64,000 bases of DNA from assembly GCF_026151205.1 (NCBI RefSeq), contig NC_087075.1, positions 7,396,858 through 7,460,857 on the forward strand. The letters are read 5' to 3'. Source of the stretch: Bolinopsis microptera (taxonomy: Eukaryota > Ctenophora > Tentaculata > Lobata > Bolinopsidae). Of the stretch, positions 1-64,000 are shown piece by piece. The number at the start of each line of letters is the position of its first letter. Position 1 is the first letter of the stretch. The translations under genes and the position numbers were made by a program. Under the pieces are notes generated by a model, which was not told the origin of the DNA, searched no databases, and was given only the letters and a program-made list of their open reading frames with translations.

Positions 1-3000
1 GTTGCACATACTTTCGTATTTGTGTATTGTATAATTCTTACATACCAAAATGTGTTATAATAATGTATGTTCTTGAGTTTGTGAGAATGTGGTCAGTTCT
101 TGCCTTTCTCCTTACTTACGTTTCAGTTCAGTAGCTTCAAAGAATTCCATTTGACTGCCATGTATTAATGTACATGCCATTATATTTGAGTCTTTCATTT
201 TAAAGATCCGCTTTGACAGGGACACCGTTTATCCTTGATTAGTTAATTTTAAACATTCTCTGTCTTGTATGAGTGGGACAGTAAATGCTGTATTTCGTTT
301 CGTTGCGCATTAACCTCCTAGCGATCACTCCAATGATTACAGCCACCTCCAAACCCTGCCACCAACGGCAAACTAGTTAATCAACAGATGAGACATGAGA
401 GAATGAGACGGCTTATATTTAATTGATAAGATTGCCATGTTGTTGTTAACGTGATTAGTTTGTGGCGGTAACTAGATACACGAGAGTTTCTAATCAGAGA
501 GAGAGAGAGAGAGAGAGAGAAAGTTTCCAATCAGTCTGTAACCTTATTTGTAAATTATAACAGTGTTTGTGAATTGTACAGATCATCGGGTGTCATGACA
601 AGTTGGGTCTGATGATCAGACCCTATTTGTTCTGATTTGCAACGAGTTTAGCTTCCTTTTCATCAGATTACGTTTTTTAGTATGTTTTTATTTCTTGTTT
701 TATGTGCCTTCTTGTGTCGTGCCTAAGAATTTTAAACGTTTATCCAAGCCAACAGCAGCCAAAGCTCTCACCACAACCCTCACACGACAACCGCACTTTA
801 TTAGGCACGACGTCGGTCAACAGTTTCGACCTACTTACTTACTTAGGCTTGGAAAAGCTACTTGAAAAGTGACCGTAGCGTTTTTCGTTTTTCAGTGTAA
901 CATGATAAACAAGTGCATTGTAGGGGTTCAATGCTGTAGAGGCTAATGAGATTCAATGCTGTAGAGGTTCTAGGTTGGAATATGTCCCACATACCTCACC
1001 ACGTTTCCCACCGTCCTCTCATAATAATCCTCATATTATTTCATGTCCAGCATAATTAGAACGCATAATTAGAATTTAATTTAATGCACTCGGGTGAATT
1101 TCTAAATTCTAATTAGTGTACGCCACTTCTTTTGTGGCATTCTTTCAATTTCCCAGCTCTTGGCCAGCTGACCACGTATGTGCTTTTTCAGTTATCCCAC
1201 TTCAAACAGTCTGTTTATTCACCTGTATCCTTACATATACATTTACATGCCTCCTTCAGTTGAGTATTAAGACAGTTAGTGCCACCATCTGCTCAGAGCT
1301 CACCTCATTTTCATTATATATAGTATGTCAGATGTACGCCACTTCTTCTTTTCGTGACAGCATTTTAAGTAAACTTCTCTCTAAACCTTTTCCGTACGTA
1401 TGTGATTTTCTCAGTTATACAGCAAATAATTAGTATTATTTGGTATTTGCCGTGAGTATTGAGGGTTGTAATATTAGCAGTTGGCACATCTGCACCTGGC
1501 ACACCATCTGCCGATTTTTGCGGCAAACATTACAAAATAAGCGCAATTATCGACATTTGATCAGTGCAGTTGAGCGCATCCAGAATTTGATGCGCTCAGC
1601 CCGCTTTTCTGGCAACACTCCAAAATAACACTCCTATAAATAAATAAATCTATCTCCACAACAATGACAAATATAACACTCAGATTATAACGGCTAATGT
1701 ACATGATGTACATATAATGTACATAATTCCCAAATCCTCCTTAAACTGTCTATACCCCCTATGACCACATTCCATGAGGTGATTGGCTAGGCAATTACTC
1801 AATTACACCCCTAATTCCTACAAAGTCTCAAAGAAAGTTCCTGACATTAATCAGCCGGCCCCTTTCTTTACCATAACATTAGACCGCACAGAACCGCTAC
1901 GGAATTATCACTACTATTTTTTGTCCACACCTGCCGTCCAACCAGGGTAATTATTCCATATATGGCAGCACTTAATGCCCAATTTAGGAAATTGTTATCA
2001 ACGTGACAATCGACTCAATCCCTCATTCTATATCTAAATTGTGTGATGACTTCATCTATTGTACCGGCTCATGTGAAGGCCTCCTCTCGATCGTGTATAG
2101 TGGTCTTTGCTTTGTGCTGCTGTGCAGAACGTTATTGTTGGGTAGATAATGATATATTGCATTTTGGGGTTTTCATGGCAACGAGATTCGAGAACAGACC
2201 TTTTGTTGAGGTTTTGTGTGCCTCTTGGTTTGAATTGTTTAGGTGAATTTATCAACTTCTCCTTTTTGGTCTAGACTTTGTTACGTTCCCACAGAGGAGA
2301 CACCCACTGATATATAACTGATTGGTAACTGATACTTAGGTTACTTAACTGATATATAACTGATTGGTATATCGTTTTTAAACCTTTTGTTTAGTGGTAT
2401 TGGTAACCCTGCAGTTTCAAGTACTCAGTTACTGAGCAGTGTTCTAGTTAGCTGTCTACTTCGTTGAAGCGGGTTCTTGGCTTAGTATAGTTACTAACTT
2501 CAGCTGCTTTCTTCTTCGTTCTTTCCAATGCTGAACTTTTCTGATTTCTTTGATCTTTTGTGGGGTGGAGTTAAGAATATATTTTGGGAAGGTTTGTTAT
2601 AATCAGAAAAAGTTTCGTTTCTCGTCGAAAGATCGAGAATATCCGTCTTCATAATCATATCCAATTTAAGCCGAAATGTCAACAATGATAGCGACTCAAA
2701 CTCGTCACCTCATAACAGATTACACTCGCTACATTCTTAAAGCTGATAGCTATGAGTATGAAGACGAAGTTCTGTACTATGTATCTAGGCGGGTCTTAAT
2801 TTACCGTTTTTAGCAAGTAACATAATTGTTGTTGCTTAGTTATGAAGCCGCGCCGAAAGTATTGAGAGTCAAAGTTATTACATTAGGTTACTTAGGTTAC
2901 TTAAATAAATAGGAGTAAGAAGTTATCATCACAGATCTTGTTGAATGGTCAGTGATAATTCTCTGATGAAATGTTTTGTTTATTTTCGGCAGCTTTGCTA

Positions 3001-3819
3001 TATTTATTTATCATCGACATTATTTTATTATCTCTTTTGAAAACTTGTAAGGCTGTAAATGCCATTTGTTCTTTGTTTTGTATAAGTATTTAGCAAGCTT
3101 GAATGAGTCGCCCTCACGAAGACTCCAAAGTAATCCAAATTCATCAACTTATAAAATTTGTTCAAAATGATCTCATTTCTCGACTCATCTTATTCCTCCA
3201 AAATGCTCCCGTCACACTAAAATTCTCCGTTATTCCCCGTTTTTCCCGGTTAGATCACCTCATATTCCAGAATATACCTCGCACTAATTATAGTCCTCAT
3301 TTATCGGTCGTCACGGTGTTTGATTTTTATCGCGATTAGTCGCTAACCTGCCCCCTTCTCTCCCTCCTCCCCCCCCCCCCCCCCCCCATCTGCTCTGGAT
3401 ATCCCTTATGGAACGCTTATCATCTCCTTAGATACCTCCTTTTTCGATTTTACACGGAGTAATCTTTATTTGTTATCCAGTCCAGGGTCTGGTAGGTAAT
3501 GTCACGTGATCAGGACCTTAATATAATCACAAAACCAGACGTTCGGAGACTAAGCGTTCGGGACATTCCCAGCTTGTTGCCCTGGTTTTATGGGTTTTAC
3601 TTGCTATAATAGGCCATGTTGCAATTCGGTTAACGCTGCATGAACACCAAATACTAATTACCAACCAAGGCCTGATCACGTGACCACACATGTTAGAAAT
3701 CACGTGGTAGTCACATGACGAGAGTACCAGTAACTAGACGAGAAATACTTTATAATATTTTTCACCCGACCAACCAGTATCTAAAACTGGCAACATCTAA
3801 TGGGTCCTCTAATTCCTCC
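1..3819. other. Non-coding stretch, no gene seen
   Basis: Only short AT-rich open frames without recognisable motifs are present. I see a GA dinucleotide run near 496-521 and a poly-C run at about 3369-3387. It may be intergenic or belong to a long 5' intron of the LRP gene downstream. Confidence 0.5.
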
Positions 3820-4885
3820 TGCTCGGGGCTGTGTTGGTAGTCACAGGCTTTAGGGGCCTTCTCCTTGTTCGGGACTGTGTTGGTAGTCACAGGCTTTAGG
3901 GGCCTTCTCCTTGTTCGGGACTGTGTTGGTAGTAGCAGGCGTTTGGGAGCCTTCCCTTGTTCGGGACTGTGTTGGTAGTAGCAGGCGTTTGGGGGCCTTC
4001 CCTTGTTCGGGACTGTGTTGGTAGTAGCAGGCGTTTGGGGGCCTTCTCCTTGTTCGGGACTGTGTTGGTAGTAGCAGGCGTTTGGGGGCCTTCTCCTTGT
4101 TCGGGACTGTGTTGGTAGTAGCAGGCGTTTGGGGGCCTTCCCTTGTTCGGGACTGTGTTGGTAGTTGCAGGCGTTTGGGGGCCTTCTCCTTGTTCGGGGC
4201 TGTGTTGGTAGTAGCAGGCGTTTGGGGGCCTTCCCTTGTTCGGGACTGTGTTGGTAGTTGCAGGCGTTTGGGGGCCTTCTCCTTGTTCGGGGCTGTGTTG
4301 GTAGTAGCAGGCGTTTGGGGGCCTTCTCCTTGTTCGGGGCTGTGTTGGTAGTAGCAGGCGTTTGGGGGCCTTCTCCTTGTTCGGGGCTGTGTTGGTAGTT
4401 GCAGGCGTTTGGGGGCCTTCTCCTTGTTCGGGGCTGTGTTGGTAGTAGCAGGCGTTTGGGGGCCTTCCCTTGTTCGGGACTGTGTTGGTAGTTGCAGGCG
4501 TTTGGGGGCCTTCTCCTTGTTCGGGGCTGTGTTGGTAGTAGCAGGCGTTTGGGGGCCGTCTCCTTGTTCGGGGCTGTGTTGGTAGTAGCAGGCGTTTGGG
4601 GGCCTTCTCCTTGTTCGGGGCTGTGTTGGTAGTAGCAGGCGTTTGGGGGCCTTCCCTTGTTCGGGACTGTGTTGGTAGTAGCAGGCGTTTGGGGGCCTTC
4701 TCCTTGTTCGGGACTGTGTTGGTAGTTGCAGGCGTTTGGGGGCCTTCTCCTTGTTCGGGGCTGTGTTGGTAGTTGCAGGCGTTTGGGGGCCTTCTCCTTG
4801 TTCGGGGCTGTGTTGGTAGTAGCAGGCGTTTGGGGGCCTTCTCCTTGTTCGGGGCTGTGTTGGTAGTAGCAGGCGTTTGGGGGCA
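3820..4885. repeat. 47-bp minisatellite, about 22 copies
   Basis: A tandem array of a 46/47-bp unit containing GGGGGCCTTCTCCTTGTTCG and TGTTGGTAGTAGCAGGCG. Variants lose one base (TTCTCC to TTCCC) and drift at the left edge, where CAGGCTTTAGG replaces CAGGCGTTTGG. Because 47 is not a multiple of three, the array stays open in several frames and yields long repetitive open frames on the minus strand, in which different frames encode the same unit. That is an artefact of the repeat, not a protein gene. The array is G-rich on the + strand in an otherwise AT-rich region. Confidence 0.93.
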
Positions 4886-7800
4886 TTCGGATCTTTGCAT
4901 TCTGAGCTGGGCGAGGCTAAAGGTTTGCATTTGAGTTTTGGTGTTCATTAATAAGTCTTATTGTTGTTTGTTTTCTTGAATATTCCGGTGTCAAATGTCG
5001 ATGGGTTGATTGGGTAAGACACTAAATATCGGATATAAGTTATAACAATATACCAGTTTTAACAATGAATTTTGCTTTCTATTTTAAAACCAGGTTTTTA
5101 AATAGAGGTTTCTTAATTATATCGAGGCTAAGAATAGAAATAATTATATTCACTAGCGTTCTTTACAGTTCTTTAGGTATGGTCAGTAAGTCTATCTACG
5201 ACACAAAAGCAGCCGAACTTATCCTTTTTATGAAAAATATTTATAATTTTTTCTTATGAAAATTTCTGATAATTCCGTTATATATGCGACAAAAGGAAAA
5301 ATATTTATATTATCATATTATTGTGTCAAAATTTTATAAGTTGAAACGTGTTGTTGCTTTTGTTGTCCGTATTGTAACTTAAACTTTTGTTAAATTCGAA
5401 CTTGTGATCCTGGTCAACAACCGAAGCTAGACAGTTAGACTTCGGTAAAACTACATAAACATTGTAATCCTAATCTCATTTTAGTCAAATTTAGATGGCT
5501 ATGTACCTTAACCGTGCGTTAACTGTACCTTAATCGTGCGTTAAAACTCGCGGCTTTTAGCCGGTTAATAGCCGGTTGGCATTGTCTGCATGAACTGTGT
5601 GTTAAGTGTCTATCAGCAGATGATATGTCCCGAAGACTCACATACAATTATCAGCGCTCAGTGTTTACAATTTGTCGGGTTTATAACGTCCTGAGAACCA
5701 TATAACCCTTTACAGAGGCCCTTTACTCTGTATGACCCTTTACTCTACCTTCTTTCAGTTATTAAGTGGTTTAAATCTGAGCAATTTTACGTCTTACTAA
5801 ATGCCCATATGTAGGGATAGATCCTTGCTGTCGTTTAGTGATGTTCCTCCTGGACATTCATTTTGAGAACTATCTTTTTGAAAAAATTGCAAGTCAACTT
5901 GTTGACGGACCGACTGTTTACATGAAAATAATGCGTTCAAACCTAATATTTCGATTAATAAAGTAAATTCACCGGCGCTGTTGAATTTTCACTGAGTACG
6001 AGGAATGCGGCGAGTTAAGTATGCCTGATCACGTGTCCATTAGGTGTCCTGTTCTTGTCGAGGAATTGTCGTGTTCATACCTCTTTTCATACGCACCTGT
6101 TTATTGCTGCTAATTCAACGTTTATTACTTTTATTACAATGTAATTACAAATATTCAGTATTAACACAATATTATGTTAATATTAAAATATTGCAAGTAC
6201 TTTGGAGACCTCACCCTAAACGTCTAGGTCTAACGTTGACTTATTACAATGGTTTGACTCGCCATTAAATCTATTTTTGTTTCATTTCACGTCGGCAATT
6301 ATTTAAAACCTTGGCCTCGTCTCAAGTTCACTAGTATAACCTAGTGCCAGTGTTGTTTGACAGATGACCTAATCCTACCTAGATTTAGCGTAACTACACC
6401 AGAGTGGGATTAGTCAGTGTGAGTGTTAATGTTTTCTTATCACTAGTCGGAAACTTTTACCGAGTTGTACACTCTTATTGTTTAGTAGTGTTGTTTTTAT
6501 TTTATTTTTCTTCAAGTTACGTCATGTAAATGTTTTTACTTTTTACTTAAGATTCATGGATTCTTGTCTCCGCAAATGGCATAAGTGTAGAGCCGCGCCT
6601 TCTCTTTATTTTCAGGTCATTTATAAACCTCTCGATAAAAGTTCAAGTTTTATATCTTCAAAATAGTTTAAATTGTATATCTTTTACGGTTTTTGAAAGT
6701 CGTGTTAAAGTTGATGTCGTGGTGTCAGTAAAATGGTACGGATATTATATATCGTCTCGCTTTATATATATAATAAGATATTCAACTCACTGAGTCACTC
6801 CGTTACTTTATTTAGAAATATCAACCTTACTAAAGCCACACCCAGCATGTCAGCTAACAGGAGATTAATGTTAAGTTTCAATTTAATATCGTCAGAATCC
6901 ATGTCTCGTACTTTGAAAGGCTCGCACAATTCGCACATTTTTTGCTCTTGGAACTAGAATGCCCTAGTCTATGCTAATCATTTGAGCTTTCTTTTTTCTT
7001 GTGCCCAACATAATGACTCTCTGATTTTGCCGTGTTGAAAGTCTTTGCCGTGTTTTAGTTCTTTCAGACGGTTTCATTTTAATCTTTACGTCTTTCGAAT
7101 TTCTTTTCTTTTCGACCTACTCGTTTATATTATAAGCTTCATCTTCAGCAATATGTATTATCTGACCATCAATATGTATTATCTGACCAGCCTTTATCTA
7201 GCCGTGATTTAATGTAAGGACTAATTAAGAATTTGAAGGGGCTCACCAGGAAAGAAAAGGAGAAGCCTAACGATAAGATCCCTTGTAATACTCTGATAAG
7301 ACTGAGATTATGACATTGCTGATACTGCACACTTTCTACACACGTTTCAACACTAAACTAATGTCAAACTATTTTAAGAGCGTGTAATTGTCTCACCATA
7401 TAAAGTGGGGCGTGGCACTGAAAGTTCGAGATGGAATTAGGAAGCATGGTCACGGTCCGTCGTGCATCGGGGGTTCGGTTAATCATTATTCTTAGATCAT
7501 CTCGTGAAATATCGATGGTGGTCTGCAGACGGTATTATGCGTTTAGAATATTTCGATGTTTAGCAAAGGTTTCTTAAAGTTCTCCTGAAAATTTCAGTTT
7601 AGAATGCAACCCAAAAAATGCGAAATATGTACAGAAAAACAGAGTAGAATCATTGACTGTATCCATAGCTCATAGTGTAGGTTTTCTCAAAGGACAACTC
7701 AGAAGCTTTCATTACTTCAATAGCTGATCTTCAGAGTACGTGTTGTTCCGTTTTCCGTTACTATCTTAATAGAGTTCCACCGAAACCATTGCAACATGGG

Positions 7801-8195
7801 TAGAGAATCTTAACATGGTAACCTGGTAACCTGGTCACCTGGTAACCTTGTTGCGAGCACATGATCAACTCTAACCGCACATCAACATTTGTAATAACTG
7901 CAACATTACAACTGAGAGATTTCTAATCCTCCCACTTGACGAAACACTGATTCTAAAGAGAGCTCTATCCTCGGGGGGTTAATCCCTACTCAGTCTACAG
8001 ACTTAACCGTACCTCCTAACTCTGCAGCAGCTTACCCAACCTGTCAGCTATAATGCGTTGTCACCTACTATGATAATGTGCTCATCTTAGTTGCTCAACA
8101 ACTAAGTTTCTGCTTTAACATGGGGTAAATTTTGGTATATAATATCTAGTCTCTCTGTTATAAAGTCGTCTTGTTAAATGCTGCATACTGCATCT
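4886..8195. other. Non-coding stretch, one dispersed repeat
   Basis: No exon-like sequence was recognised. The only structure noted is a copy of a dispersed repeat at about 7795-7905 (GGTAACCTGG repeats followed by CCGCACATCAACATTT), which recurs near 52970-53050. Confidence 0.45.
7795..7905. repeat. Dispersed repeat family B, copy 1
   Basis: This segment shares the order of blocks ACCTGGTAACCTTGT, then TCTAACCGCACATCAACATTT, with about 52970-53050. The internal GGTAACCT motif is expanded here. Family unknown; two diverged copies in one window suggest a middle-repetitive element. Confidence 0.5.
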
Positions 8196-8292
8196 AGTGC
8201 CACGTGATGTGTTGTGTCACGTGATGTGTTGTGTCACGTGATGTGTTGTGTCACGTGATGTGTTGTGTCACGTGATGTGTTGTGTCACGTGT
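8196..8292. repeat. 17-bp minisatellite
   Basis: Five to six copies of TCACGTGATGTGTTGTG in tandem. Each unit carries the palindrome CACGTG, the core E-box, so the array presents a row of potential bHLH binding sites; that regulatory reading is only a suggestion. Confidence 0.85.
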
Positions 8293-8435
8293 ACATCTGT
8301 TTTTCTGGTGAGCAAGGTAATTGACGTATATAATATCTGTCATCAGATATCAGAGCTGCCACGCATCATTTGCTTATATTCGTTCAAGTGGTTGCTTACA
8401 AACATTTACACCTACTTCAACAGCCCTAACCTGCT

Positions 8436-8722
8436 CTACCTGCCCTACCCTAACCAGTTTTTGTCTAATGAAGAGCAAATAGTAAGGTTTCTCTCTGAAG
8501 CTTTTTTTAGAGTTGTTGACTAGAATTGTGTTCAAATTATGCTCCTATGTACCCTTATTCAAGCTAACTTCTTTCACTATCACATAGAATTCATAACAGA
8601 TTCCTGGATTTAAACGAAAATTTCGGCCTTGTTATGTCTTATTTCAGTCACAACTGCCTTACCCTAACCAGGTTCTGTCTAGTGAAGGGTATAATATGGT
8701 AAGGTTTCTGTCTGAAATTACT
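8436..8722. repeat. Diverged direct repeat of about 60 bp
   Basis: The block CTGCCCTACCCTAACCAG followed by GTCTAATGAAG and GTAAGGTTTCTCTCTGAA (about 8438-8500) recurs in diverged form at about 8654-8720. An open frame crosses the first copy but starts inside the 17-bp array and has no recognisable domain. Confidence 0.55.
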
Positions 8723-11700
8723 GGAGCTTTCTGCGGAGGAACAAAACCGTGTAATAATATTTCGGCATACATTTAGTTTGGGTTGTTTATCAGCGCTAAG
8801 TTGCACTTTCTCTTTGAAGTGATCCGAGGTTGGATAGTTTACATGTTCATATTATTCCTGTTCACATACATTTTATGGTTTCCACAGGGACTTATTGTGA
8901 TAGGTTCGATATTATACGGTGTAACAATATCACCTTTTAGCCTCTTTACTTATACATTTGCTTGAGTTTAGAATAGGTTTGACCATACAGTGAATATTTT
9001 ATTTCTAGGACTTTGACGTTGTTTTTCTATCCTTTAGTGTAGTTGCTACCTTGTACCATTTTACATCTGGACATATCATGGCTCACTGTACTGCACTGCA
9101 CTGTAAGCGTGCAGTGTACGGCGGTCTATCTGATTCATTTAGTTATATCTTACATATTATTACATATTCCGCATCAGCATTCCGCATCCGCAATCCGCAT
9201 ATGCCGCATCAGCATTCCGCAGTCCGCGCCAATTAATTTTAAGGCATGTATCCCACGGTTGGATCCCATGAGGTCATAACATCTCAGCTATTATCCTCAA
9301 CAAAAACTTCGCGTTACATACTACTGCACGTGCCCTCAAATTCTTGCTAGCTACAGTTTATAGTAACATAGTAACACTAGTAACACTAGTGACAGTAACA
9401 CTGGTATGTAATGATCTGCTCAATGCTCTGTTATACCCCACATTATTATTGGGCCTGCATTATGGTTCCCTGCCTAGGTTTAACCGTTCATTTATAAGAC
9501 TGCGCCATATTTGGGGGAAACTATTAAGGGTTGATTATTTGATTATTTTGTTAAAGGCAGTGCTGTGCAAGTTTCGAGTATTTTATTTCCTTGACTGTGA
9601 TTTGTAAGATCAAATTTTGATGACGGTCCATGTCATTTACTCATTTAGGATGCATTTGAATTCTACACGGAGTTCGTCGTTTTAAAATGCTCTCACTTAC
9701 AGTGTTAATTTTGTAAACTTAGCTTCATGCCTGTGTTGTACTTTTGTAACCTATATATTGCACCTTTTGTGCGTGTGCAAGCCATTGTTAAAACAAGTCA
9801 CGTCTTTTTTCGTGACACATGTCATTTTCGCAGTCTATAATATTATGTTATGATGCATTCTTTTACATGTTTTGTTTAAATTTCAACGATCATTAGGTTT
9901 ATGAATTACTTCTTGTTTAGAAATTTAGATATTAAGTTAGTTCTTATTCAGAATATTAGATATTTAGCTAGGAGAGCCGATCTGAGATTTATATCTCTAA
10001 TATCTTTTGCCAATAAAAGCGCCCGATATTAATAATATTTATATCCCGCTTTTATTAAATAGTTAAATACCCTGTTTCATTTCACTTAAATAAATCACGT
10101 GATTGAGTCAAGCTTGCACTTTTCTATATTGCTGGCAAAAGCTGTCACTTTCACTTGCCATCCTCGACCACAAAAGAGCTAATACGTCAAGGAGTCCTCA
10201 ACTACTCATTATATTATAATCGCTATCAGTGAGTTATTATTCGACCAGCTTTTCGCTGAATAGAATATTTAAATTTTCGTCCAATGTCAGGTGTAAATTT
10301 CATTTATTTTCTCGACAGATGTTCGCGTTTTTACGGTAACTGTCGCACTCCTTATTTAGCATAAGCAGCCACGAAGGTGCAATCTTTAACAAAACTCTTT
10401 ATGAGGGTAGATAGTAGTCACGCTTTACGGGACTCTTTCAACTATTTGTTGGGTCGACGCTCACTCAAATCAATTTTTAGGGTTTTAGATTTGTCGTTGT
10501 GCTTGTCAGTGAATCTTGAAGTGAATCTTGATTATTACCTTGTCCATAATCTTGGTATTTCAACACTAAGTCTCGCTTGAATGACTTAAATGTACATCTA
10601 TGTTGGGTATATTTTAATGTCGAAGCGTGTAATAAATGTTAGAATTTATTTATTATTATTACCTCATTTGGGCATCACGTGCAATGTATAAGAAGTATGG
10701 ATTTATCTGTCCCAGAACATCCTCGGCCTAATCCTGAGTCTAGGGAAAGTCGATTAGGATACCCTCATACTCCTGTATGAAATTAGGATAATCCATCTTG
10801 GAGATTTTGGGAGGTCGAATTCGCATAATTTAAGCTCTTAACTTTAGCCACTTATCTCATGGTGATTAGAGTAATTAGTTAGAGTAATTAGTTTCCTCCA
10901 CCTCCTCTCATTTCTCATAATGTATTCGTGGTCTCATGAGGCCCGTTTAACGTTTCGCAGAACTGCACTTTTTGCCTTTTTTGCACATTGTCTACCTTTT
11001 TTTTGCATCTTGGCCAACAAACGGTACATTCCAAAGTACATTCCCTAGAATTACGTTAAACACCATAACCTCTTATCTCCCCCAGTTTAAACCCCTCATA
11101 ATTTGCCTCATTAATCAATAAATCAAGATAATCCCAAACGACATCCTCGGCTCACTTTTCTCCTTTCTCTTGACACATGTCATGACGTCACGTTCCTCTC
11201 CAAATTAATTACAACCAACCTGGACCCAAAAGTTGGTCCCAGGGACACTCCAACCCCACTACAAGTGATCTAATGTTGTCTGGTGTAATATGATACCCGC
11301 CGCTCTACATTTGCCTTGTTCCCCTTCTACCCTTTCCTGCCAGTACAGAATATTGTACAAGTTTGGTTTGAATTACGAGAGTATGTATGTACATGATGTT
11401 TAGAGTATATGTTTTTTGTGCTGTGCTTATCTTTTGTTTGCTGGTGTCTGTATTGAGATGGCGTGCTAGTCTCTTCCTTTCTATTTTTCTAAATGTAGCT
11501 TGTGTTCTCTTGCTCCCGGGTGGCTCGTGACCCTAATATATTTTGCTTTATCACGGTCACGCACCAGGCAACCTGGGTATCATGATTATCTAAACCTGAT
11601 ATATTAAGATATACATTATGCAGTTACAACAACTTACACTGCAACTCTATGTATTACTCTTCTTCTATTAGCTATATTACCTAACCTTGTACTTCTATGA

Positions 11701-11790
11701 GGCTGAAATAGTTGCTATGTCCACTTCCCCCTCGCGCTCTCCACAATCTTGTTGTAGTGGTAAACGTGGACTAGGTCCAGTTCTCCACTC
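8723..11790. other. Non-coding stretch
   Basis: No gene recognised. Contains a short CCGCAT-rich patch near 9165-9232 and a dispersed 3'-tail-like repeat at about 10570-10655. Confidence 0.45.
10570..10655 (+). repeat. Dispersed repeat family A, copy 1
   Basis: Shares TCTCGCTTGAATGACTTAA, TTGGGTATATTTTAATGTC, GTAATAAA and a terminal ATTTATTTATT with about 52127-52207. An AATAAA-like motif followed by an ATT-rich tail resembles the 3' end of a retroposon, but the family is not identified. Confidence 0.55.
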
Positions 11791-11807
11791 CTCAGCTGTT
11801 GTGGACG

Positions 11808-11872
11808 TGGTCTAGCTCCATTACTGATGACATTGTACTTAGTACAGTGTCGTCAGTAATGGAGCTAGACCA
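11808..11872. repeat. Long hairpin, 31-bp arms, 3-nt loop
   Basis: Left arm 11808-11838 and right arm 11842-11872 are complementary over 31 positions. The only two differences would be G:U wobbles in RNA. The arms carry CTAGCTCCATTACTGA and its complement. The fold could be a palindromic transposon relic or a hairpin small-RNA precursor; a conventional miRNA loop would be longer. Confidence 0.75.
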
Positions 11873-12303
11873 GGTCTTGTAGTAGTGGTATAATGTAGTA
11901 TAACACATTACTCGGCTTTGTCTAAGATGAAACTCTCTGTGCTTTGGCTTGAAGCTACAGGATATGTTACACCGTGTCACGAGCTGTTAAGGTGTTTAAA
12001 ATAGGCTTATTTCGGGGTTTTAGCTGTTATCTCGAGCGTCTTTCCATTTCCCCTGTTCAGATTCGTAAGTACAAGTAAGTAGAATATCGAGAGTTTCTTA
12101 AGAACGAGATTTTGTACTTAACGCAAAGTTAAATTGTCATTCTTAATGACTTCGATAGCATAATATCCAAGGTTCATTGAAAATATCTCCTTGTCCAAGT
12201 GGTCTGTGTAATTGTGCTCTCCAGTGTTTGTATTGGTTAACAACGAATCTATTTTTAGAATGCCAGCGGTTGAGATCGTGTAGCGACTTTGTTAAATCAT
12301 TGC

Positions 12304-12315
12304 ATTAATTTAATG

Positions 12316-12317
<2 letters not shown>
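12304..12317. repeat. Target-site duplication, left copy
   Basis: ATTAATTTAATGCA here is identical to 12883-12896 and brackets the retrotransposon fragment between them. Confidence 0.88.
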
Positions 12318-12364
<47 letters not shown>

Positions 12365-12882
12365 GTATGTCTCGGAGCTAAGTCAGATCTACGCCAGATA
12401 GCCCTCTCTATATGTCCCTTTCCCGCATCAGGGTTCACAGTTCCTCTTTGTTAGAGTTTGTCCCAACTTCCTTCAGTAACATAGACGAGTAGCTTTGTCT
12501 TGGTCCGCCTTGCTGTGCTCTACCATGCATAGGTTCCCATAAGACTAAATCACTGACAAGTAGCTCAGGATGTCTGATGCAGTGTTCTGCCATTTTTAAT
12601 CTCCTGCTTCGTAACTTGTTTGACAGCCTTGGTAAGCTACCATACAAAGTTATATTGCTAACCTTGTCCTTCCATAAGATACCCAGCACCATACGCAACA
12701 TCTTTGTGTACGTCCTGTCCAAACTTTTCTCTTGAGCCTTTTTCAGTGTCCAGGTTTCTGATCCGTAGAGCAGTACTGACTCACAAGCCGCTATGAACAA
12801 TCTAATCTTAAGGCTCTTTGGATTTCCAGATATTCTTCAGTCTATGTAGGGCACCCCATGCTTTTCCCTTTCTAACCTTTGG
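12318..12882 (-). mobile_element. 5'-truncated non-LTR retrotransposon
   Basis: A minus-strand fragment of a LINE-type element. Its open frame (12435-12800) encodes the region after the reverse transcriptase: ACESVLLYGSETWTLKK, DRTYTKMLRM, then RLKMAEHCIRHPELL and LVLWEPMHG, the familiar C-terminal block of animal endonuclease/reverse-transcriptase LINEs. Upstream, GKAWGALHRLKNIWKSKEP lies in another frame, so the copy is broken by a frameshift near 12810. The 3' end is a (TAG)n tail, visible as the CTA run at 12318-12364. The 14-bp duplications on both sides define the insertion completely. It is 565 bp long, so the 5' part was never inserted. The clade is not certain. Confidence 0.92.
12435..12800 (-). 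pseudogene. LINE ORF2 C-terminal fragment
   Basis: About 121 codons from the C-terminal part of a retrotransposon polyprotein, downstream of the palm and thumb of the reverse transcriptase. No catalytic FADD-type motif is included. The upstream sequence continues the same protein in a shifted frame, so this is a dead copy. The apparent start codon is not a true initiation site. Confidence 0.88.
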
Positions 12883-12896
12883 ATTAATTTAATGCA
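12883..12896. repeat. Target-site duplication, right copy
   Basis: Exact match to 12304-12317. Confidence 0.88.
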
Positions 12897-15800
12897 GAAA
12901 TATTTCTCCCGAAACAGTATGACTTCCAAAAGGCTGTCGTCAATAAAATACCAATGTTAAAAGGTTGTGTCTGTTGAATGGCTATTTTATATAGCCACAT
13001 TGTCTGGCCACATTGCCGTCTTCAGGCGATCTGGATAAGTTGTATACAGGACGGTAGTTTTATGTTAGATTATACTGTTACTAATTGTATATTCAGCTCT
13101 TTTCAATGAAACGGCTAAAATTTTGACGAATACTGGAGAAGCTGTTTAGTTAGAGCTATGTTTAGAGAACTAATTTCTGTCTGTAAACTTAATTTCATTA
13201 AAGCGTTCTGTTTGGACTTTTTAGTTTGCAGTTCTCGTTCTGAATCTGAATTTCTTAATCTGATGAAGTTTACAGTTCCTCTTATCTTGCAAAAGTTACA
13301 GTTGTTGAGATCATCAATCATTAAATTGCGGTCTCACCTTCTCAAGTTCACCATGACACGTGTTGTATGATGTGTTATGCACCATTTGTATTTAGTCGAT
13401 AATCAGTCGAGACAATGTTTTATAAGCTTATGTGACGATAAACTTAACATCTAATTTTGCTTCCAGTTCATCCTTGAAAGTTGAAATGAGGTATATGAAA
13501 CGTATCAGTATTTTATCGAAATCAACTTCACATAGCAATTCGGAGAATTGACTTGTCAAAATTTGTTCATTAGTAGAAATCGAGACAGTCGCGCTAATGA
13601 GCGTGACAAGTTCTGCATCAATAAAACAACAAATTTGGTAAAATTTTTAGATTCAACGTTTCACGTAAACTGATGCGATCTCTTGGTGAAATAGCTGGTG
13701 TTTTAAATACCTTGACAGTTACTGCAAGGTGGTAATATCATTTTGATTTGAATGCAGGGTTTCTGGTAAATCGAAGCGTGGTAAATCGGGGTTTTACAGT
13801 AAAACCCCGATTTACCGCGGAGTTTGGGGAAAGGAAACATCGCGGTAAATAAATTGTTGTTGTTGTTGTTGGAGTTGTAACTTTAGTCTTCCACTGCTTC
13901 AACATTTTTTTTTCTTTTCTTTTTTTTCACTGCTTCAACTTGGTAGTGGCAAGGTCTTGCTTTTTTTTTTGCAATTATCTCTACAATAAAATCTAAGTTT
14001 ATAAATAAGTCTTCCTTTACCAAATGTCTTTAAAAGTCCTTTGTCAAATAAAAACTGAATTAAGTATTATATCATGTAAGTATTGCAAAATTAACGCCCT
14101 TTATCTGCGATATAAATTTAAGGCTTTTAAGACTGATATTAATATTATCTATATATTATCTATATATATATTATCAGGTGTTCGTTGCTTGAATCCAGCT
14201 TATTGTAGAGGTCGGGTCGTTGAAAATTTCTTCAGGCCAACTTTTGTGTTTTATCTGAGTTTAAAAGCAGTTTCGTGTTTATCTAATGCGTCAGGCGTCT
14301 TATGAAAATATTCGGAAAGTTCAGTCAATTTTAATTTTATCGCTCGGTAACTACCTTTAAATAATATTTATTTTGGGCCTGAACTGGACGAAATTTCTAA
14401 CTTAAATAAAATTTCTAACTTAAATAAAATCATCGATGCATGACTTTGACGTCTAAAATTGAAATTGATAAGTACGATGAAAATGCGGGCAAGAACAATT
14501 TGTTTTAAATCATGTTTTACTATCATCCATTCCATTGCCTGCCTCCTGATATCTGAATATTCTTGGAAACATTAAGTAATATGGGAGTGACACTGATACT
14601 ATTCTTGTGGCCATTCCATTAATATTTTATTGATATTTTATTTGTCTATTTCTATTTCTGATAATATTGCGTTGGATACTTAAACCTGCTCATTTATTAT
14701 TTAATACATTTTGAACTAGATTTGTGATATTCGACGCAGAAATTATCAAGACCATCGAGTAATTATTAATGGACTTATTGTAAAAATGAGAAAATCGCCC
14801 ATTTTGGCAGTGAAACAAAACCACCAACCAGGTTTGAACATGTCCAGTTTACTCTTTTCATGTAGATACAGGAGAGGATATAATTATATATTATAATATA
14901 ATATTTATTCGAGTTTATTGCTGCTACTTCAGCTGCAGATCTAATTTGATCCATTAGTAATGCCACCTTGCACAATATCTCCATGTACAAGTGTATAAGT
15001 GTATAAGTGTATAACTATAAGAGGCTGGTATCTCTTAAGCTCTTAAGATTATTTCTATTTTATAAACTCTATTTTATGTGACCTCGTACTTGATCGTGTG
15101 ACCTGCTTATTTTAGCTAATGTATGGCTTATTAATTTATGATTCTTTATAGTTTTTTTTGGAATAACATCACGAATAACGTCACGTTACTTTCTTCTTAA
15201 AACTTCACATAGTTTGTTCAATTGATATTTAAATAATAATATATTTTAATCGAATAATTGTACGTAATAACATAAAATTCTAATTGAATAATCGTAGGTA
15301 ATAACATAATAAATGAATGCTGAATGTTGTTAAAGTAACCCCGGTATTGCTTGTGCTTGTATTGCACTCTTGTTACGCCTGGAACTCAACCCTACCCGGC
15401 TATTACGGTGAGTCACAAACTGTTAATTAACACAAACTTATTAACTATAAATCACCGTTGTTACATAGTTATATAATATTAGATTCAAGTTCAATAATAG
15501 ATCACTACATTATAGAAATTGAATGTTAACATCACGAGGATACACTGAGGCGCAAGGATTATTAATCCATTTAAAATCAACTCGATGCTTGTTTCACTTA
15601 GAAACACAACAAAAAACATGGACCAAACTTGTACGAAATATCTGTGGTCTGTGTTCATGTCTGAGTAATTAAAATAAAAGTTATTAATTAAAGATAATTA
15701 AAAGTAATTAACAAGCAAAGAAATTCTCTTTGAACTCCTGTGTCAACAATCAATGATCGATTGTCTAAATTACGAGATAAAATATTGTTTGACTGTTTAA

Positions 15801-17065
15801 CTTTAACTTTGATGTACTTTTATCGTAAGTGATCATGTCATTTTTCAATATGCTTGAACTTTCAGTTTAATCTAGTTCCTAGCATCTTTATTAATAACAT
15901 AATAAGTTTAAAAGTATCACAATTAATTGTAAGAATAGGATACCCAATATATGTGCTTTATCTTTGGATAAGTACTGAAAAGGTTGACCCGCATTGCCAA
16001 CTTCTAAAAATAACTTTGAACCTTTTTATTTATTTATTCTAATAACCGATAACTTGTTACAAAAATGGCTACAAACCTCCGTGCGTGATCCACATCCCGT
16101 TGTAACATATTTATTATTAAGATAAAACGCGCGCCTGGATTCTTTAAAGCGACCGACAATGTTTTTCCTTAAAGTGGTAACATTTAAAAACACGAAAATG
16201 TCTCCAGATATCCCGGTAATATGTAAAGATATAATATACGGAGCGTACACATAGAATATATTAGCATTACACTACTGTGACTCTCGCATAATATTATGTG
16301 TGTATTTGACACAATGTTTGAGTGTAACAGGGTTTTAAAGACAACTAGTTGTGCGCAAGTTGTCTAGCTTGAAACACTGTCATCAGACATCAGTCTTTGG
16401 CAAACATGTGCGAGTGTGCCGAATTTCGGTAAAAAATGCAAATACATAATAATATGTTACATAATATAATATGTGCGTGTTATCGTATGCCATATTTTAA
16501 TCTGAAAAGTGAACAGTCAGAGATAAATGTTTTAAAAGACATAAAGACAATTTTAATATGTTACATGTCTTCTAATCTAATGTCTTCCAAAAATCTCATC
16601 TTCTGAAATAACCTGACTCTTTGACGCCAACTACTTAGTTTAAGATTCTAGTCCTTTTCCAGGAAATATAACATTATCTCAAGCGATTGACATCGGCCGC
16701 AACATCATTTTTAAAGCACTGAACCTGTCGGTAATATCTATATTTGCTCCGTTTCTTACCAAGTTCACCACATTCCGACACTTAGAAATATTGATTCCTG
16801 ACAATCGGGGAGCGTCAATGAACCAATAATCTCATCAAGTCGGATTACTCAGGAACTCACGGATTAGTCAGGAACTTATCCTATAACTATGTAAAGAATG
16901 TAGCATTAAAGATCAATCAACACCACTAATCCCATTACAATTATATTAATACCGGTAATACTTGATAATAATACCGCTGATCTAAACTTCCTTGTGTAAA
17001 CACGACTCTCAAACAATACCCCTTGTATATCAAACTAATGGGTTTCCACCTGCGGTTACTTAATG
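12897..17065. other. Non-coding stretch
   Basis: No exon recognised. Contains the inverted-repeat element at about 13780-13855, a TTG run near 13855-13871, a 17-bp direct repeat near 14399-14428 and AT-rich sequence. Confidence 0.45.
13780..13855. mobile_element. pogo/Tigger-like inverted termini
   Basis: GGTAAATCGGGGTTTTAC and AGTAAAACCCCGATTTACC (about 13780-13816) form a near-perfect palindrome around TACAG. The motif CAGTAAAACCCCGATTTACC resembles the inverted termini of pogo/Tigger elements (Tc1/mariner superfamily, TA target). A related pair is at 61348-61432. No transposase is present. Confidence 0.55.
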
Positions 17066-17070
17066 ATAAT

Positions 17071-17211
17071 TACTCCTCTCCTCTCCTCTCCTCTCCTCTC
17101 CTCTCCTCTCCTCTCCTCTCCTCTCCTCTCCTCTCCTCCTCTCCTCTCCTCTCCTCTCCTCTCATCTCCTCTCCTCTCCTCTCATCTCCTCTCCTCTCCT
17201 CTCCTCTCCTG
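17071..17211. repeat. Pentanucleotide (CTCCT)n microsatellite
   Basis: About 28 near-perfect 5-bp units, a pure polypyrimidine tract on the + strand, with one ATCTC variant occurring twice. The open frames across it are Leu-Ser-Pro repeats and are not genes. Confidence 0.95.
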
Positions 17212-17524
17212 TGTTCTGCGGGAAGACAATGTAGATTGTAGCTATGTAGGGAAACGTATAAATGAGGCTTGGAATCTTCGTTTATTAGCCTTGTTAAATG
17301 CTGAAAGCAATAAAATGTAGTAATTTAGTTAAAAGTATTAATGTGTACCTCCTAATCTACCCACGGTGCCGCAGTGGGCCCGCATTGTTCGGTTTCCTAC
17401 AAGTTTAAACAAAAATAAGAGTAATAATTGCTGTTAAACACCGTGGTAATTGTATTAATATAATGTTAACTTTACCGGAACTTTACTATTATACATAATA
17501 TCCGCAGCTCTCCTGTAGAAATGT

Positions 17525-17670
17525 GCGTATTAATAATAATACCTTGTATTGATAATAATACCTCGTATTAATAATAATAATACCTCGTAATAATAATAAT
17601 GATACCTCGTATTAATAATAATAATACCTCGTAATAATAATACCTCGTAATAATAAGAATACCTCAAAAT
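17525..17670. repeat. AT-rich tandem repeat with TACCTCGTA
   Basis: Repeated blocks of TAATAATAATACCTCGTA with variable numbers of TAA units, about eight copies. Confidence 0.8.
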
Positions 17671-18294
17671 GACATTCACCTTGTCGTGGTCCGAGTGATA
17701 AAATCTTGGACATTTTCCAAACTTCGTCTTGAAGTTTTGTGTTACGTGTGTGCTATATTAAGACAGGCTTCATTCCTCGGCTGTATCTACATAATACGGT
17801 GTCTACTGCTGTAATGCGAGATAAATTTATTTGTCAGCAGCATAGAAAGATGAGAACTGAGCATATACTATTTCATAGTCACGTACGTGAAAAAAATAAC
17901 GAAAAATAACGAATTCAAAATTTATATTTCATTAATTGCAGTTTGTTACGATTTATTTCATTTGGCCTCACTTTTCTATTCAGTTTTGATATATTTTCTA
18001 GTAGGTATGTTTTCAGGAGTGGCCATTGGGCCATTGGGGTTTTTATTTTAAAACTGATTATGATGTAGATAATAAATTAGTCCATCAGAGACAATCCCCT
18101 CACGATGGGCTTTCAATTAAAATCAAATCAACGTGATCAATTTACTTCATATCACAGCTACTCTAAAACATGACAAGAACGTAACATGGCTGATCAGCAA
18201 ACTAATTAGACTAATTATTATAAAGCGAGTAAGCAAACTAATTAAAATCATTGAACAATTAGCAAGCTAACAATCTAACTTGTTTCTGTTTCAG

Positions 18295-18449
18295 AAACGC
18301 CGCTCTGTCCGGAAGGTCAGAGGAAATGCTCCCCGACACACGGTGACGATGACGTGTGTAGACCTGAGTCAGACTTCTGTAACAACGTGGACGATTGTCC
18401 AGGTGGGACCGATGAAATAGGATGTGATTGTCAGAAGGAACCTGATATG
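18295..18449 (+). CDS. LRP4: LRP exon 1 (first found): LDLa repeat 1
   Basis: Acceptor TTTCTGTTTCAG and donor GTGAGG. Encodes CPEGQRKC, DFCNNVDDCPGGTDEIGC: six cysteines and the acidic DxxDE calcium site of an LDLa module. It enters in phase 1, so at least one upstream exon with the start codon is missing. Confidence 0.9.
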
Positions 18450-21400
18450 GTGAGGAGTTAATTTAGTTAATTTGTAGCTAATTAGTAGCTAATTAGTTAA
18501 TTGTTAGTCAACTGATTAGTTAATTTAGTTAATTAATAAATGTTGTAAAACCTTTGCTAAATAATGTCATCACATTTATTATTTAGCTAATTACATTAAT
18601 TAATCATTAGTAAGTTGTAACTAATCATTCACTACTATTAAGTAGCGTACCACGATCGCCTACTCCGGCACAACCTTTCTAGACAAACCACCCTCATTAC
18701 CTCTATAAGAGTTATAATACAGCTCAGTACAAGAAAACGCTCTTAAATTCTACAGTACAGCCGCTCTTCACCCCAAACATTTAACAAATAACCGGCAACC
18801 CGCAGAACCACATTAATTTTACAGTACTTAGCCGTAAAACTGTTAGCGGTTATGAAAAACTGCGGTTGTGATACGTTACATGCTCTATATCAAGCTGTAT
18901 ATCACAGTCAAGATGCCCCTCTCCGCTCGCCAGTGTGGCTGTGCAGCTAGCGACCGTTTCTCTCTTTCTCTCCAGATATGTTTTTATTGCCACAGAAAAC
19001 TCAACGGCACCCCCACAAACATGCAGTGCAAATTTTGGGGTTTTAGTTGGATGCAAAAAAGCTGAGTGGTGGATGTTAAAAGTGTGATATTTACTGATTT
19101 CATTGGTTGTTATTGGGTGTAACTCAGTACAGTAGCGAGTTTTACACAAGGATCACAGAGATAGATGGGGCCTCGGTTCCGGTACACAAGTGAAATAGTA
19201 TGCAATGTGGAGTCAGCCGGCTTCAAAGTACTTTTGTTTAGTCATATCGTCTCCACATGGTCCAAATTTACATCGGATAACTTTAAATATTTTGTTATTT
19301 CGTACTTGTTAACTCTTAAGTCACGAATATTTGGAGCTGATGTGACGCAATGGTATGAAATGTGGAATATGTGGGAATCTGTAGTGATATATCCCCCGCA
19401 GGCTTGGTTAATAATAAAATTAGATTATATCTCCTTGCTTTGCTGCATGTACTGCGACGTTAGGTGTAGTAATACACGGCTACTCTGCTGAGTTTTAAAT
19501 ATTCTGATTATTAGTTACAGGTACATGGACACTTATTATTACTGATGAGTGTGTAGATTCGTAGAATTGCAACCCACTAATTATCATGTTACTCACGTAC
19601 TGCACTGTTGGGATGCGTTGACCGTTGATCCTTTATTTTAGAGACACGTACGTTAAATAAAGAAATAATATAAAATTAATGTTAATGATATTAGGAGGCA
19701 GTGAAACTAGCTGGCTGCAATAAATGGGGACTTGTAACCCCATGGCAACATTAAATGTAATGACCCTGTAATATACATCCTCAACGCATGTATTTATTTG
19801 TAGTTGTGAAAATAGTTTAAAACTATGTATCCCACCGGTGCGGTGGGATACGGTGGCCTGTTCGTTAATTTATTGGATTGTGTCCAAGACTTGGCTTGAA
19901 TTACAGCGAATAAATGAACTCTAGAACCCGGAAATATGAAGTAAAATATCTGAAAATGTGGGTCCTCGATGTCTGTTGTAATTCAACCTGATTATCAGGA
20001 TAATCATCGATCTCGTCACCTTTATTTTCAGTTAAGATGTTCATAAATGAAACTCAAGCCATAACTTTGCTATCGAAATGTATTCTCTTTTCTGTGAAAG
20101 AATTTTAATTTCAGAGTTCAGACGTTTTAAACATAAGTCCAATTTGATTTACTGCAGCCAGACATATCGAGTTCTTCGAATAACAACTTTGATTTGATTT
20201 TAAGCATTTGGCTGACTCACCATCTTAAATAGAAATAAACTTCCGGTAAACATGTGCCCTTAAACTAAGTGTAAGAAGTAAAGGTTATTCTGATGTTCGA
20301 CTAGTAAATCATGAAGTGGGAAGTGGGAAGCTGCGTATAAACTCAACTTCAAAACCACATAAGTATATTATAATCGCTAACACTATAGTACTATTTTCCT
20401 TTGAAGTTAACTGAAAATGACAACCTCTCTTCGGTTCTAATGTAATTTATCGTTATAATCACACTCACCGTTACAGTGGCCAGCTTAAAAGACAACACAT
20501 AAATATTTAACTTTATTATTTAACTTCATTAATTAACCTTTTTAATTTTCCCAGATACCCTGCCCTGGAAGCAGGGACTGTATTAGAAAGGATCAATGGT
20601 GTGACCGAACCCCTGATTGTGATAACTCAGCAGATGAACGGGAAGGATGTTGCCCACATGGTTAGTTGTATAACTTAAGTATTTTCAGTCATAATTTTCA
20701 TTCCATACAATTTGAATAATCTATAGAGATTGTAACTATTTGCCTTCCTTTTGGACCACCTCTGACATGTCAATGTGTTCTGAGTTGTCGCTCTTGTACT
20801 GTCAATGTATACTCAACCAATGCACTCGAAAGATTTCTGAATCCGTCCGATCGCAGAGCATGATTAATAAAATTTCTATTTCTGGATAATGAATCTCGAA
20901 TGTTACACCTGATATTCCCAAAGGGTCTACAGAAAGTGCTGTATAATTGTAGAGGTACCCGCGCAAACGACTGTGTATTACGCGCGCGCTGTAGATTTGT
21001 TTAAAAGTCGAAACTGCATGCTGATCAGAAGGGCTGGACGTGTTCGATCAAATAACTAAACACTAATGAACTTGTCCCTCAGGCTTCCACCGTCCCAACC
21101 AAAACCTGCTCGAGGAATGTGTCGATGAGAACGAGTGCGACCGGCAAGACGGGGTCTGTTCTCAACACTGTGCCAATACCGAGGTTAGCAGGAATTTGTA
21201 GTTCTCGAGGGATAGTCAAGTGCTTGGAATTTCGGTTGTGAACTTGGAGACAGAATGTCGCGTACAATTTCACCGCACTTGCTGTAGAGATGCGTGTTTT
21301 TAAGGAAGGCGTGAAAGTGAGAGATGAATTGCGGTTGTGATACACACAAATGCGGTTGCGCCGTCCTTCATTTCACATGAACAGTGGGAAGGAGTCGTTT

Positions 21401-24400
21401 ACAGACTACTGAGTTGAGAGAGAAGCGACCGCATCTCCGCACAAACTCGCCTAACAGTTTACACAAATTGGACGTTACTGATTCTCAGGAATCGTGGAAT
21501 CGTCTAAGAGTTTTAAATTATGATTATGAAGAATTACATCTTTATGAAAGAATCGCCTTACTCCAATATAATCAGGAAACGTCAAGACTCATGAACATAT
21601 TTAACATACAATCATTGTACGAACTTCTTTAACGAAACTGCAATGTTGTTATCATAATACAGCCTAGAAATTATCATTAATTAGCCAATTAGCCTAGAAA
21701 TTATCATTAATTAGCCAATTCAGGGTGGATTTACTTGCTCTTGCGACGAGGGGTACGATCTTGTGGATACGACCAAACAGAACGGTGTATTTTCATCCCT
21801 GTCTTACTGCAGGGCCAGAGGTTGACTTTCAGACTTTATATTTTTATGCCTGATAAATTCGCCGTGGGAACCCCACACAGACAAAACTACATTAGTTACC
21901 ATAAGTTACAATTAGTTACCAGTATTTACCCTTAGTTACCATTACAAAACTACCACGCACATGATTTGATACATCATTATTTTTAAATTGAGATTAAGAT
22001 TACGGTTTTGGTTAGCAGTGGGGGTTGAGGTTATGGTTAAGCCAACACATGCTACGGCGACGTAGATGTCTGGGGTTTTGTCTGTGTGGGTTTTAGTCTG
22101 TTCGAGGTTATCTTCGGTCATCATGAATCATCGATATAATAGTCACTATCGATTTAAATTGTTTTTATCTGCTTTATACATGAGGTATTTTCAAGAATGA
22201 TTAGTTTTTGCTACTATAATACTGTCGATGAACTTTATTCACGGTTCTGTTTTTTTCAGGGGACATGAACATAGTCATCACAGTTAGAGCTGACAGTCTC
22301 TATCATCTGAATGTGCCTTCAGGGAGTGGTGGTAAGTGCATTTAACTTTGTGTCAATAAATTGACGATATTCGGATACTCTTAATTATAGATCTGACTAT
22401 AAGATATTTGACACGAGAGGTTATAATTTCTAATAACGATTGTATCGCAGAAGCGTTTGACTCGGATACAGCAAGATCCTCCGGAAACTTCAAATCAGTG
22501 ACGATGAGTGGAGAGTACGAGAAATCAAAACTCCTCATGGCAGATTTCGATTTCGACATCAGGTCGGAAAAGTAACCTCTACTGATCATAATGATAAGAA
22601 AGAAATCTAACTTAATGTTCACAAAGTTGCAATTTAAACTTTCATGATTCAGTATTTCAACTTCTGTCTTTCCTCCAGAAACAAGAAGTTATTCTGGTGC
22701 TCCACGAAACACTATGCAGATTCCACCTACGAGAGAGCTATTTGGGTAGCAGATCTAGGAGACAATCTAGAGACCCTGAAAAACTCCAAAATGATCGTCA
22801 ACAACATCAACTGCGACAGGTAATTTAGTATACCGGACAACGGTCCAAATTCGGCAAATATTTATACATCCTTAATGGCCTCTTAGCCCTTGGTTAATCT
22901 AACCATTCGCCTCGTTTCAGCATGGCAGTGGATTGGATAAACAAACTAGTCTACTTCACCTCCGACACTAACTCAATAGAAGTGGTCGACTACGAGGGTC
23001 AGAACCGTCGGGCGCTCATCTGGACAGGACTCAGTGCTCCTCGAGCAATCGAACTGGACCCGGAAGCAGGGTTACTCTTCTACACAGACTGGGGCCAGAC
23101 CACCGCCCACCTCGGTAGGAGTAACATGGACGGTGCTGACAGGAGAAGTCTGATTAACAACACCTCCACTAATGACCCGCAGATTAAGTGGCCTAACGCG
23201 CTCACTATTGATCACCCTAACAAGAACCTCTACTGGATGGACGCTGGTGTGAAGAGTATCGAGTGTATGAGGTATGATGGGAGTGCTCGGTACACTATCT
23301 CAAACAAGGACTCTGCTCTGGGTTTCCCCTGGAGAATGAGAGTGTTCCAGGATCGGGTGTACTGGCGGGAAAGAGACGGCGAGGTCAAATCAGCTAACAA
23401 GTTTACCGGTAACCAGTTCGTAACTGAACGAGTAGTGAGTGCTTTAGGGGAGAAGTTAGCAGTGGGAATGGGACTGAGAATATACCACCCCGTCATCCAG
23501 CCGGAATCCACTCCGAGATGTCGACCTGACCTCTGCCAGAAGCTGTGTCTACCCATTCCTAATGGGTATCAGTGCGCCTGTCCCACCGGACACAGTCTCC
23601 TTCCTGATAACTTCAACTGTGCCTACAAAATGGAAAACTTTGCGTTTGTTGCAACGAAGGAGATGATAGTGAAAACAGCCCTGGAACCTCTGGAACCAGT
23701 TCTACAACCTATTATGTTCAAGGAAAACAAATACATGGTTCGTTTAATGTTTATTTGTTTCCGTGAGTAGAGGTTTAATGGCACCCTGTATTTTGAAAAT
23801 ACTGATCAATTTTAAATTGATAGATTTTCAGAGACCAGAGAAAATGTTAATTGGCAGGAAACAAGTATATGGATGTATTTTTAGAACAACCATGCATATC
23901 ATTCGTATTATGTATATTATCCACAGGTATGCATTGCATAACCGTGTGTACCCATAAATGTATATTGTATAACCATGTATACCCCAGCTATGTATATTGT
24001 ATAACCATGTTTACCACAGGAAGGAACGTTTTGGTCAGTAGATTTTCATGAGAACTGGGTTTATTACAACACAATATCTGAAAACATCTCACAAATCAGC
24101 ATCCGAAGAATGCTGTTTGACGGCAGTGACTCTAAGGTATTTCTTGAGACGAAACAGGCGGCGTATATCATCATGCCCATTTGAAATTTCAATTATTATG
24201 ACTTAAATCTGTGGAAAATTTAAAAAATCCCTGATCCATTGACAATTCAGCTTATTGATGTTATTTATTTAATTGATTATATTTAATTAGGACACCCCAA
24301 ATAGTTCGCACACCTCTAACACTTAACCAGATATTGTACAAGGTTGTAGTTAATGAAAAGTCGGACGGTGGTCTCTCCATCGATTGGTTAAACGAGAAGA

Positions 24401-27400
24401 TCTACTGGTCAAGCTTCGAGACAGTCAGTGTAGGGGAGCTGGATGGCAGTGTGCACACGACCCTACTGCAGAAAGAGGGCTTTGACTTCAGGTTAGTTGC
24501 TAAACTCATAAATCACGCCCTACCGTGAGTTTTTTATATCATTTCCGGTAGGAAGCATCGTGGCTCTCAGCAATTATTCAAAGCCAAAACTGAACATGTT
24601 TAAAAAAGAGAAAAATTATTACAAAACTTGTGTGTCGCTGAAACTCAGAACGAACCCTGAATTCTCTTGCCTCGTCGTAACATGAACCTCCTTAACTACT
24701 GCCTTCTCAGGGATATCCTAGTGGACCCATGCAATGGTTACATCTACCTAGCAGCACTAGGACGTGGAATATACCGGTGCTCTATGGACGGTGATATCTC
24801 TAGCTTTGTAGAGATAGTCCGGCTGGGGGAGGATAGTATGCCTTCTGGTCTCACTCTCGACAGGGATATTGGAGCGTGAGTTACATTATCTTACAAACAT
24901 TTTGTGTTTTAAATCTGTTTTTGTTGCTTCAATCTGTGTGGTGGCTCTGGTTGCAAGACACAAAACCAACTTCTCGCATTAGTATATTATATATATTTTA
25001 AATGTATCTCACATTCTCACACGCTGTACCTTCTCAGATTATTCTTCGCCAACATGAACTCTATCTACAAGCTGAAACTCAAACTGAAACTCCGAGACTC
25101 CCCTCCGGTCCCCGAACCTATAATCAACAGACCCGAGCGAGTTAACATCAACTCCCTGGACGTATGGGGTCGTGACTGGATCATCTGGACTGAGAACTAC
25201 AACATCTCAGCAACTGATTATAAATATGAAAAGAGGGACAGACTTGTTGCCAGGGAGAAGATAGTCCATAAGAACGGAGACGAGGAACCCCCGGTACAGA
25301 TAATACGAGAGGACATCAAGAAGGACACATTCGGTATCAAGGTCTCTCCCAAGAGGGACAGTGGGTGTAGCAATCACTTAGCTGCTAACCCGTGCTCTGA
25401 AAACCAGTGCTCACATATGTGTCTGCAAAGCCAGGTAATTAGCTAATTAGTAAATTCAGGTAATTAAATTGCTAATTAATAGATTAATTAGTAACTTGTT
25501 TTCCACCCATTGGTTTCAAATCAAATGATTGTGTAATTGAGTAATTTTGCAAGTGATTAACTGATTAATTCAGGTGGAGGGCCTTGAAATGCACCCTGAT
25601 AACCAGAAGAAGTATCGTTGTGTTTGTCCGACCGGGTATGCGCTCAAAGAGAATTCCACTACCCAGTGTGCAGATGGTATGTTGTTAAACTTAGTTAAGA
25701 GGAAAATATCTTAGTTTTAAATTAAAGTTTAAATGTGTTCTTGAGACTTATCTTGGATTTTATATCCCTTGATTATAGTTTTAATGGTGCTCAAAAGTTC
25801 CTCAAAATGCTCTAGTTAGAAACGTAACAATTTTCCACACAGAAATAGCACAGTATCTGGTGTACAATCCTGACAGCGGAATTCAGACCGTTTCCCTGGA
25901 TACCAACTTCTTAACCCCTATCAAAGGACCGCCCAACATGTCATTCAAAGTAACTATAATACCTCGTTATCTTGTTATTGGACGTGATGTTATTTCTAAT
26001 ACTGAGAATCTTAATATTGGACATGATGTTATTTCAAGAGCTGAGATTCTTTGTAATAAATAATGCTATGAAAGACTTAGTTACATCTACTGCAATGTGA
26101 AATATCTGCTGATAGTCTGTTAACACTACCCGTCAAGTAACAACATTCGTTCAAACCTACAATTTTACATAATATTTGGTGTTAAGTTGGAAACTTACAA
26201 GTTGTAAAACACTGTTAAACAACACCACCTATATAATAATAATTATAATAATGATAAATATCTATAATAATACTAATAATTAATTAATTAATTAATTATA
26301 ATTAATTGATCAATTAGGTAGAATTACCTATAATTCTCCAGGTCACCACATTTGACATTGATGCTAAGAACAACCTGGTCTACTATTGTTACGGTTACCC
26401 GAACAAGTATGAAGTGCGGGGTCTGTTCGACGAGACGGGGAATGTTACCTCCCTCCCCATTTACACGTCACGATGTAGTGGAATGTCGGTGGAATGGGTT
26501 ACCAATAAACTGTATATCGTGGACACTACTGGAGGTAAATGTAGCAAACAAATGTAGCAAAAAAATGTAGCAAAAAAATGTAGTAAACAAATGTAGCAAA
26601 CAAATGTAGCAAACAAATGTAGCAAAAATCGGCCATTATTTATCAACTATTAATTAATTTCGGTATGAGCTGAAAGTGTTCACTCTATTGTAACCCTAAT
26701 ATAAGATGTGAATTTTGAACCTCCCTCAGGCTTGATCCTGGTAGTAAACCTAGACAAACCGTACCTGACCAAGTCTATAGTACACGCTCTGAACAACCCC
26801 CTGGATATTGTGGTTCACCCCAGAAAGGGGAAGATATACTGGATCCTAGAGTCTCACAGTATCATGAGTACTAACATGGACGGGACTGATCTGATAGAGG
26901 TAATTTTCTTAATTAGTTAATTATTTGCCCTTGAACTATTTAGTTAATTATCTTTTTTAGATAGTAAGTTTTTTTCATGAGTTTGACGATTTGCTATCAG
27001 CCAATATTACATTATTTATGATGGTTTTATCTTCAGACAATTGTTTCCGTAAACAAAGGCCCAGAAGACCAGACCCTCACTCTTGATGACTCCACCACCC
27101 AAATGTTCATAGACTTCACCACTGACCACCTTTACTGGACCGAAAACGTTCACAAAAGAGGAACAGGCTTTATCGGGCTGATAAAACGTGTGGACTTGAA
27201 CACGAAACAAGTGGAAACTGTCCTTGAAATGTTACAAGAACCCCTTGCCGGTGCTACCATGATCAACAACAACATCTACTTCACGGATCTAGCCGAGGGT
27301 AGGTTGTACCGCAAGGACGGAGCCGCAAACGGGACCTTCCTCCTTACTACTTCCAGCGAGAGCTTCCTGTTGTCCTCCCAGTCCCAGCCTCAGTTACTGG

Positions 27401-30400
27401 AGAACCCGTGTGAGCGGATAATGGAGGCTGTTCTGATTTCTGTCTCCTAGATAGTGTTCTTAGATCCAGGTTCGTGGTTACTTTCTGGGCTTTTTGATTT
27501 TTTAAAGATTATTATTTACATCCCAAGTTTCTAGAAATTTCTCTTACTTTAAACTGGAGTAGTTTTCTATACTTTATAAACCATCCCTTCTCCAGGTGTT
27601 CATGCCCAACTGGTATACAACTGCAAGACTCCATGAACTGTGACACACCGCACAACAAGAGCCTGATCGTTGCTAATGACACCAGGATCAGCATGATATC
27701 TCTGAGCAGCAGCGAACCCGTTATAGATCGGGTCCTCACCAGCGCTCCCAAAAACCTGAAAAGTATTGATGTGGACATTAGAGAGAACAAGATCTATTGG
27801 TCTGAGATAAACTTAGAGGGGGGAGCAATCTGGGTGTTGGATATGAAAACGGGTGAAACTGAGAAGATTGTGTGGGAAGACATGCTGATCCCTAACAGTA
27901 TCGCAGTGGATTGGAATGCTCAGAACATCTATTGGGTGGACTCAAGCCCTGAAGGAAAAGGAACCCTTGAGGTGATGTCGCTCAGATCCAGGAAGAGATC
28001 CGTCCTGAAGAAGTATGAAGAGGTTTCAAAGCGTCCTCATCAGATTGTACTGGATCCCAACGAGAAACTGCTCTTTGTATCCTACCCTGTTCCCGTCAAA
28101 GAAGTCATAACCCGGATGTGGATGGATGGTTCAAACCCGTTTGATATCATGACCATGGACATTCGTGGGCCGACACAGCGCGGTGCACAAGTCGTCAGTT
28201 CTCTGGCAATCGACCTGATTGACAAGAAATTGTACTGGAGTTCCAACGACAACATGAACCATATTTCCTCTTGTGACTATGCGGGAGAAAACAAGGACAT
28301 CAACAATGATCATCACGCCAGGACGATCAAAACTATCAGTATTCTCAATAGGAACGTGTTTGTTCAAAACTTGGAATACTCTGCTGACACACAGGTTAGA
28401 CAAGAATCGATTTATTTTCAGAAATCCCTTATTAGGGTTTACAGTATAAGTATCCATTCCCTTAGATTTTAATATGAGATACCTGATAACCTGAATAATT
28501 GTACAAATGTATAACAAATGTATAGCAAATGTATAGCAAATGTATTACAAATGTATAGCAAATGTATTACAAATGTATATACAAATGTATAAAAATGTAC
28601 ATTTTTGCAGGTCATGGAGTACCAAGAGTACGAAAACAACAACGGAGAAGAAACTCGGCACTCTAAAACCTACACCTTCCACCACCTAAAAGGAAACATC
28701 GTGTCAATGAGGGTATCCAGCGTGGCAGTGTTAGAAGACGCGACCCAACCCTGTCGAGTAAACATGTGTGTGGAACGCATCTGCATTCCTAATGATATTG
28801 AGCCCTTCTGTAGGTGTGGAGATGATGATCACAGCTGCAAGGAGGAGAACGAGCAGAAGGTCAGTTTTAGTTCGTATAATTAGTATATTAAGTAATTAGT
28901 ATAATTACTAATTAGTATAATTACTAATTAGTATAATAACTAATTAGTATAATAACTAATTAGTATAATAACTAATTAGTATAATTACTAATTAGTATAA
29001 TTACTAATTAGTATAATAGGTAATTAGTCACTAGATTGAGACACATATTGGCGTTTATAAGTGTAATTACCGTCCAATTAGCGTGTTATTATAACATAAT
29101 TAAGGTACATCTATCTCAGGTGGAAGTTGTTATGAACCATCTCCCCGACACCCCGTCTCTGTGTAACGAATCCATCTGCAACGGTCACGGAACCTGTATC
29201 CAATACAAGCTGTCCAACAATACCAGTTATGGAATGAAATGCGAGTGTGATGAAGGCTTTGAGAGACCCAGGTTAGTGGAGTTGGTAATTAACTAATTAG
29301 GTAGTTAATTAATTGATTTATTAGTCAATTTCTTTATTAGTTGAATCGTTAATTTATAGTATTAATCTTCAAACATTTTCTGATCAAGGAATGTTTTTGT
29401 TTCCGAACTTTTCGCGTTCATCAATTGGTTAATCGTGTACTCTAGTTATGTACTTCTAATTAGTTCATCACGTACTCGGTTGGTTAGATAATTAGTAATT
29501 TCAGGTGCGCTAGAAAGAAAGGAGGGAACATTGCTATCTCCCCGGCGATAGCAGTGCCAGTTGTTATAGTTCTCATTGGCATAGTGGTTCTAGTTTTATG
29601 GTGGCACCCCAAGTTATGCAACTACCTTAACACGCATAAGGTAATGATTGTTTGGGGGCACCTAGGGGTGGTCCGGGGGTTTCAAACTACTGCTCGCCCG
29701 GACAGAGAGCTCCTTACTCAACAAAATAGCTCCTTACTCTGAAACCACTATCTGAGGATATATCTCTCAACTATTTGTTAGACAAATCTCAAATAGCTAG
29801 CTCAAAACCGGCGAACAAGTTTGAAACGCCTGAAACCCCCCCTGACGCCCCCAATTTATATACCCCTCGTTTTCTAGCCCCCTCCTCTCCCCCTGCAGGT
29901 GTAAGACCAAAAGTAAGGAGCCCCCCGTTATTGTGATTGGGATTGTGGCGGCTGTGCTGGCTATCGTGTCGTGCTTAGTGCTTTTATGTGCCTGTCGGAG
30001 GGTCCGGGACAAAACTTATCAAAGTGTAAGTTTTGTGATGTAACCCCTAGTTACCAGCTAGTTACCTCCTAGTAACTTAGTAACCCCTAGTTACCACCTA
30101 GTTACCATCTTGTAACCTTTAGTTACCACCTAGTTACCACTAAGTTACCACCTAGTAACCATCTAATAACCACCTAGTTACCATTTAGTTACCACTGCAT
30201 TTAGTTACCACCTAGTAACCCCTAGTTACCACCTAGTAACCATCTAGTTACCATTTAGTTACCACAGCACTTAGTTACCATCTAGTTACCACCTAGTTAC
30301 CATATAGTCTCCACATAGTTACCACCTAGTTACCACATAGTTACCACCTAGTTACCATCTAGTTACCACATAGTAACCACCTAGTTACCACCTAGTAACC

Positions 30401-31328
30401 CCCCTCCACTATTATACACTGGGTACCAAAAGTTGGCACCTCTTCAAATTCGATCTCAGAGGAGCCAGCTTTTTGTGGTTGGAGTATAAATGAGATGTGG
30501 TAACTAGGTAGTAACTAAGTGGTAACTAGGTGGAAACTAAGTGGTAACTAGGTGGAAACTAAGTGGTATCTAGGAAATGTGTGCACTGCATTGCCATTTG
30601 TTGATCGTAGTCGTCATTGGATTGTAGTCCTCCGTGCATAGCGCTTCGCCGTATAACTTGGTATACGTCTTTTAGCTTAGAAAACGTGACATTTATTTTT
30701 GACCACTTTGGTGAATTGGTGCATGTAATGGAATGTGATGCTAGGATAGCTAAAAAATTACCGGCATTTTAAATTGATGCCTTAATTAGTTCCCGGTCCC
30801 TTAGATTGGTTCCCAATATATACTTCCCTCATTACTGTGACATCATTTTAGTTTTTGCATGACAACACTGCATTTTAGTCCAATAAGTTTCCTTGTAAAC
30901 AGGCTATTCCATAATGCGGTTGCTCAAGCATGCCTTCTTCTGTGTCTTCCTTTTCTGTAGCCCCTTTCAATTTTAAGCATTTTAGACTTTGAACCAAGTT
31001 TTGCATGTCACGAAAATGAAGATGTTAAAGTGTTTTTCAGTATTTTTCTACCTTTAATATCATTCTGATATCAGGGAAAATCCCTTGCTGTCTAAACTTC
31101 CTAAAAGGTTAATGCTTGTATACTCACATTATAAGGTTAATGCTTGTATACTCACATATTTTAACCACCTAGGACCGGTTACGAGACCACAGCTCTGAGG
31201 GAGACGACACCGATACTTTCCAACAAGACCAACAAGCCAAGAAGTTGGCCCAACTAGCTAATACCGGCATCGGACGATCTTACCTTCATACCACGAAAGA
31301 CAATGCATGCGTGGAAGTTAGTGTATAA
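18295..31328 (+). CDS. LRP4: LRP4-like LDL-receptor-related protein, 3' part of gene
   Basis: Twenty-three exons join to about 1,645 codons, lacking the amino-terminal signal exon. Module order is LDLa, LDLa, EGF/EGF-Ca, propeller 1, EGF, propeller 2, EGF, propeller 3, EGF, propeller 4, EGF, EGF, transmembrane helix and a tail of about 60 residues. LDLa repeats first, then four YWTD propellers, is the layout of LRP4; LRP5/6 place the LDLa repeats after the propellers. LRP4-family proteins are single-pass surface receptors, known in vertebrates for agrin/MuSK and Wnt-antagonist binding. Human LRP4 has eight LDLa repeats; only two are visible here. I see no NPxY motif in the tail, which ends VEVSV, a possible class II PDZ ligand. 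Exon 17 carries a 1-nt frame break and two TM exons are alternative. LRP4 orthology is inferred from module order only. Confidence 0.8.
18450..20554 (+). other. LRP intron with no feature
   Basis: AT-rich intron. The open frames inside it show no domain, and I see no extra LDLa exon. Confidence 0.6.
20555..20660 (+). CDS. LRP4: LRP exon 2: LDLa repeat 2
   Basis: Encodes IPCPGSRDC, WCDRTPDCDNSADEREGCC. The first cysteine of this LDLa comes from the end of the previous exon. Ends in phase 1 at GTTAGT. Confidence 0.9.
21083..21183 (+). CDS. LRP4: LRP exon 3: EGF-Ca, first half
   Basis: Encodes CVDENECDRQDGVCSQHCAN. The DENEC start is typical of a calcium-binding EGF module. Acceptor CCCTCAG, donor GTTAGC, leaving phase 0. 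Confidence 0.9.
21664..21723. repeat. 29-bp tandem duplication at exon 4 acceptor
   Basis: TAGAAATTATCATTAATTAG followed by CCAATT occurs twice in tandem. The second copy runs directly into the CAG acceptor of exon 4. Confidence 0.85.
21724..21820 (+). CDS. LRP4: LRP exon 4: EGF-Ca, second half
   Basis: Encodes GGFTCSCDEGYDLVDTTKQN, ending YCRAR with the last EGF cysteine. The donor at GAG/GTTGAC is not a strong consensus, but it is the one that gives phase 1 into exon 5 and precedes the in-frame TGA. Confidence 0.8.
22260..22331 (+). CDS. LRP4: LRP exon 5: start of propeller 1
   Basis: Encodes DMNIVITVRADSLYHLNVPS, the opening strand of a YWTD propeller. Acceptor TTTTTTTCAG, donor GTAAGT. 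Confidence 0.87.
22451..22562 (+). CDS. LRP4: LRP exon 6: propeller 1
   Basis: Encodes FKSVTMSGEYEKSKLLMADF and DFDI, entering in phase 1 and leaving in phase 2. Confidence 0.87.
22679..22819 (+). CDS. LRP4: LRP exon 7: propeller 1
   Basis: Encodes RNKKLFWCS, a YWTD-type blade in which W is retained, and ERAIWVADLGDNLETL. Ends in phase 2 (GACAG/GTAATT). Confidence 0.88.
22921..23737 (+). CDS. LRP4: LRP exon 8: propeller 1, EGF, start of propeller 2
   Basis: A long exon. Blades include AVDWINKLVYFTS, LLFYTDWG (the canonical YTDW), NLYWMDAG and DRVYWRERDG. An EGF follows: CRPDLCQKLCLPIPNGYQC, ACPTGHSLLPDNFNC. FAFVATKEMIV then opens propeller 2. The open frame runs past the donor, but GTTCGT at 23738 gives phase 0 into the next recognisable blade. 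Confidence 0.92.
23935..24019. repeat. Tandem repeat ending in the exon 9 acceptor
   Basis: Diverged units of about 31 bp containing TATATTGTATAACCATG. Two of them end in ACCCCAG and ACCACAG, so the 3' splice site itself appears to be part of the repeat unit. Confidence 0.7.
24020..24136 (+). CDS. LRP4: LRP exon 9: propeller 2
   Basis: Encodes GTFWSVDFHENWVYYNTISE and IRRMLFDGSDSK, a YWTD-class blade. Exactly 39 codons, phase 0 at both ends. Confidence 0.87.
24331..24491 (+). CDS. LRP4: LRP exon 10: propeller 2
   Basis: Encodes GGLSIDWLNEKIYWSS and VGELDGSVHTTLLQ, a clear YWTD blade (IYWS). Ends in phase 2. Confidence 0.9.
24711..24875 (+). CDS. LRP4: LRP exon 11: propeller 2
   Basis: Encodes RDILVDPCNGYIYLAALG and IYRCSMDGDIS. 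Acceptor CCTTCTCAG, donor GTGAGT. Confidence 0.9.
25038..25434 (+). CDS. LRP4: LRP exon 12: end of propeller 2, start of EGF
   Basis: Encodes LFFANMNSIYKLKLKLKLRD, SLDVWGRDWIIWTEN, then GCSNHLAANPCSENQCSHMC, the first half of an EGF (NPC...CSHMCL). Donor GTAATT in phase 0. Confidence 0.9.
25574..25676 (+). CDS. LRP4: LRP exon 13: EGF, second half
   Basis: Encodes YRCVCPTGYALKENSTTQC, the C-x-C-P-x-G half of the EGF after propeller 2. Phase 1 at GTATGT. Confidence 0.9.
25843..25949 (+). CDS. LRP4: LRP exon 14: start of propeller 3
   Basis: Encodes EIAQYLVYNPDSGIQTVSLD and PIKGPPNMSFK. The donor GTAACT at 25950 joins in phase 0 to VTTFDID in the next exon. Confidence 0.85.
25950..26341 (+). 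other. LRP intron 14
   Basis: AT-rich intron with TAATTAAT runs. The open frame that continues past exon 14 is read-through into the intron. Confidence 0.7.
26342..26534 (+). CDS. LRP4: LRP exon 15: propeller 3
   Basis: Encodes TTFDIDAKNNLVYYCYG and SVEWVTNKLYIVDTTG. The 11-bp repeat array begins within its donor sequence GTAAATGTAGC. Confidence 0.88.
26535..26628. repeat. 11-bp tandem repeat starting at exon 15 donor
   Basis: About eight units of AAATGTAGCAA. The first unit overlaps the 5' splice site GTAAATGTAGC. Confidence 0.88.
26730..26899 (+). CDS. LRP4: LRP exon 16: propeller 3
   Basis: Encodes LILVVNLDKPYL, NPLDIVVHPRKGKIYWI and STNMDGTDLIE, a canonical blade ending in the NMDGT motif. 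Confidence 0.91.
27037..27469 (+). CDS. LRP4: LRP exon 17: end of propeller 3 and EGF, with 1-nt frame break
   Basis: Encodes DFTTDHLYWTENV, NNIYFTDLAEGRLYRKDG, then LLENPCERI of an EGF. The frame then closes at a TAG (27448-27450). In the +2 frame the EGF continues GGCSDFCLLDSVLRS and joins exon 18 (RCSCPTGIQL). The exon is 433 nt; entering at phase 0 it should be 434 nt to deliver the phase 2 that exon 18 needs, so one base is missing, probably in GGATAATGGAGG near 27417-27423. Either the assembly lost a base or the allele is damaged. Confidence 0.85.
27596..28394 (+). CDS. LRP4: LRP exon 18: EGF end and propeller 4
   Basis: Completes the EGF (CSCPTGIQLQDSMNC) and encodes most of propeller 4: IDVDIRENKIYWSEIN, IAVDWNAQNIYWVDSS, IVLDPNEKLLFVSYP and LAIDLIDKKLYWSS. 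Enters in phase 2 and leaves in phase 0 at GTTAGA. Confidence 0.93.
28505..28600. repeat. 11-bp tandem repeat before exon 19 acceptor
   Basis: Units of CAAATGTATAG or CAAATGTATTA, about eight copies, ending about 10 bp before the exon 19 acceptor. Confidence 0.88.
28611..28859 (+). CDS. LRP4: LRP exon 19: end of propeller 4 and EGF
   Basis: Encodes VSSVAVLEDATQPCRVNMCV, then IEPFCRCGDDDHSC, a compact six-cysteine EGF. 83 codons, phase 0 at both ends. Confidence 0.88.
28875..29030. repeat. 16-bp tandem repeat after exon 19 donor
   Basis: About nine units of ATTAGTATAATTACTA, starting about 15 bp after the exon 19 donor. Confidence 0.88.
29120..29271 (+). CDS. LRP4: LRP exon 20: membrane-proximal EGF
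   Basis: Encodes LCNESICNGHGTCIQYKL and GMKCECDEGFERP, ending in phase 2 (AG). The sixth EGF cysteine is not in this exon; it is supplied by either of the two alternative exons that follow. Confidence 0.9.
29505..29640 (+). CDS. LRP4: LRP exon 21: alternative TM exon A
   Basis: Enters in phase 2 and encodes RCARKKGGN, then the hydrophobic segment ISPAIAVPVVIVLIGIVVLV followed by LWWHPKLCNYLNTHK. It supplies the final EGF cysteine and a transmembrane helix. It leaves in phase 0 at GTAATG and so can splice in frame to the tail exon at 31173, but not to exon 22, where the join would read GTG TAA. Confidence 0.82.
29899..30025 (+). CDS. LRP4: LRP exon 22: alternative TM exon B
   Basis: Enters in phase 2 and encodes RCKTKSKEPP, then VIVIGIVAAVLAIVSCLVLL and CACRRVRDKTYQS. 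It has the same layout as exon 21: AG/GTG(C/T) start, final EGF cysteine, basic linker, TM helix. It leaves in phase 0 at GTAAGT. The juxtamembrane side is more basic and cysteine-rich (CACRR, possibly palmitoylated) than exon 21. Confidence 0.85.
30041..30405. repeat. 11-bp tandem array (TAGTTACCACC)
   Basis: About 30 units of TAGTTACCACC with many variants, starting 15 bp after the exon 22 donor. Confidence 0.9.
30421..30575. repeat. Imperfect palindromic spacer and inverted 11-bp units
   Basis: After a spacer that is itself an imperfect palindrome (CCAAAAGTTGGC against GCCAGCTTTTTGTGG), the 11-bp motif returns in reverse complement (GTGGTAACTAGG, about 30497-30575). The two arrays could fold back on each other. 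Confidence 0.65.
31173..31328 (+). CDS. LRP4: LRP exon 23: cytoplasmic tail and stop
   Basis: 52 codons including the TAA at 31326. Encodes DRLRDHSSEGDDTDTFQQDQ, AKKLAQLANTGIGRSYLHTT and the terminus KDNACVEVSV. No NPxY endocytosis motif. V-S-V at the end fits a class II PDZ ligand (inference). Confidence 0.85.
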   Translation, partial: DRLRDHSSEGDDTDTFQQDQQAKKLAQLANTGIGRSYLHTTKDNACVEVSV

Positions 31329-31538
31329 TCTAGTTAGTATTGAATCTGTTCCGTGTGTTCGTCCCTCACACCTGTGTAATATTATTAGGGAGATGACTGT
31401 GCAGTTGTTTCACTTTCTCTTTCACTTTCTGTTTCACTTTCACTTTATGTTAAGACACCCAATTGTTATGCGCGCTACGATTAGATCGTGTGTATCTTTG
31501 CTGTGTAACAGTTGCATATCTTAGAGATAAGTGGAAAG

Positions 31539-31544
31539 AATAAA
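31539..31544 (+). terminator. Polyadenylation signal AATAAA
   Basis: AATAAA about 210 bp after the LRP stop codon, the first good candidate downstream. Confidence 0.6.
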
Positions 31545-31559
31545 TTTTAGGGTTTTGTT

Positions 31560-34500
31560 CTGTACTGTTGCGAAAGAATATGCTACCATTAAATAGCTAA
31601 ATAGGTTCTATTCTGAATGTAATTATTTTTAAGCAATCTAATGTATGTAGAAATCTTTTTTGTTGTTGTTGTTTTAAATGATTCATCTTAACTATTTGAA
31701 CATTTCCGGATTAATTGTGATCGATCACAGTATTACTATTAACATTTAACATTTCCTTTGATAAAACCTTTGAAGCCCCTTAATTAATATTTATTAATTA
31801 ATCAATAATTAATTATTAACCCCTCAAAGATACAACAATTTCAGCAATTCGTTTGAAGAGCACAGTTCAACCAACTCAACATTCGAGTTATTATTATTAG
31901 CAGACATCAGAAAATAATCACTGATAAGAGAAACCCGCACCCTCGAGAAAAAAGGTGATATGATTCAACAACATCGGGTAATAAGAATCAGCGGGAGAGG
32001 TGACATTGTAATAGGGAGACAGAGGCAGAGACATAATTAATTAATTAATTTATTAGTTAATCGATTGCTTAATCGATTAATTAGTTAATTGATTGATTGG
32101 TTAACAGCACTCCGCACAATGACACACAGATAGTTCTAGGAATACTCTTTTATTTAATAAGATTTTTATTGTGTTTGATGAGCGGCGTGATCCTGCGTGC
32201 TACCACGTCATAATTTTAAATTTAAAAAGTATTTAATAAATAAAAATTGATTAATAGCAATGAAAAGGTATTTAATAAATTTAGAAAAGTAAAAAAATGT
32301 TCATCTGGACAATTGCAGTATAATGAAACTTATGAGAAATTTAGTAAGACATGTTCTTCATTGATCATGCCTCAATCATAAATATGCTGTGAAAAGCTTC
32401 TTAAAAATTATGAAAGATTTAGACTAGCCCTGGTGTAACTACTTACTATATACTCGGTGTTTCCAGCTCTTGTTAAAAATGCGCGCTCGCTGTGTAAGTA
32501 CACTTATGCCTCACAGCAAGTGTGACGCGCACTGACTGCGCAACATGACAGTACTTGGCAACACCACGGGTAACTATGGTAACCACTATTAGTATTTATA
32601 ATAACCATGGTAACTTACACTAACTAATACTAATTAGTGTTATTCAAACTCAGTTAATTTATTGTGTAGAGCAAAAATTTGAATTTTATAATTTCATTCC
32701 GCGGTAGCATGTGGTAAATGAGCGTTCACATGGAATGCAATCACTAAGTCGGAGGGAAGGGTCTAGGGGCTTCAAATAATTCAATTAAAACAAACAAACT
32801 TTGTGTATAAGTGCTCATAGAGGTGGGGGTATAAAATGGCTTTAAGTGCTTACGTTTCATGTGGACGGTCATAACGTCAAAATAGGATAAACAAAACCAA
32901 AAACTCTATTATTATAAAGGGGTTCGACATTTTTAAATTATCATTTAGTTGAAGGGTCTTTTAAGATTAATATTTAGAATTGTTGAAGCAGAAATTTGCG
33001 AATATTTGGCTGAATTGTTTTGAGAGCTTGGCAAGGGAATTTCTTAAAAGATGTTTGTCGATTTTATGGTTTTTCTTCGATTGATGTCTTTTTTGGACAC
33101 CAATTAGTACCGATTAGTACTACCTAACTGTCACCTACATGTTTTTATCAAAACTAGTATCCAATAGTATTTTAGCATAGAAAGCTAGGTTTTTTTGCTC
33201 TATTTTTACAGAGACAACCCCAAGTTTTATACTTTTATTCGTTCAGCTGGTAAAACTTAATTTAAAATCTACTAGCGTAATTGGCTCCCAGATGATTTTC
33301 ATTCAAATTATTAACTATTTCAACACAACATTATTCCAATATTCCTTGACGAGTTTGTATTTTATATATGAGCTTAGCGCAATGATATAACAGTAACAAT
33401 ATATGATATAAAACTGAAAGTAACGTTGTGACACCTGGTAACAGTTCATTTAAAACCTAGATATTTTTCTAGAAGAGACAGTTTTTATCATCCATAACCC
33501 AGTTTTGTTCATAAAAAGGGACAAATTAATTGAGCAGAGTTTGATTTTTTGAACTTGTGAGACAGGACGGTTTTTAGCAGTTAATTACACAATTAATTAA
33601 TTAATTAACAAAACAGTTAATTATCTAATTAACACAGTTAATTAGTACACAATACACTACGGCTACTTTGTACACTTTTTATGGAAATCAAGCTTTATTT
33701 TGTGATGGATATACAGCCCCAGTTAATGGTGTATGATGAAATGGAGTTTTTGTTGGAATTTATGTTAAAGTTAAAGCCATATTAGGAAGCGCTTTTGGAG
33801 CTGTGTGAAATGTGGATTCATCATTTTGAAGATTTTAATAGGTAGTTACAATTGTATCAATGCGACTATGTAAAAACCCTACACTTAAAGGAATATTTAA
33901 TCCCTTTTTGTAGATTTCCTTGAAATTAAATTATTTAAAACGTACAAGTCAGAGTCACTTACCATTTATCCGAGTGTGTTTACAAGGTCGCTCACAGTAC
34001 ATCAAATTGTTGTACAATAATTTATTTTAGGTCTCTTGAAAAAGTCGTTTCATTTTGTATACCAAAAGTTGTCTAAAAAATAAAAATGATAATAAAACAA
34101 TTTCCTTGACACACGCTGCAACCCCTTTTGATCGTGAAGCCGGCGGCCGCACTCTCCCGGCGTGCACTTGTATCACGTTTAAACAGGTTACCTGGGGACC
34201 CCAGGCTATTATATTTATGTCTATAATCATATCCGAATAAAGATTCGGCAGAATTTTGGGCACTCAAATTGTTATTCCTTGGCCAATTTTTTATTGTTTC
34301 ATGCATGATGCACATTTGAAAGACCTCGTTACAAACTTGTCAGCCCTTAAACTGGCTGCCGGAATGCGTGACTCAATCACGAGTGAATATAGAAAACCTG
34401 CACCTCCGCACATTTACTTGCACTGCAGCTGTTAAATATAAAGATAAGTGCAACTCAAGTCTAAATGAATGTAACCCTGCACTAATCACACATCACAGGG

Positions 34501-34660
34501 TGCTGGGTGAACGGGAAACGGAGAACAAGCTCTGGTACGGTGGTGACGTCATAGTTACGTGACCTCGATCAGGCTCATAGTCACGTGATCTCGGGCTCAT
34601 AATCACGTGACCTCAGACCTTATCAACTGTGTCTGTAAGCCTCCCTGTTATACCTGATCT
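31560..34660. other. Intergenic stretch between LRP and SBF genes
   Basis: No exon recognised. TTAATTAA-rich patches lie at about 31780-31815, 32035-32100 and 33585-33640. An imperfect fold-back with TCGGTGTTTCCAG and GGCAACACCACGG ends spans about 32455-32575. Confidence 0.5.
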
Positions 34661-34669
34661 TGAGGTGAT

Positions 34670-34803
34670 CACAGGGAGACTAAAATGCAAAGAAACTGCT
34701 GCTATAACTGCCGCTAACAGTTAGCAGCAGTAAGCAGCAGTTAGCACTAGCAGCAGTCAGCAGCAGTTAGCAGTAGTTTCCTTTGCACTTTAGTCTCCCT
34801 GTG
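34670..34803. mobile_element. MITE-like inverted-repeat element 1
   Basis: Ends CACAGGGAGACTAAAATGCA and TGCACTTTAGTCTCCCTGTG pair with one mismatch. The flanks carry TGAT on both sides (34666-34669 and 34804-34807), a possible 4-bp target duplication. The interior is a run of AGCAGTTAGC units, complementary between halves. No coding capacity. Confidence 0.75.
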
Positions 34804-34963
34804 TGATGTTGCTCTAACCAGAGCCCTCTCACTTTCACTTGTGAAACAAGCGCGTCACGCAGTACGCGTATACACAATACACATGGCTATGTGGATGTGT
34901 GATGTAAGACATTTCGTTAACCATTAACCCATGAATCAATTGAAAAAGTGTTGTAGCGCGATT

Positions 34964-35392
34964 TGACGGATGTTACTCGTCTAAATTTCTTCGGCACGAG
35001 CTACGAAGTAGCGCGCGCCGGGCCAAATCATTAACAATGGTCAATAGCGCGATGCGTTACATCTCTAGATCGGCGAGATGCGCTACTGTGCCGCGCCGAG
35101 CTGAGATGAATTGACATCGTCAATTAAAAAAGTGCAAATGCTAATTAATGCTCATTGGAAGTTAAGTGTGCGCGTGACCAGCATATTTTGCGTAATCGTT
35201 TATAACCAATTGGGCCTTCAAATAAAAACACATGCACGCTAACTACCAATTGGAAAGAAGTGAGATATACGCTACAAAAGCTTTGACCATTGTTAATGAT
35301 TTGGCCCGGCGCGCGCTACTTCGTAGCTCGTGCCGTCGAGAAGAAAGCGGCGCGCGCTACTTCGAAGAAATTTAGACGAGTAACATCCGTCA
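34964..35392. mobile_element. Fold-back element with long near-perfect arms
   Basis: The outermost 30 bp (34964-34993, starting TGACGGATGTTACTCG) is perfectly complementary to 35363-35392. The next block of about 51 bp (ACGAGCTACGAAGTAGCGCG onward, about 34994-35044) pairs with 35282-35332. The right arm has an extra short insertion duplicating GGCGCGCGCTACTTCG. GC-rich arms in an AT-rich region. No transposase. Confidence 0.85.
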
Positions 35393-35844
35393 ACAAAAGC
35401 TCCGCGCGCTGAGTTAGATTACAAAATCTGATTATTGGATTGTAAAATCGCAAAAATGCGTGCGTTTGAGAGGGTTCAAATGCGCCAAACTTATTATGAA
35501 CATAATAACCTGGGGTCCCAGTTGATTCACGATGTCAATCCTTCGCATTTCGCCGATGTGAGTGGTTGCGATAAGCATTATTGGATGCGCGCGCGGCCCA
35601 GTAGTGTATCGCGCTATAAGGTCCCAGGTACGTATAAATTAATTAATTTACTAGTCTCTCGCTCGGCGCGGGTCATGTCACATATTAATGTTTGTCCATT
35701 CGTTATTGTTATTGCATACTGACCTGGTGCGTACGCTCTTTCGAAGCTTCGTACTTAATTGATTAACATACTATATACGTTAAATGCCACTTTTGATCTC
35801 GCGCGAAGCCGATATTTATGATACGTAACATGTATGATCATGAT

Positions 35845-35930
35845 TAATTGACGATGTTGGATGTCAATTCATCGCAGCTCGGCGAGGCCCTCAGGCCCTG
35901 TAGCGCATTTTGCCGATCTAGCGAGGAATT
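35845..35930. repeat. Inverted partial copy of the fold-back interior
   Basis: GATGTCAATTCATCGCAGCTC and GCCGATCTAGCGAGG here match the reverse complement of about 35055-35130, so the element's centre is present again in opposite orientation. Confidence 0.65.
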
Positions 35931-36204
35931 GATGAATTACAGCAAGATACGCGCCAAAAGACGCGCTGTTACGGAGTGATGTCAACGATTACTTTAAACA
36001 CACAAATGTCATTATAATTTGGCGTGACCGGTGATAGTCTGAAAAGGAAAACACATATAGAAATTATTACATTACTAAACAAGGAGTATAAGTTTACAAA
36101 ATTGACTTTGTGCAAACTTTCGAGACGGTAATCACATTCGACTGAAAGAACGTGTAATAGATTCATTCTGACGGCCCATGATATACTTTTCCTGATCAAA
36201 GCAC

Positions 36205-36348
36205 AGGGGTGCCATAGTGCAAATAAACTGCTGCTAACTGCTGCTGACCGCTGCTAACTAGGCTGCTGAGTGCTGACTGCTGCTGAGTGCTGCTAACTAC
36301 TGCAGTCAGCAGCAGTTAGCATCAGTTTTTTTGCACTATGACACCCCT
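36205..36348. mobile_element. MITE-like inverted-repeat element 2
   Basis: Ends AGGGGTGCCATAGTGCAAA and TTTGCACTATGACACCCCT. The interior is CTGCTGCTAACTGCTG units and their complement. Same architecture as 34670-34803 with different termini: TGCAAA next to an AGCAGTTAGC core. Target duplication not seen. Confidence 0.7.
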
Positions 36349-36464
36349 ATGCCCTAGCTGTGAAAGGTGCATCTTGTACACATGAGACATCATAATTGAG
36401 TGCATGCGCAGCGTGGCACAGTAACGCATTGCACTATAATTTTGTACGTACATCGGGTCAAAAT

Positions 36465-36520
36465 TTTTCGAGAAGAATTAGACAGCGCGCGCGCTAATTT
36501 GAAGAAATTTAGACGAGTAT
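36465..36520. repeat. Solo fragment of the fold-back arm
   Basis: CGAGAAGAATTAGACAGCGC and GAAGAAATTTAGACGAGTA match the right arm of 34964-35392 with divergence. Confidence 0.6.
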
Positions 36521-38085
36521 CTTTTATTTACCATTTAAGATCAATCATTCGTCAAATAATATGCGAAAAATTAAACTTATAAAAAGCGCCGCGCATTGTT
36601 TTTTTGGCGAGCCAGGTACGTAACTGGTAACGCGTGAGGCTGTAGTATGCAGCAGTATTTTAAGAAAACATAATTTTATTATTTAGTACCAATTTAATAG
36701 AATGAGTTGAATATTTTAAAAACACTACATTATTTGAAATGTTTCAAAAAATTTCATCAAGTTTACAGTATGCGCAGTATATTTTAAAAAGCCGTGCTTC
36801 TGATTTAATGTACTGATTTAATTTAATTTATTAAGTTGATTGATATATTGTTTGAATGAGCTTTTCACTCAATAAATTAAGAGCCTTGCTTCATTTATTC
36901 ACACAGCACCACATAAAAACTATTGGCGTGCACCACTGCAAGCTAAATTAAAGGGCTCTGGTTAAAGTCATTTTTCAGTCAGTAGATAGATGTGATTAGA
37001 CCAATAATATTGTGGTGTTATTGCATCTTACGACAAAGATAAAAATGTGCCTATTCAGACAGTCCTCTAAGTATGATATTCTTGCATTAGATTTAAGGAT
37101 ATATTTTGAACCATACAAAAATATTGTATTTGATCAATAATTAATGTTGGTGGGGAAATATTTATTATATATTTGTTCACATAGTGCGATTGTATTTTGT
37201 AGACATGTGTGATGATGTTATGTCATAAATTTTACTTTACTTTTACTTTACTTTATACGGTGCCAGTCAGCTCACCTAATTTTCTAGTAAATTTCTGGGA
37301 TGTTTAGAATATACACTGCTGAGTTTATAAGTCATATATATATAATAAGTCATATCTTAATAATAACTAGTGGTGTTCTTAAACTTTAATTTATTGTTAT
37401 TACTCGAATGACCATTGCTGAAATTATCTGTATATAACATTGTTTTTTTCTTAATAGTAAAAGTTAAGATTTTAAGATGACGGGTAGAAGCCAACATACA
37501 ACATCAAAGATTTGAGATTACATTTAGACACAGCTATTCGATTCTAAATTTTGAGGCACGAATGAATATCCAAGAGAAAATACTCATGGAGATTCTTGAT
37601 TTTACTTAAACTTTTACTACATCGGTTGCTTTAAACAGGATTAAGACCGGATCTGCTTATTCTAAACATCCATTATTATGTCATATAAATAAATGTGTAA
37701 ATTACCCTTCATAATATTATATGCAAAATGCCCCCTTCTCATAAGAAAATTTAAAACACTTTTAAACCAATAATACTCAACCCAAGTAAAATTCATCATT
37801 GAATGACTTTATCAATCAGCCAGATAAATTGTCCTAAATATACTTTTATATCATGATGTAAAACTGCCGATTGTCAATGATGGAATTCTAGTCCATTTGT
37901 AGTCATTAGCTTATTGCCCCAAATTACTAAAAGTGAATGGCCTCCAGCTAAAGTGTGTCAAATCAAATCAAATCAAATAATAATGAATAATAATAAAGTT
38001 GAAACACCACTGTAAATAAGTACATTCTCATCCCTCCTCCTTACGCTAAAATTTCAAAGCCAGGTTAAATATACTTAACCTAGGG
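36521..38085. other. Intergenic stretch, no gene seen
   Basis: AT-rich, no exon or structured repeat recognised. Confidence 0.5.
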
Positions 38086-38086
38086 G

Positions 38087-38385
38087 CTAGGTGGCCTAGT
38101 GGTTAGAGCATCGCCTTCTGCGCAGAAGTTCCAGGGTTCGAATCCCAGTGTCACCTAGTCTAAGGAGTAGCTAAGATTCCATTGGATCTATGCAATCTCC
38201 TCGGTCGACTCAGCTGAATGATTAAGGGTTAAATGAGGAGGGTTACCTGTTAAAAGTCCAAGAAACTTCCTAGGATACCCCTTCAGTACATACTGTAAAC
38301 ATAGTACTACTCTGCCCACAATAAGGGGCCATACTTGTTTCAATTATGTAACTGTATAGAATTATTATTATTATTTAGTACTATT
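38087..38385 (+). mobile_element. tRNA-derived SINE
   Basis: The 72-nt head (38087-38158) folds as a degenerate tRNA: acceptor halves CTAGGTG and CACCTAG pair perfectly. A polymerase III A box, TGGCCTAGTGGTT, lies at 38092-38104 and a B box, GGTTCGAATCC, at 38135-38145. The anticodon arm is replaced by the palindrome CTTCTGCGCAGAAG with only a 4-nt loop, so it is not a working tRNA. A body of about 200 bp unrelated to tRNA follows and ends in an ATT-repeat tail near 38361-38375. Head, body and short tandem tail define a SINE. The 3' boundary is approximate. Confidence 0.82.
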
Positions 38386-38409
38386 ACTATTAAACTATTA
38401 AACATTGAG

Positions 38410-38700
38410 AAAGTTCTGGTGAAAAGATTAACCTAAAGGAAATTTAACTTGAGAGAGGTTAATTGAACCTGTTTGGAAGTCCCAGAGAGCAATAAACTTG
38501 GTAATTTTGCTCAAAATTTTCGGCCTGCAGTCAACATTCCTTCCAGTGATCATCTATAGAGACAAAACCTTTCTTTTTTGAAAAAATTCAAGTGAAAATA
38601 TTTATCTGAAGGAAATTTAACTTGAAAGAGTTTAATTTAACCGGTTTCAAAGTCCCAGAGAGCAGCAAAATTGATCATTTTGCTCCAAATTTTCAAAGCG
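38410..38700. repeat. Diverged tandem duplication, about 175 bp
   Basis: GGAAATTTAACTTGAGAGAG with AGTCCCAGAGAGCA and ATTTTGCTC (about 38418-38528) recurs at about 38593-38697 with substitutions. Confidence 0.65.
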
Positions 38701-38892
38701 GTTCTAAACTGCATAAAAATCCAGGAAAACAAAATTAAGGAGAACAATTGTCTGTGGCACCTCAAGGAGAGTATTTTAGAATGGTTTTAGGGCACCATAT
38801 GTTACAAATATCCTCCCCAGGCGATTTCCCCCTCTGCCTTTGTGGTCACCAGGTGATCGCCATTTGGGTGGAAACCTTGAGCTTACCCCTTT

Positions 38893-39005
38893 GCCCCGGA
38901 CACATGACAGGGGCCCTGATCATCTTGTCACAGCAAGCACATGGAGAAAGCCACAGAGAATTAATTATAATAGCGTAAAGTGATGTTGCAAAAACCTTTT
39001 AAATT
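38893..39005. repeat. Dispersed repeat family C, copy 1
   Basis: CACATGACAGGGGCCCTG, ATCTTGTCACAG, CACATGGAGAAA and a trailing CAAAAACCTTTTAAA match about 49228-49335 at roughly 80 percent by eye. Family unknown. Confidence 0.65.
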
Positions 39006-39081
39006 ATTATTGATTAATTATGTACGGATTGCATAATTCTAAACAAAATCCATTAATAGAGCAGAGAGCTATATGTAGTTG

Positions 39082-39175
39082 ATGGTACGCCACCTCGTCG
39101 ATTATGTAGCTATCGTTGAACTAATCGCGGATGATACTCATGACTTAGATCTCGACGACGATAACCATCCCAGGG
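39082..39175 (+). CDS. SBF1: SBF exon 1: start codon
   Basis: MVRHLVDYVAIVEL aligns with the conserved MxRLxDYFxxV start of SBF proteins, then DDNHPRG. The acidic run DLDLDDDNH looks like a lineage-specific insertion. Donor GTAAAT, phase 1. Confidence 0.88.
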
Positions 39176-42100
39176 GTAAATATAACAGTTTGTTAACTTT
39201 CTCCATCAGATTCACTAAATAGGTAGTCAATATTCTTAGAATTATGTTGTGAAATAATGATAATTTTTGTAACACTGGATATTATTTCAGAAGGTAGCGG
39301 TGTACAGGGGCGTGTGCTCCAAAGGTTCCCAAAAGAGGACTGGGAAGGCTTTGAATTTCCCGAGGATGGCATAGTCAAGGTAAGTTCACTTCTTACCAAG
39401 TTATAATACTACTGTAAATAATCAAATACAAACTACTTATTGTCAAGGTAGGGTCATCTCTTACCTGATTAAACTAGTAAATAATCAAATACAAAATACC
39501 TACAGGTTAGTTCACCTCAGATTACCTAATACTAGTAAATAATCAAATACAAACTACTTATTCCGTGTGTTGATTGGTATATTTAATGTACGCTTCTTAT
39601 TTTATCTATGATTCATATAGCTATAGCCATTAATTAAACTATTCCCCCAGTTTTGCCAACCTGGTGGATGGAAAACCTACAACTACCCAAGACCTCCAGA
39701 ATGTTTCAACTTTGTTTTCACCAATGTGGAGGGAGCTTACACCTACGTAACGTGTTTGTCTGTATTTGAGACGTGTAACGATGTACTGGAAAACCAGGAC
39801 TGTATTGATACTGATGATGATTTGAAGCCCTCCTTCTTTTACAGGTTTAATAATAATTGAGGTACTGATGTAATGGTCCAGTTTTATATAAAACATTCCA
39901 GAAGGATACATGTTAAGTTTTTACAACAATCATGAAAATAAAATGCAATAATAATGCACTCTGTGTACATAAGCCCCAGGCCCATAAAAGACAAATATAA
40001 TGACAGCAACATAACCTCAGAAGCGACAGCAAGAGAGCATCTCTAGCTACTAGCTCTGAGCTCCCGCAGACAGTGTACGGTCCAAAGTGTTTCACTATAC
40101 TCTCATCATTTCCTTTCTATGATACTTTCAGGGTCAGTATAATGCAATATATTGTATAATATATTATTATGTTGATACCTAGAAGTCCTTACTTACCAGG
40201 TGATAAGTACTGTTTTAGCACCTGGTAAAGCGTTTCTAATGAAAAACAGTTCTTTGCCGGAGAAATTATGAGATTTTATTTCGCCACAGATCCAAACTTG
40301 AAGTCATACCCGGCCCTTGGCTTTGATAATCCATCAAACTCCTCTGAGATGTCTGTTAGAGGACCATGCAACTAGACACAAAATTAACATCTATATACAA
40401 TTTAGTCAGCCTATAAATGCGCATAATTATCTTATTTTATTCACATAATAAAAGATCAATCTTTGTTGACAAGCTCTCTACAATAGTTATTTTACTTACG
40501 ACAATTAGCGAAATTTCTTTCACTGTTATTAACTACATCTCACCTCCTATCATATCCAAATTAGGAAATTTCCTTCTCAGCCAAATTCCAGTCCATCAAG
40601 ATAAATCAGGAATGTCCGAAGCTAAGTGGGCATTACCTCCGCAGTGCAACACTGTTACCCCCGTAACAGTGTAACCCCCGTAACAGTGTTACCCCCGTAA
40701 CAGCGTTACCCCCGTAACAGTGTAAACCCCGTAACAGTGTAACCCCCGTAACAGTGTTACCCTCGTAACAGTGTAACCCCCGTAACAGTGTTACCCCCGT
40801 AACAGTGTTACCCCCGTAACAGTGTTACCCCCGTAACAGTGTTACCCCCGTAACAGTGTTACCCCCGTAACAGTGTTACCCCCGTAACAGTGTAACCCCC
40901 GTAACAGTGTTACCATCACAGGAATGCTTGTGCGAGCTGTACTCCCGGTTTATTGAGAACAGCAAGGTAATGAACGAAACGAAGGCTCTGACCGGTGTAG
41001 AGAACATCATAGCTACCCTACTGGCTACAGAGGTATGTAGCTTTATCTTATTGCTATCTGTTAGACATTTACATTTTACATGGTTGCAGGGAATTACGAT
41101 TGTGTTTTTAAATTTGGGGTTTGCGACTGAGAATTCTGTATGGTTAAGTACTTATTTGTTAAACTATGCACAAGCAAGTACCTTACAAAGTTCTATACTA
41201 TCTGGAGGTTTTATTATTAGGACTCACTGCAATCCAAGCGAAGCCTGATAATCTTAATATAACCGACGTAACGAGGAAAATTCCCGAAATAGCTAATGCA
41301 ACAGGACCTTATCATTTTATTCCGATAATAAAACAGAATAATATGTACTTAACTTGACTGAAACTATTTCTGCTTGGTACGAAGAAATTTAGGGTACGTT
41401 AAGGAACATTGTCAGCCTGGTAAAGGTCGTGTCTTAGAGACCGCCAGTATCAGCCAATTGTTACAGAGCTGGAAAATAACAAAAATCAGATGATATTAAA
41501 TTGCTGGAACGTTTCAACGCAGCACTAGGTTCAGTGAAATGTGAATAATACGAATAATATCTTAAGGCCAATTGCAATAAACAAATAAATAATACTAACA
41601 CTGATTTCAAATGGTATGGTCCTTGGAAATTGCATATTATAACCACTAAAAGTACACTAAGTGACTTAATTGACCCTAATTGACGTAGTATCCAATAACA
41701 CAGGTACCGGATCACCACAGTATAGAGCGTCCCCTGATAATAGACCTGGAAGGTAGGGCTATCAACGTGGAGCGACTCAACCCTAGCTCTCAACCCCCCT
41801 ACACAGGGACCTCCGTCTACAACCTTGTTTCTACTATCGGTTAGTTTATTTAATTAGTTTAATTAATTAGTTTAATTAATTTCCTGTTCATTAACATTCT
41901 TTATTGATTTAGAGTTATTTCATCAACTGATTGGACTTAAGAATGGTCGTATGAGGTCAGTATATGCATGTAGGTGAAATATATAAGTTTATTCGACGTC
42001 AATCTTGTTTAATACATTTTATGATGCCAAATAAGCACAGTTTAGTTTAAGTACAATATATTTACATGTTAATTAACATATTACAGCGTGCTCGCAGTTG

Positions 42101-45100
42101 AGTGCTCACATATTTCACGTACACTAGTTTAATTGAGCAGCATACTAGGAATAATGGCGTGGTTTAAATTTAAAGTACGATTATTTCACAACATGGATAA
42201 CGTGCACATTCACTTGGATTCCAGCGCTGGTGTTGCGCGTGTGTGACACTGAAAATCATCGTTAAGTACTAAGAGTTGGTCAATAATCTATCGTGTGTAG
42301 AATTAGCGCTGGATTGTGACGAAATTTCGTGAGCTAACGGGTGTTCCAATCGCGATTAATCGGCACGAACGAGTTTCAGATATAATATTTAAAAAGAATT
42401 TAACGAAAAGAATGTGAACTTTAATGTACTCTTTCCTGCGACAGCTGAGGTCCAAAAATGTGTGGAATTCAGGGGAGCTGTGACATGAGCGCTGAACTCG
42501 AGTGTAACTATGGAAACTAGTAGTGTAACTATGGTAACTAGTAGTGTAACTCGAGCTATAGGAGAGATAGTAATGGTTTCATCGTTATAAACTGAATAGT
42601 TTTAGCCTCCAGCGACCACTTTTAGCCCGACCTTAGTGTCGGTATGCTTAGTGCTTACTCACTGCACTACTATATTTTAGGGTGACTAACTTTGATAAAT
42701 ACTTTTGCCGCGTGGAGTTCAACTTTAATTATAATAAGTTTTCATCGAGACTATGGGAAGGGTTGTGACCCAAAATATACGCAGGAGAAAATTTGGATGT
42801 TTTTCGCAGCTTAAAAAAGAATAATTTAAGAATGTATTCTCCATTCCATCATAAATAATATTCCAATCCGGATTTTACATATTCTCCGTTCATTACATTG
42901 CATCATCTCCAAGGGGAGAATCATTTCTCCATACATCTTGAGTTTCATCGCTTCAATTTAAAGCAACGCTGGCATTTAATCTGACATCATGATACTTAAA
43001 TGATGATTGGATTAGATGTTTGTTGTTCTTACCATGTATACCATTTTACATTGCATTTTCACGCATACCATGTACAAAATATAGTCTCGACAATAAAATA
43101 TATCTAAAATTTGCGCCAGAAATAATCGTGATGCTGTTACACATTAACGTCAACACGGTCTATTTAGTTATTTCCTACCAATTGAGATGTAATTGTTGGG
43201 CCATCAACGTGCATTACTGGGATTACTGACTCGAACTCTATTTCGAATTTATTATATTATAGACCCAGAGCTGCAGTTGCCCTGTGACGAGCTTTGCACC
43301 AAATAATTTGTCCAATAATGGTGTTGAAAGAATTGAATTATGTAAAACGAAACTATGTGTAAAACTATGATTTGAACACCTACAAAAATGTTTACAAATT
43401 AGGAATTCTGCAAACGATAACTTATTAAACTCGGAGAGGCTATAATCACGTCCGGAAATAAATGTTCATGTAACAAAATATATCCCATTTAATTTATAGC
43501 ATTATGATCGTGCGTCGCAGTATGCCTACTTAATCCAAAGTTTCGTTTGTCGACAAAAGCCAAAACAAAATAAATAACCTTATTAAAGATTCTTAAAAAT
43601 CGAAGAAAAAGTTCAAATTCGAATTAGGAAATTCGAATCAATTGAACTTTTTAAATATCATCAGATTGTTACTAGTAAACACAAGGAAATATCTTCCCAG
43701 GAATTGGACACACTCTGCAACTGGTGTCCGCAATGATAACGGACCACAAGATCATGTTTATCAGCAGCAACTACAGTACCCTCTTATCTGCTGCCAGCGC
43801 CGCTCTTAGCCTTATATACCCACTTACCGTCAGGTAATTATCTAATTAGTTTAATTAGCGTTAATTATTTAACTAATCATAATTAAATAATCTTTAAGTA
43901 TTATATGACCACTAGCCGTCTTAATACTACACTGGGACGACTTTTCAAAGAGTACTATAAAAATCTTAATACTTATTCTTTGAATAAACAATTCTACTGA
44001 ACATAACAAAAGTTATGTGAATGATTTTTTGTCAGTTCTATAATTATATTATTATTATAACCACTTTTTAAAATACATTATGATACGGATTTTATGAACA
44101 TGTATCAATACAGTGCTGTATAATTATTTAAATATTATTTATTAATTAACTAACGGTCCCTCCCTCCGCAGGCATTACGTGTTCGTACCAGTGTTACCTA
44201 ACTGTTTACTAGCGGTTGTGGGTAGCCCCACCCCTTACGTTACTGGTATTCACGTATCTAGCCACAACTTCATACTTCAGGAGGGTTTTGTGGTAAGTTT
44301 AAAGTAAAATAAAGCAAGTTCAAGTAACTTAGTATTTAGTAACATGTTGAACGTTGGTGCCCATTTTTGACACCGCTTCTTTAGTCGCGTTATTTCTTTA
44401 GTTGCACCATTTTTAGTGGAGCTGTTTCCCTTAATATGGCACTTTTTCTGCAGTGACGCCAATGTTTTAGTGACATTTTTTGTTTATTTCGTTATTTGAC
44501 TTCGTTAGATGGAGAAGTACAACTTGATCACGTTCCCTCCATTAGTCTTGAAAGCTGTCAGAGTAGCTGAGAGTCTCGACTTTTGAATTTTAATTATGCA
44601 CATAATATTGGTGCTTAATTATGTACATAATATTGGTGCTTAACACGCCCCTTCAAAGCATTCTGGACCGTCTGGTTGGCCCTGAGTTTCGTCTTCTGTT
44701 TCTTCAATGGGTTCTCTGTCAACAAGGCAAAAGAGAACAACCCATGTAATAACTCTGTGACTCTGAACTACTTTTAGATTGAACACAAAACACTACATTG
44801 ATATGTAAACATATCCTGCAGCTTTACAAGTTTTAAACTATATCGCTCTCTGTACAGCTAATGCCACGGCTTTTGGTCGGTTCTCAAGAACTGTAGTCTG
44901 ACTAGATGTAGACAAGAAAGTGGCAGTTTCCACTAGAAGTCTACAAATCGTCTATACTAGGAGCTAGGAATATCACACGCGTCTCACAGCTAAAGCACAT
45001 GAGCAGCGGGATATAAAATACTCTGAGCTGAGTAATGAGGGAGGCCCTGAAATTGTCAAATACCATGGGACCCCCATGGTGTGTGACAATTTCAGGACCT

Positions 45101-48100
45101 CCCTCATTACTCAGGGTACACTACACACCATGGCCCTTAATTTGCTTTTTGCTAGCCTGTCACATGACCAATCTAGTTGCTTGTCACGTGTCCTCCAGTC
45201 TAGTTTGGCCCACAAAGCTGAGATGTGCGACCACCACCTTTCTGGCTGATAGATATTATAGTTAATAGTAATAATATTAATTAATATTATAATTCTGCAA
45301 TAATTTTAATACTTGCTATGATATTAACGTGTCCAGGGCCAGACAGTGATAGTGGATATTGACAGTGGAACGTTGAAAATACCACAAGATATAGAACTGG
45401 AGATCCCAGAACTTCCTGTTTCGTTCAGGAAATACCTGACGCAATGTTTGAAGGTTTGATTTAAGTTTTACCCAATGGAAGATAGCTTAAATGTTTAAAT
45501 ATTGCCGAATTTTAAATGTTAATAAACGTTGCTGCTTTGAGGCAGCTAATGGTGATTTAAACTGTTCAGTCAAATTTGTAAGAATTTGTTCTTTTCAACA
45601 TTGATTTGATAGTTTTCTAAAATATCCCCCCTCCTAGTTGATACTGGACCCGAAGTACCTGCTGAGTGATCTGGCGTTTGCTCCTACTCCTCGAACTATA
45701 TCCCCTCCAAATGTACAGGACAAAGAAATCAGGGCTGTAAGTAGACAATTAACTAATTAATGATTCATTTGCTGGTCAATTAGCGGGAATTTTATTGGTT
45801 CCTGTCCGGTATTTTCTGTCAATCAAGATTTAATATGATTACCCACTTGCAATTTTTAAGGGTTCTCAATTACCTAATTCAATGTTCGCCAATGATTGAA
45901 TGATGAATAATAAATTCCTCTACCGCATATTTCGACAAATAATACCGCAGTTATTATAGTCCGTTTACCATCAGCCGTAAAAATGCCAAATTATCCGTGA
46001 GCTCCTTGTATTGTCGCACTTTTATTCGCAAACGTTAGTGATAAAATATATTATATATTATCAGTACTCCTCAATTTCCATCCTTGAAATAAGACCGATT
46101 CCATTGGAGTATAAAAGCAATGTATTGCAGCTGTAAAGAAAGCTCGATATATATTATGTAAGGGAGAGCTGAGCTGAATCGAGTATCGCCGGACCTAGTT
46201 TTAAAAATGTAAGTTCTTGTATCGAGCAAAATCTCGCTCGATACAGATTTGTGACAGTTAAGGAAGCCAGAGAAAAGAGAGAAAGTTTGAGCTACAAGCC
46301 AAGTTAGCACGGTCCGATATTATATGATATATATTGCTGGAGAGGAAGCTGTGTAATACAATGACGAGGGGAGTCTTCTAATTAGCTAACTAATTAGCTA
46401 ACTATAATATAATCAGCCTTTAATTGGTCTGAAGGGAGAGTGTGGTGTATAATACCTTGTGCTCACACTTTACAGGGATGTATTGATAGATGTTACGTGT
46501 AGTTTGTGCTGTGATGATAAGCTGTAAGAGATCATGTAACACTACCTAATAAAGCTGTATGAGAGACTTGTCACGGGAGAGAGCGAGTTGTAACGCACAC
46601 AAGTTGTGAAAAGTGGACGGGGGAAGTGAGGTTGTAATGTTGTCCAGTCCAGGGTAGGTGAGGTTTTAATGTTGTCCAGCCCAGGGAAAGTGAGGTTGTA
46701 GTGTTGTCTAGCCCAGGGGAGGTGAGGTTGTAGTGATGTCCAGCCCAGGGGAGGTGAGGTTGTAGTGTTGTCCAGCCCAGGGGAGGTGAGGTTGTAGTGT
46801 TGTCCAGCCCAGGGGAAGTGAGGTTGTAGTGTTGTCCAGGCCAGGGGAGGTGAGGTTGTAGTGTTGTCCAGCCCAGGGGAGGTGAGGTTGTAGTGTTGTC
46901 CAGCCCAGGGTAGGTGAGGTTTTAATGTTGTCCAGCCCAGGGAAAGTGAGGTTGTAGTGTTGTCCAGGCCAGGGGAGGTGAGGTTGTAGTGTTGTCCAGG
47001 CCAGGGGAGGTGAGGTTGTACTTTGTAGTGTTGTCCAGCCCAGGGGAGGTGAGGTTGTAGTGTTGTCCAGCCCAGGGGAGGTGAGGTTGTAGTGTTGTCC
47101 AGGCCAGGGGAAGTGAGGTTGTAGTGTTGTCCAGCCCAGGGGAGGTGAGGTTGTAGTGTTGTCCAGCCCAGGGGAGGTGAGGTTGTAGTGTTGTCTAGCC
47201 CAGGGGAGGTGAGGTTGTAGTGTTGTCCAACTCAGGAGAGGTGAGGTTGTAGTGTTGTCCAACTCAGGAGAGGTGAGGTTGTAGTGTTGTCCAGTCCAGG
47301 GTAGGTGAGGTTTTAATGTTGTCCAGCCCAGGGAAAGTGAGGTTGTAGTGTTGTCCAGGCCAGAAGAGGTGAGGTTGTAGTGTTGTCCAGCCCAGGGAAA
47401 GTGAGGTTGTAGTGTTGTGCAGCCCAGGTAAAGTGAAGTTTTAGTGTTGTCCAGCCCAGCCCCCAGGGGAGGTGAGGTTGTACTAGTGTTGTCCAGCCCA
47501 GGGGAGGTGAAGTTATAGTGTTGTCCAGCCCAGGGGAGTCGAAGTTGTAGTGTTGTCCAGCCCAGGGGAGGTGAGGTTGTAGTGTTGTCCAGCCCAGGAA
47601 AAGTGAGGTTGACGTGTTGTCCAGCCCAGGGGAGGTGAGGTTGTAGTGTTGTCCAACTCAGGAGAGGTGAGGTTGTAGTGTTGTCCAGCCCAAGGGAGGT
47701 GAGGTTGTAGTGTTGTCCAGCCTAGGGAAAGTGAGGTTGTAGTGTTGTTCAGCCCAGGGGAGGTGAGGTTGTAGTGTTGTCCAGTCCAGGGGAGGTGAGG
47801 TTGTAGTGTTGTCCAGCCCAGGGGAGGTGAGTTTGTAGTGTTGTCCAGATCACGGGAGGTGAGGTTATAGTGTTGTCCAGTCCAGGGGAGGTTGTCCAGC
47901 CCAGGGGAGGTGAGGTTGTAGTGTTGTCCAGCCCAGAGGAGGTGAGGTTGTAGTGTTGTCCACTGTCCAGCCCAGGGGAGGCGAGGTTGTACTTTGTAGT
48001 GTTGTCCAGCCCAGGGGAGGTGAGGTTGTAGTGTTGTCCAGCCCAGGGGAGGTGAGGTTGTACTTTGTAGTGTTGTCCAGCCCAGGGGAGGTGAGGTTGT

Positions 48101-48451
48101 AGTGTTGTCCAGCCCAGGGGAGGTGAGGTTGTACTTTGTAGTGTTGTCCAGCTCAGGGGAGATGAGGTTGTAGTGTTGTCCAGCCCAGGGGAGGTGAGGT
48201 TGTACTTTGTAGTGTTGTCCAGCCCAGGGGAGGTGAGGTTGTAGTGTTGTCCAGCCCAGGGGAGGTGAGGTTGTACTTTGTAGTGTTGTCCAGGCCAGGG
48301 CCAGGGGAGTTGAGGTTGTACTTTGTAGTGTTGTCCAGGCCAGGGAAAGTGAGATTGTATGGGTTGTTTGGGCTGCTACACAGTTTGGAACTCGTACAAG
48401 TTCCCACAGTTTACTACTCCGTACCATTTTGTACTTACCGTGTAGTTGTAG

Positions 48452-48490
<39 letters not shown>

Positions 48491-51400
48491 CTGGATGTAT
48501 GGAATACTTGGACTCAGTTTGGAATAGTGCCCAGAAGAAGAGATTTTTTAGGCATAAACTCTGTTGTTTCACCACTAAATTAAGTTATTAAAAAAAAGAA
48601 GTTAATGTGTGTAATAAAAACTAGAGCTCCCTGACCTATGGATTGACTAGGTCCTGTGAACTGTCAAATTTTAGGGGCTTTACTGCTCTGACCTTGGAAT
48701 TTTAGACCAGATATGAATCGAATTTTAACACTTTAGTAATCTCTAACTCACACTTATATGTGTGCTTAAATCCGGACTAACCTCAAACCTTAAAACAAAA
48801 TTCTAACTCATGCGCTGCTTAATTAATACGAACTTTAAATTTGGACCTTAAACTCTATTAGGTCAGACACTCATTTAAATTCTCCACAATTTTAACTTGA
48901 CACTTAACATGATTACTCTCCTGAGCATACATAGGGCTCATTATCAAGAGATGGATTCATAAGAATACGTCTTACTTTAAATATTATGTTACTTTATGCT
49001 TTTTATCTTTTTATGAACATAGTTTGTCAGGATGTTGAAAAGAAACGTGACCTATACAAAATGTTAAATTATATATATTATTATATAGAAATTATCTGCA
49101 CTGAATGATGTGAAAATGGACTTGAAAACGCATGGAAATAAACTGAAGAATCGTTGATAAATCAACTGTAAAACATTAAATAATTGTTAATATAAATGTA
49201 CTTAAATTATAATGTCAAATAATTTGCTTCAGACACATGACAGGGGCCCTGGTCATCTTGTCACAGTAATCACATGGAGAAACCCCCAGAGAACTAATAA
49301 TAACTAAAACTGATGTGGCAAAAATCTTTTAAAATTCAGCGACAGCCCTAGCCGCGAAGGTAAAATTCACTTTTTGAACTTATTTTCACTTATGACTTAA
49401 ATTAAACGTCAAATAACAGGATATTTTCACTTTTTCAGGTGTTCATGCAGTTCTTCTCGTGGATGTTAGCACAGTATAGGTGTTGTCTTGTCGTAGTGAG
49501 GTCCCATCCTAAACCAGTTATAGTGTTCAACGACAAGCGTTTCCTCGAGATCAGATCTTTCCAGGTACGTTGAAGAAACATTAGATACTTCTTATCTTCG
49601 GTAGATATTATCTTACTTGGATATTTTCTTGCTTAAATATAATGTAGCTACCATTTTATTCATCATTGATCACATAGATCTAAGTTATTCCCATTTTGTT
49701 TTCAACTCAAAATCACCGTAACTTCATTTGGTCATAATTATCACGACATATTGAGATCATACTTATCTGAAGTTTTAATTAGTTTCCTCTGAATTCTGAC
49801 TAATTATATTAATGAATCCTCTAGTTCAGTCAAATCATGTCCAGGAGTTTTGGACTATCAGATCAGTTTACTCCCTTTTTGTTTGCGGTTTGTTTTTACG
49901 TTATCCATTTGACAAGATCGAGCAAGTTTTAAAATGTTCCTTAAATCAAGGAGTCGAGGAGTAAAATCGTGGTTGTTCCTATTTTGTGGTCGCATAACCT
50001 ATCAGTCTATATTATTTTTATACCGTTGGCGCCTTCTCTACGCTATTTTGTTTCATTTTCCCGACCCATAATCAAGTTTTCCCATTTTTCTATTCTTCAA
50101 ACAAAAAATCAGGGCAGAATGTTCCCAACCAAAATCGGACTAAATTCCAATATTTATCTTTAAACTCAAACGATGAGTTTATAGTTTGTCGGTGCCTCTA
50201 TTCGTCATTATGATTTCCCCGCTGTTTCAGACTCCCGACCAATATTCCAACAACAACCAGACATTGCCAACTATAAAATATTTACCACTCTCCAATGGAT
50301 ATCAATACTTCATGTCTCGCTTCCTTGTTATCATACCAGCTCAAATAACCTACTACATCCGTACATGGCCAAAAATGTATAATCATTGCCCATACATGGT
50401 CACAATCATGTAATCCAATGCCCAGCTGTTCAAGTGTAAATTTTCTGCCGATGGAATTCGATTATCTCATCATATAATGAGGCTAATTATCAATTACCAG
50501 TATATAATAACAATACCGGCTATTACCAGTTTATACTGGCTATCTTAAATGTACATCTGGTTAGGTGGGTGTTATCTTACAATACTACTAGTACTAGTTA
50601 CTACCCGTCGAGATGTGCCCTTGTAATCAAATATACATTTCATAAAGGGAACAGAATCTAAATGAATTGCAGTTTTGACACACTGTTCGAACTGAAGCCT
50701 GACTTCTAGTTTCTACTGCATGATTTAATGATAACTCATCTGGTCTGGAGGGAGAGTTGTTAGGTTATCCCGGGTGATTTAAGTGTAATTTAACCGTGAT
50801 ATTACATGTTTACATGTTTAGCAATGGGGTAATGGGTATTTTAAAAGTTTGGGTTATGTAATGGGAATGAATATTTTATTATAAGTCAAGTTATGTAACG
50901 CATTCCTCGTTTCCGCTACGTTAGCAATGGCTGCTTTGCTTGTGTACCTTTACAGAGTACATACCTAGTACATTCCGAGTACAAACCGAGTACATACCTA
51001 GTACATTCCGAGTACATACCTATTCCTAACGCATACCTAGTGCATACCTAGTGCATACCTAGTGCATACCCAGTACATACCTAGTGCATACCCAGTACAT
51101 ACCTAGTACATACCTATTCCTAAGGCATACCTAGTGCATACCTAGTGCATACCTAGTGCATACCCAGTACATTCCGAGTACATACCTATTCCTAAGGCAT
51201 ACCTAGTGCATACCTAGTATTTACCTAGTACATACCTAGTGCATACCTATTCCTAAGGCATACCTAGTGCATACCCAGTACATACTATACCTAGTGCATA
51301 CCCAGTACATACCTAGTACATACCTAGTGCATACCCAGTACATACCTAGTACATACCAAGTTACGGACAGTCCTACGCGACTATTGGAGAGTGTGTCTAA

Positions 51401-54400
51401 ACAGTAATACCATGTTGAGTATAATATTAAATGTAAAGCGTCGAACCAATCGTGTTCTTATCACAATATTTACCACAAGACTTCTACAAAATACACACAC
51501 CGTTTACATTTCAGTATGCGGTGTTATACTACCTGTCAGATTATATAGTGTGATAAAGCGTAAACTTAACAAATACTGTTACAATCTAACAATTTAAGTT
51601 TTAACTAAATTATTATCGAATAGTGATTACTAAAAGTTAACACATTACATACATATTTTACCTGTTATATTATGTATTATTCGAAGTATCCAGTGTTATT
51701 TTGGTCTTTATAACCTAAGTTTTAAAGTTTTAAAACTATTTGGTTACCCAGAACAACGCACGCGCTTTATCATGCACTATGTGTTTCGGTAAGCAATAGA
51801 AAATATAACATTACATTTTAACCAATACAATGTTATTAACTGTACGATCGGAATATGAATACGGTCTATACTATTTTAAACATGGTCCCGCGAAAATATT
51901 TTAAATAAAATGGTGGCAGATCGAAAAATTTAACAAATTTAAATACATTATTAATTAATAAAACATTTTCCCTACCTAGTATTCAGAACATGTGTATATT
52001 GAAGTTGGATTTACATTTTATTAGTGTATACTGTATAGTATATACGTATGATTATTATGCCCATAATTAATTCTGAACTGATATAAAAGTGCATAATTTT
52101 GATTTTATAAATTTATAATATATATTAGTCTCGCTCGAATGACTTAACTGTAAATCTTCTTTGGGTATATTTTAATGTCATGTAATAAAAGAATTTATTT
52201 ATTTTAATATTTATGTAATGGTGATTGGTGGAGTATACATTTACTGGTTGCTAAGCAATTAAGCGATCTCACATTAACCTTCTCATATCCTCTACACAAC
52301 TCATTACCTTACACTGTCGTGTGCAGACTAGGCTCTTAGTACATTAGATCTCAATAATTACATTTTATTTAATTACATATCTAATTACATTTTATTACAT
52401 CTCTAATTATTGTGACATACCCCTCCTCCTTCTCTTCGCTGAATACCTCAAATGTTTGGAATGTACACTGACTGTTTCATAATTTCATAAGAAAAACTTA
52501 GTATTTCTACTCTCTGTTACGTTATAATCACGTACTCATGGAAAGGTGTGTAACTTCTGTATTAGAGGTGAGTAGAGGCCAATAGGATGATAAAATATGT
52601 TTCTTTAACTGACCACTAGTGCAGTAGTTGATATAAACCAAGTCACCTTCAAATGTTATGTAAATACATTAAATAGATTGGAATGTTATCAAACAAACTT
52701 CACAGGGATTAGAAATAATGCTTTATCGTTGTTGTACTGTTGTATGACTGAAACACATTTTAATATGCTGAACATACAACATAAATACTTGCTGTGACGT
52801 CACTATCCACTTAGCTTACTTTTAACATGTTATTAGTTGTTCAATCTAGGTCTAATGTATGTTGTGTGAAAAGGAAACAAGTAAATAATGAGTCTAAAAT
52901 ACTTCCCAATTTTAACTAATTTTAGATCGGTTTTAAGGGTGATGATAATATCTCAGTCGTGGGTAGAAAAAACCTTAACCTGGTAACCTTGTAGCCTGCA
53001 CAGTGGCAATTCTAACTGCACATCAACATTTTTTGTGAACAAACTGATATGAATCCTATCTGCACAGAAAGACAGAATGTTATGTTGTCTGTACATTAAA
53101 CTCCAGGCATGATCTCAGTTCTCTGAGCTGGGAATGCCGAATGATAATATATTAGTGTTATAAAAGTAAGTTAAAAGAAAGATATCTGAGTGACACTAAG
53201 CTATACTAAGTGACCTACCTACCCTACCTATGGGAAGCACCTCAACACAGTGCACATTACACATCACACTTGAACTCTGTGCTCATCTTTCTCATGACCT
53301 AATATAGCGTTGTACTAAGTTATGAAAAACAAATCACACTCGAAAGGGTAAGTAGAGTACTGTTACACGTCTCTACACTTAGGGAAATATTACTTTGGAT
53401 ATTTTCATCGCCTATCTTTGACTTGTGAATGTATTCACTATTCATCCAGTATTGTTGACCTATGATCATTTTATGAGATGATAATTTTATTTACTTCCCT
53501 TAGTTGATAACAAATCACGCCAATTATTATAAATCAAGAGGCTTGCATATAATGAACATATTGACACGGTTGCAGAGTTGAGTCTGTACGGAACCTAGTA
53601 GTTTCAGATCCTTGTTTAACTTGCCGTACAGCAAGGTCATCCACTACTTTAGCCCGGCGAGTCACATAACTCCCTCCACAACTCCATATCAAATGTTTCA
53701 TATATACTAGCCGAGTTCACAAGTTATATCCTTGTGTTTGAGAAGAGCTCGTTAGAACTGCTTCCTTTCCCTTCAGTATCCCACAGTCTCTCGAGTTTCG
53801 TAACTGCCAGAGAACTCTCTTAAACAATTACTAGACTCGGTGATTATAAATCAAGAGGCTTGCATATAATGAACATATTGACACGGTTGCAGAGCTGAGT
53901 CTGTACGGAACCTAGTAGTTTCAGATCCTTGTTTAACTTGCCGTACAGCAAGGTCATCCACTACTTTAGCCCGGCGAGGCACATAACTCCCTCCACAACT
54001 CCATATCAAATGTTTCATATATACTAGTTATGGCAACTTCAGTCCCTAAAATTACTAATTGTACCGATTTTACAAGATAACTAGTATTTAGCTATTTTAT
54101 CAAGTTATATGTTACGTGATCAGTAGAGATCAAGTTATCATTCCCGCTTACTGGGGGCAGTACTGTGTAGCAGGTGATGGGATGTACTTAAGGGATGTAC
54201 TTCATAAAATATGTAGTAACTAGAAAATTAAGAGATTACTTGAAACAGAGAGACGTAGACACAGATCTTGTATGTAAATTCTTAATCGTTCAAATGTTAC
54301 TACTAAGTAATACTTTCATCTAGTAATATGACCTGAGGTACAGTAGGTATAAACGTTTAATTATCTGTTTTGACTTTTGGCCAGATCATACTCTGTCTAG

Positions 54401-57400
54401 AACGGAACTTAACATTTGTATACAATTCAACAGTCCATGAGGCACCTACATGGGGTTCTGAGGTGGACTTTCGTGAGGCGATGAGGTAGCCATTATATGA
54501 GACCTTGCCAAGACATCCAGGTTTTAGAGTATTGGCACACCCTTTTGTTGAAATTCAAAAGTGCAATTATATTAAGAAATTGTAAATAAGGAGTAAGGAC
54601 CCTGCCAAATTCAGCATCAATCCATCTACTTGGGTCTTAAAGTCTGTCCAGAGCCTTGTATCTCTTAAAAACAATCGCACACGGACTTTTTTGAGAAATG
54701 ATACAAAATATGAAGGAGCAGGAGTATACCTGACTGTCCTGGATAATCGTAGTGGCGTAATGAATCTCTCTAGTGACAGCATTATAACTCATTATTGCAA
54801 TCCAAGATCGCCCATAGTAAGAGTGAGTATTTAAAGTCATGACTAGGAACCGACCGGATTGGGGTTTTGGCTGCCGGACCGGATTCAGCCGGATTTGAAT
54901 CTCAAATCCGGCAAGCCGGATTTTGCCGGACCGGAACCGGTGGTTTCAGAGTGACATAAAAGGCAGCCGGATTTTGCCGGATTTTGCCGGATGTTGCCAG
55001 AAAATTTCCTTCCTTTTCACGCTTAATCTTCATCGAGCACTTGTTGCAGCTTGCATAAGGGATCCCATTTTCTCCTGAGTAGAACAACCAGACGGACGAT
55101 GTTTTAGATTTACTACTAGACATTGTTTAAACAAGCAGTACGTAGCAGATACAATGTAACACGAGTGGACACGAGTCACGACACTAGACGAGTAATTATC
55201 AGAAATGATATCTAATTGGCATATGCTGCCAGACCCCTGATTGAGCGCGTTTGTGCGAATTCCCTTTTTTTTCATGCAGGTCTGAGTATCATTGGGTCAC
55301 GTGACTTACAACCAGAGGTGCTTAATAAGGTTGTTCGGCACTGTCTAGTACAGTACTAATCAGGGTAATCACCGTCTGGCGTCTAGAGCTCAGTAATGAG
55401 CTAATTAAGTAGCTACCCAAACCCTGAACACGTGACCTTCATATTTCGTATTTCATAATCAGAAGATTAAATACTGCCAATGTTGCGATTATAGCCAGGG
55501 GCTAGCCCAGGGAGGTGGCTGAAAATATTTTCCTGTTTTTTCTAAGTCCGCACCTACCCCTCGATACACAATTCTGGACTCAAGGTTTCCCCCGGTAATG
55601 CGATCTCGGAAGGCAGGTCTTCCCTCTGCAACACGAGCTCGGAAGCGGGAGCTCTCGATACAGGAGGTGCGTCTCGAGAACGACTCGGAGCGAAAAATTT
55701 TCTAAGTCAAAATTTTTCTGAAAACCACTTTTTTTTCCACGATTCAGGCTACCCTGTTCATTATTAGCCGAAAATATTTTTTCGGTTTTTCGAAGTCCGC
55801 ACCTATCCTCGATACACAATTCTGGACTCGATGTTTCCCCCGGTAATGTGATCTCGGAAGGCAGGCCTCCCCTTTGCAACACGAGCTCGGAAGCGGGAGC
55901 TCTCGATACAGGAGGTACGTCTCGAGAACGACTCAGACCGAAAATTTTCGAAGTCAAAATTTATCAAAGTTTTTCTGAAAACCATTTTTTTCCACGATTT
56001 AGGCTACCCTGTTCATTATTAGCGAAAATATTTTTTCGGTTTTTCGAAGTCCGCACCTACCCTCGATACACAATTCTGGACTAGAGGTTTCCCCCGGTAA
56101 TGTGATCTCGGAAGGCAGGTCTCCCCTTTGCAACACGAGTTCGGAAGCGGGAGCTCTCGATACAGGAGGTATGTCTCGAGAACGACTCGGACCGAAAAAT
56201 TTTCGAAAATTACTATTTCTAACAATTAATGCTACTTAATTCATTATATAAGCCAACAAATTTTTTTTTGATTTTTTCGGTAAAAAAACTGAAATCCGGC
56301 AAAAATCCGGCAAATTTTTTTCCAGCCGGAGCCGGAACCGGAACCGGAATTTGAAGCTGGATATCCGGCCGGAACCGGATTCAGCCGGATTTCCGGTCGG
56401 TTCCTAGTCATGACGTCATGAACCATTCAAGTTTTAATTAATCCAAGTGTTTAAAATTAAACAGCCTTTCTCTGGTAAACTCAAAACTGATAGATATCTC
56501 ATCAAGCACAGTTCAAAGTCATGATTTATGTAAATTGTAAGGATGTAAAATTGTATACTTAAACGCTAAACGTATTATATATATACATATCACCGGAGAC
56601 TCGCGGGCGGAACAAAATATTGCACGCGCGTGCAATATTTCATATGTCCCCGAGGGCGCTAGCCCGAGGAGGACATATTTTCGTATAGCACGGAGGGCCC
56701 ATCGGGCCCGAGTGCTATACGATTTTTCCGCCCGCGGGTCGAGGTGATGTGGATTATATCCACCAGCGGGCGTTTTACAGTTAATATATAATCTTATAAA
56801 TAAACAATGGAGCTTGTATAAAAGTCAACTCTAGAAAAGGTCGCCACTAATTGTTGTAACCATGGTAACACGTCACGTGTTCAATGTAAGCCAATCATAA
56901 AGGGCTGTGTCGTATATAGGGGCTGGAGATAAGAGATCCATACTGGCACTGCATTCCTGGGCCGTGAGAATAATGAATGTAATGTCAGTGACGATGAATA
57001 TCAATAATAGGGGGATTATTATAGTGCTGATGTGTATTATATGTAGTGTGTTATAATAACTTTGATATAAATCAAAGTATCATGTCATCTGCTCACGAGC
57101 TGCATGAGCAGCCCTACCGGACACAAAAATAAAATATATATATCTCCGTGCTATGAAAATATTTTAGAGAACTCCGGGCTATATTGCTACTGGTCAAATT
57201 AAATGTCACTTGTTAGCGGGCTATATCATGAGCGGGCTGTAGAGATATCGGGCCCTTTGACAGCGGGCTGGTGAGAGCCCGCTATGCGAAAAAGCGCACG
57301 CTGGTGGATATAATACTATATACTGTACTTTAACTTTGAGTAGCCAGTACAAACTTTAGCTAAGTTGTTTTACATTTACAGTTACACAGTATTATATTTA

Positions 57401-60400
57401 CCACACACATTACACTAATTTAGTATTGTGTAACCGAGACGACAGTGTGGTTTACGTAATGATTATAATTTAATATCCTAAGTAATGTTATGTAATTATG
57501 TATAAGCGAATACGTAATAATATGTATTATATTATACTGATATGATACAAAATGTTAGGTTTTATTAATATGATAATTTATCAAATTTACCTCATTGACA
57601 TCATTACATTGCTCTGCATCATCATATTGCTCTGTGAAACACTCATTTCACTATTCAAACAAATAAAGTTCATCCTCAAAAAGAAAGAAACAAATTTTAT
57701 TTTCTGATTTCAATTGAAATTGATAAAATTTAAGTTTAAAGCACTTAGAACTAGTCCTGGCCGTATTTCCCGCAAATAACTCTCCCAATTTATCTCCCTA
57801 AATGGAATTACACAACTCTAACAGATCACGAGAAAATGAGTCACTCAGTCGGACAGCTAGTAATAGTAATTGATAAAATTCCAAGCTCTTCATTTGGAAT
57901 TCCATTCGATCATCTTGTCCAGGATACACGCGTCGCAATCTCAAGCAATAATAATCAAGAATTATATTTATGATTTGAACTTTCCCACTCTTTTAACCAC
58001 ACTTACTGAGTCGCTGATATTCAACATTACAACATTATCGGAATTAACTATTGTCACGTTTGTTTACACCTCCATTATTTCCCGTATATCATTTAGTTTT
58101 TACACAACATACGCACTAGGGTTAAATCACTTTCACACTTGCTACACCTCACATCCCCACAAACAGCTGCTTTTAAACCTGCAGTTCACCTCATTCTAAT
58201 CTACCTTGCAAACACGCATATTTAATTTTAATGACTCGCATAATATACTGCGCATAATGGTTTACATACCAGCTAAATTAATTATGAACTCTCACATAAC
58301 TTACATAAATTAAACCTCCCATAATCCATATATCTTACAACTCATACCCAGTCATGAGTCAATTTATACAGAGCACTTGGTACACGACACAGCACTTGTT
58401 GGTACATGACAGCACTATTGTACACTCTTGCTCAGACTAAAAATACACGTTAATTAAACTGGGTGCGCTTCTTTTGGTGTGCAGACTTGTTCTAGATCCT
58501 GATAACTGATTGGCTTAAATATATCACGTGTTGGATCCTGATTGGTTTAAATCTATCACGTGTTGGATACCGATTGGTTATATTGTGCCACATGGATGAT
58601 TGTGATTGGTTACTTTCTGTTGCGTGGTACGAATGAAGGTTGGTGAAACTGTTCAAACCATGATAATTTTCACGATTTTAACTTTTGCTTTCGTGACAAG
58701 AGGTGATTCATACAGCATAATGCACGCAACACGGTTTACTACATGGTCAATAAAGCAATTTCTCACATTCATAGCTCCTCCCTCAATTCAATAAACTATT
58801 ATTATAAACTGATATATAAAAATATATCACGGCCAACAGGCATTTCCTTCACCTGCTGCATTTAGCAACATTGTGTAAAATCATGCTCATTTCCTTTCTA
58901 AAATATCTTTAATGGCTCCAGATGTCGCTCCAGACAACATGAAAACAATTTCGTTGTTACTATACAATTTCTTTGTTACAATGTAAATTAGCAATTTATT
59001 ATCTCCACACTTTAAACTTGTAACTCAAATATCAAACACCCTGCAGTTCCTACTAAACGCGACTTAGCGAGGAACACTGCGTGATCAGCACCTCCAATTT
59101 ACATTAATACCTTTTGCAACTTGTCAAAGTACAGCCGTGCAAATTTGCTGCGGTTATTAAAGAGATCTCTTCGCAGCAGCATTATAGGTAGCAGCATTAT
59201 CATGAAGGGTACTTAGTGAAGGGTAGAAACTTACATTATTAAGAAGTGTAACCTGGACGAATATTGGGCTGGTTTGAAGTGCGAGATTAATGAAAGTTGC
59301 ACAGTCAGGGTTTTCTGCGAGTAGTAGAAACCAGGAAGCAGCAATCATTTAAAGACCCCTATTTGAAGACCCCTATAATGCTTCCTTCCCTTAGTTTTAA
59401 ATTGGAAGGCCCAATAAGATCCCCCAAATAAGATCGGTCCTTATTGGGGGGGGGGGGGGGGGGGGGCCACATTATATAGACTCCAAATGGCAAATTGAAG
59501 GTTATAAAATATATGGTATAATAATATATAGTCCAAGCTTCAAACAAGTGGGCATTACATGTGACAATACAAGATGAGTTATGCAGATGCGTCACTTAGA
59601 AACGGAGGATATTGTATAAGGTGAGCGTCAGTAACCATGGAAACGGAGGATATTGTACAAGGTGTGCGTCAGTAACCATGGAAACGGAGGATATTGTACA
59701 AGGTGTGCGTCAGTAACCATGGAAACGGAGGATATTGTACAAGGTGTGCGTCAGTAACACGTTTGTACCGTCATCTCACCCAAAAAGTAATAAGCTGCCT
59801 GGTCTCTGCTTTGAGCGGAGTGTTGTATACACTCTTAAATATTCTTATTGTTGTCATACATTATTATCAACTTACTCTATGCTTTAATTTTCCACTATTA
59901 ATTGCTAACAATGTATTTTATTCTGTGTTTTTCTCAACCATATGGATTATGGGCGCTGTGAATAATACGGATTGTCATTATTCTTTTGTTGGACTTGGAG
60001 ATTCAAATCGTTGCCTAACAGAAATTTATTCTTCGTCATCATCTATTTTAATGCAGTCTTTACTCTTTAGAGTAATGACCGGCTAGGTTTATACTTATAT
60101 GAGTTATGACAAATCGTAAACACATAATACATATAATACATATTTTAACCACATATTTTGTGCAGAACGAACAGATAGTGCTCAGATTGTTTGAGACGAT
60201 GGCGTTCTGTAACTTTATAGAAGACTACGGTCCACCATACAGAGTGTCCACCTTGTTTGACGAACTAGCTAGAGGTTGTAGCGTGGACCCGCCTCGGTGC
60301 TGTCCCAACCAAGATCAGGTGGGTTATTAATTAGCTGATTACATAATTAGTTTGTTAATAATGTGTTGGAATTTATGTTATAACTTTTTGTGTTACTTGA

Positions 60401-62716
60401 AGTTGATTGCTCCTGTTTATTGGAAAATAAATTTATTTTCATTATTATGTCATTGCGATTTTATGAATAGTTGTCTGTTAATAATAATAGTAAAGAATTT
60501 ATTGACAAGATATGATAATTGTGAACTATGCATCTATGATAGGCTACAAATACACATGTTTTATAACCAATTAGCTAGAGCTAGATAATAGTTTATTTAT
60601 AGCCCTGAATAACGTAATTGTTTTCAGCGCCTCCCAACTGAAACAAGGGAATTAGCACAGAGACTTCTGGAGAACGAGGCGTGCATGGGCTCCGTCCGGC
60701 CAACTAAGGGACCCCCTGAAAACATGTGGGTTTCATCTTGTGTCTTATCTTTTGATTTTAGCATGATCTTTTAATTTTATCTTATCTTTTATCCTATAAC
60801 ATTATGATCTTATATTTTTTCTTCTTTGATTTTATTTCAATCATTAGTTTATCAACCTCAAATTCTTGGTAAGTTAATGATCCATCTTTTAAGCCGTTCA
60901 GAAACCACAAAAGAGCTTATCAATTTATCATGATCACATCTAATTTGAGAATTTACAGTTTTAATTAGATGTAAAGCTTCCAAATCTGCTTTGACCTCAT
61001 TATTTAAGTGCTGCACTAAAAGAGTGCTTGTGATCGCAGCTAACGTCATGATGTACAACGCCCAGTATTCCGAAATGACCTAAAGTTAATTAATAGTTTA
61101 ATTGGCTAATTAATTAATTAACTGCCCTAATCCACAGAGACGAAGTGAAATTCCCACGGTTGCGAGAGTACCGAGTTAGTGAGTTACTCGAGGGTTACGG
61201 TATAAATCTCCAGTCTCGGAAACCTAGCATCACCATGGAACCTCGTAAGTCAGCTCTGTTAAAGCCACAACTTTTGTTTTTGTTTCGAAGTCTGTTTTAC
61301 CCTTACAACAACTTTTACCTTTACTAAAAGTCCTAATACGACTCAAGTACAGTAAATCCCCGATTTACCGCAAACCCCGATTTACCGCAAACCCCGATTT
61401 CCCCCAAACTCCGCGGTAAATCGGGGTTTTACTTTGATATATTATTTGAATAACGTAGTCTGTGAGAGATACACCATTACAACACACCGCTCGCGCTCTT
61501 TACCCTGTAAAATAGTACTTTATACTTTTATACGATATGACACGTCTGTCTAGACACCTTGTTACTGCTAGTCACCAGTTACAACTGGCAACTGGTTATT
61601 ACTGGTAACTGGTTATTACTGGTAACTGGTTATTACTGGTAACTGGTTATTACTGGTAACTGGTTATTACTGGTAACTGGTTATTACTGGTAACTGGTTA
61701 TTACTGGTAACTGGTTATTACTGGTAACTACGCTGTAAACTTTAAGTTCTGTACCAACCAACTGTAAGCCTCTGATTCCCACGTTAGCCATCATCGTAGT
61801 CTGATCAATACCCAAAATTTAATGACGGAAATGACTGAAAGAAGGCAGGGGATAACCACGATTTACACGATTAGAAAATCTATTTGTTATACAGGAATAA
61901 TTACAATTGTAAAGTATGAAATATCTTACTTCCCTCTGAAGTAGAACACTAACAGTTGATGAGAGAGCTTCAAACATGGCGATGGAGGGAAGCGGTGGCT
62001 CACCGCAGGGAGGTAAATCAATACCTGTATCGCGATGGTAACCATTTCCAACCATTTCAACCGGCCTTCCGAAAGTTACTAAATACTTCTGAAACCAAAA
62101 CAAGCATTCAAGCCTGACTGTGTCCGAAAACCCTACCTGGGTCCTCAACAGAAATTTTAACACTGTATGCTGATTGCTGAGTACAGATAATCTTTGCAAT
62201 TTGTCAGGATTTACCATTTTCCCGCCCTCCTGAAATAATATCTGTACATGTAAAATGTACCGCCGCGACAAAGGGGAAGAGTTATATGTGTGTTGACTGT
62301 GCGGTGTGTGTGTCAGTGTGAGCGTAATAACTTTGTACAGTTTAGTACGGGTTTGTTTAACACTTTGTATCCTCTACTCAAAATAAATTTAGTGTTGTCT
62401 CAGTTCGTTAGTTTGGAACTTTGAGAAGTCTCTGTTTATTAACTATGTGTACATCTGTAATTCATAATATATATCGAGCGGTAATGTTATATTTATCTAT
62501 TTTAAACTGCTCACTTAATCTATCGATTAGTTAATTAATCGATTATTTTCTTCAGATTGTACGGAAGCGAAGTCGATAATCAAAGACCGAGCGTTACCAG
62601 GCGAGGTTCTCCCATACCGAACCGCTAAAAAGAAGATAGAACTCCGGAAAATGAACAACGCTCTTTTGAACTGCCTGACGGCCATGTTCAGCAATCAGAT
62701 ATTCAACGCTCGGAAG
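39082..62716 (+). CDS. SBF1: SBF1/SBF2 (MTMR5/13) homologue, 5' part of gene
   Basis: Fifteen exons chain in phase to 617 codons, from an ATG to the SBF2 domain. Upstream DENN (exons 2-4) has LQRFPKEDWE, FCQPGGWKTY and GPKCFTILSSFPF; core DENN (exons 5-9) has LQLVSAMITDHKIMFISS and HYVFVPVLPNCLL; downstream DENN (exons 10-12) has LILDPKYLLSDLAF and DKEIRA. The SBF2 region begins in exons 13-15. SBF proteins are catalytically dead myotubularins that bind active MTMR partners and act through DENN as Rab exchange factors (Rab28 for SBF1, Rab21 for SBF2/fly Sbf). The GRAM, pseudophosphatase and PH parts must lie beyond 64,000. Whether it is SBF1 or SBF2 cannot be decided; one ancestral gene is likely in invertebrates. 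Confidence 0.92.
39291..39379 (+). CDS. SBF1: SBF exon 2: uDENN
   Basis: Encodes GSGVQGRVLQRFPKEDWEGF and EFPEDGIVK, the signature start of the SBF uDENN. Donor GTAAGT. Confidence 0.93.
39651..39844 (+). CDS. SBF1: SBF exon 3: uDENN
   Basis: Encodes FCQPGGWKTYNYPRPPE, FNFVFTNVEGAYTYVTCLSV. Ends in phase 2 at a weak GTTTAA donor; reading on hits TGA within four codons. Confidence 0.9.
40021..40132 (+). CDS. SBF1: SBF exon 4: uDENN end
   Basis: Too short for an automatic open-frame call. Acceptor ATAACCTCAG; encodes SDSKRASLATSSELPQTVYG, then PKCFTILSSFPFYDTFR, matching the conserved APKxxxLxSxxxxxxFR of DENN proteins. Phase 2 in, phase 0 out (AGG/GTCAGT). Confidence 0.87.
40655..40915. repeat. 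17-bp quasi-palindromic array at exon 5 acceptor
   Basis: About 15 units of GTAACAGTGTTACCCCC, in which GTAAC and GTTAC are complementary, so each unit can form a small hairpin. The array replaces the expected polypyrimidine tract and stops within 6 bp of the exon 5 acceptor CATCACAG. Confidence 0.93.
40922..41032 (+). CDS. SBF1: SBF exon 5: core DENN start
   Basis: Encodes ECLCELYSRFIENSKVMNE and GVENIIATLLATE, aligning with the conserved helix after the uDENN. 37 codons, phase 0. Confidence 0.9.
41704..41839 (+). CDS. SBF1: SBF exon 6: core DENN
   Basis: Encodes VPDHHSIERPLIIDLEGRAI and PPYTGTSVYNLVSTI. Phase 1 at GTTAGT. Confidence 0.88.
41840..43700 (+). other. SBF intron 6
   Basis: 1.86 kb, no exon seen. 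Near 42490-42555 three copies of GTAACTATGGTAACTAGTAG are bracketed by CTCGAG. The rest is AT-rich. Confidence 0.6.
43701..43833 (+). CDS. SBF1: SBF exon 7: core DENN
   Basis: Encodes GHTLQLVSAMITDHKIMFIS and TLLSAASAALSLIYPLTV, the best conserved DENN block (human: ALTEHKVLFLS). Phase 2 out. Confidence 0.94.
44172..44292 (+). CDS. SBF1: SBF exon 8: core DENN
   Basis: Encodes RHYVFVPVLPNCLLAVVGSP and TPYVTGIHVSSHN, matching the YVPxLP...L.TPxPFIxGV motif. Confidence 0.94.
44293..45336 (+). other. SBF intron 8
   Basis: Contains the hairpin at 45028-45114 and a 24-bp direct duplication (TAATATTGGTGCTTAA) near 44597-44642. Confidence 0.6.
45028..45114. repeat. Long hairpin, about 42-bp arms
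   Basis: Left arm 45028-45069 (CTGAGTAATGAGGGAGG...) pairs with right arm 45072-45114 with few mismatches and a 2-nt loop containing complementary CCATGGG. It lies within SBF intron 8. It is either a palindromic MITE or a hairpin RNA source. Confidence 0.8.
45337..45453 (+). CDS. SBF1: SBF exon 9: core DENN end
   Basis: Encodes GQTVIVDIDSGTLKIPQDIE and IPELPVSFRKYLTQCLK, matching VDLDxGxxxIP...LPxP. Donor GTTTGA is weak. Confidence 0.92.
45638..45736 (+). CDS. SBF1: SBF exon 10: dDENN start
   Basis: Encodes LILDPKYLLSDLAFAPTPRT and NVQDKEIRA; DKEIRAVF is a conserved dDENN motif split over the splice site. Confidence 0.93.
46615..48352. repeat. 32-bp minisatellite, about 54 copies
   Basis: Unit GTCCAGCCCAGGGGAGGTGA followed by GGTTGTAGTGTT. 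A higher-order variant with an inserted TACTTTG block recurs at regular 2-unit spacing at the right end (about 47980-48340), showing later homogenisation. The long minus-strand open frames (WTTLQPHLPWAGQ repeats) are array artefacts. Confidence 0.95.
48455..48489. repeat. (GT)n microsatellite
   Basis: About 17 GT units downstream of the minisatellite. Confidence 0.93.
49228..49335. repeat. Dispersed repeat family C, copy 2
   Basis: Same block order as 38893-39005, in the same orientation. Confidence 0.65.
49439..49564 (+). CDS. SBF1: SBF exon 11: dDENN
   Basis: Encodes VFMQFFSWMLAQYRCCLVVV and RSHPKPVIVFNDKRFLEIRS, matching the conserved VFxxxFxxLxxGYRxCLxxxRxHPxPxIxFxKxxF. 42 codons, phase 0. 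Confidence 0.95.
50955..51358. repeat. 11-bp tandem array (CATACCTAGTG)
   Basis: About 36 units of CATACCTAGTR and variants such as CATTCCGAGTA and CATACCTATTCCTAAGG. Same 11-bp period as the arrays at 26535, 28505 and 30041, but unrelated in sequence. Confidence 0.92.
52127..52207 (+). repeat. Dispersed repeat family A, copy 2
   Basis: TCTCGCTCGAATGACTTAA, TTTGGGTATATTTTAATGTC, GTAATAAAAGAATTTATTTA match 10570-10655. Confidence 0.55.
52970..53050. repeat. Dispersed repeat family B, copy 2
   Basis: TTAACCTGGTAACCTTGT and TCTAACTGCACATCAACATTT match about 7810-7905. Confidence 0.5.
53526..54027. repeat. Tandem duplication, 185 bp at 317-bp period
   Basis: 53526-53710 and 53843-54027 are nearly identical (both start ATTATAAATCAAGAGGCTTG and end CATATATACTAG), with only a couple of substitutions seen (GAGTTG/GAGCTG, GTCACAT/GGCACAT). 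A constant offset of 317 shows no indels, so it is recent. Confidence 0.9.
54836..54843. repeat. hAT target-site duplication, left
   Basis: GTCATGAC, identical to 56407-56414 and fitting the hAT consensus nTnnnnAn. Confidence 0.88.
54902..55123 (-). pseudogene. BED zinc-finger fragment of hAT transposase
   Basis: The N-terminal part reads KSKTSSVWLFYSGENGIPYA, then SCNKCSMKIKREKEGN: the aromatic, W-x-x-(F/Y) and CxxC of a BED finger. It then runs into the CCGG-rich subterminal repeats (RQNPA repeats) before the His residues that would complete the finger. It is therefore a transposase N-terminus cut off by internal deletion, pointing outward toward the left end. Confidence 0.82.
55521..56262. 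repeat. Three tandem units of about 250 bp inside the hAT element
   Basis: Starts at about 55521, 55770 and 56024 each begin GAAAATATTTT and contain CACAATTCTGGACT, GGTTTCCCCCGGTAATG, CACGAGCTCGGAAGCGGGAG and CTCGAGAACGACTC. A fourth unit begins but degrades at 56227-56262. The overlapping minus-strand frames are shadows of this repeat. Confidence 0.9.
56407..56414. repeat. hAT target-site duplication, right
   Basis: GTCATGAC, identical to the left copy. Confidence 0.88.
56586..56750. repeat. GC-rich nested-palindrome element
   Basis: An outer stem CGCGGGCGGAA (56602-56612) with TTCCGCCCGCG (56726-56736), extended by ATCACC (56589-56594) with GGTGAT (56743-56748), encloses three hairpins. 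These are a perfect 26-bp palindrome at 56615-56640, an 8-bp stem ATATGTCC/GGACATAT with a GGGC/GCCC inner stem (56642-56678), and CGTATAGCAC/GTGCTATACG with an inner GGGCCC pair (56682-56721). The layout is a cloverleaf-like four-way structure in single-stranded form. Confidence 0.88.
56754..57316. mobile_element. Inverted-repeat element abutting the nested palindrome
   Basis: ATTATATCCACCAGCGGGCG at the left and CGCACGCTGGTGGATATAAT at the right pair with one mismatch. TA dinucleotides flank TCCACC...GGTGGA, compatible with a TA target. Near the right end AGCGGGCTGGTGAGAGCCCGCT forms an 8-bp hairpin, and GCGGGCT recurs several times. No transposase. Confidence 0.6.
58490..58592. repeat. Short tandem repeat with GATTGG motifs
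   Basis: Three units of about 35 bp share GGATCCTGATTGGTTTAAA and TATCACGTGTT. Confidence 0.6.
59446..59466. repeat. Poly-G run at a hairpin
   Basis: About 21 G residues. The preceding sequence CCCCCAAATAAG and CTTATTGGGGG are complementary, so the run grew at one side of a small inverted repeat. Confidence 0.9.
59597..59756. repeat. 41-bp tandem array
   Basis: About four units of GGAGGATATTGTACAAGGTG followed by TGCGTCAGTAACCATGGAAAC. Confidence 0.9.
60166..60318 (+). CDS. SBF1: SBF exon 12: dDENN end
   Basis: Encodes NEQIVLRLFETMAFCNFIED and PPYRVSTLFDELARG, matching the human FLMKVLEGMAFAGF...PYRATDLFDEL. 51 codons, phase 0. Confidence 0.95.
60628..60725 (+). CDS. SBF1: SBF exon 13
   Basis: Encodes RLPTETRELAQRLLENEACM and VRPTKGPPEN, matching the human VQELAEQLYKNE region. 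Phase 2 out at GTGGGT. Confidence 0.9.
61138..61244 (+). CDS. SBF1: SBF exon 14
   Basis: Encodes DEVKFPRLREYRVSELLEGY and RKPSITMEP; FPRL is conserved (human PFPRLDE). Phase 1 out at GTAAGT. Confidence 0.85.
61348..61432. mobile_element. Tiny pogo/Tigger-like MITE
   Basis: TACAGTAAATCCCCGATTTA at the left and TAAATCGGGGTTTTAC at the right are inverted, with two extra CAAACCCCGATTTACCG copies inside. Related to 13780-13855. Confidence 0.65.
61578..61727. repeat. 17-bp tandem array
   Basis: About nine units of AACTGGTTATTACTGGT in SBF intron 14. Each unit is partly self-complementary (AACTGGT/ACTGGT direct; ACCAGT in complement). Confidence 0.92.
61819..62271 (-). other. Unidentified 150-codon antisense open frame
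   Basis: An uninterrupted minus-strand frame in SBF intron 14 with less AT-rich composition than its surroundings. It contains FQKYLVTFGRPVEMVGNGYH and DLPPCGEPPLPSIAMFEALS. I do not recognise a domain, signal peptide or catalytic motif. It could be a retrotransposon remnant or a single-exon gene, or chance. A long stop-free frame is uncommon at this base composition. Confidence 0.25.
62556..62716 (+). CDS. SBF1: SBF exon 15: SBF2 domain start
   Basis: Encodes CTEAKSIIKDRALPGEVLPY, then ELRKMNNALLNCLTAMFSNQ and IFNARK, aligning with the human [22 protein letters not shown] at the start of the SBF2 domain. Ends in phase 0 at GTGATA; the next exon is not seen in the window. Confidence 0.88.
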
Positions 62717-64000
62717 GTGATAAGATAAGCCGAAAATATGTTAGGAATTCAAAAGGGGGGTCCAGATATGACATATTTAATATAATATGACATGTGTAGT
62801 AAGTGTTGAGATTGAGAGTAAATTGGGTAAACCGTAAACGACACTTTTCCCGAAACGTATCTGATAACTGATTCGTAGTCCTCAGGAATGTCACTAAGTA
62901 TTTATTTGACCCATAATAAAAAATGAACACTGTAATGCATAGTTTCCAATTATAAACGTTGCTGGTGGTACATTCCATTCATCTGTTAAGAACTTGATTT
63001 CTTGAATAATCTGTAACCATAATAAAAAATGAACACTGTAATGCATAGTTTCCAATTATAAACGTTGCTGGTGGTACATTCCATTCATCTGTTTAGAACT
63101 TGATTTCTTGAATAATCTGTAACTTTTTTTCGGATTCCAGAAATAAGCTAGGAAATTCCTAGTACAGCTACATATTACAAATGCAGTGTATTGAGCAAAT
63201 TCAATTTGCCCGTCATAAACGTCCGAGGTTGATTAAATCATACTGTACGATATTATAAGTATTCAGCAAATTTCATTCACAAGTATTCACAATATGTGTA
63301 CCGGAATACAAGTGCGAGTTTATATAATAGTTGCACCTGATAATATGGTACTAGGTGAGAAGCGCGAGTCATATCCACACTAGATAATCCGACTGAAGCT
63401 AATCAGACGCTACCGAACATGGAATGCCTCGCTCGGGTGGTACAACGCAGTAGAGACACGGCGTCCGGATCTGCACGGCACATGGAATGTTTAAAGATTG
63501 GCCCATGGCCATATGATGTGATACCTGCGAGAGCCCGGAATGAGAGGTTCTTTAAAGTTGTCGGTCACACTAGATAATCCTCTCCTGAAAACACTTGATA
63601 AAATGATTCACACGAGTGTTTTAACAAAAATCCGTTCCTGCAACCCAGGAATATATCACCCACAATCCTGCAAAACTCTACAATCTACATGTTTCAAATA
63701 TATAGGAGGAATGTTTGTCAGAAGAATACTAGACATCACTCGGACGACTATTATAGCAGAATATCTCACATCTCACACACAAACCACCCAGTTATATAAC
63801 CGTCACAAGCTCACACACACATATCACACCTGATATACATTACTTTCACACCCGCATTCCGGGAAGTGTTGAGAGTTTGGTCGTCATTTGAATGCCGTGT
63901 GTACGGTGCAGTGGAGAGAACATCAGGAGTTCCCATGTGTAGTTGGGAAGTGGGAATGTGGGATGCATGTATTATTTAAGAGGTGGAATGTACGTGAGAT
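62717..64000 (+). other. SBF intron 15, continues off window
   Basis: No further SBF exon recognised. Open frames here show no myotubularin or SBF2 similarity. Contains the 106-bp tandem duplication. Confidence 0.6.
62911..63122. repeat. 106-bp tandem duplication
   Basis: 62911-63016 and 63017-63122 (starting CCATAATAAAAAATGAACAC) are head-to-tail copies with one substitution seen (TTAAGAAC/TTTAGAAC). A very recent duplication. Confidence 0.92.

Follow-up and report, generated by a model that had tools for sequence, protein, structure and literature searches.

The question raised by this locus is why a receptor gene of the ctenophore Bolinopsis microptera should carry, between the exon for its last EGF module and the exon for its cytoplasmic tail, two neighbouring exons that each encode a transmembrane (TM) anchor, and whether the two are used as alternatives. 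The reading we favour, with a probability of about 0.7, is that these exons (A and B, Table 1) form a mutually exclusive pair providing two alternative TM anchors for one LRP4-like receptor. The window referred to throughout is the whole stretch of DNA analysed, 64,000 nucleotides running from 7396858 to 7460857 of contig NC_087075.1 (C4), and positions are counted from its first letter.

Table 1. Features of the LRP4-like receptor gene in the window
Feature	Position	Strand	Remarks
LDLa exon, likely to belong to the 5′ part of the receptor gene	18295..18449	+	pattern scan match at 18378; borders by eye
17 exons: a pair of EGFs, four propeller segments and EGF-like modules	21083..28859	+	hand-built model, one open frame
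EGF exon	29120..29271	+	all but the last of the six cysteines of the membrane-proximal EGF; exit phase 2; Pfam EGF 21.4 bits against a cut-off of 21.5
Exon A	29505..29640	+	sixth EGF cysteine, basic linker, TM helix, HPKLCNYLNTHK; acceptor −1.8, donor 4.1, hydropathy 3.13
Hairpin in the A–B intron	29652..29854	+	−76.8 kcal/mol, z −4.1; 11 nt after the A donor, 44 nt before the B acceptor
Exon B	29899..30025	+	sixth EGF cysteine, basic linker, TM helix, CACRRVRDKTYQS; acceptor 8.8, donor 3.2, hydropathy 3.23
Common cytoplasmic tail exon	31173..31328	+	51 residues, then TAA; C-terminal EVSV; no NPxY
AATAAA	31539..31544	+	likely poly(A) signal of the receptor gene

The 17 exons of the model and the EGF exon that follows them can be read as a single open frame, in a model built by hand in which a start at 24343 and an end at 27407 are uncertain. 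The class B repeat of LDL receptors (Pfam Ldl_recept_b) was found above the cut-off in propeller segments 1, 3 and 4 and was not found in segment 2. When the segments were compared with PDB chains one at a time, LRP4 ranked first for segments 2, 3 and 4 (119.9, 149.5 and 174.7 bits, respectively). In segment 1, too, the highest-scoring single domain among those shown belonged to LRP4 (147.5 bits, against 123.1 for LRP2), and among single-propeller chains LRP4 scored 155.7 and LRP6 140.1 bits. Whole-chain scores of the joined protein favour LRP2, a chain with more propellers to match. The order on LRP4 is collinear for segments 1, 2 and 4, while segment 3 aligns best with the fourth rather than the third propeller region. 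The earlier note had called the receptor LRP4-like, a designation that is justified by these segment-wise scores. The EGF module between segments 3 and 4 (exons 27037–27407 and 27596–28394) appears to be without its first half, the readable part being ...NPCSCPTG...C; the donor at 27407 is weak, and an exon may have been overlooked in the model.

The receptor shares with the single-anchor form of LRP4 a probable LDLa module, an EGF pair, four propeller segments, an EGF, one TM helix and a short tail. It differs in that one LDLa was found in the window, in its NPxY-free tail and in the possession of two anchor exons. Vertebrate LRP4 has a cluster of eight LDLa modules at its N terminus and an NPxY in its cytoplasmic tail; here the pattern scan of both strands gave a single LDLa, for a gene model that runs from 21083 onwards, and the NPxY motif is absent from the 51-residue tail. 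In LRP5/6, LDLa modules lie between the propellers and the TM segment, whereas the scan of the window detected none after the propellers.

Re-reading the sequence confirmed the coordinates, phases and splice dinucleotides that the earlier note had given for A and B. The EGF exon ends at ...GAGACCCAG/gttagt, exon A is bordered by ttcag/G TGC...AAG/gtaatg and exon B by ctgcag/G TGT...AGT/gtaagt, and the acceptor of the tail exon at 31173 reads cctag/GAC. Both exons are entered in phase 2 and left in phase 0, and they are thus interchangeable between the common EGF and tail exons. As had been claimed, either one supplies the sixth cysteine and then encodes a linker of basic character and a single TM helix, followed by a juxtamembrane stretch. 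The frame is open through EGF, A and tail, and likewise through EGF, B and tail, while joining A to B produces GTG TAA right at the start of B, so that the proposal of an either/or choice enforced by the reading frame holds for the DNA as read. With both exons skipped the anchor is lost and the tail is read in a shifted frame that adds 28 residues. The statement that the isoforms would differ only in the TM helix and the juxtamembrane residues was too narrow, since the linkers outside the membrane differ as well (about ARKKGGNIAISPA in A against KTKSKEPP in B). Helix B has three cysteines in its inner half and, in its core, small residues at a spacing of four; A has the latter only at its outer end. 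On our splice-site scale, which uses generic frequencies, the acceptor of B exceeds all 18 other acceptors of the gene model and that of A exceeds five of the 18.

Such a pair is hardly expected by chance. We scanned both strands of the window and of 66 kb upstream of it (260 kb of strand sequence) for cysteine-first exons entered in phase 2 and left in phase 0, with an acceptor of at least −3 and a donor of at least −1 on the same generic scale and a hydropathy of at least 2.2. The scan returned two matches, A and B, adjacent and in the right intron, against a mean of 0.02 and a maximum of 1 in 100 dinucleotide shuffles; these figures are to be read with the acceptor cut-off in mind, which was loosened after a stricter one, tried first, had been seen to keep B alone because of the weak acceptor of A. 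Dropping the cysteine rule gave seven rows, and A, B and variants of the two account for four of these (shuffles: mean 0.65, maximum 3). The synonymous codon use of the two exons, which were kept outside the training set, is coding-like: both score above every one of 113 intron windows, which overlap and come from the very introns used to train the measure on intron sequence. Within the coding range the scores are low: of 64 coding windows, 5 score no higher than A and 4 no higher than B. Codon use and the design scan together suggest that A and B are real coding exons at the weak end of the range of this gene, and both are likely in use.

The earlier note had described the two exons as duplicated, for which we found no support. 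The protein alignment of A with B scores 5, which is reached by 745 of 1000 region-preserving shuffles (mean 9.7), and the score of the exon DNA is reached by 68 of 500; including 100-nt flanks lowers this to 7 of 200, a hint at most. Homology by tandem duplication is common in mutually exclusive exon pairs, though not obligatory, and A and B would either have diverged beyond recognition or be of separate origin. In a search of the genome for paralogues (265 Mb in 232 contigs), the tail exon and B matched only themselves, and A matched itself and one weak place (E 0.23), where 3.1 kb were read; no clear second copy emerged.

The intron between A and B is 258 nt long and is largely taken up by a hairpin (Table 1), leaving 55 nt outside the hairpin base; the shortest intron of the gene model measures 101 nt. 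A degree of structure equal to that of this intron is seen in 6 of 160 random segments when judged by z, and in 8 when judged by energy. The hairpin is kept when folded in a 2.3 kb context (the outer 38 of the 40 pairs listed, from 67 in all), where the mean unpaired probability is 0.25 at the A donor and 0.38 at the B pyrimidine tract. A mobile-element origin of the hairpin seems unlikely: a 21-mer search allowing up to two mismatches gave this copy alone, and so did a DNA search, which skips very common words and therefore falls short of proof. Strong structure is a feature of all four introns around the anchor exons, the A–B intron among them, with z values of −5.8 for 28860–29119, −3.3 for 29272–29504, −3.8 for 29641–29898 and −7.9 for 30026–31172, compared with +1.4 to −2.0 for the remaining 16 introns of the model (60 shuffles each, 24 for 30026–31172). 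This clustering was spotted post hoc and partly reflects tandem-repeat content, and we attach little weight to it. Inverted arrays of an 11-nt repeat lie at 30046–30400 and 30497–30574 within the structured stretch 28860–31172. When these four introns were compared for pairing of the docking-selector type, the duplexes involving the A–B intron did not rise above shuffles: the three found were reached by 10, 7 and 52 of 60. The duplexes of the EGF–A intron with the B–tail intron and with intron 28860–29119 were each reached by 1 of 60 shuffles, in introns that are rich in repeats.

In the mechanism that we propose, either A or B would complete the last EGF, provide one TM helix and join the common tail in frame. 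A message containing both exons would stop 121 nt before the last junction and, by the usual rule on the position of a stop relative to that junction, should be removed by NMD, while skipping both would give a soluble, frameshifted product. With its strong acceptor B would probably be the default, and A, with its weak one, the regulated choice. Exclusion might also be helped at the level of splicing, as the hairpin would shorten the path from the A donor to the B acceptor from 258 to about 55 nt, a figure that simplifies matters since the donor and the pyrimidine tract are themselves partly paired. A path of this length is near the steric limit for mutually exclusive exons, put at about 50 nt between donor and branch point (PMC7969005), and joining of A to B could thereby be hindered while the four wanted joins are left free. 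The two anchors would then give the same ectodomain and tail a different location or assembly, much as the Dscam1 anchors do. The B form may be palmitoylated or dimerise more readily, given its three inner-half cysteines and the spacing of small residues in its core. Raft partitioning and shedding, which the earlier note had named beside these two, would be further possible consequences.

The main competitor of an either/or switch is that one exon is in use today, most likely B, the other being a former or rarely used anchor whose decay is still to come. The far stronger acceptor of B speaks for it, but exon A has kept its frame, its phase, the cysteine, the TM helix and a splice site at either end, its codon use is coding-like and 5 of the 18 acceptors of the gene score below its own, which together make this account unlikely in our view, though it deserves to be kept in mind. 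The weak acceptor of A could also be taken to mean that cryptic sites happen to enclose an open frame in one of the two cases; with shuffles averaging 0.02 exons of this design per 260 kb, and with the codon use of both exons above every intron window, we consider it extremely improbable.

Two further accounts change the end of the protein instead. Exon A might serve as an alternative last exon, with the frame open beyond 29640 for 34 more residues to a stop at 29740–29742 and hence a different tail; yet neither AATAAA nor ATTAAA occurs in 29641–29898, and A has a good donor (4.1), so that little credence is due to this arrangement. On the other account the main alternative to the anchored form would be a soluble receptor from messages that skip both exons, the presence of the pair being incidental. 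The frame obtained by skipping stops after its 28 residues inside the last exon, where by the NMD rule a stop is expected to escape. Against it, the last EGF would be left without its sixth cysteine and two intact anchor exons would have no explanation, and we hold this improbable too, if a shade less so than the alternative last exon.

The closest precedent is exon 17.1/17.2 (TM1/TM2) of insect Dscam1, a known two-way TM switch. The TM1 form is largely confined to dendrites and the TM2 form is enriched in axons (PMC2566808); two variants of exon 17 occur in beetles also (PMC8042237), and the fly variants fall within one clade of homologues (PMC1397879). In Dscam1 as in the present gene, two alternative TM-encoding exons are set in a receptor that is constant around them, although the receptor families are unrelated and the Dscam1 variants are homologous whereas A and B are not recognisably so. 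A paper on Dscam1 exon 17 reportedly joins steric hindrance with RNA secondary structure in its title. Set against Dscam1, the hairpin of the LRP4-like gene is local to the intervening intron.

The ways of enforcing mutually exclusive exons named in PMC7969005 are frame incongruity combined with NMD, RNA structure, and closeness of donor and branch point below about 50 nt. Exons 4a and 4b of OGDH are kept apart in the last of these ways, the donor of the upstream exon having a branch point too near to it, and α-tropomyosin, to which the same paper refers, is a further case of such steric exclusion. The introns of OGDH and α-tropomyosin have distant branch points; in the present gene the closeness is proposed to be made by the hairpin. 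A looser parallel is offered by the P2X7 receptor isoforms, for which a review has the terms 'alternative transmembrane' and 'mutually exclusive exons'. P2X7 has an alternative first TM segment, and is an ion channel as opposed to a single-pass LRP.

We found no paper title describing a TM switch in an LRP, in a partial coverage of the literature that makes this weak evidence of absence. A and B are a real, well-formed pair and very likely act as a TM switch of the either/or kind, of which no example was found described for this receptor family. If so, splicing-based anchor switching, known from Dscam1, would reach an LDL-receptor-type receptor and, with ectodomain and tail constant, the gene would provide a clean natural test of the effects of TM helix and juxtamembrane residues on location and assembly. 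Should the hairpin act as proposed, it would be a simple and testable means of keeping two exons apart. A more far-reaching version is that the anchor swap arose from two exons of separate origin, with double exclusivity through frame and hairpin (258 nt reduced to an effective 55 nt), independently of Dscam1 and convergent with it on anchor exons and RNA structure; we put this forward tentatively, as rather doubtful in its entirety.

Relatives of the gene occur elsewhere in the genome. A second LRP-type gene lies on the same strand, some 56 kb before the window begins (C4:7338130-7340651; L016 8131-9732 and L017 502-651), with recognisable LDLa, EGF and one propeller and 36% identity over 86 residues to the receptor of the window; neither a 3′ end nor an anchor was found for it. 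In an LRP paralogue at C3:18637001-18638392 (L029 2-1393), the last EGF, the TM segment (hydropathy 3.53) and the tail are encoded in one long open frame, so that the anchor is not split there; a further hydrophobic open segment is found nearby (L029 1826-1912). Inspection by eye of two other stretches near class B repeats revealed no clear anchor exon. The main propeller exon gave 11 pattern matches in prokaryote genome contigs, none confirmed as a relative, and one unconfirmed match in viral contigs.

Other features of the region can be mentioned briefly. The open frames 12438-12836 (minus strand) and L016 3001-4494 resemble pieces of non-LTR retroelements. Long minisatellites occupy 3816–4888 (47-nt unit) and 46620–48275 (32-nt unit), and in the former all three minus-strand frames are open for more than 350 residues. 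At 62911–63123 a 106-nt unit occurs twice in tandem, almost without change (99% matches).
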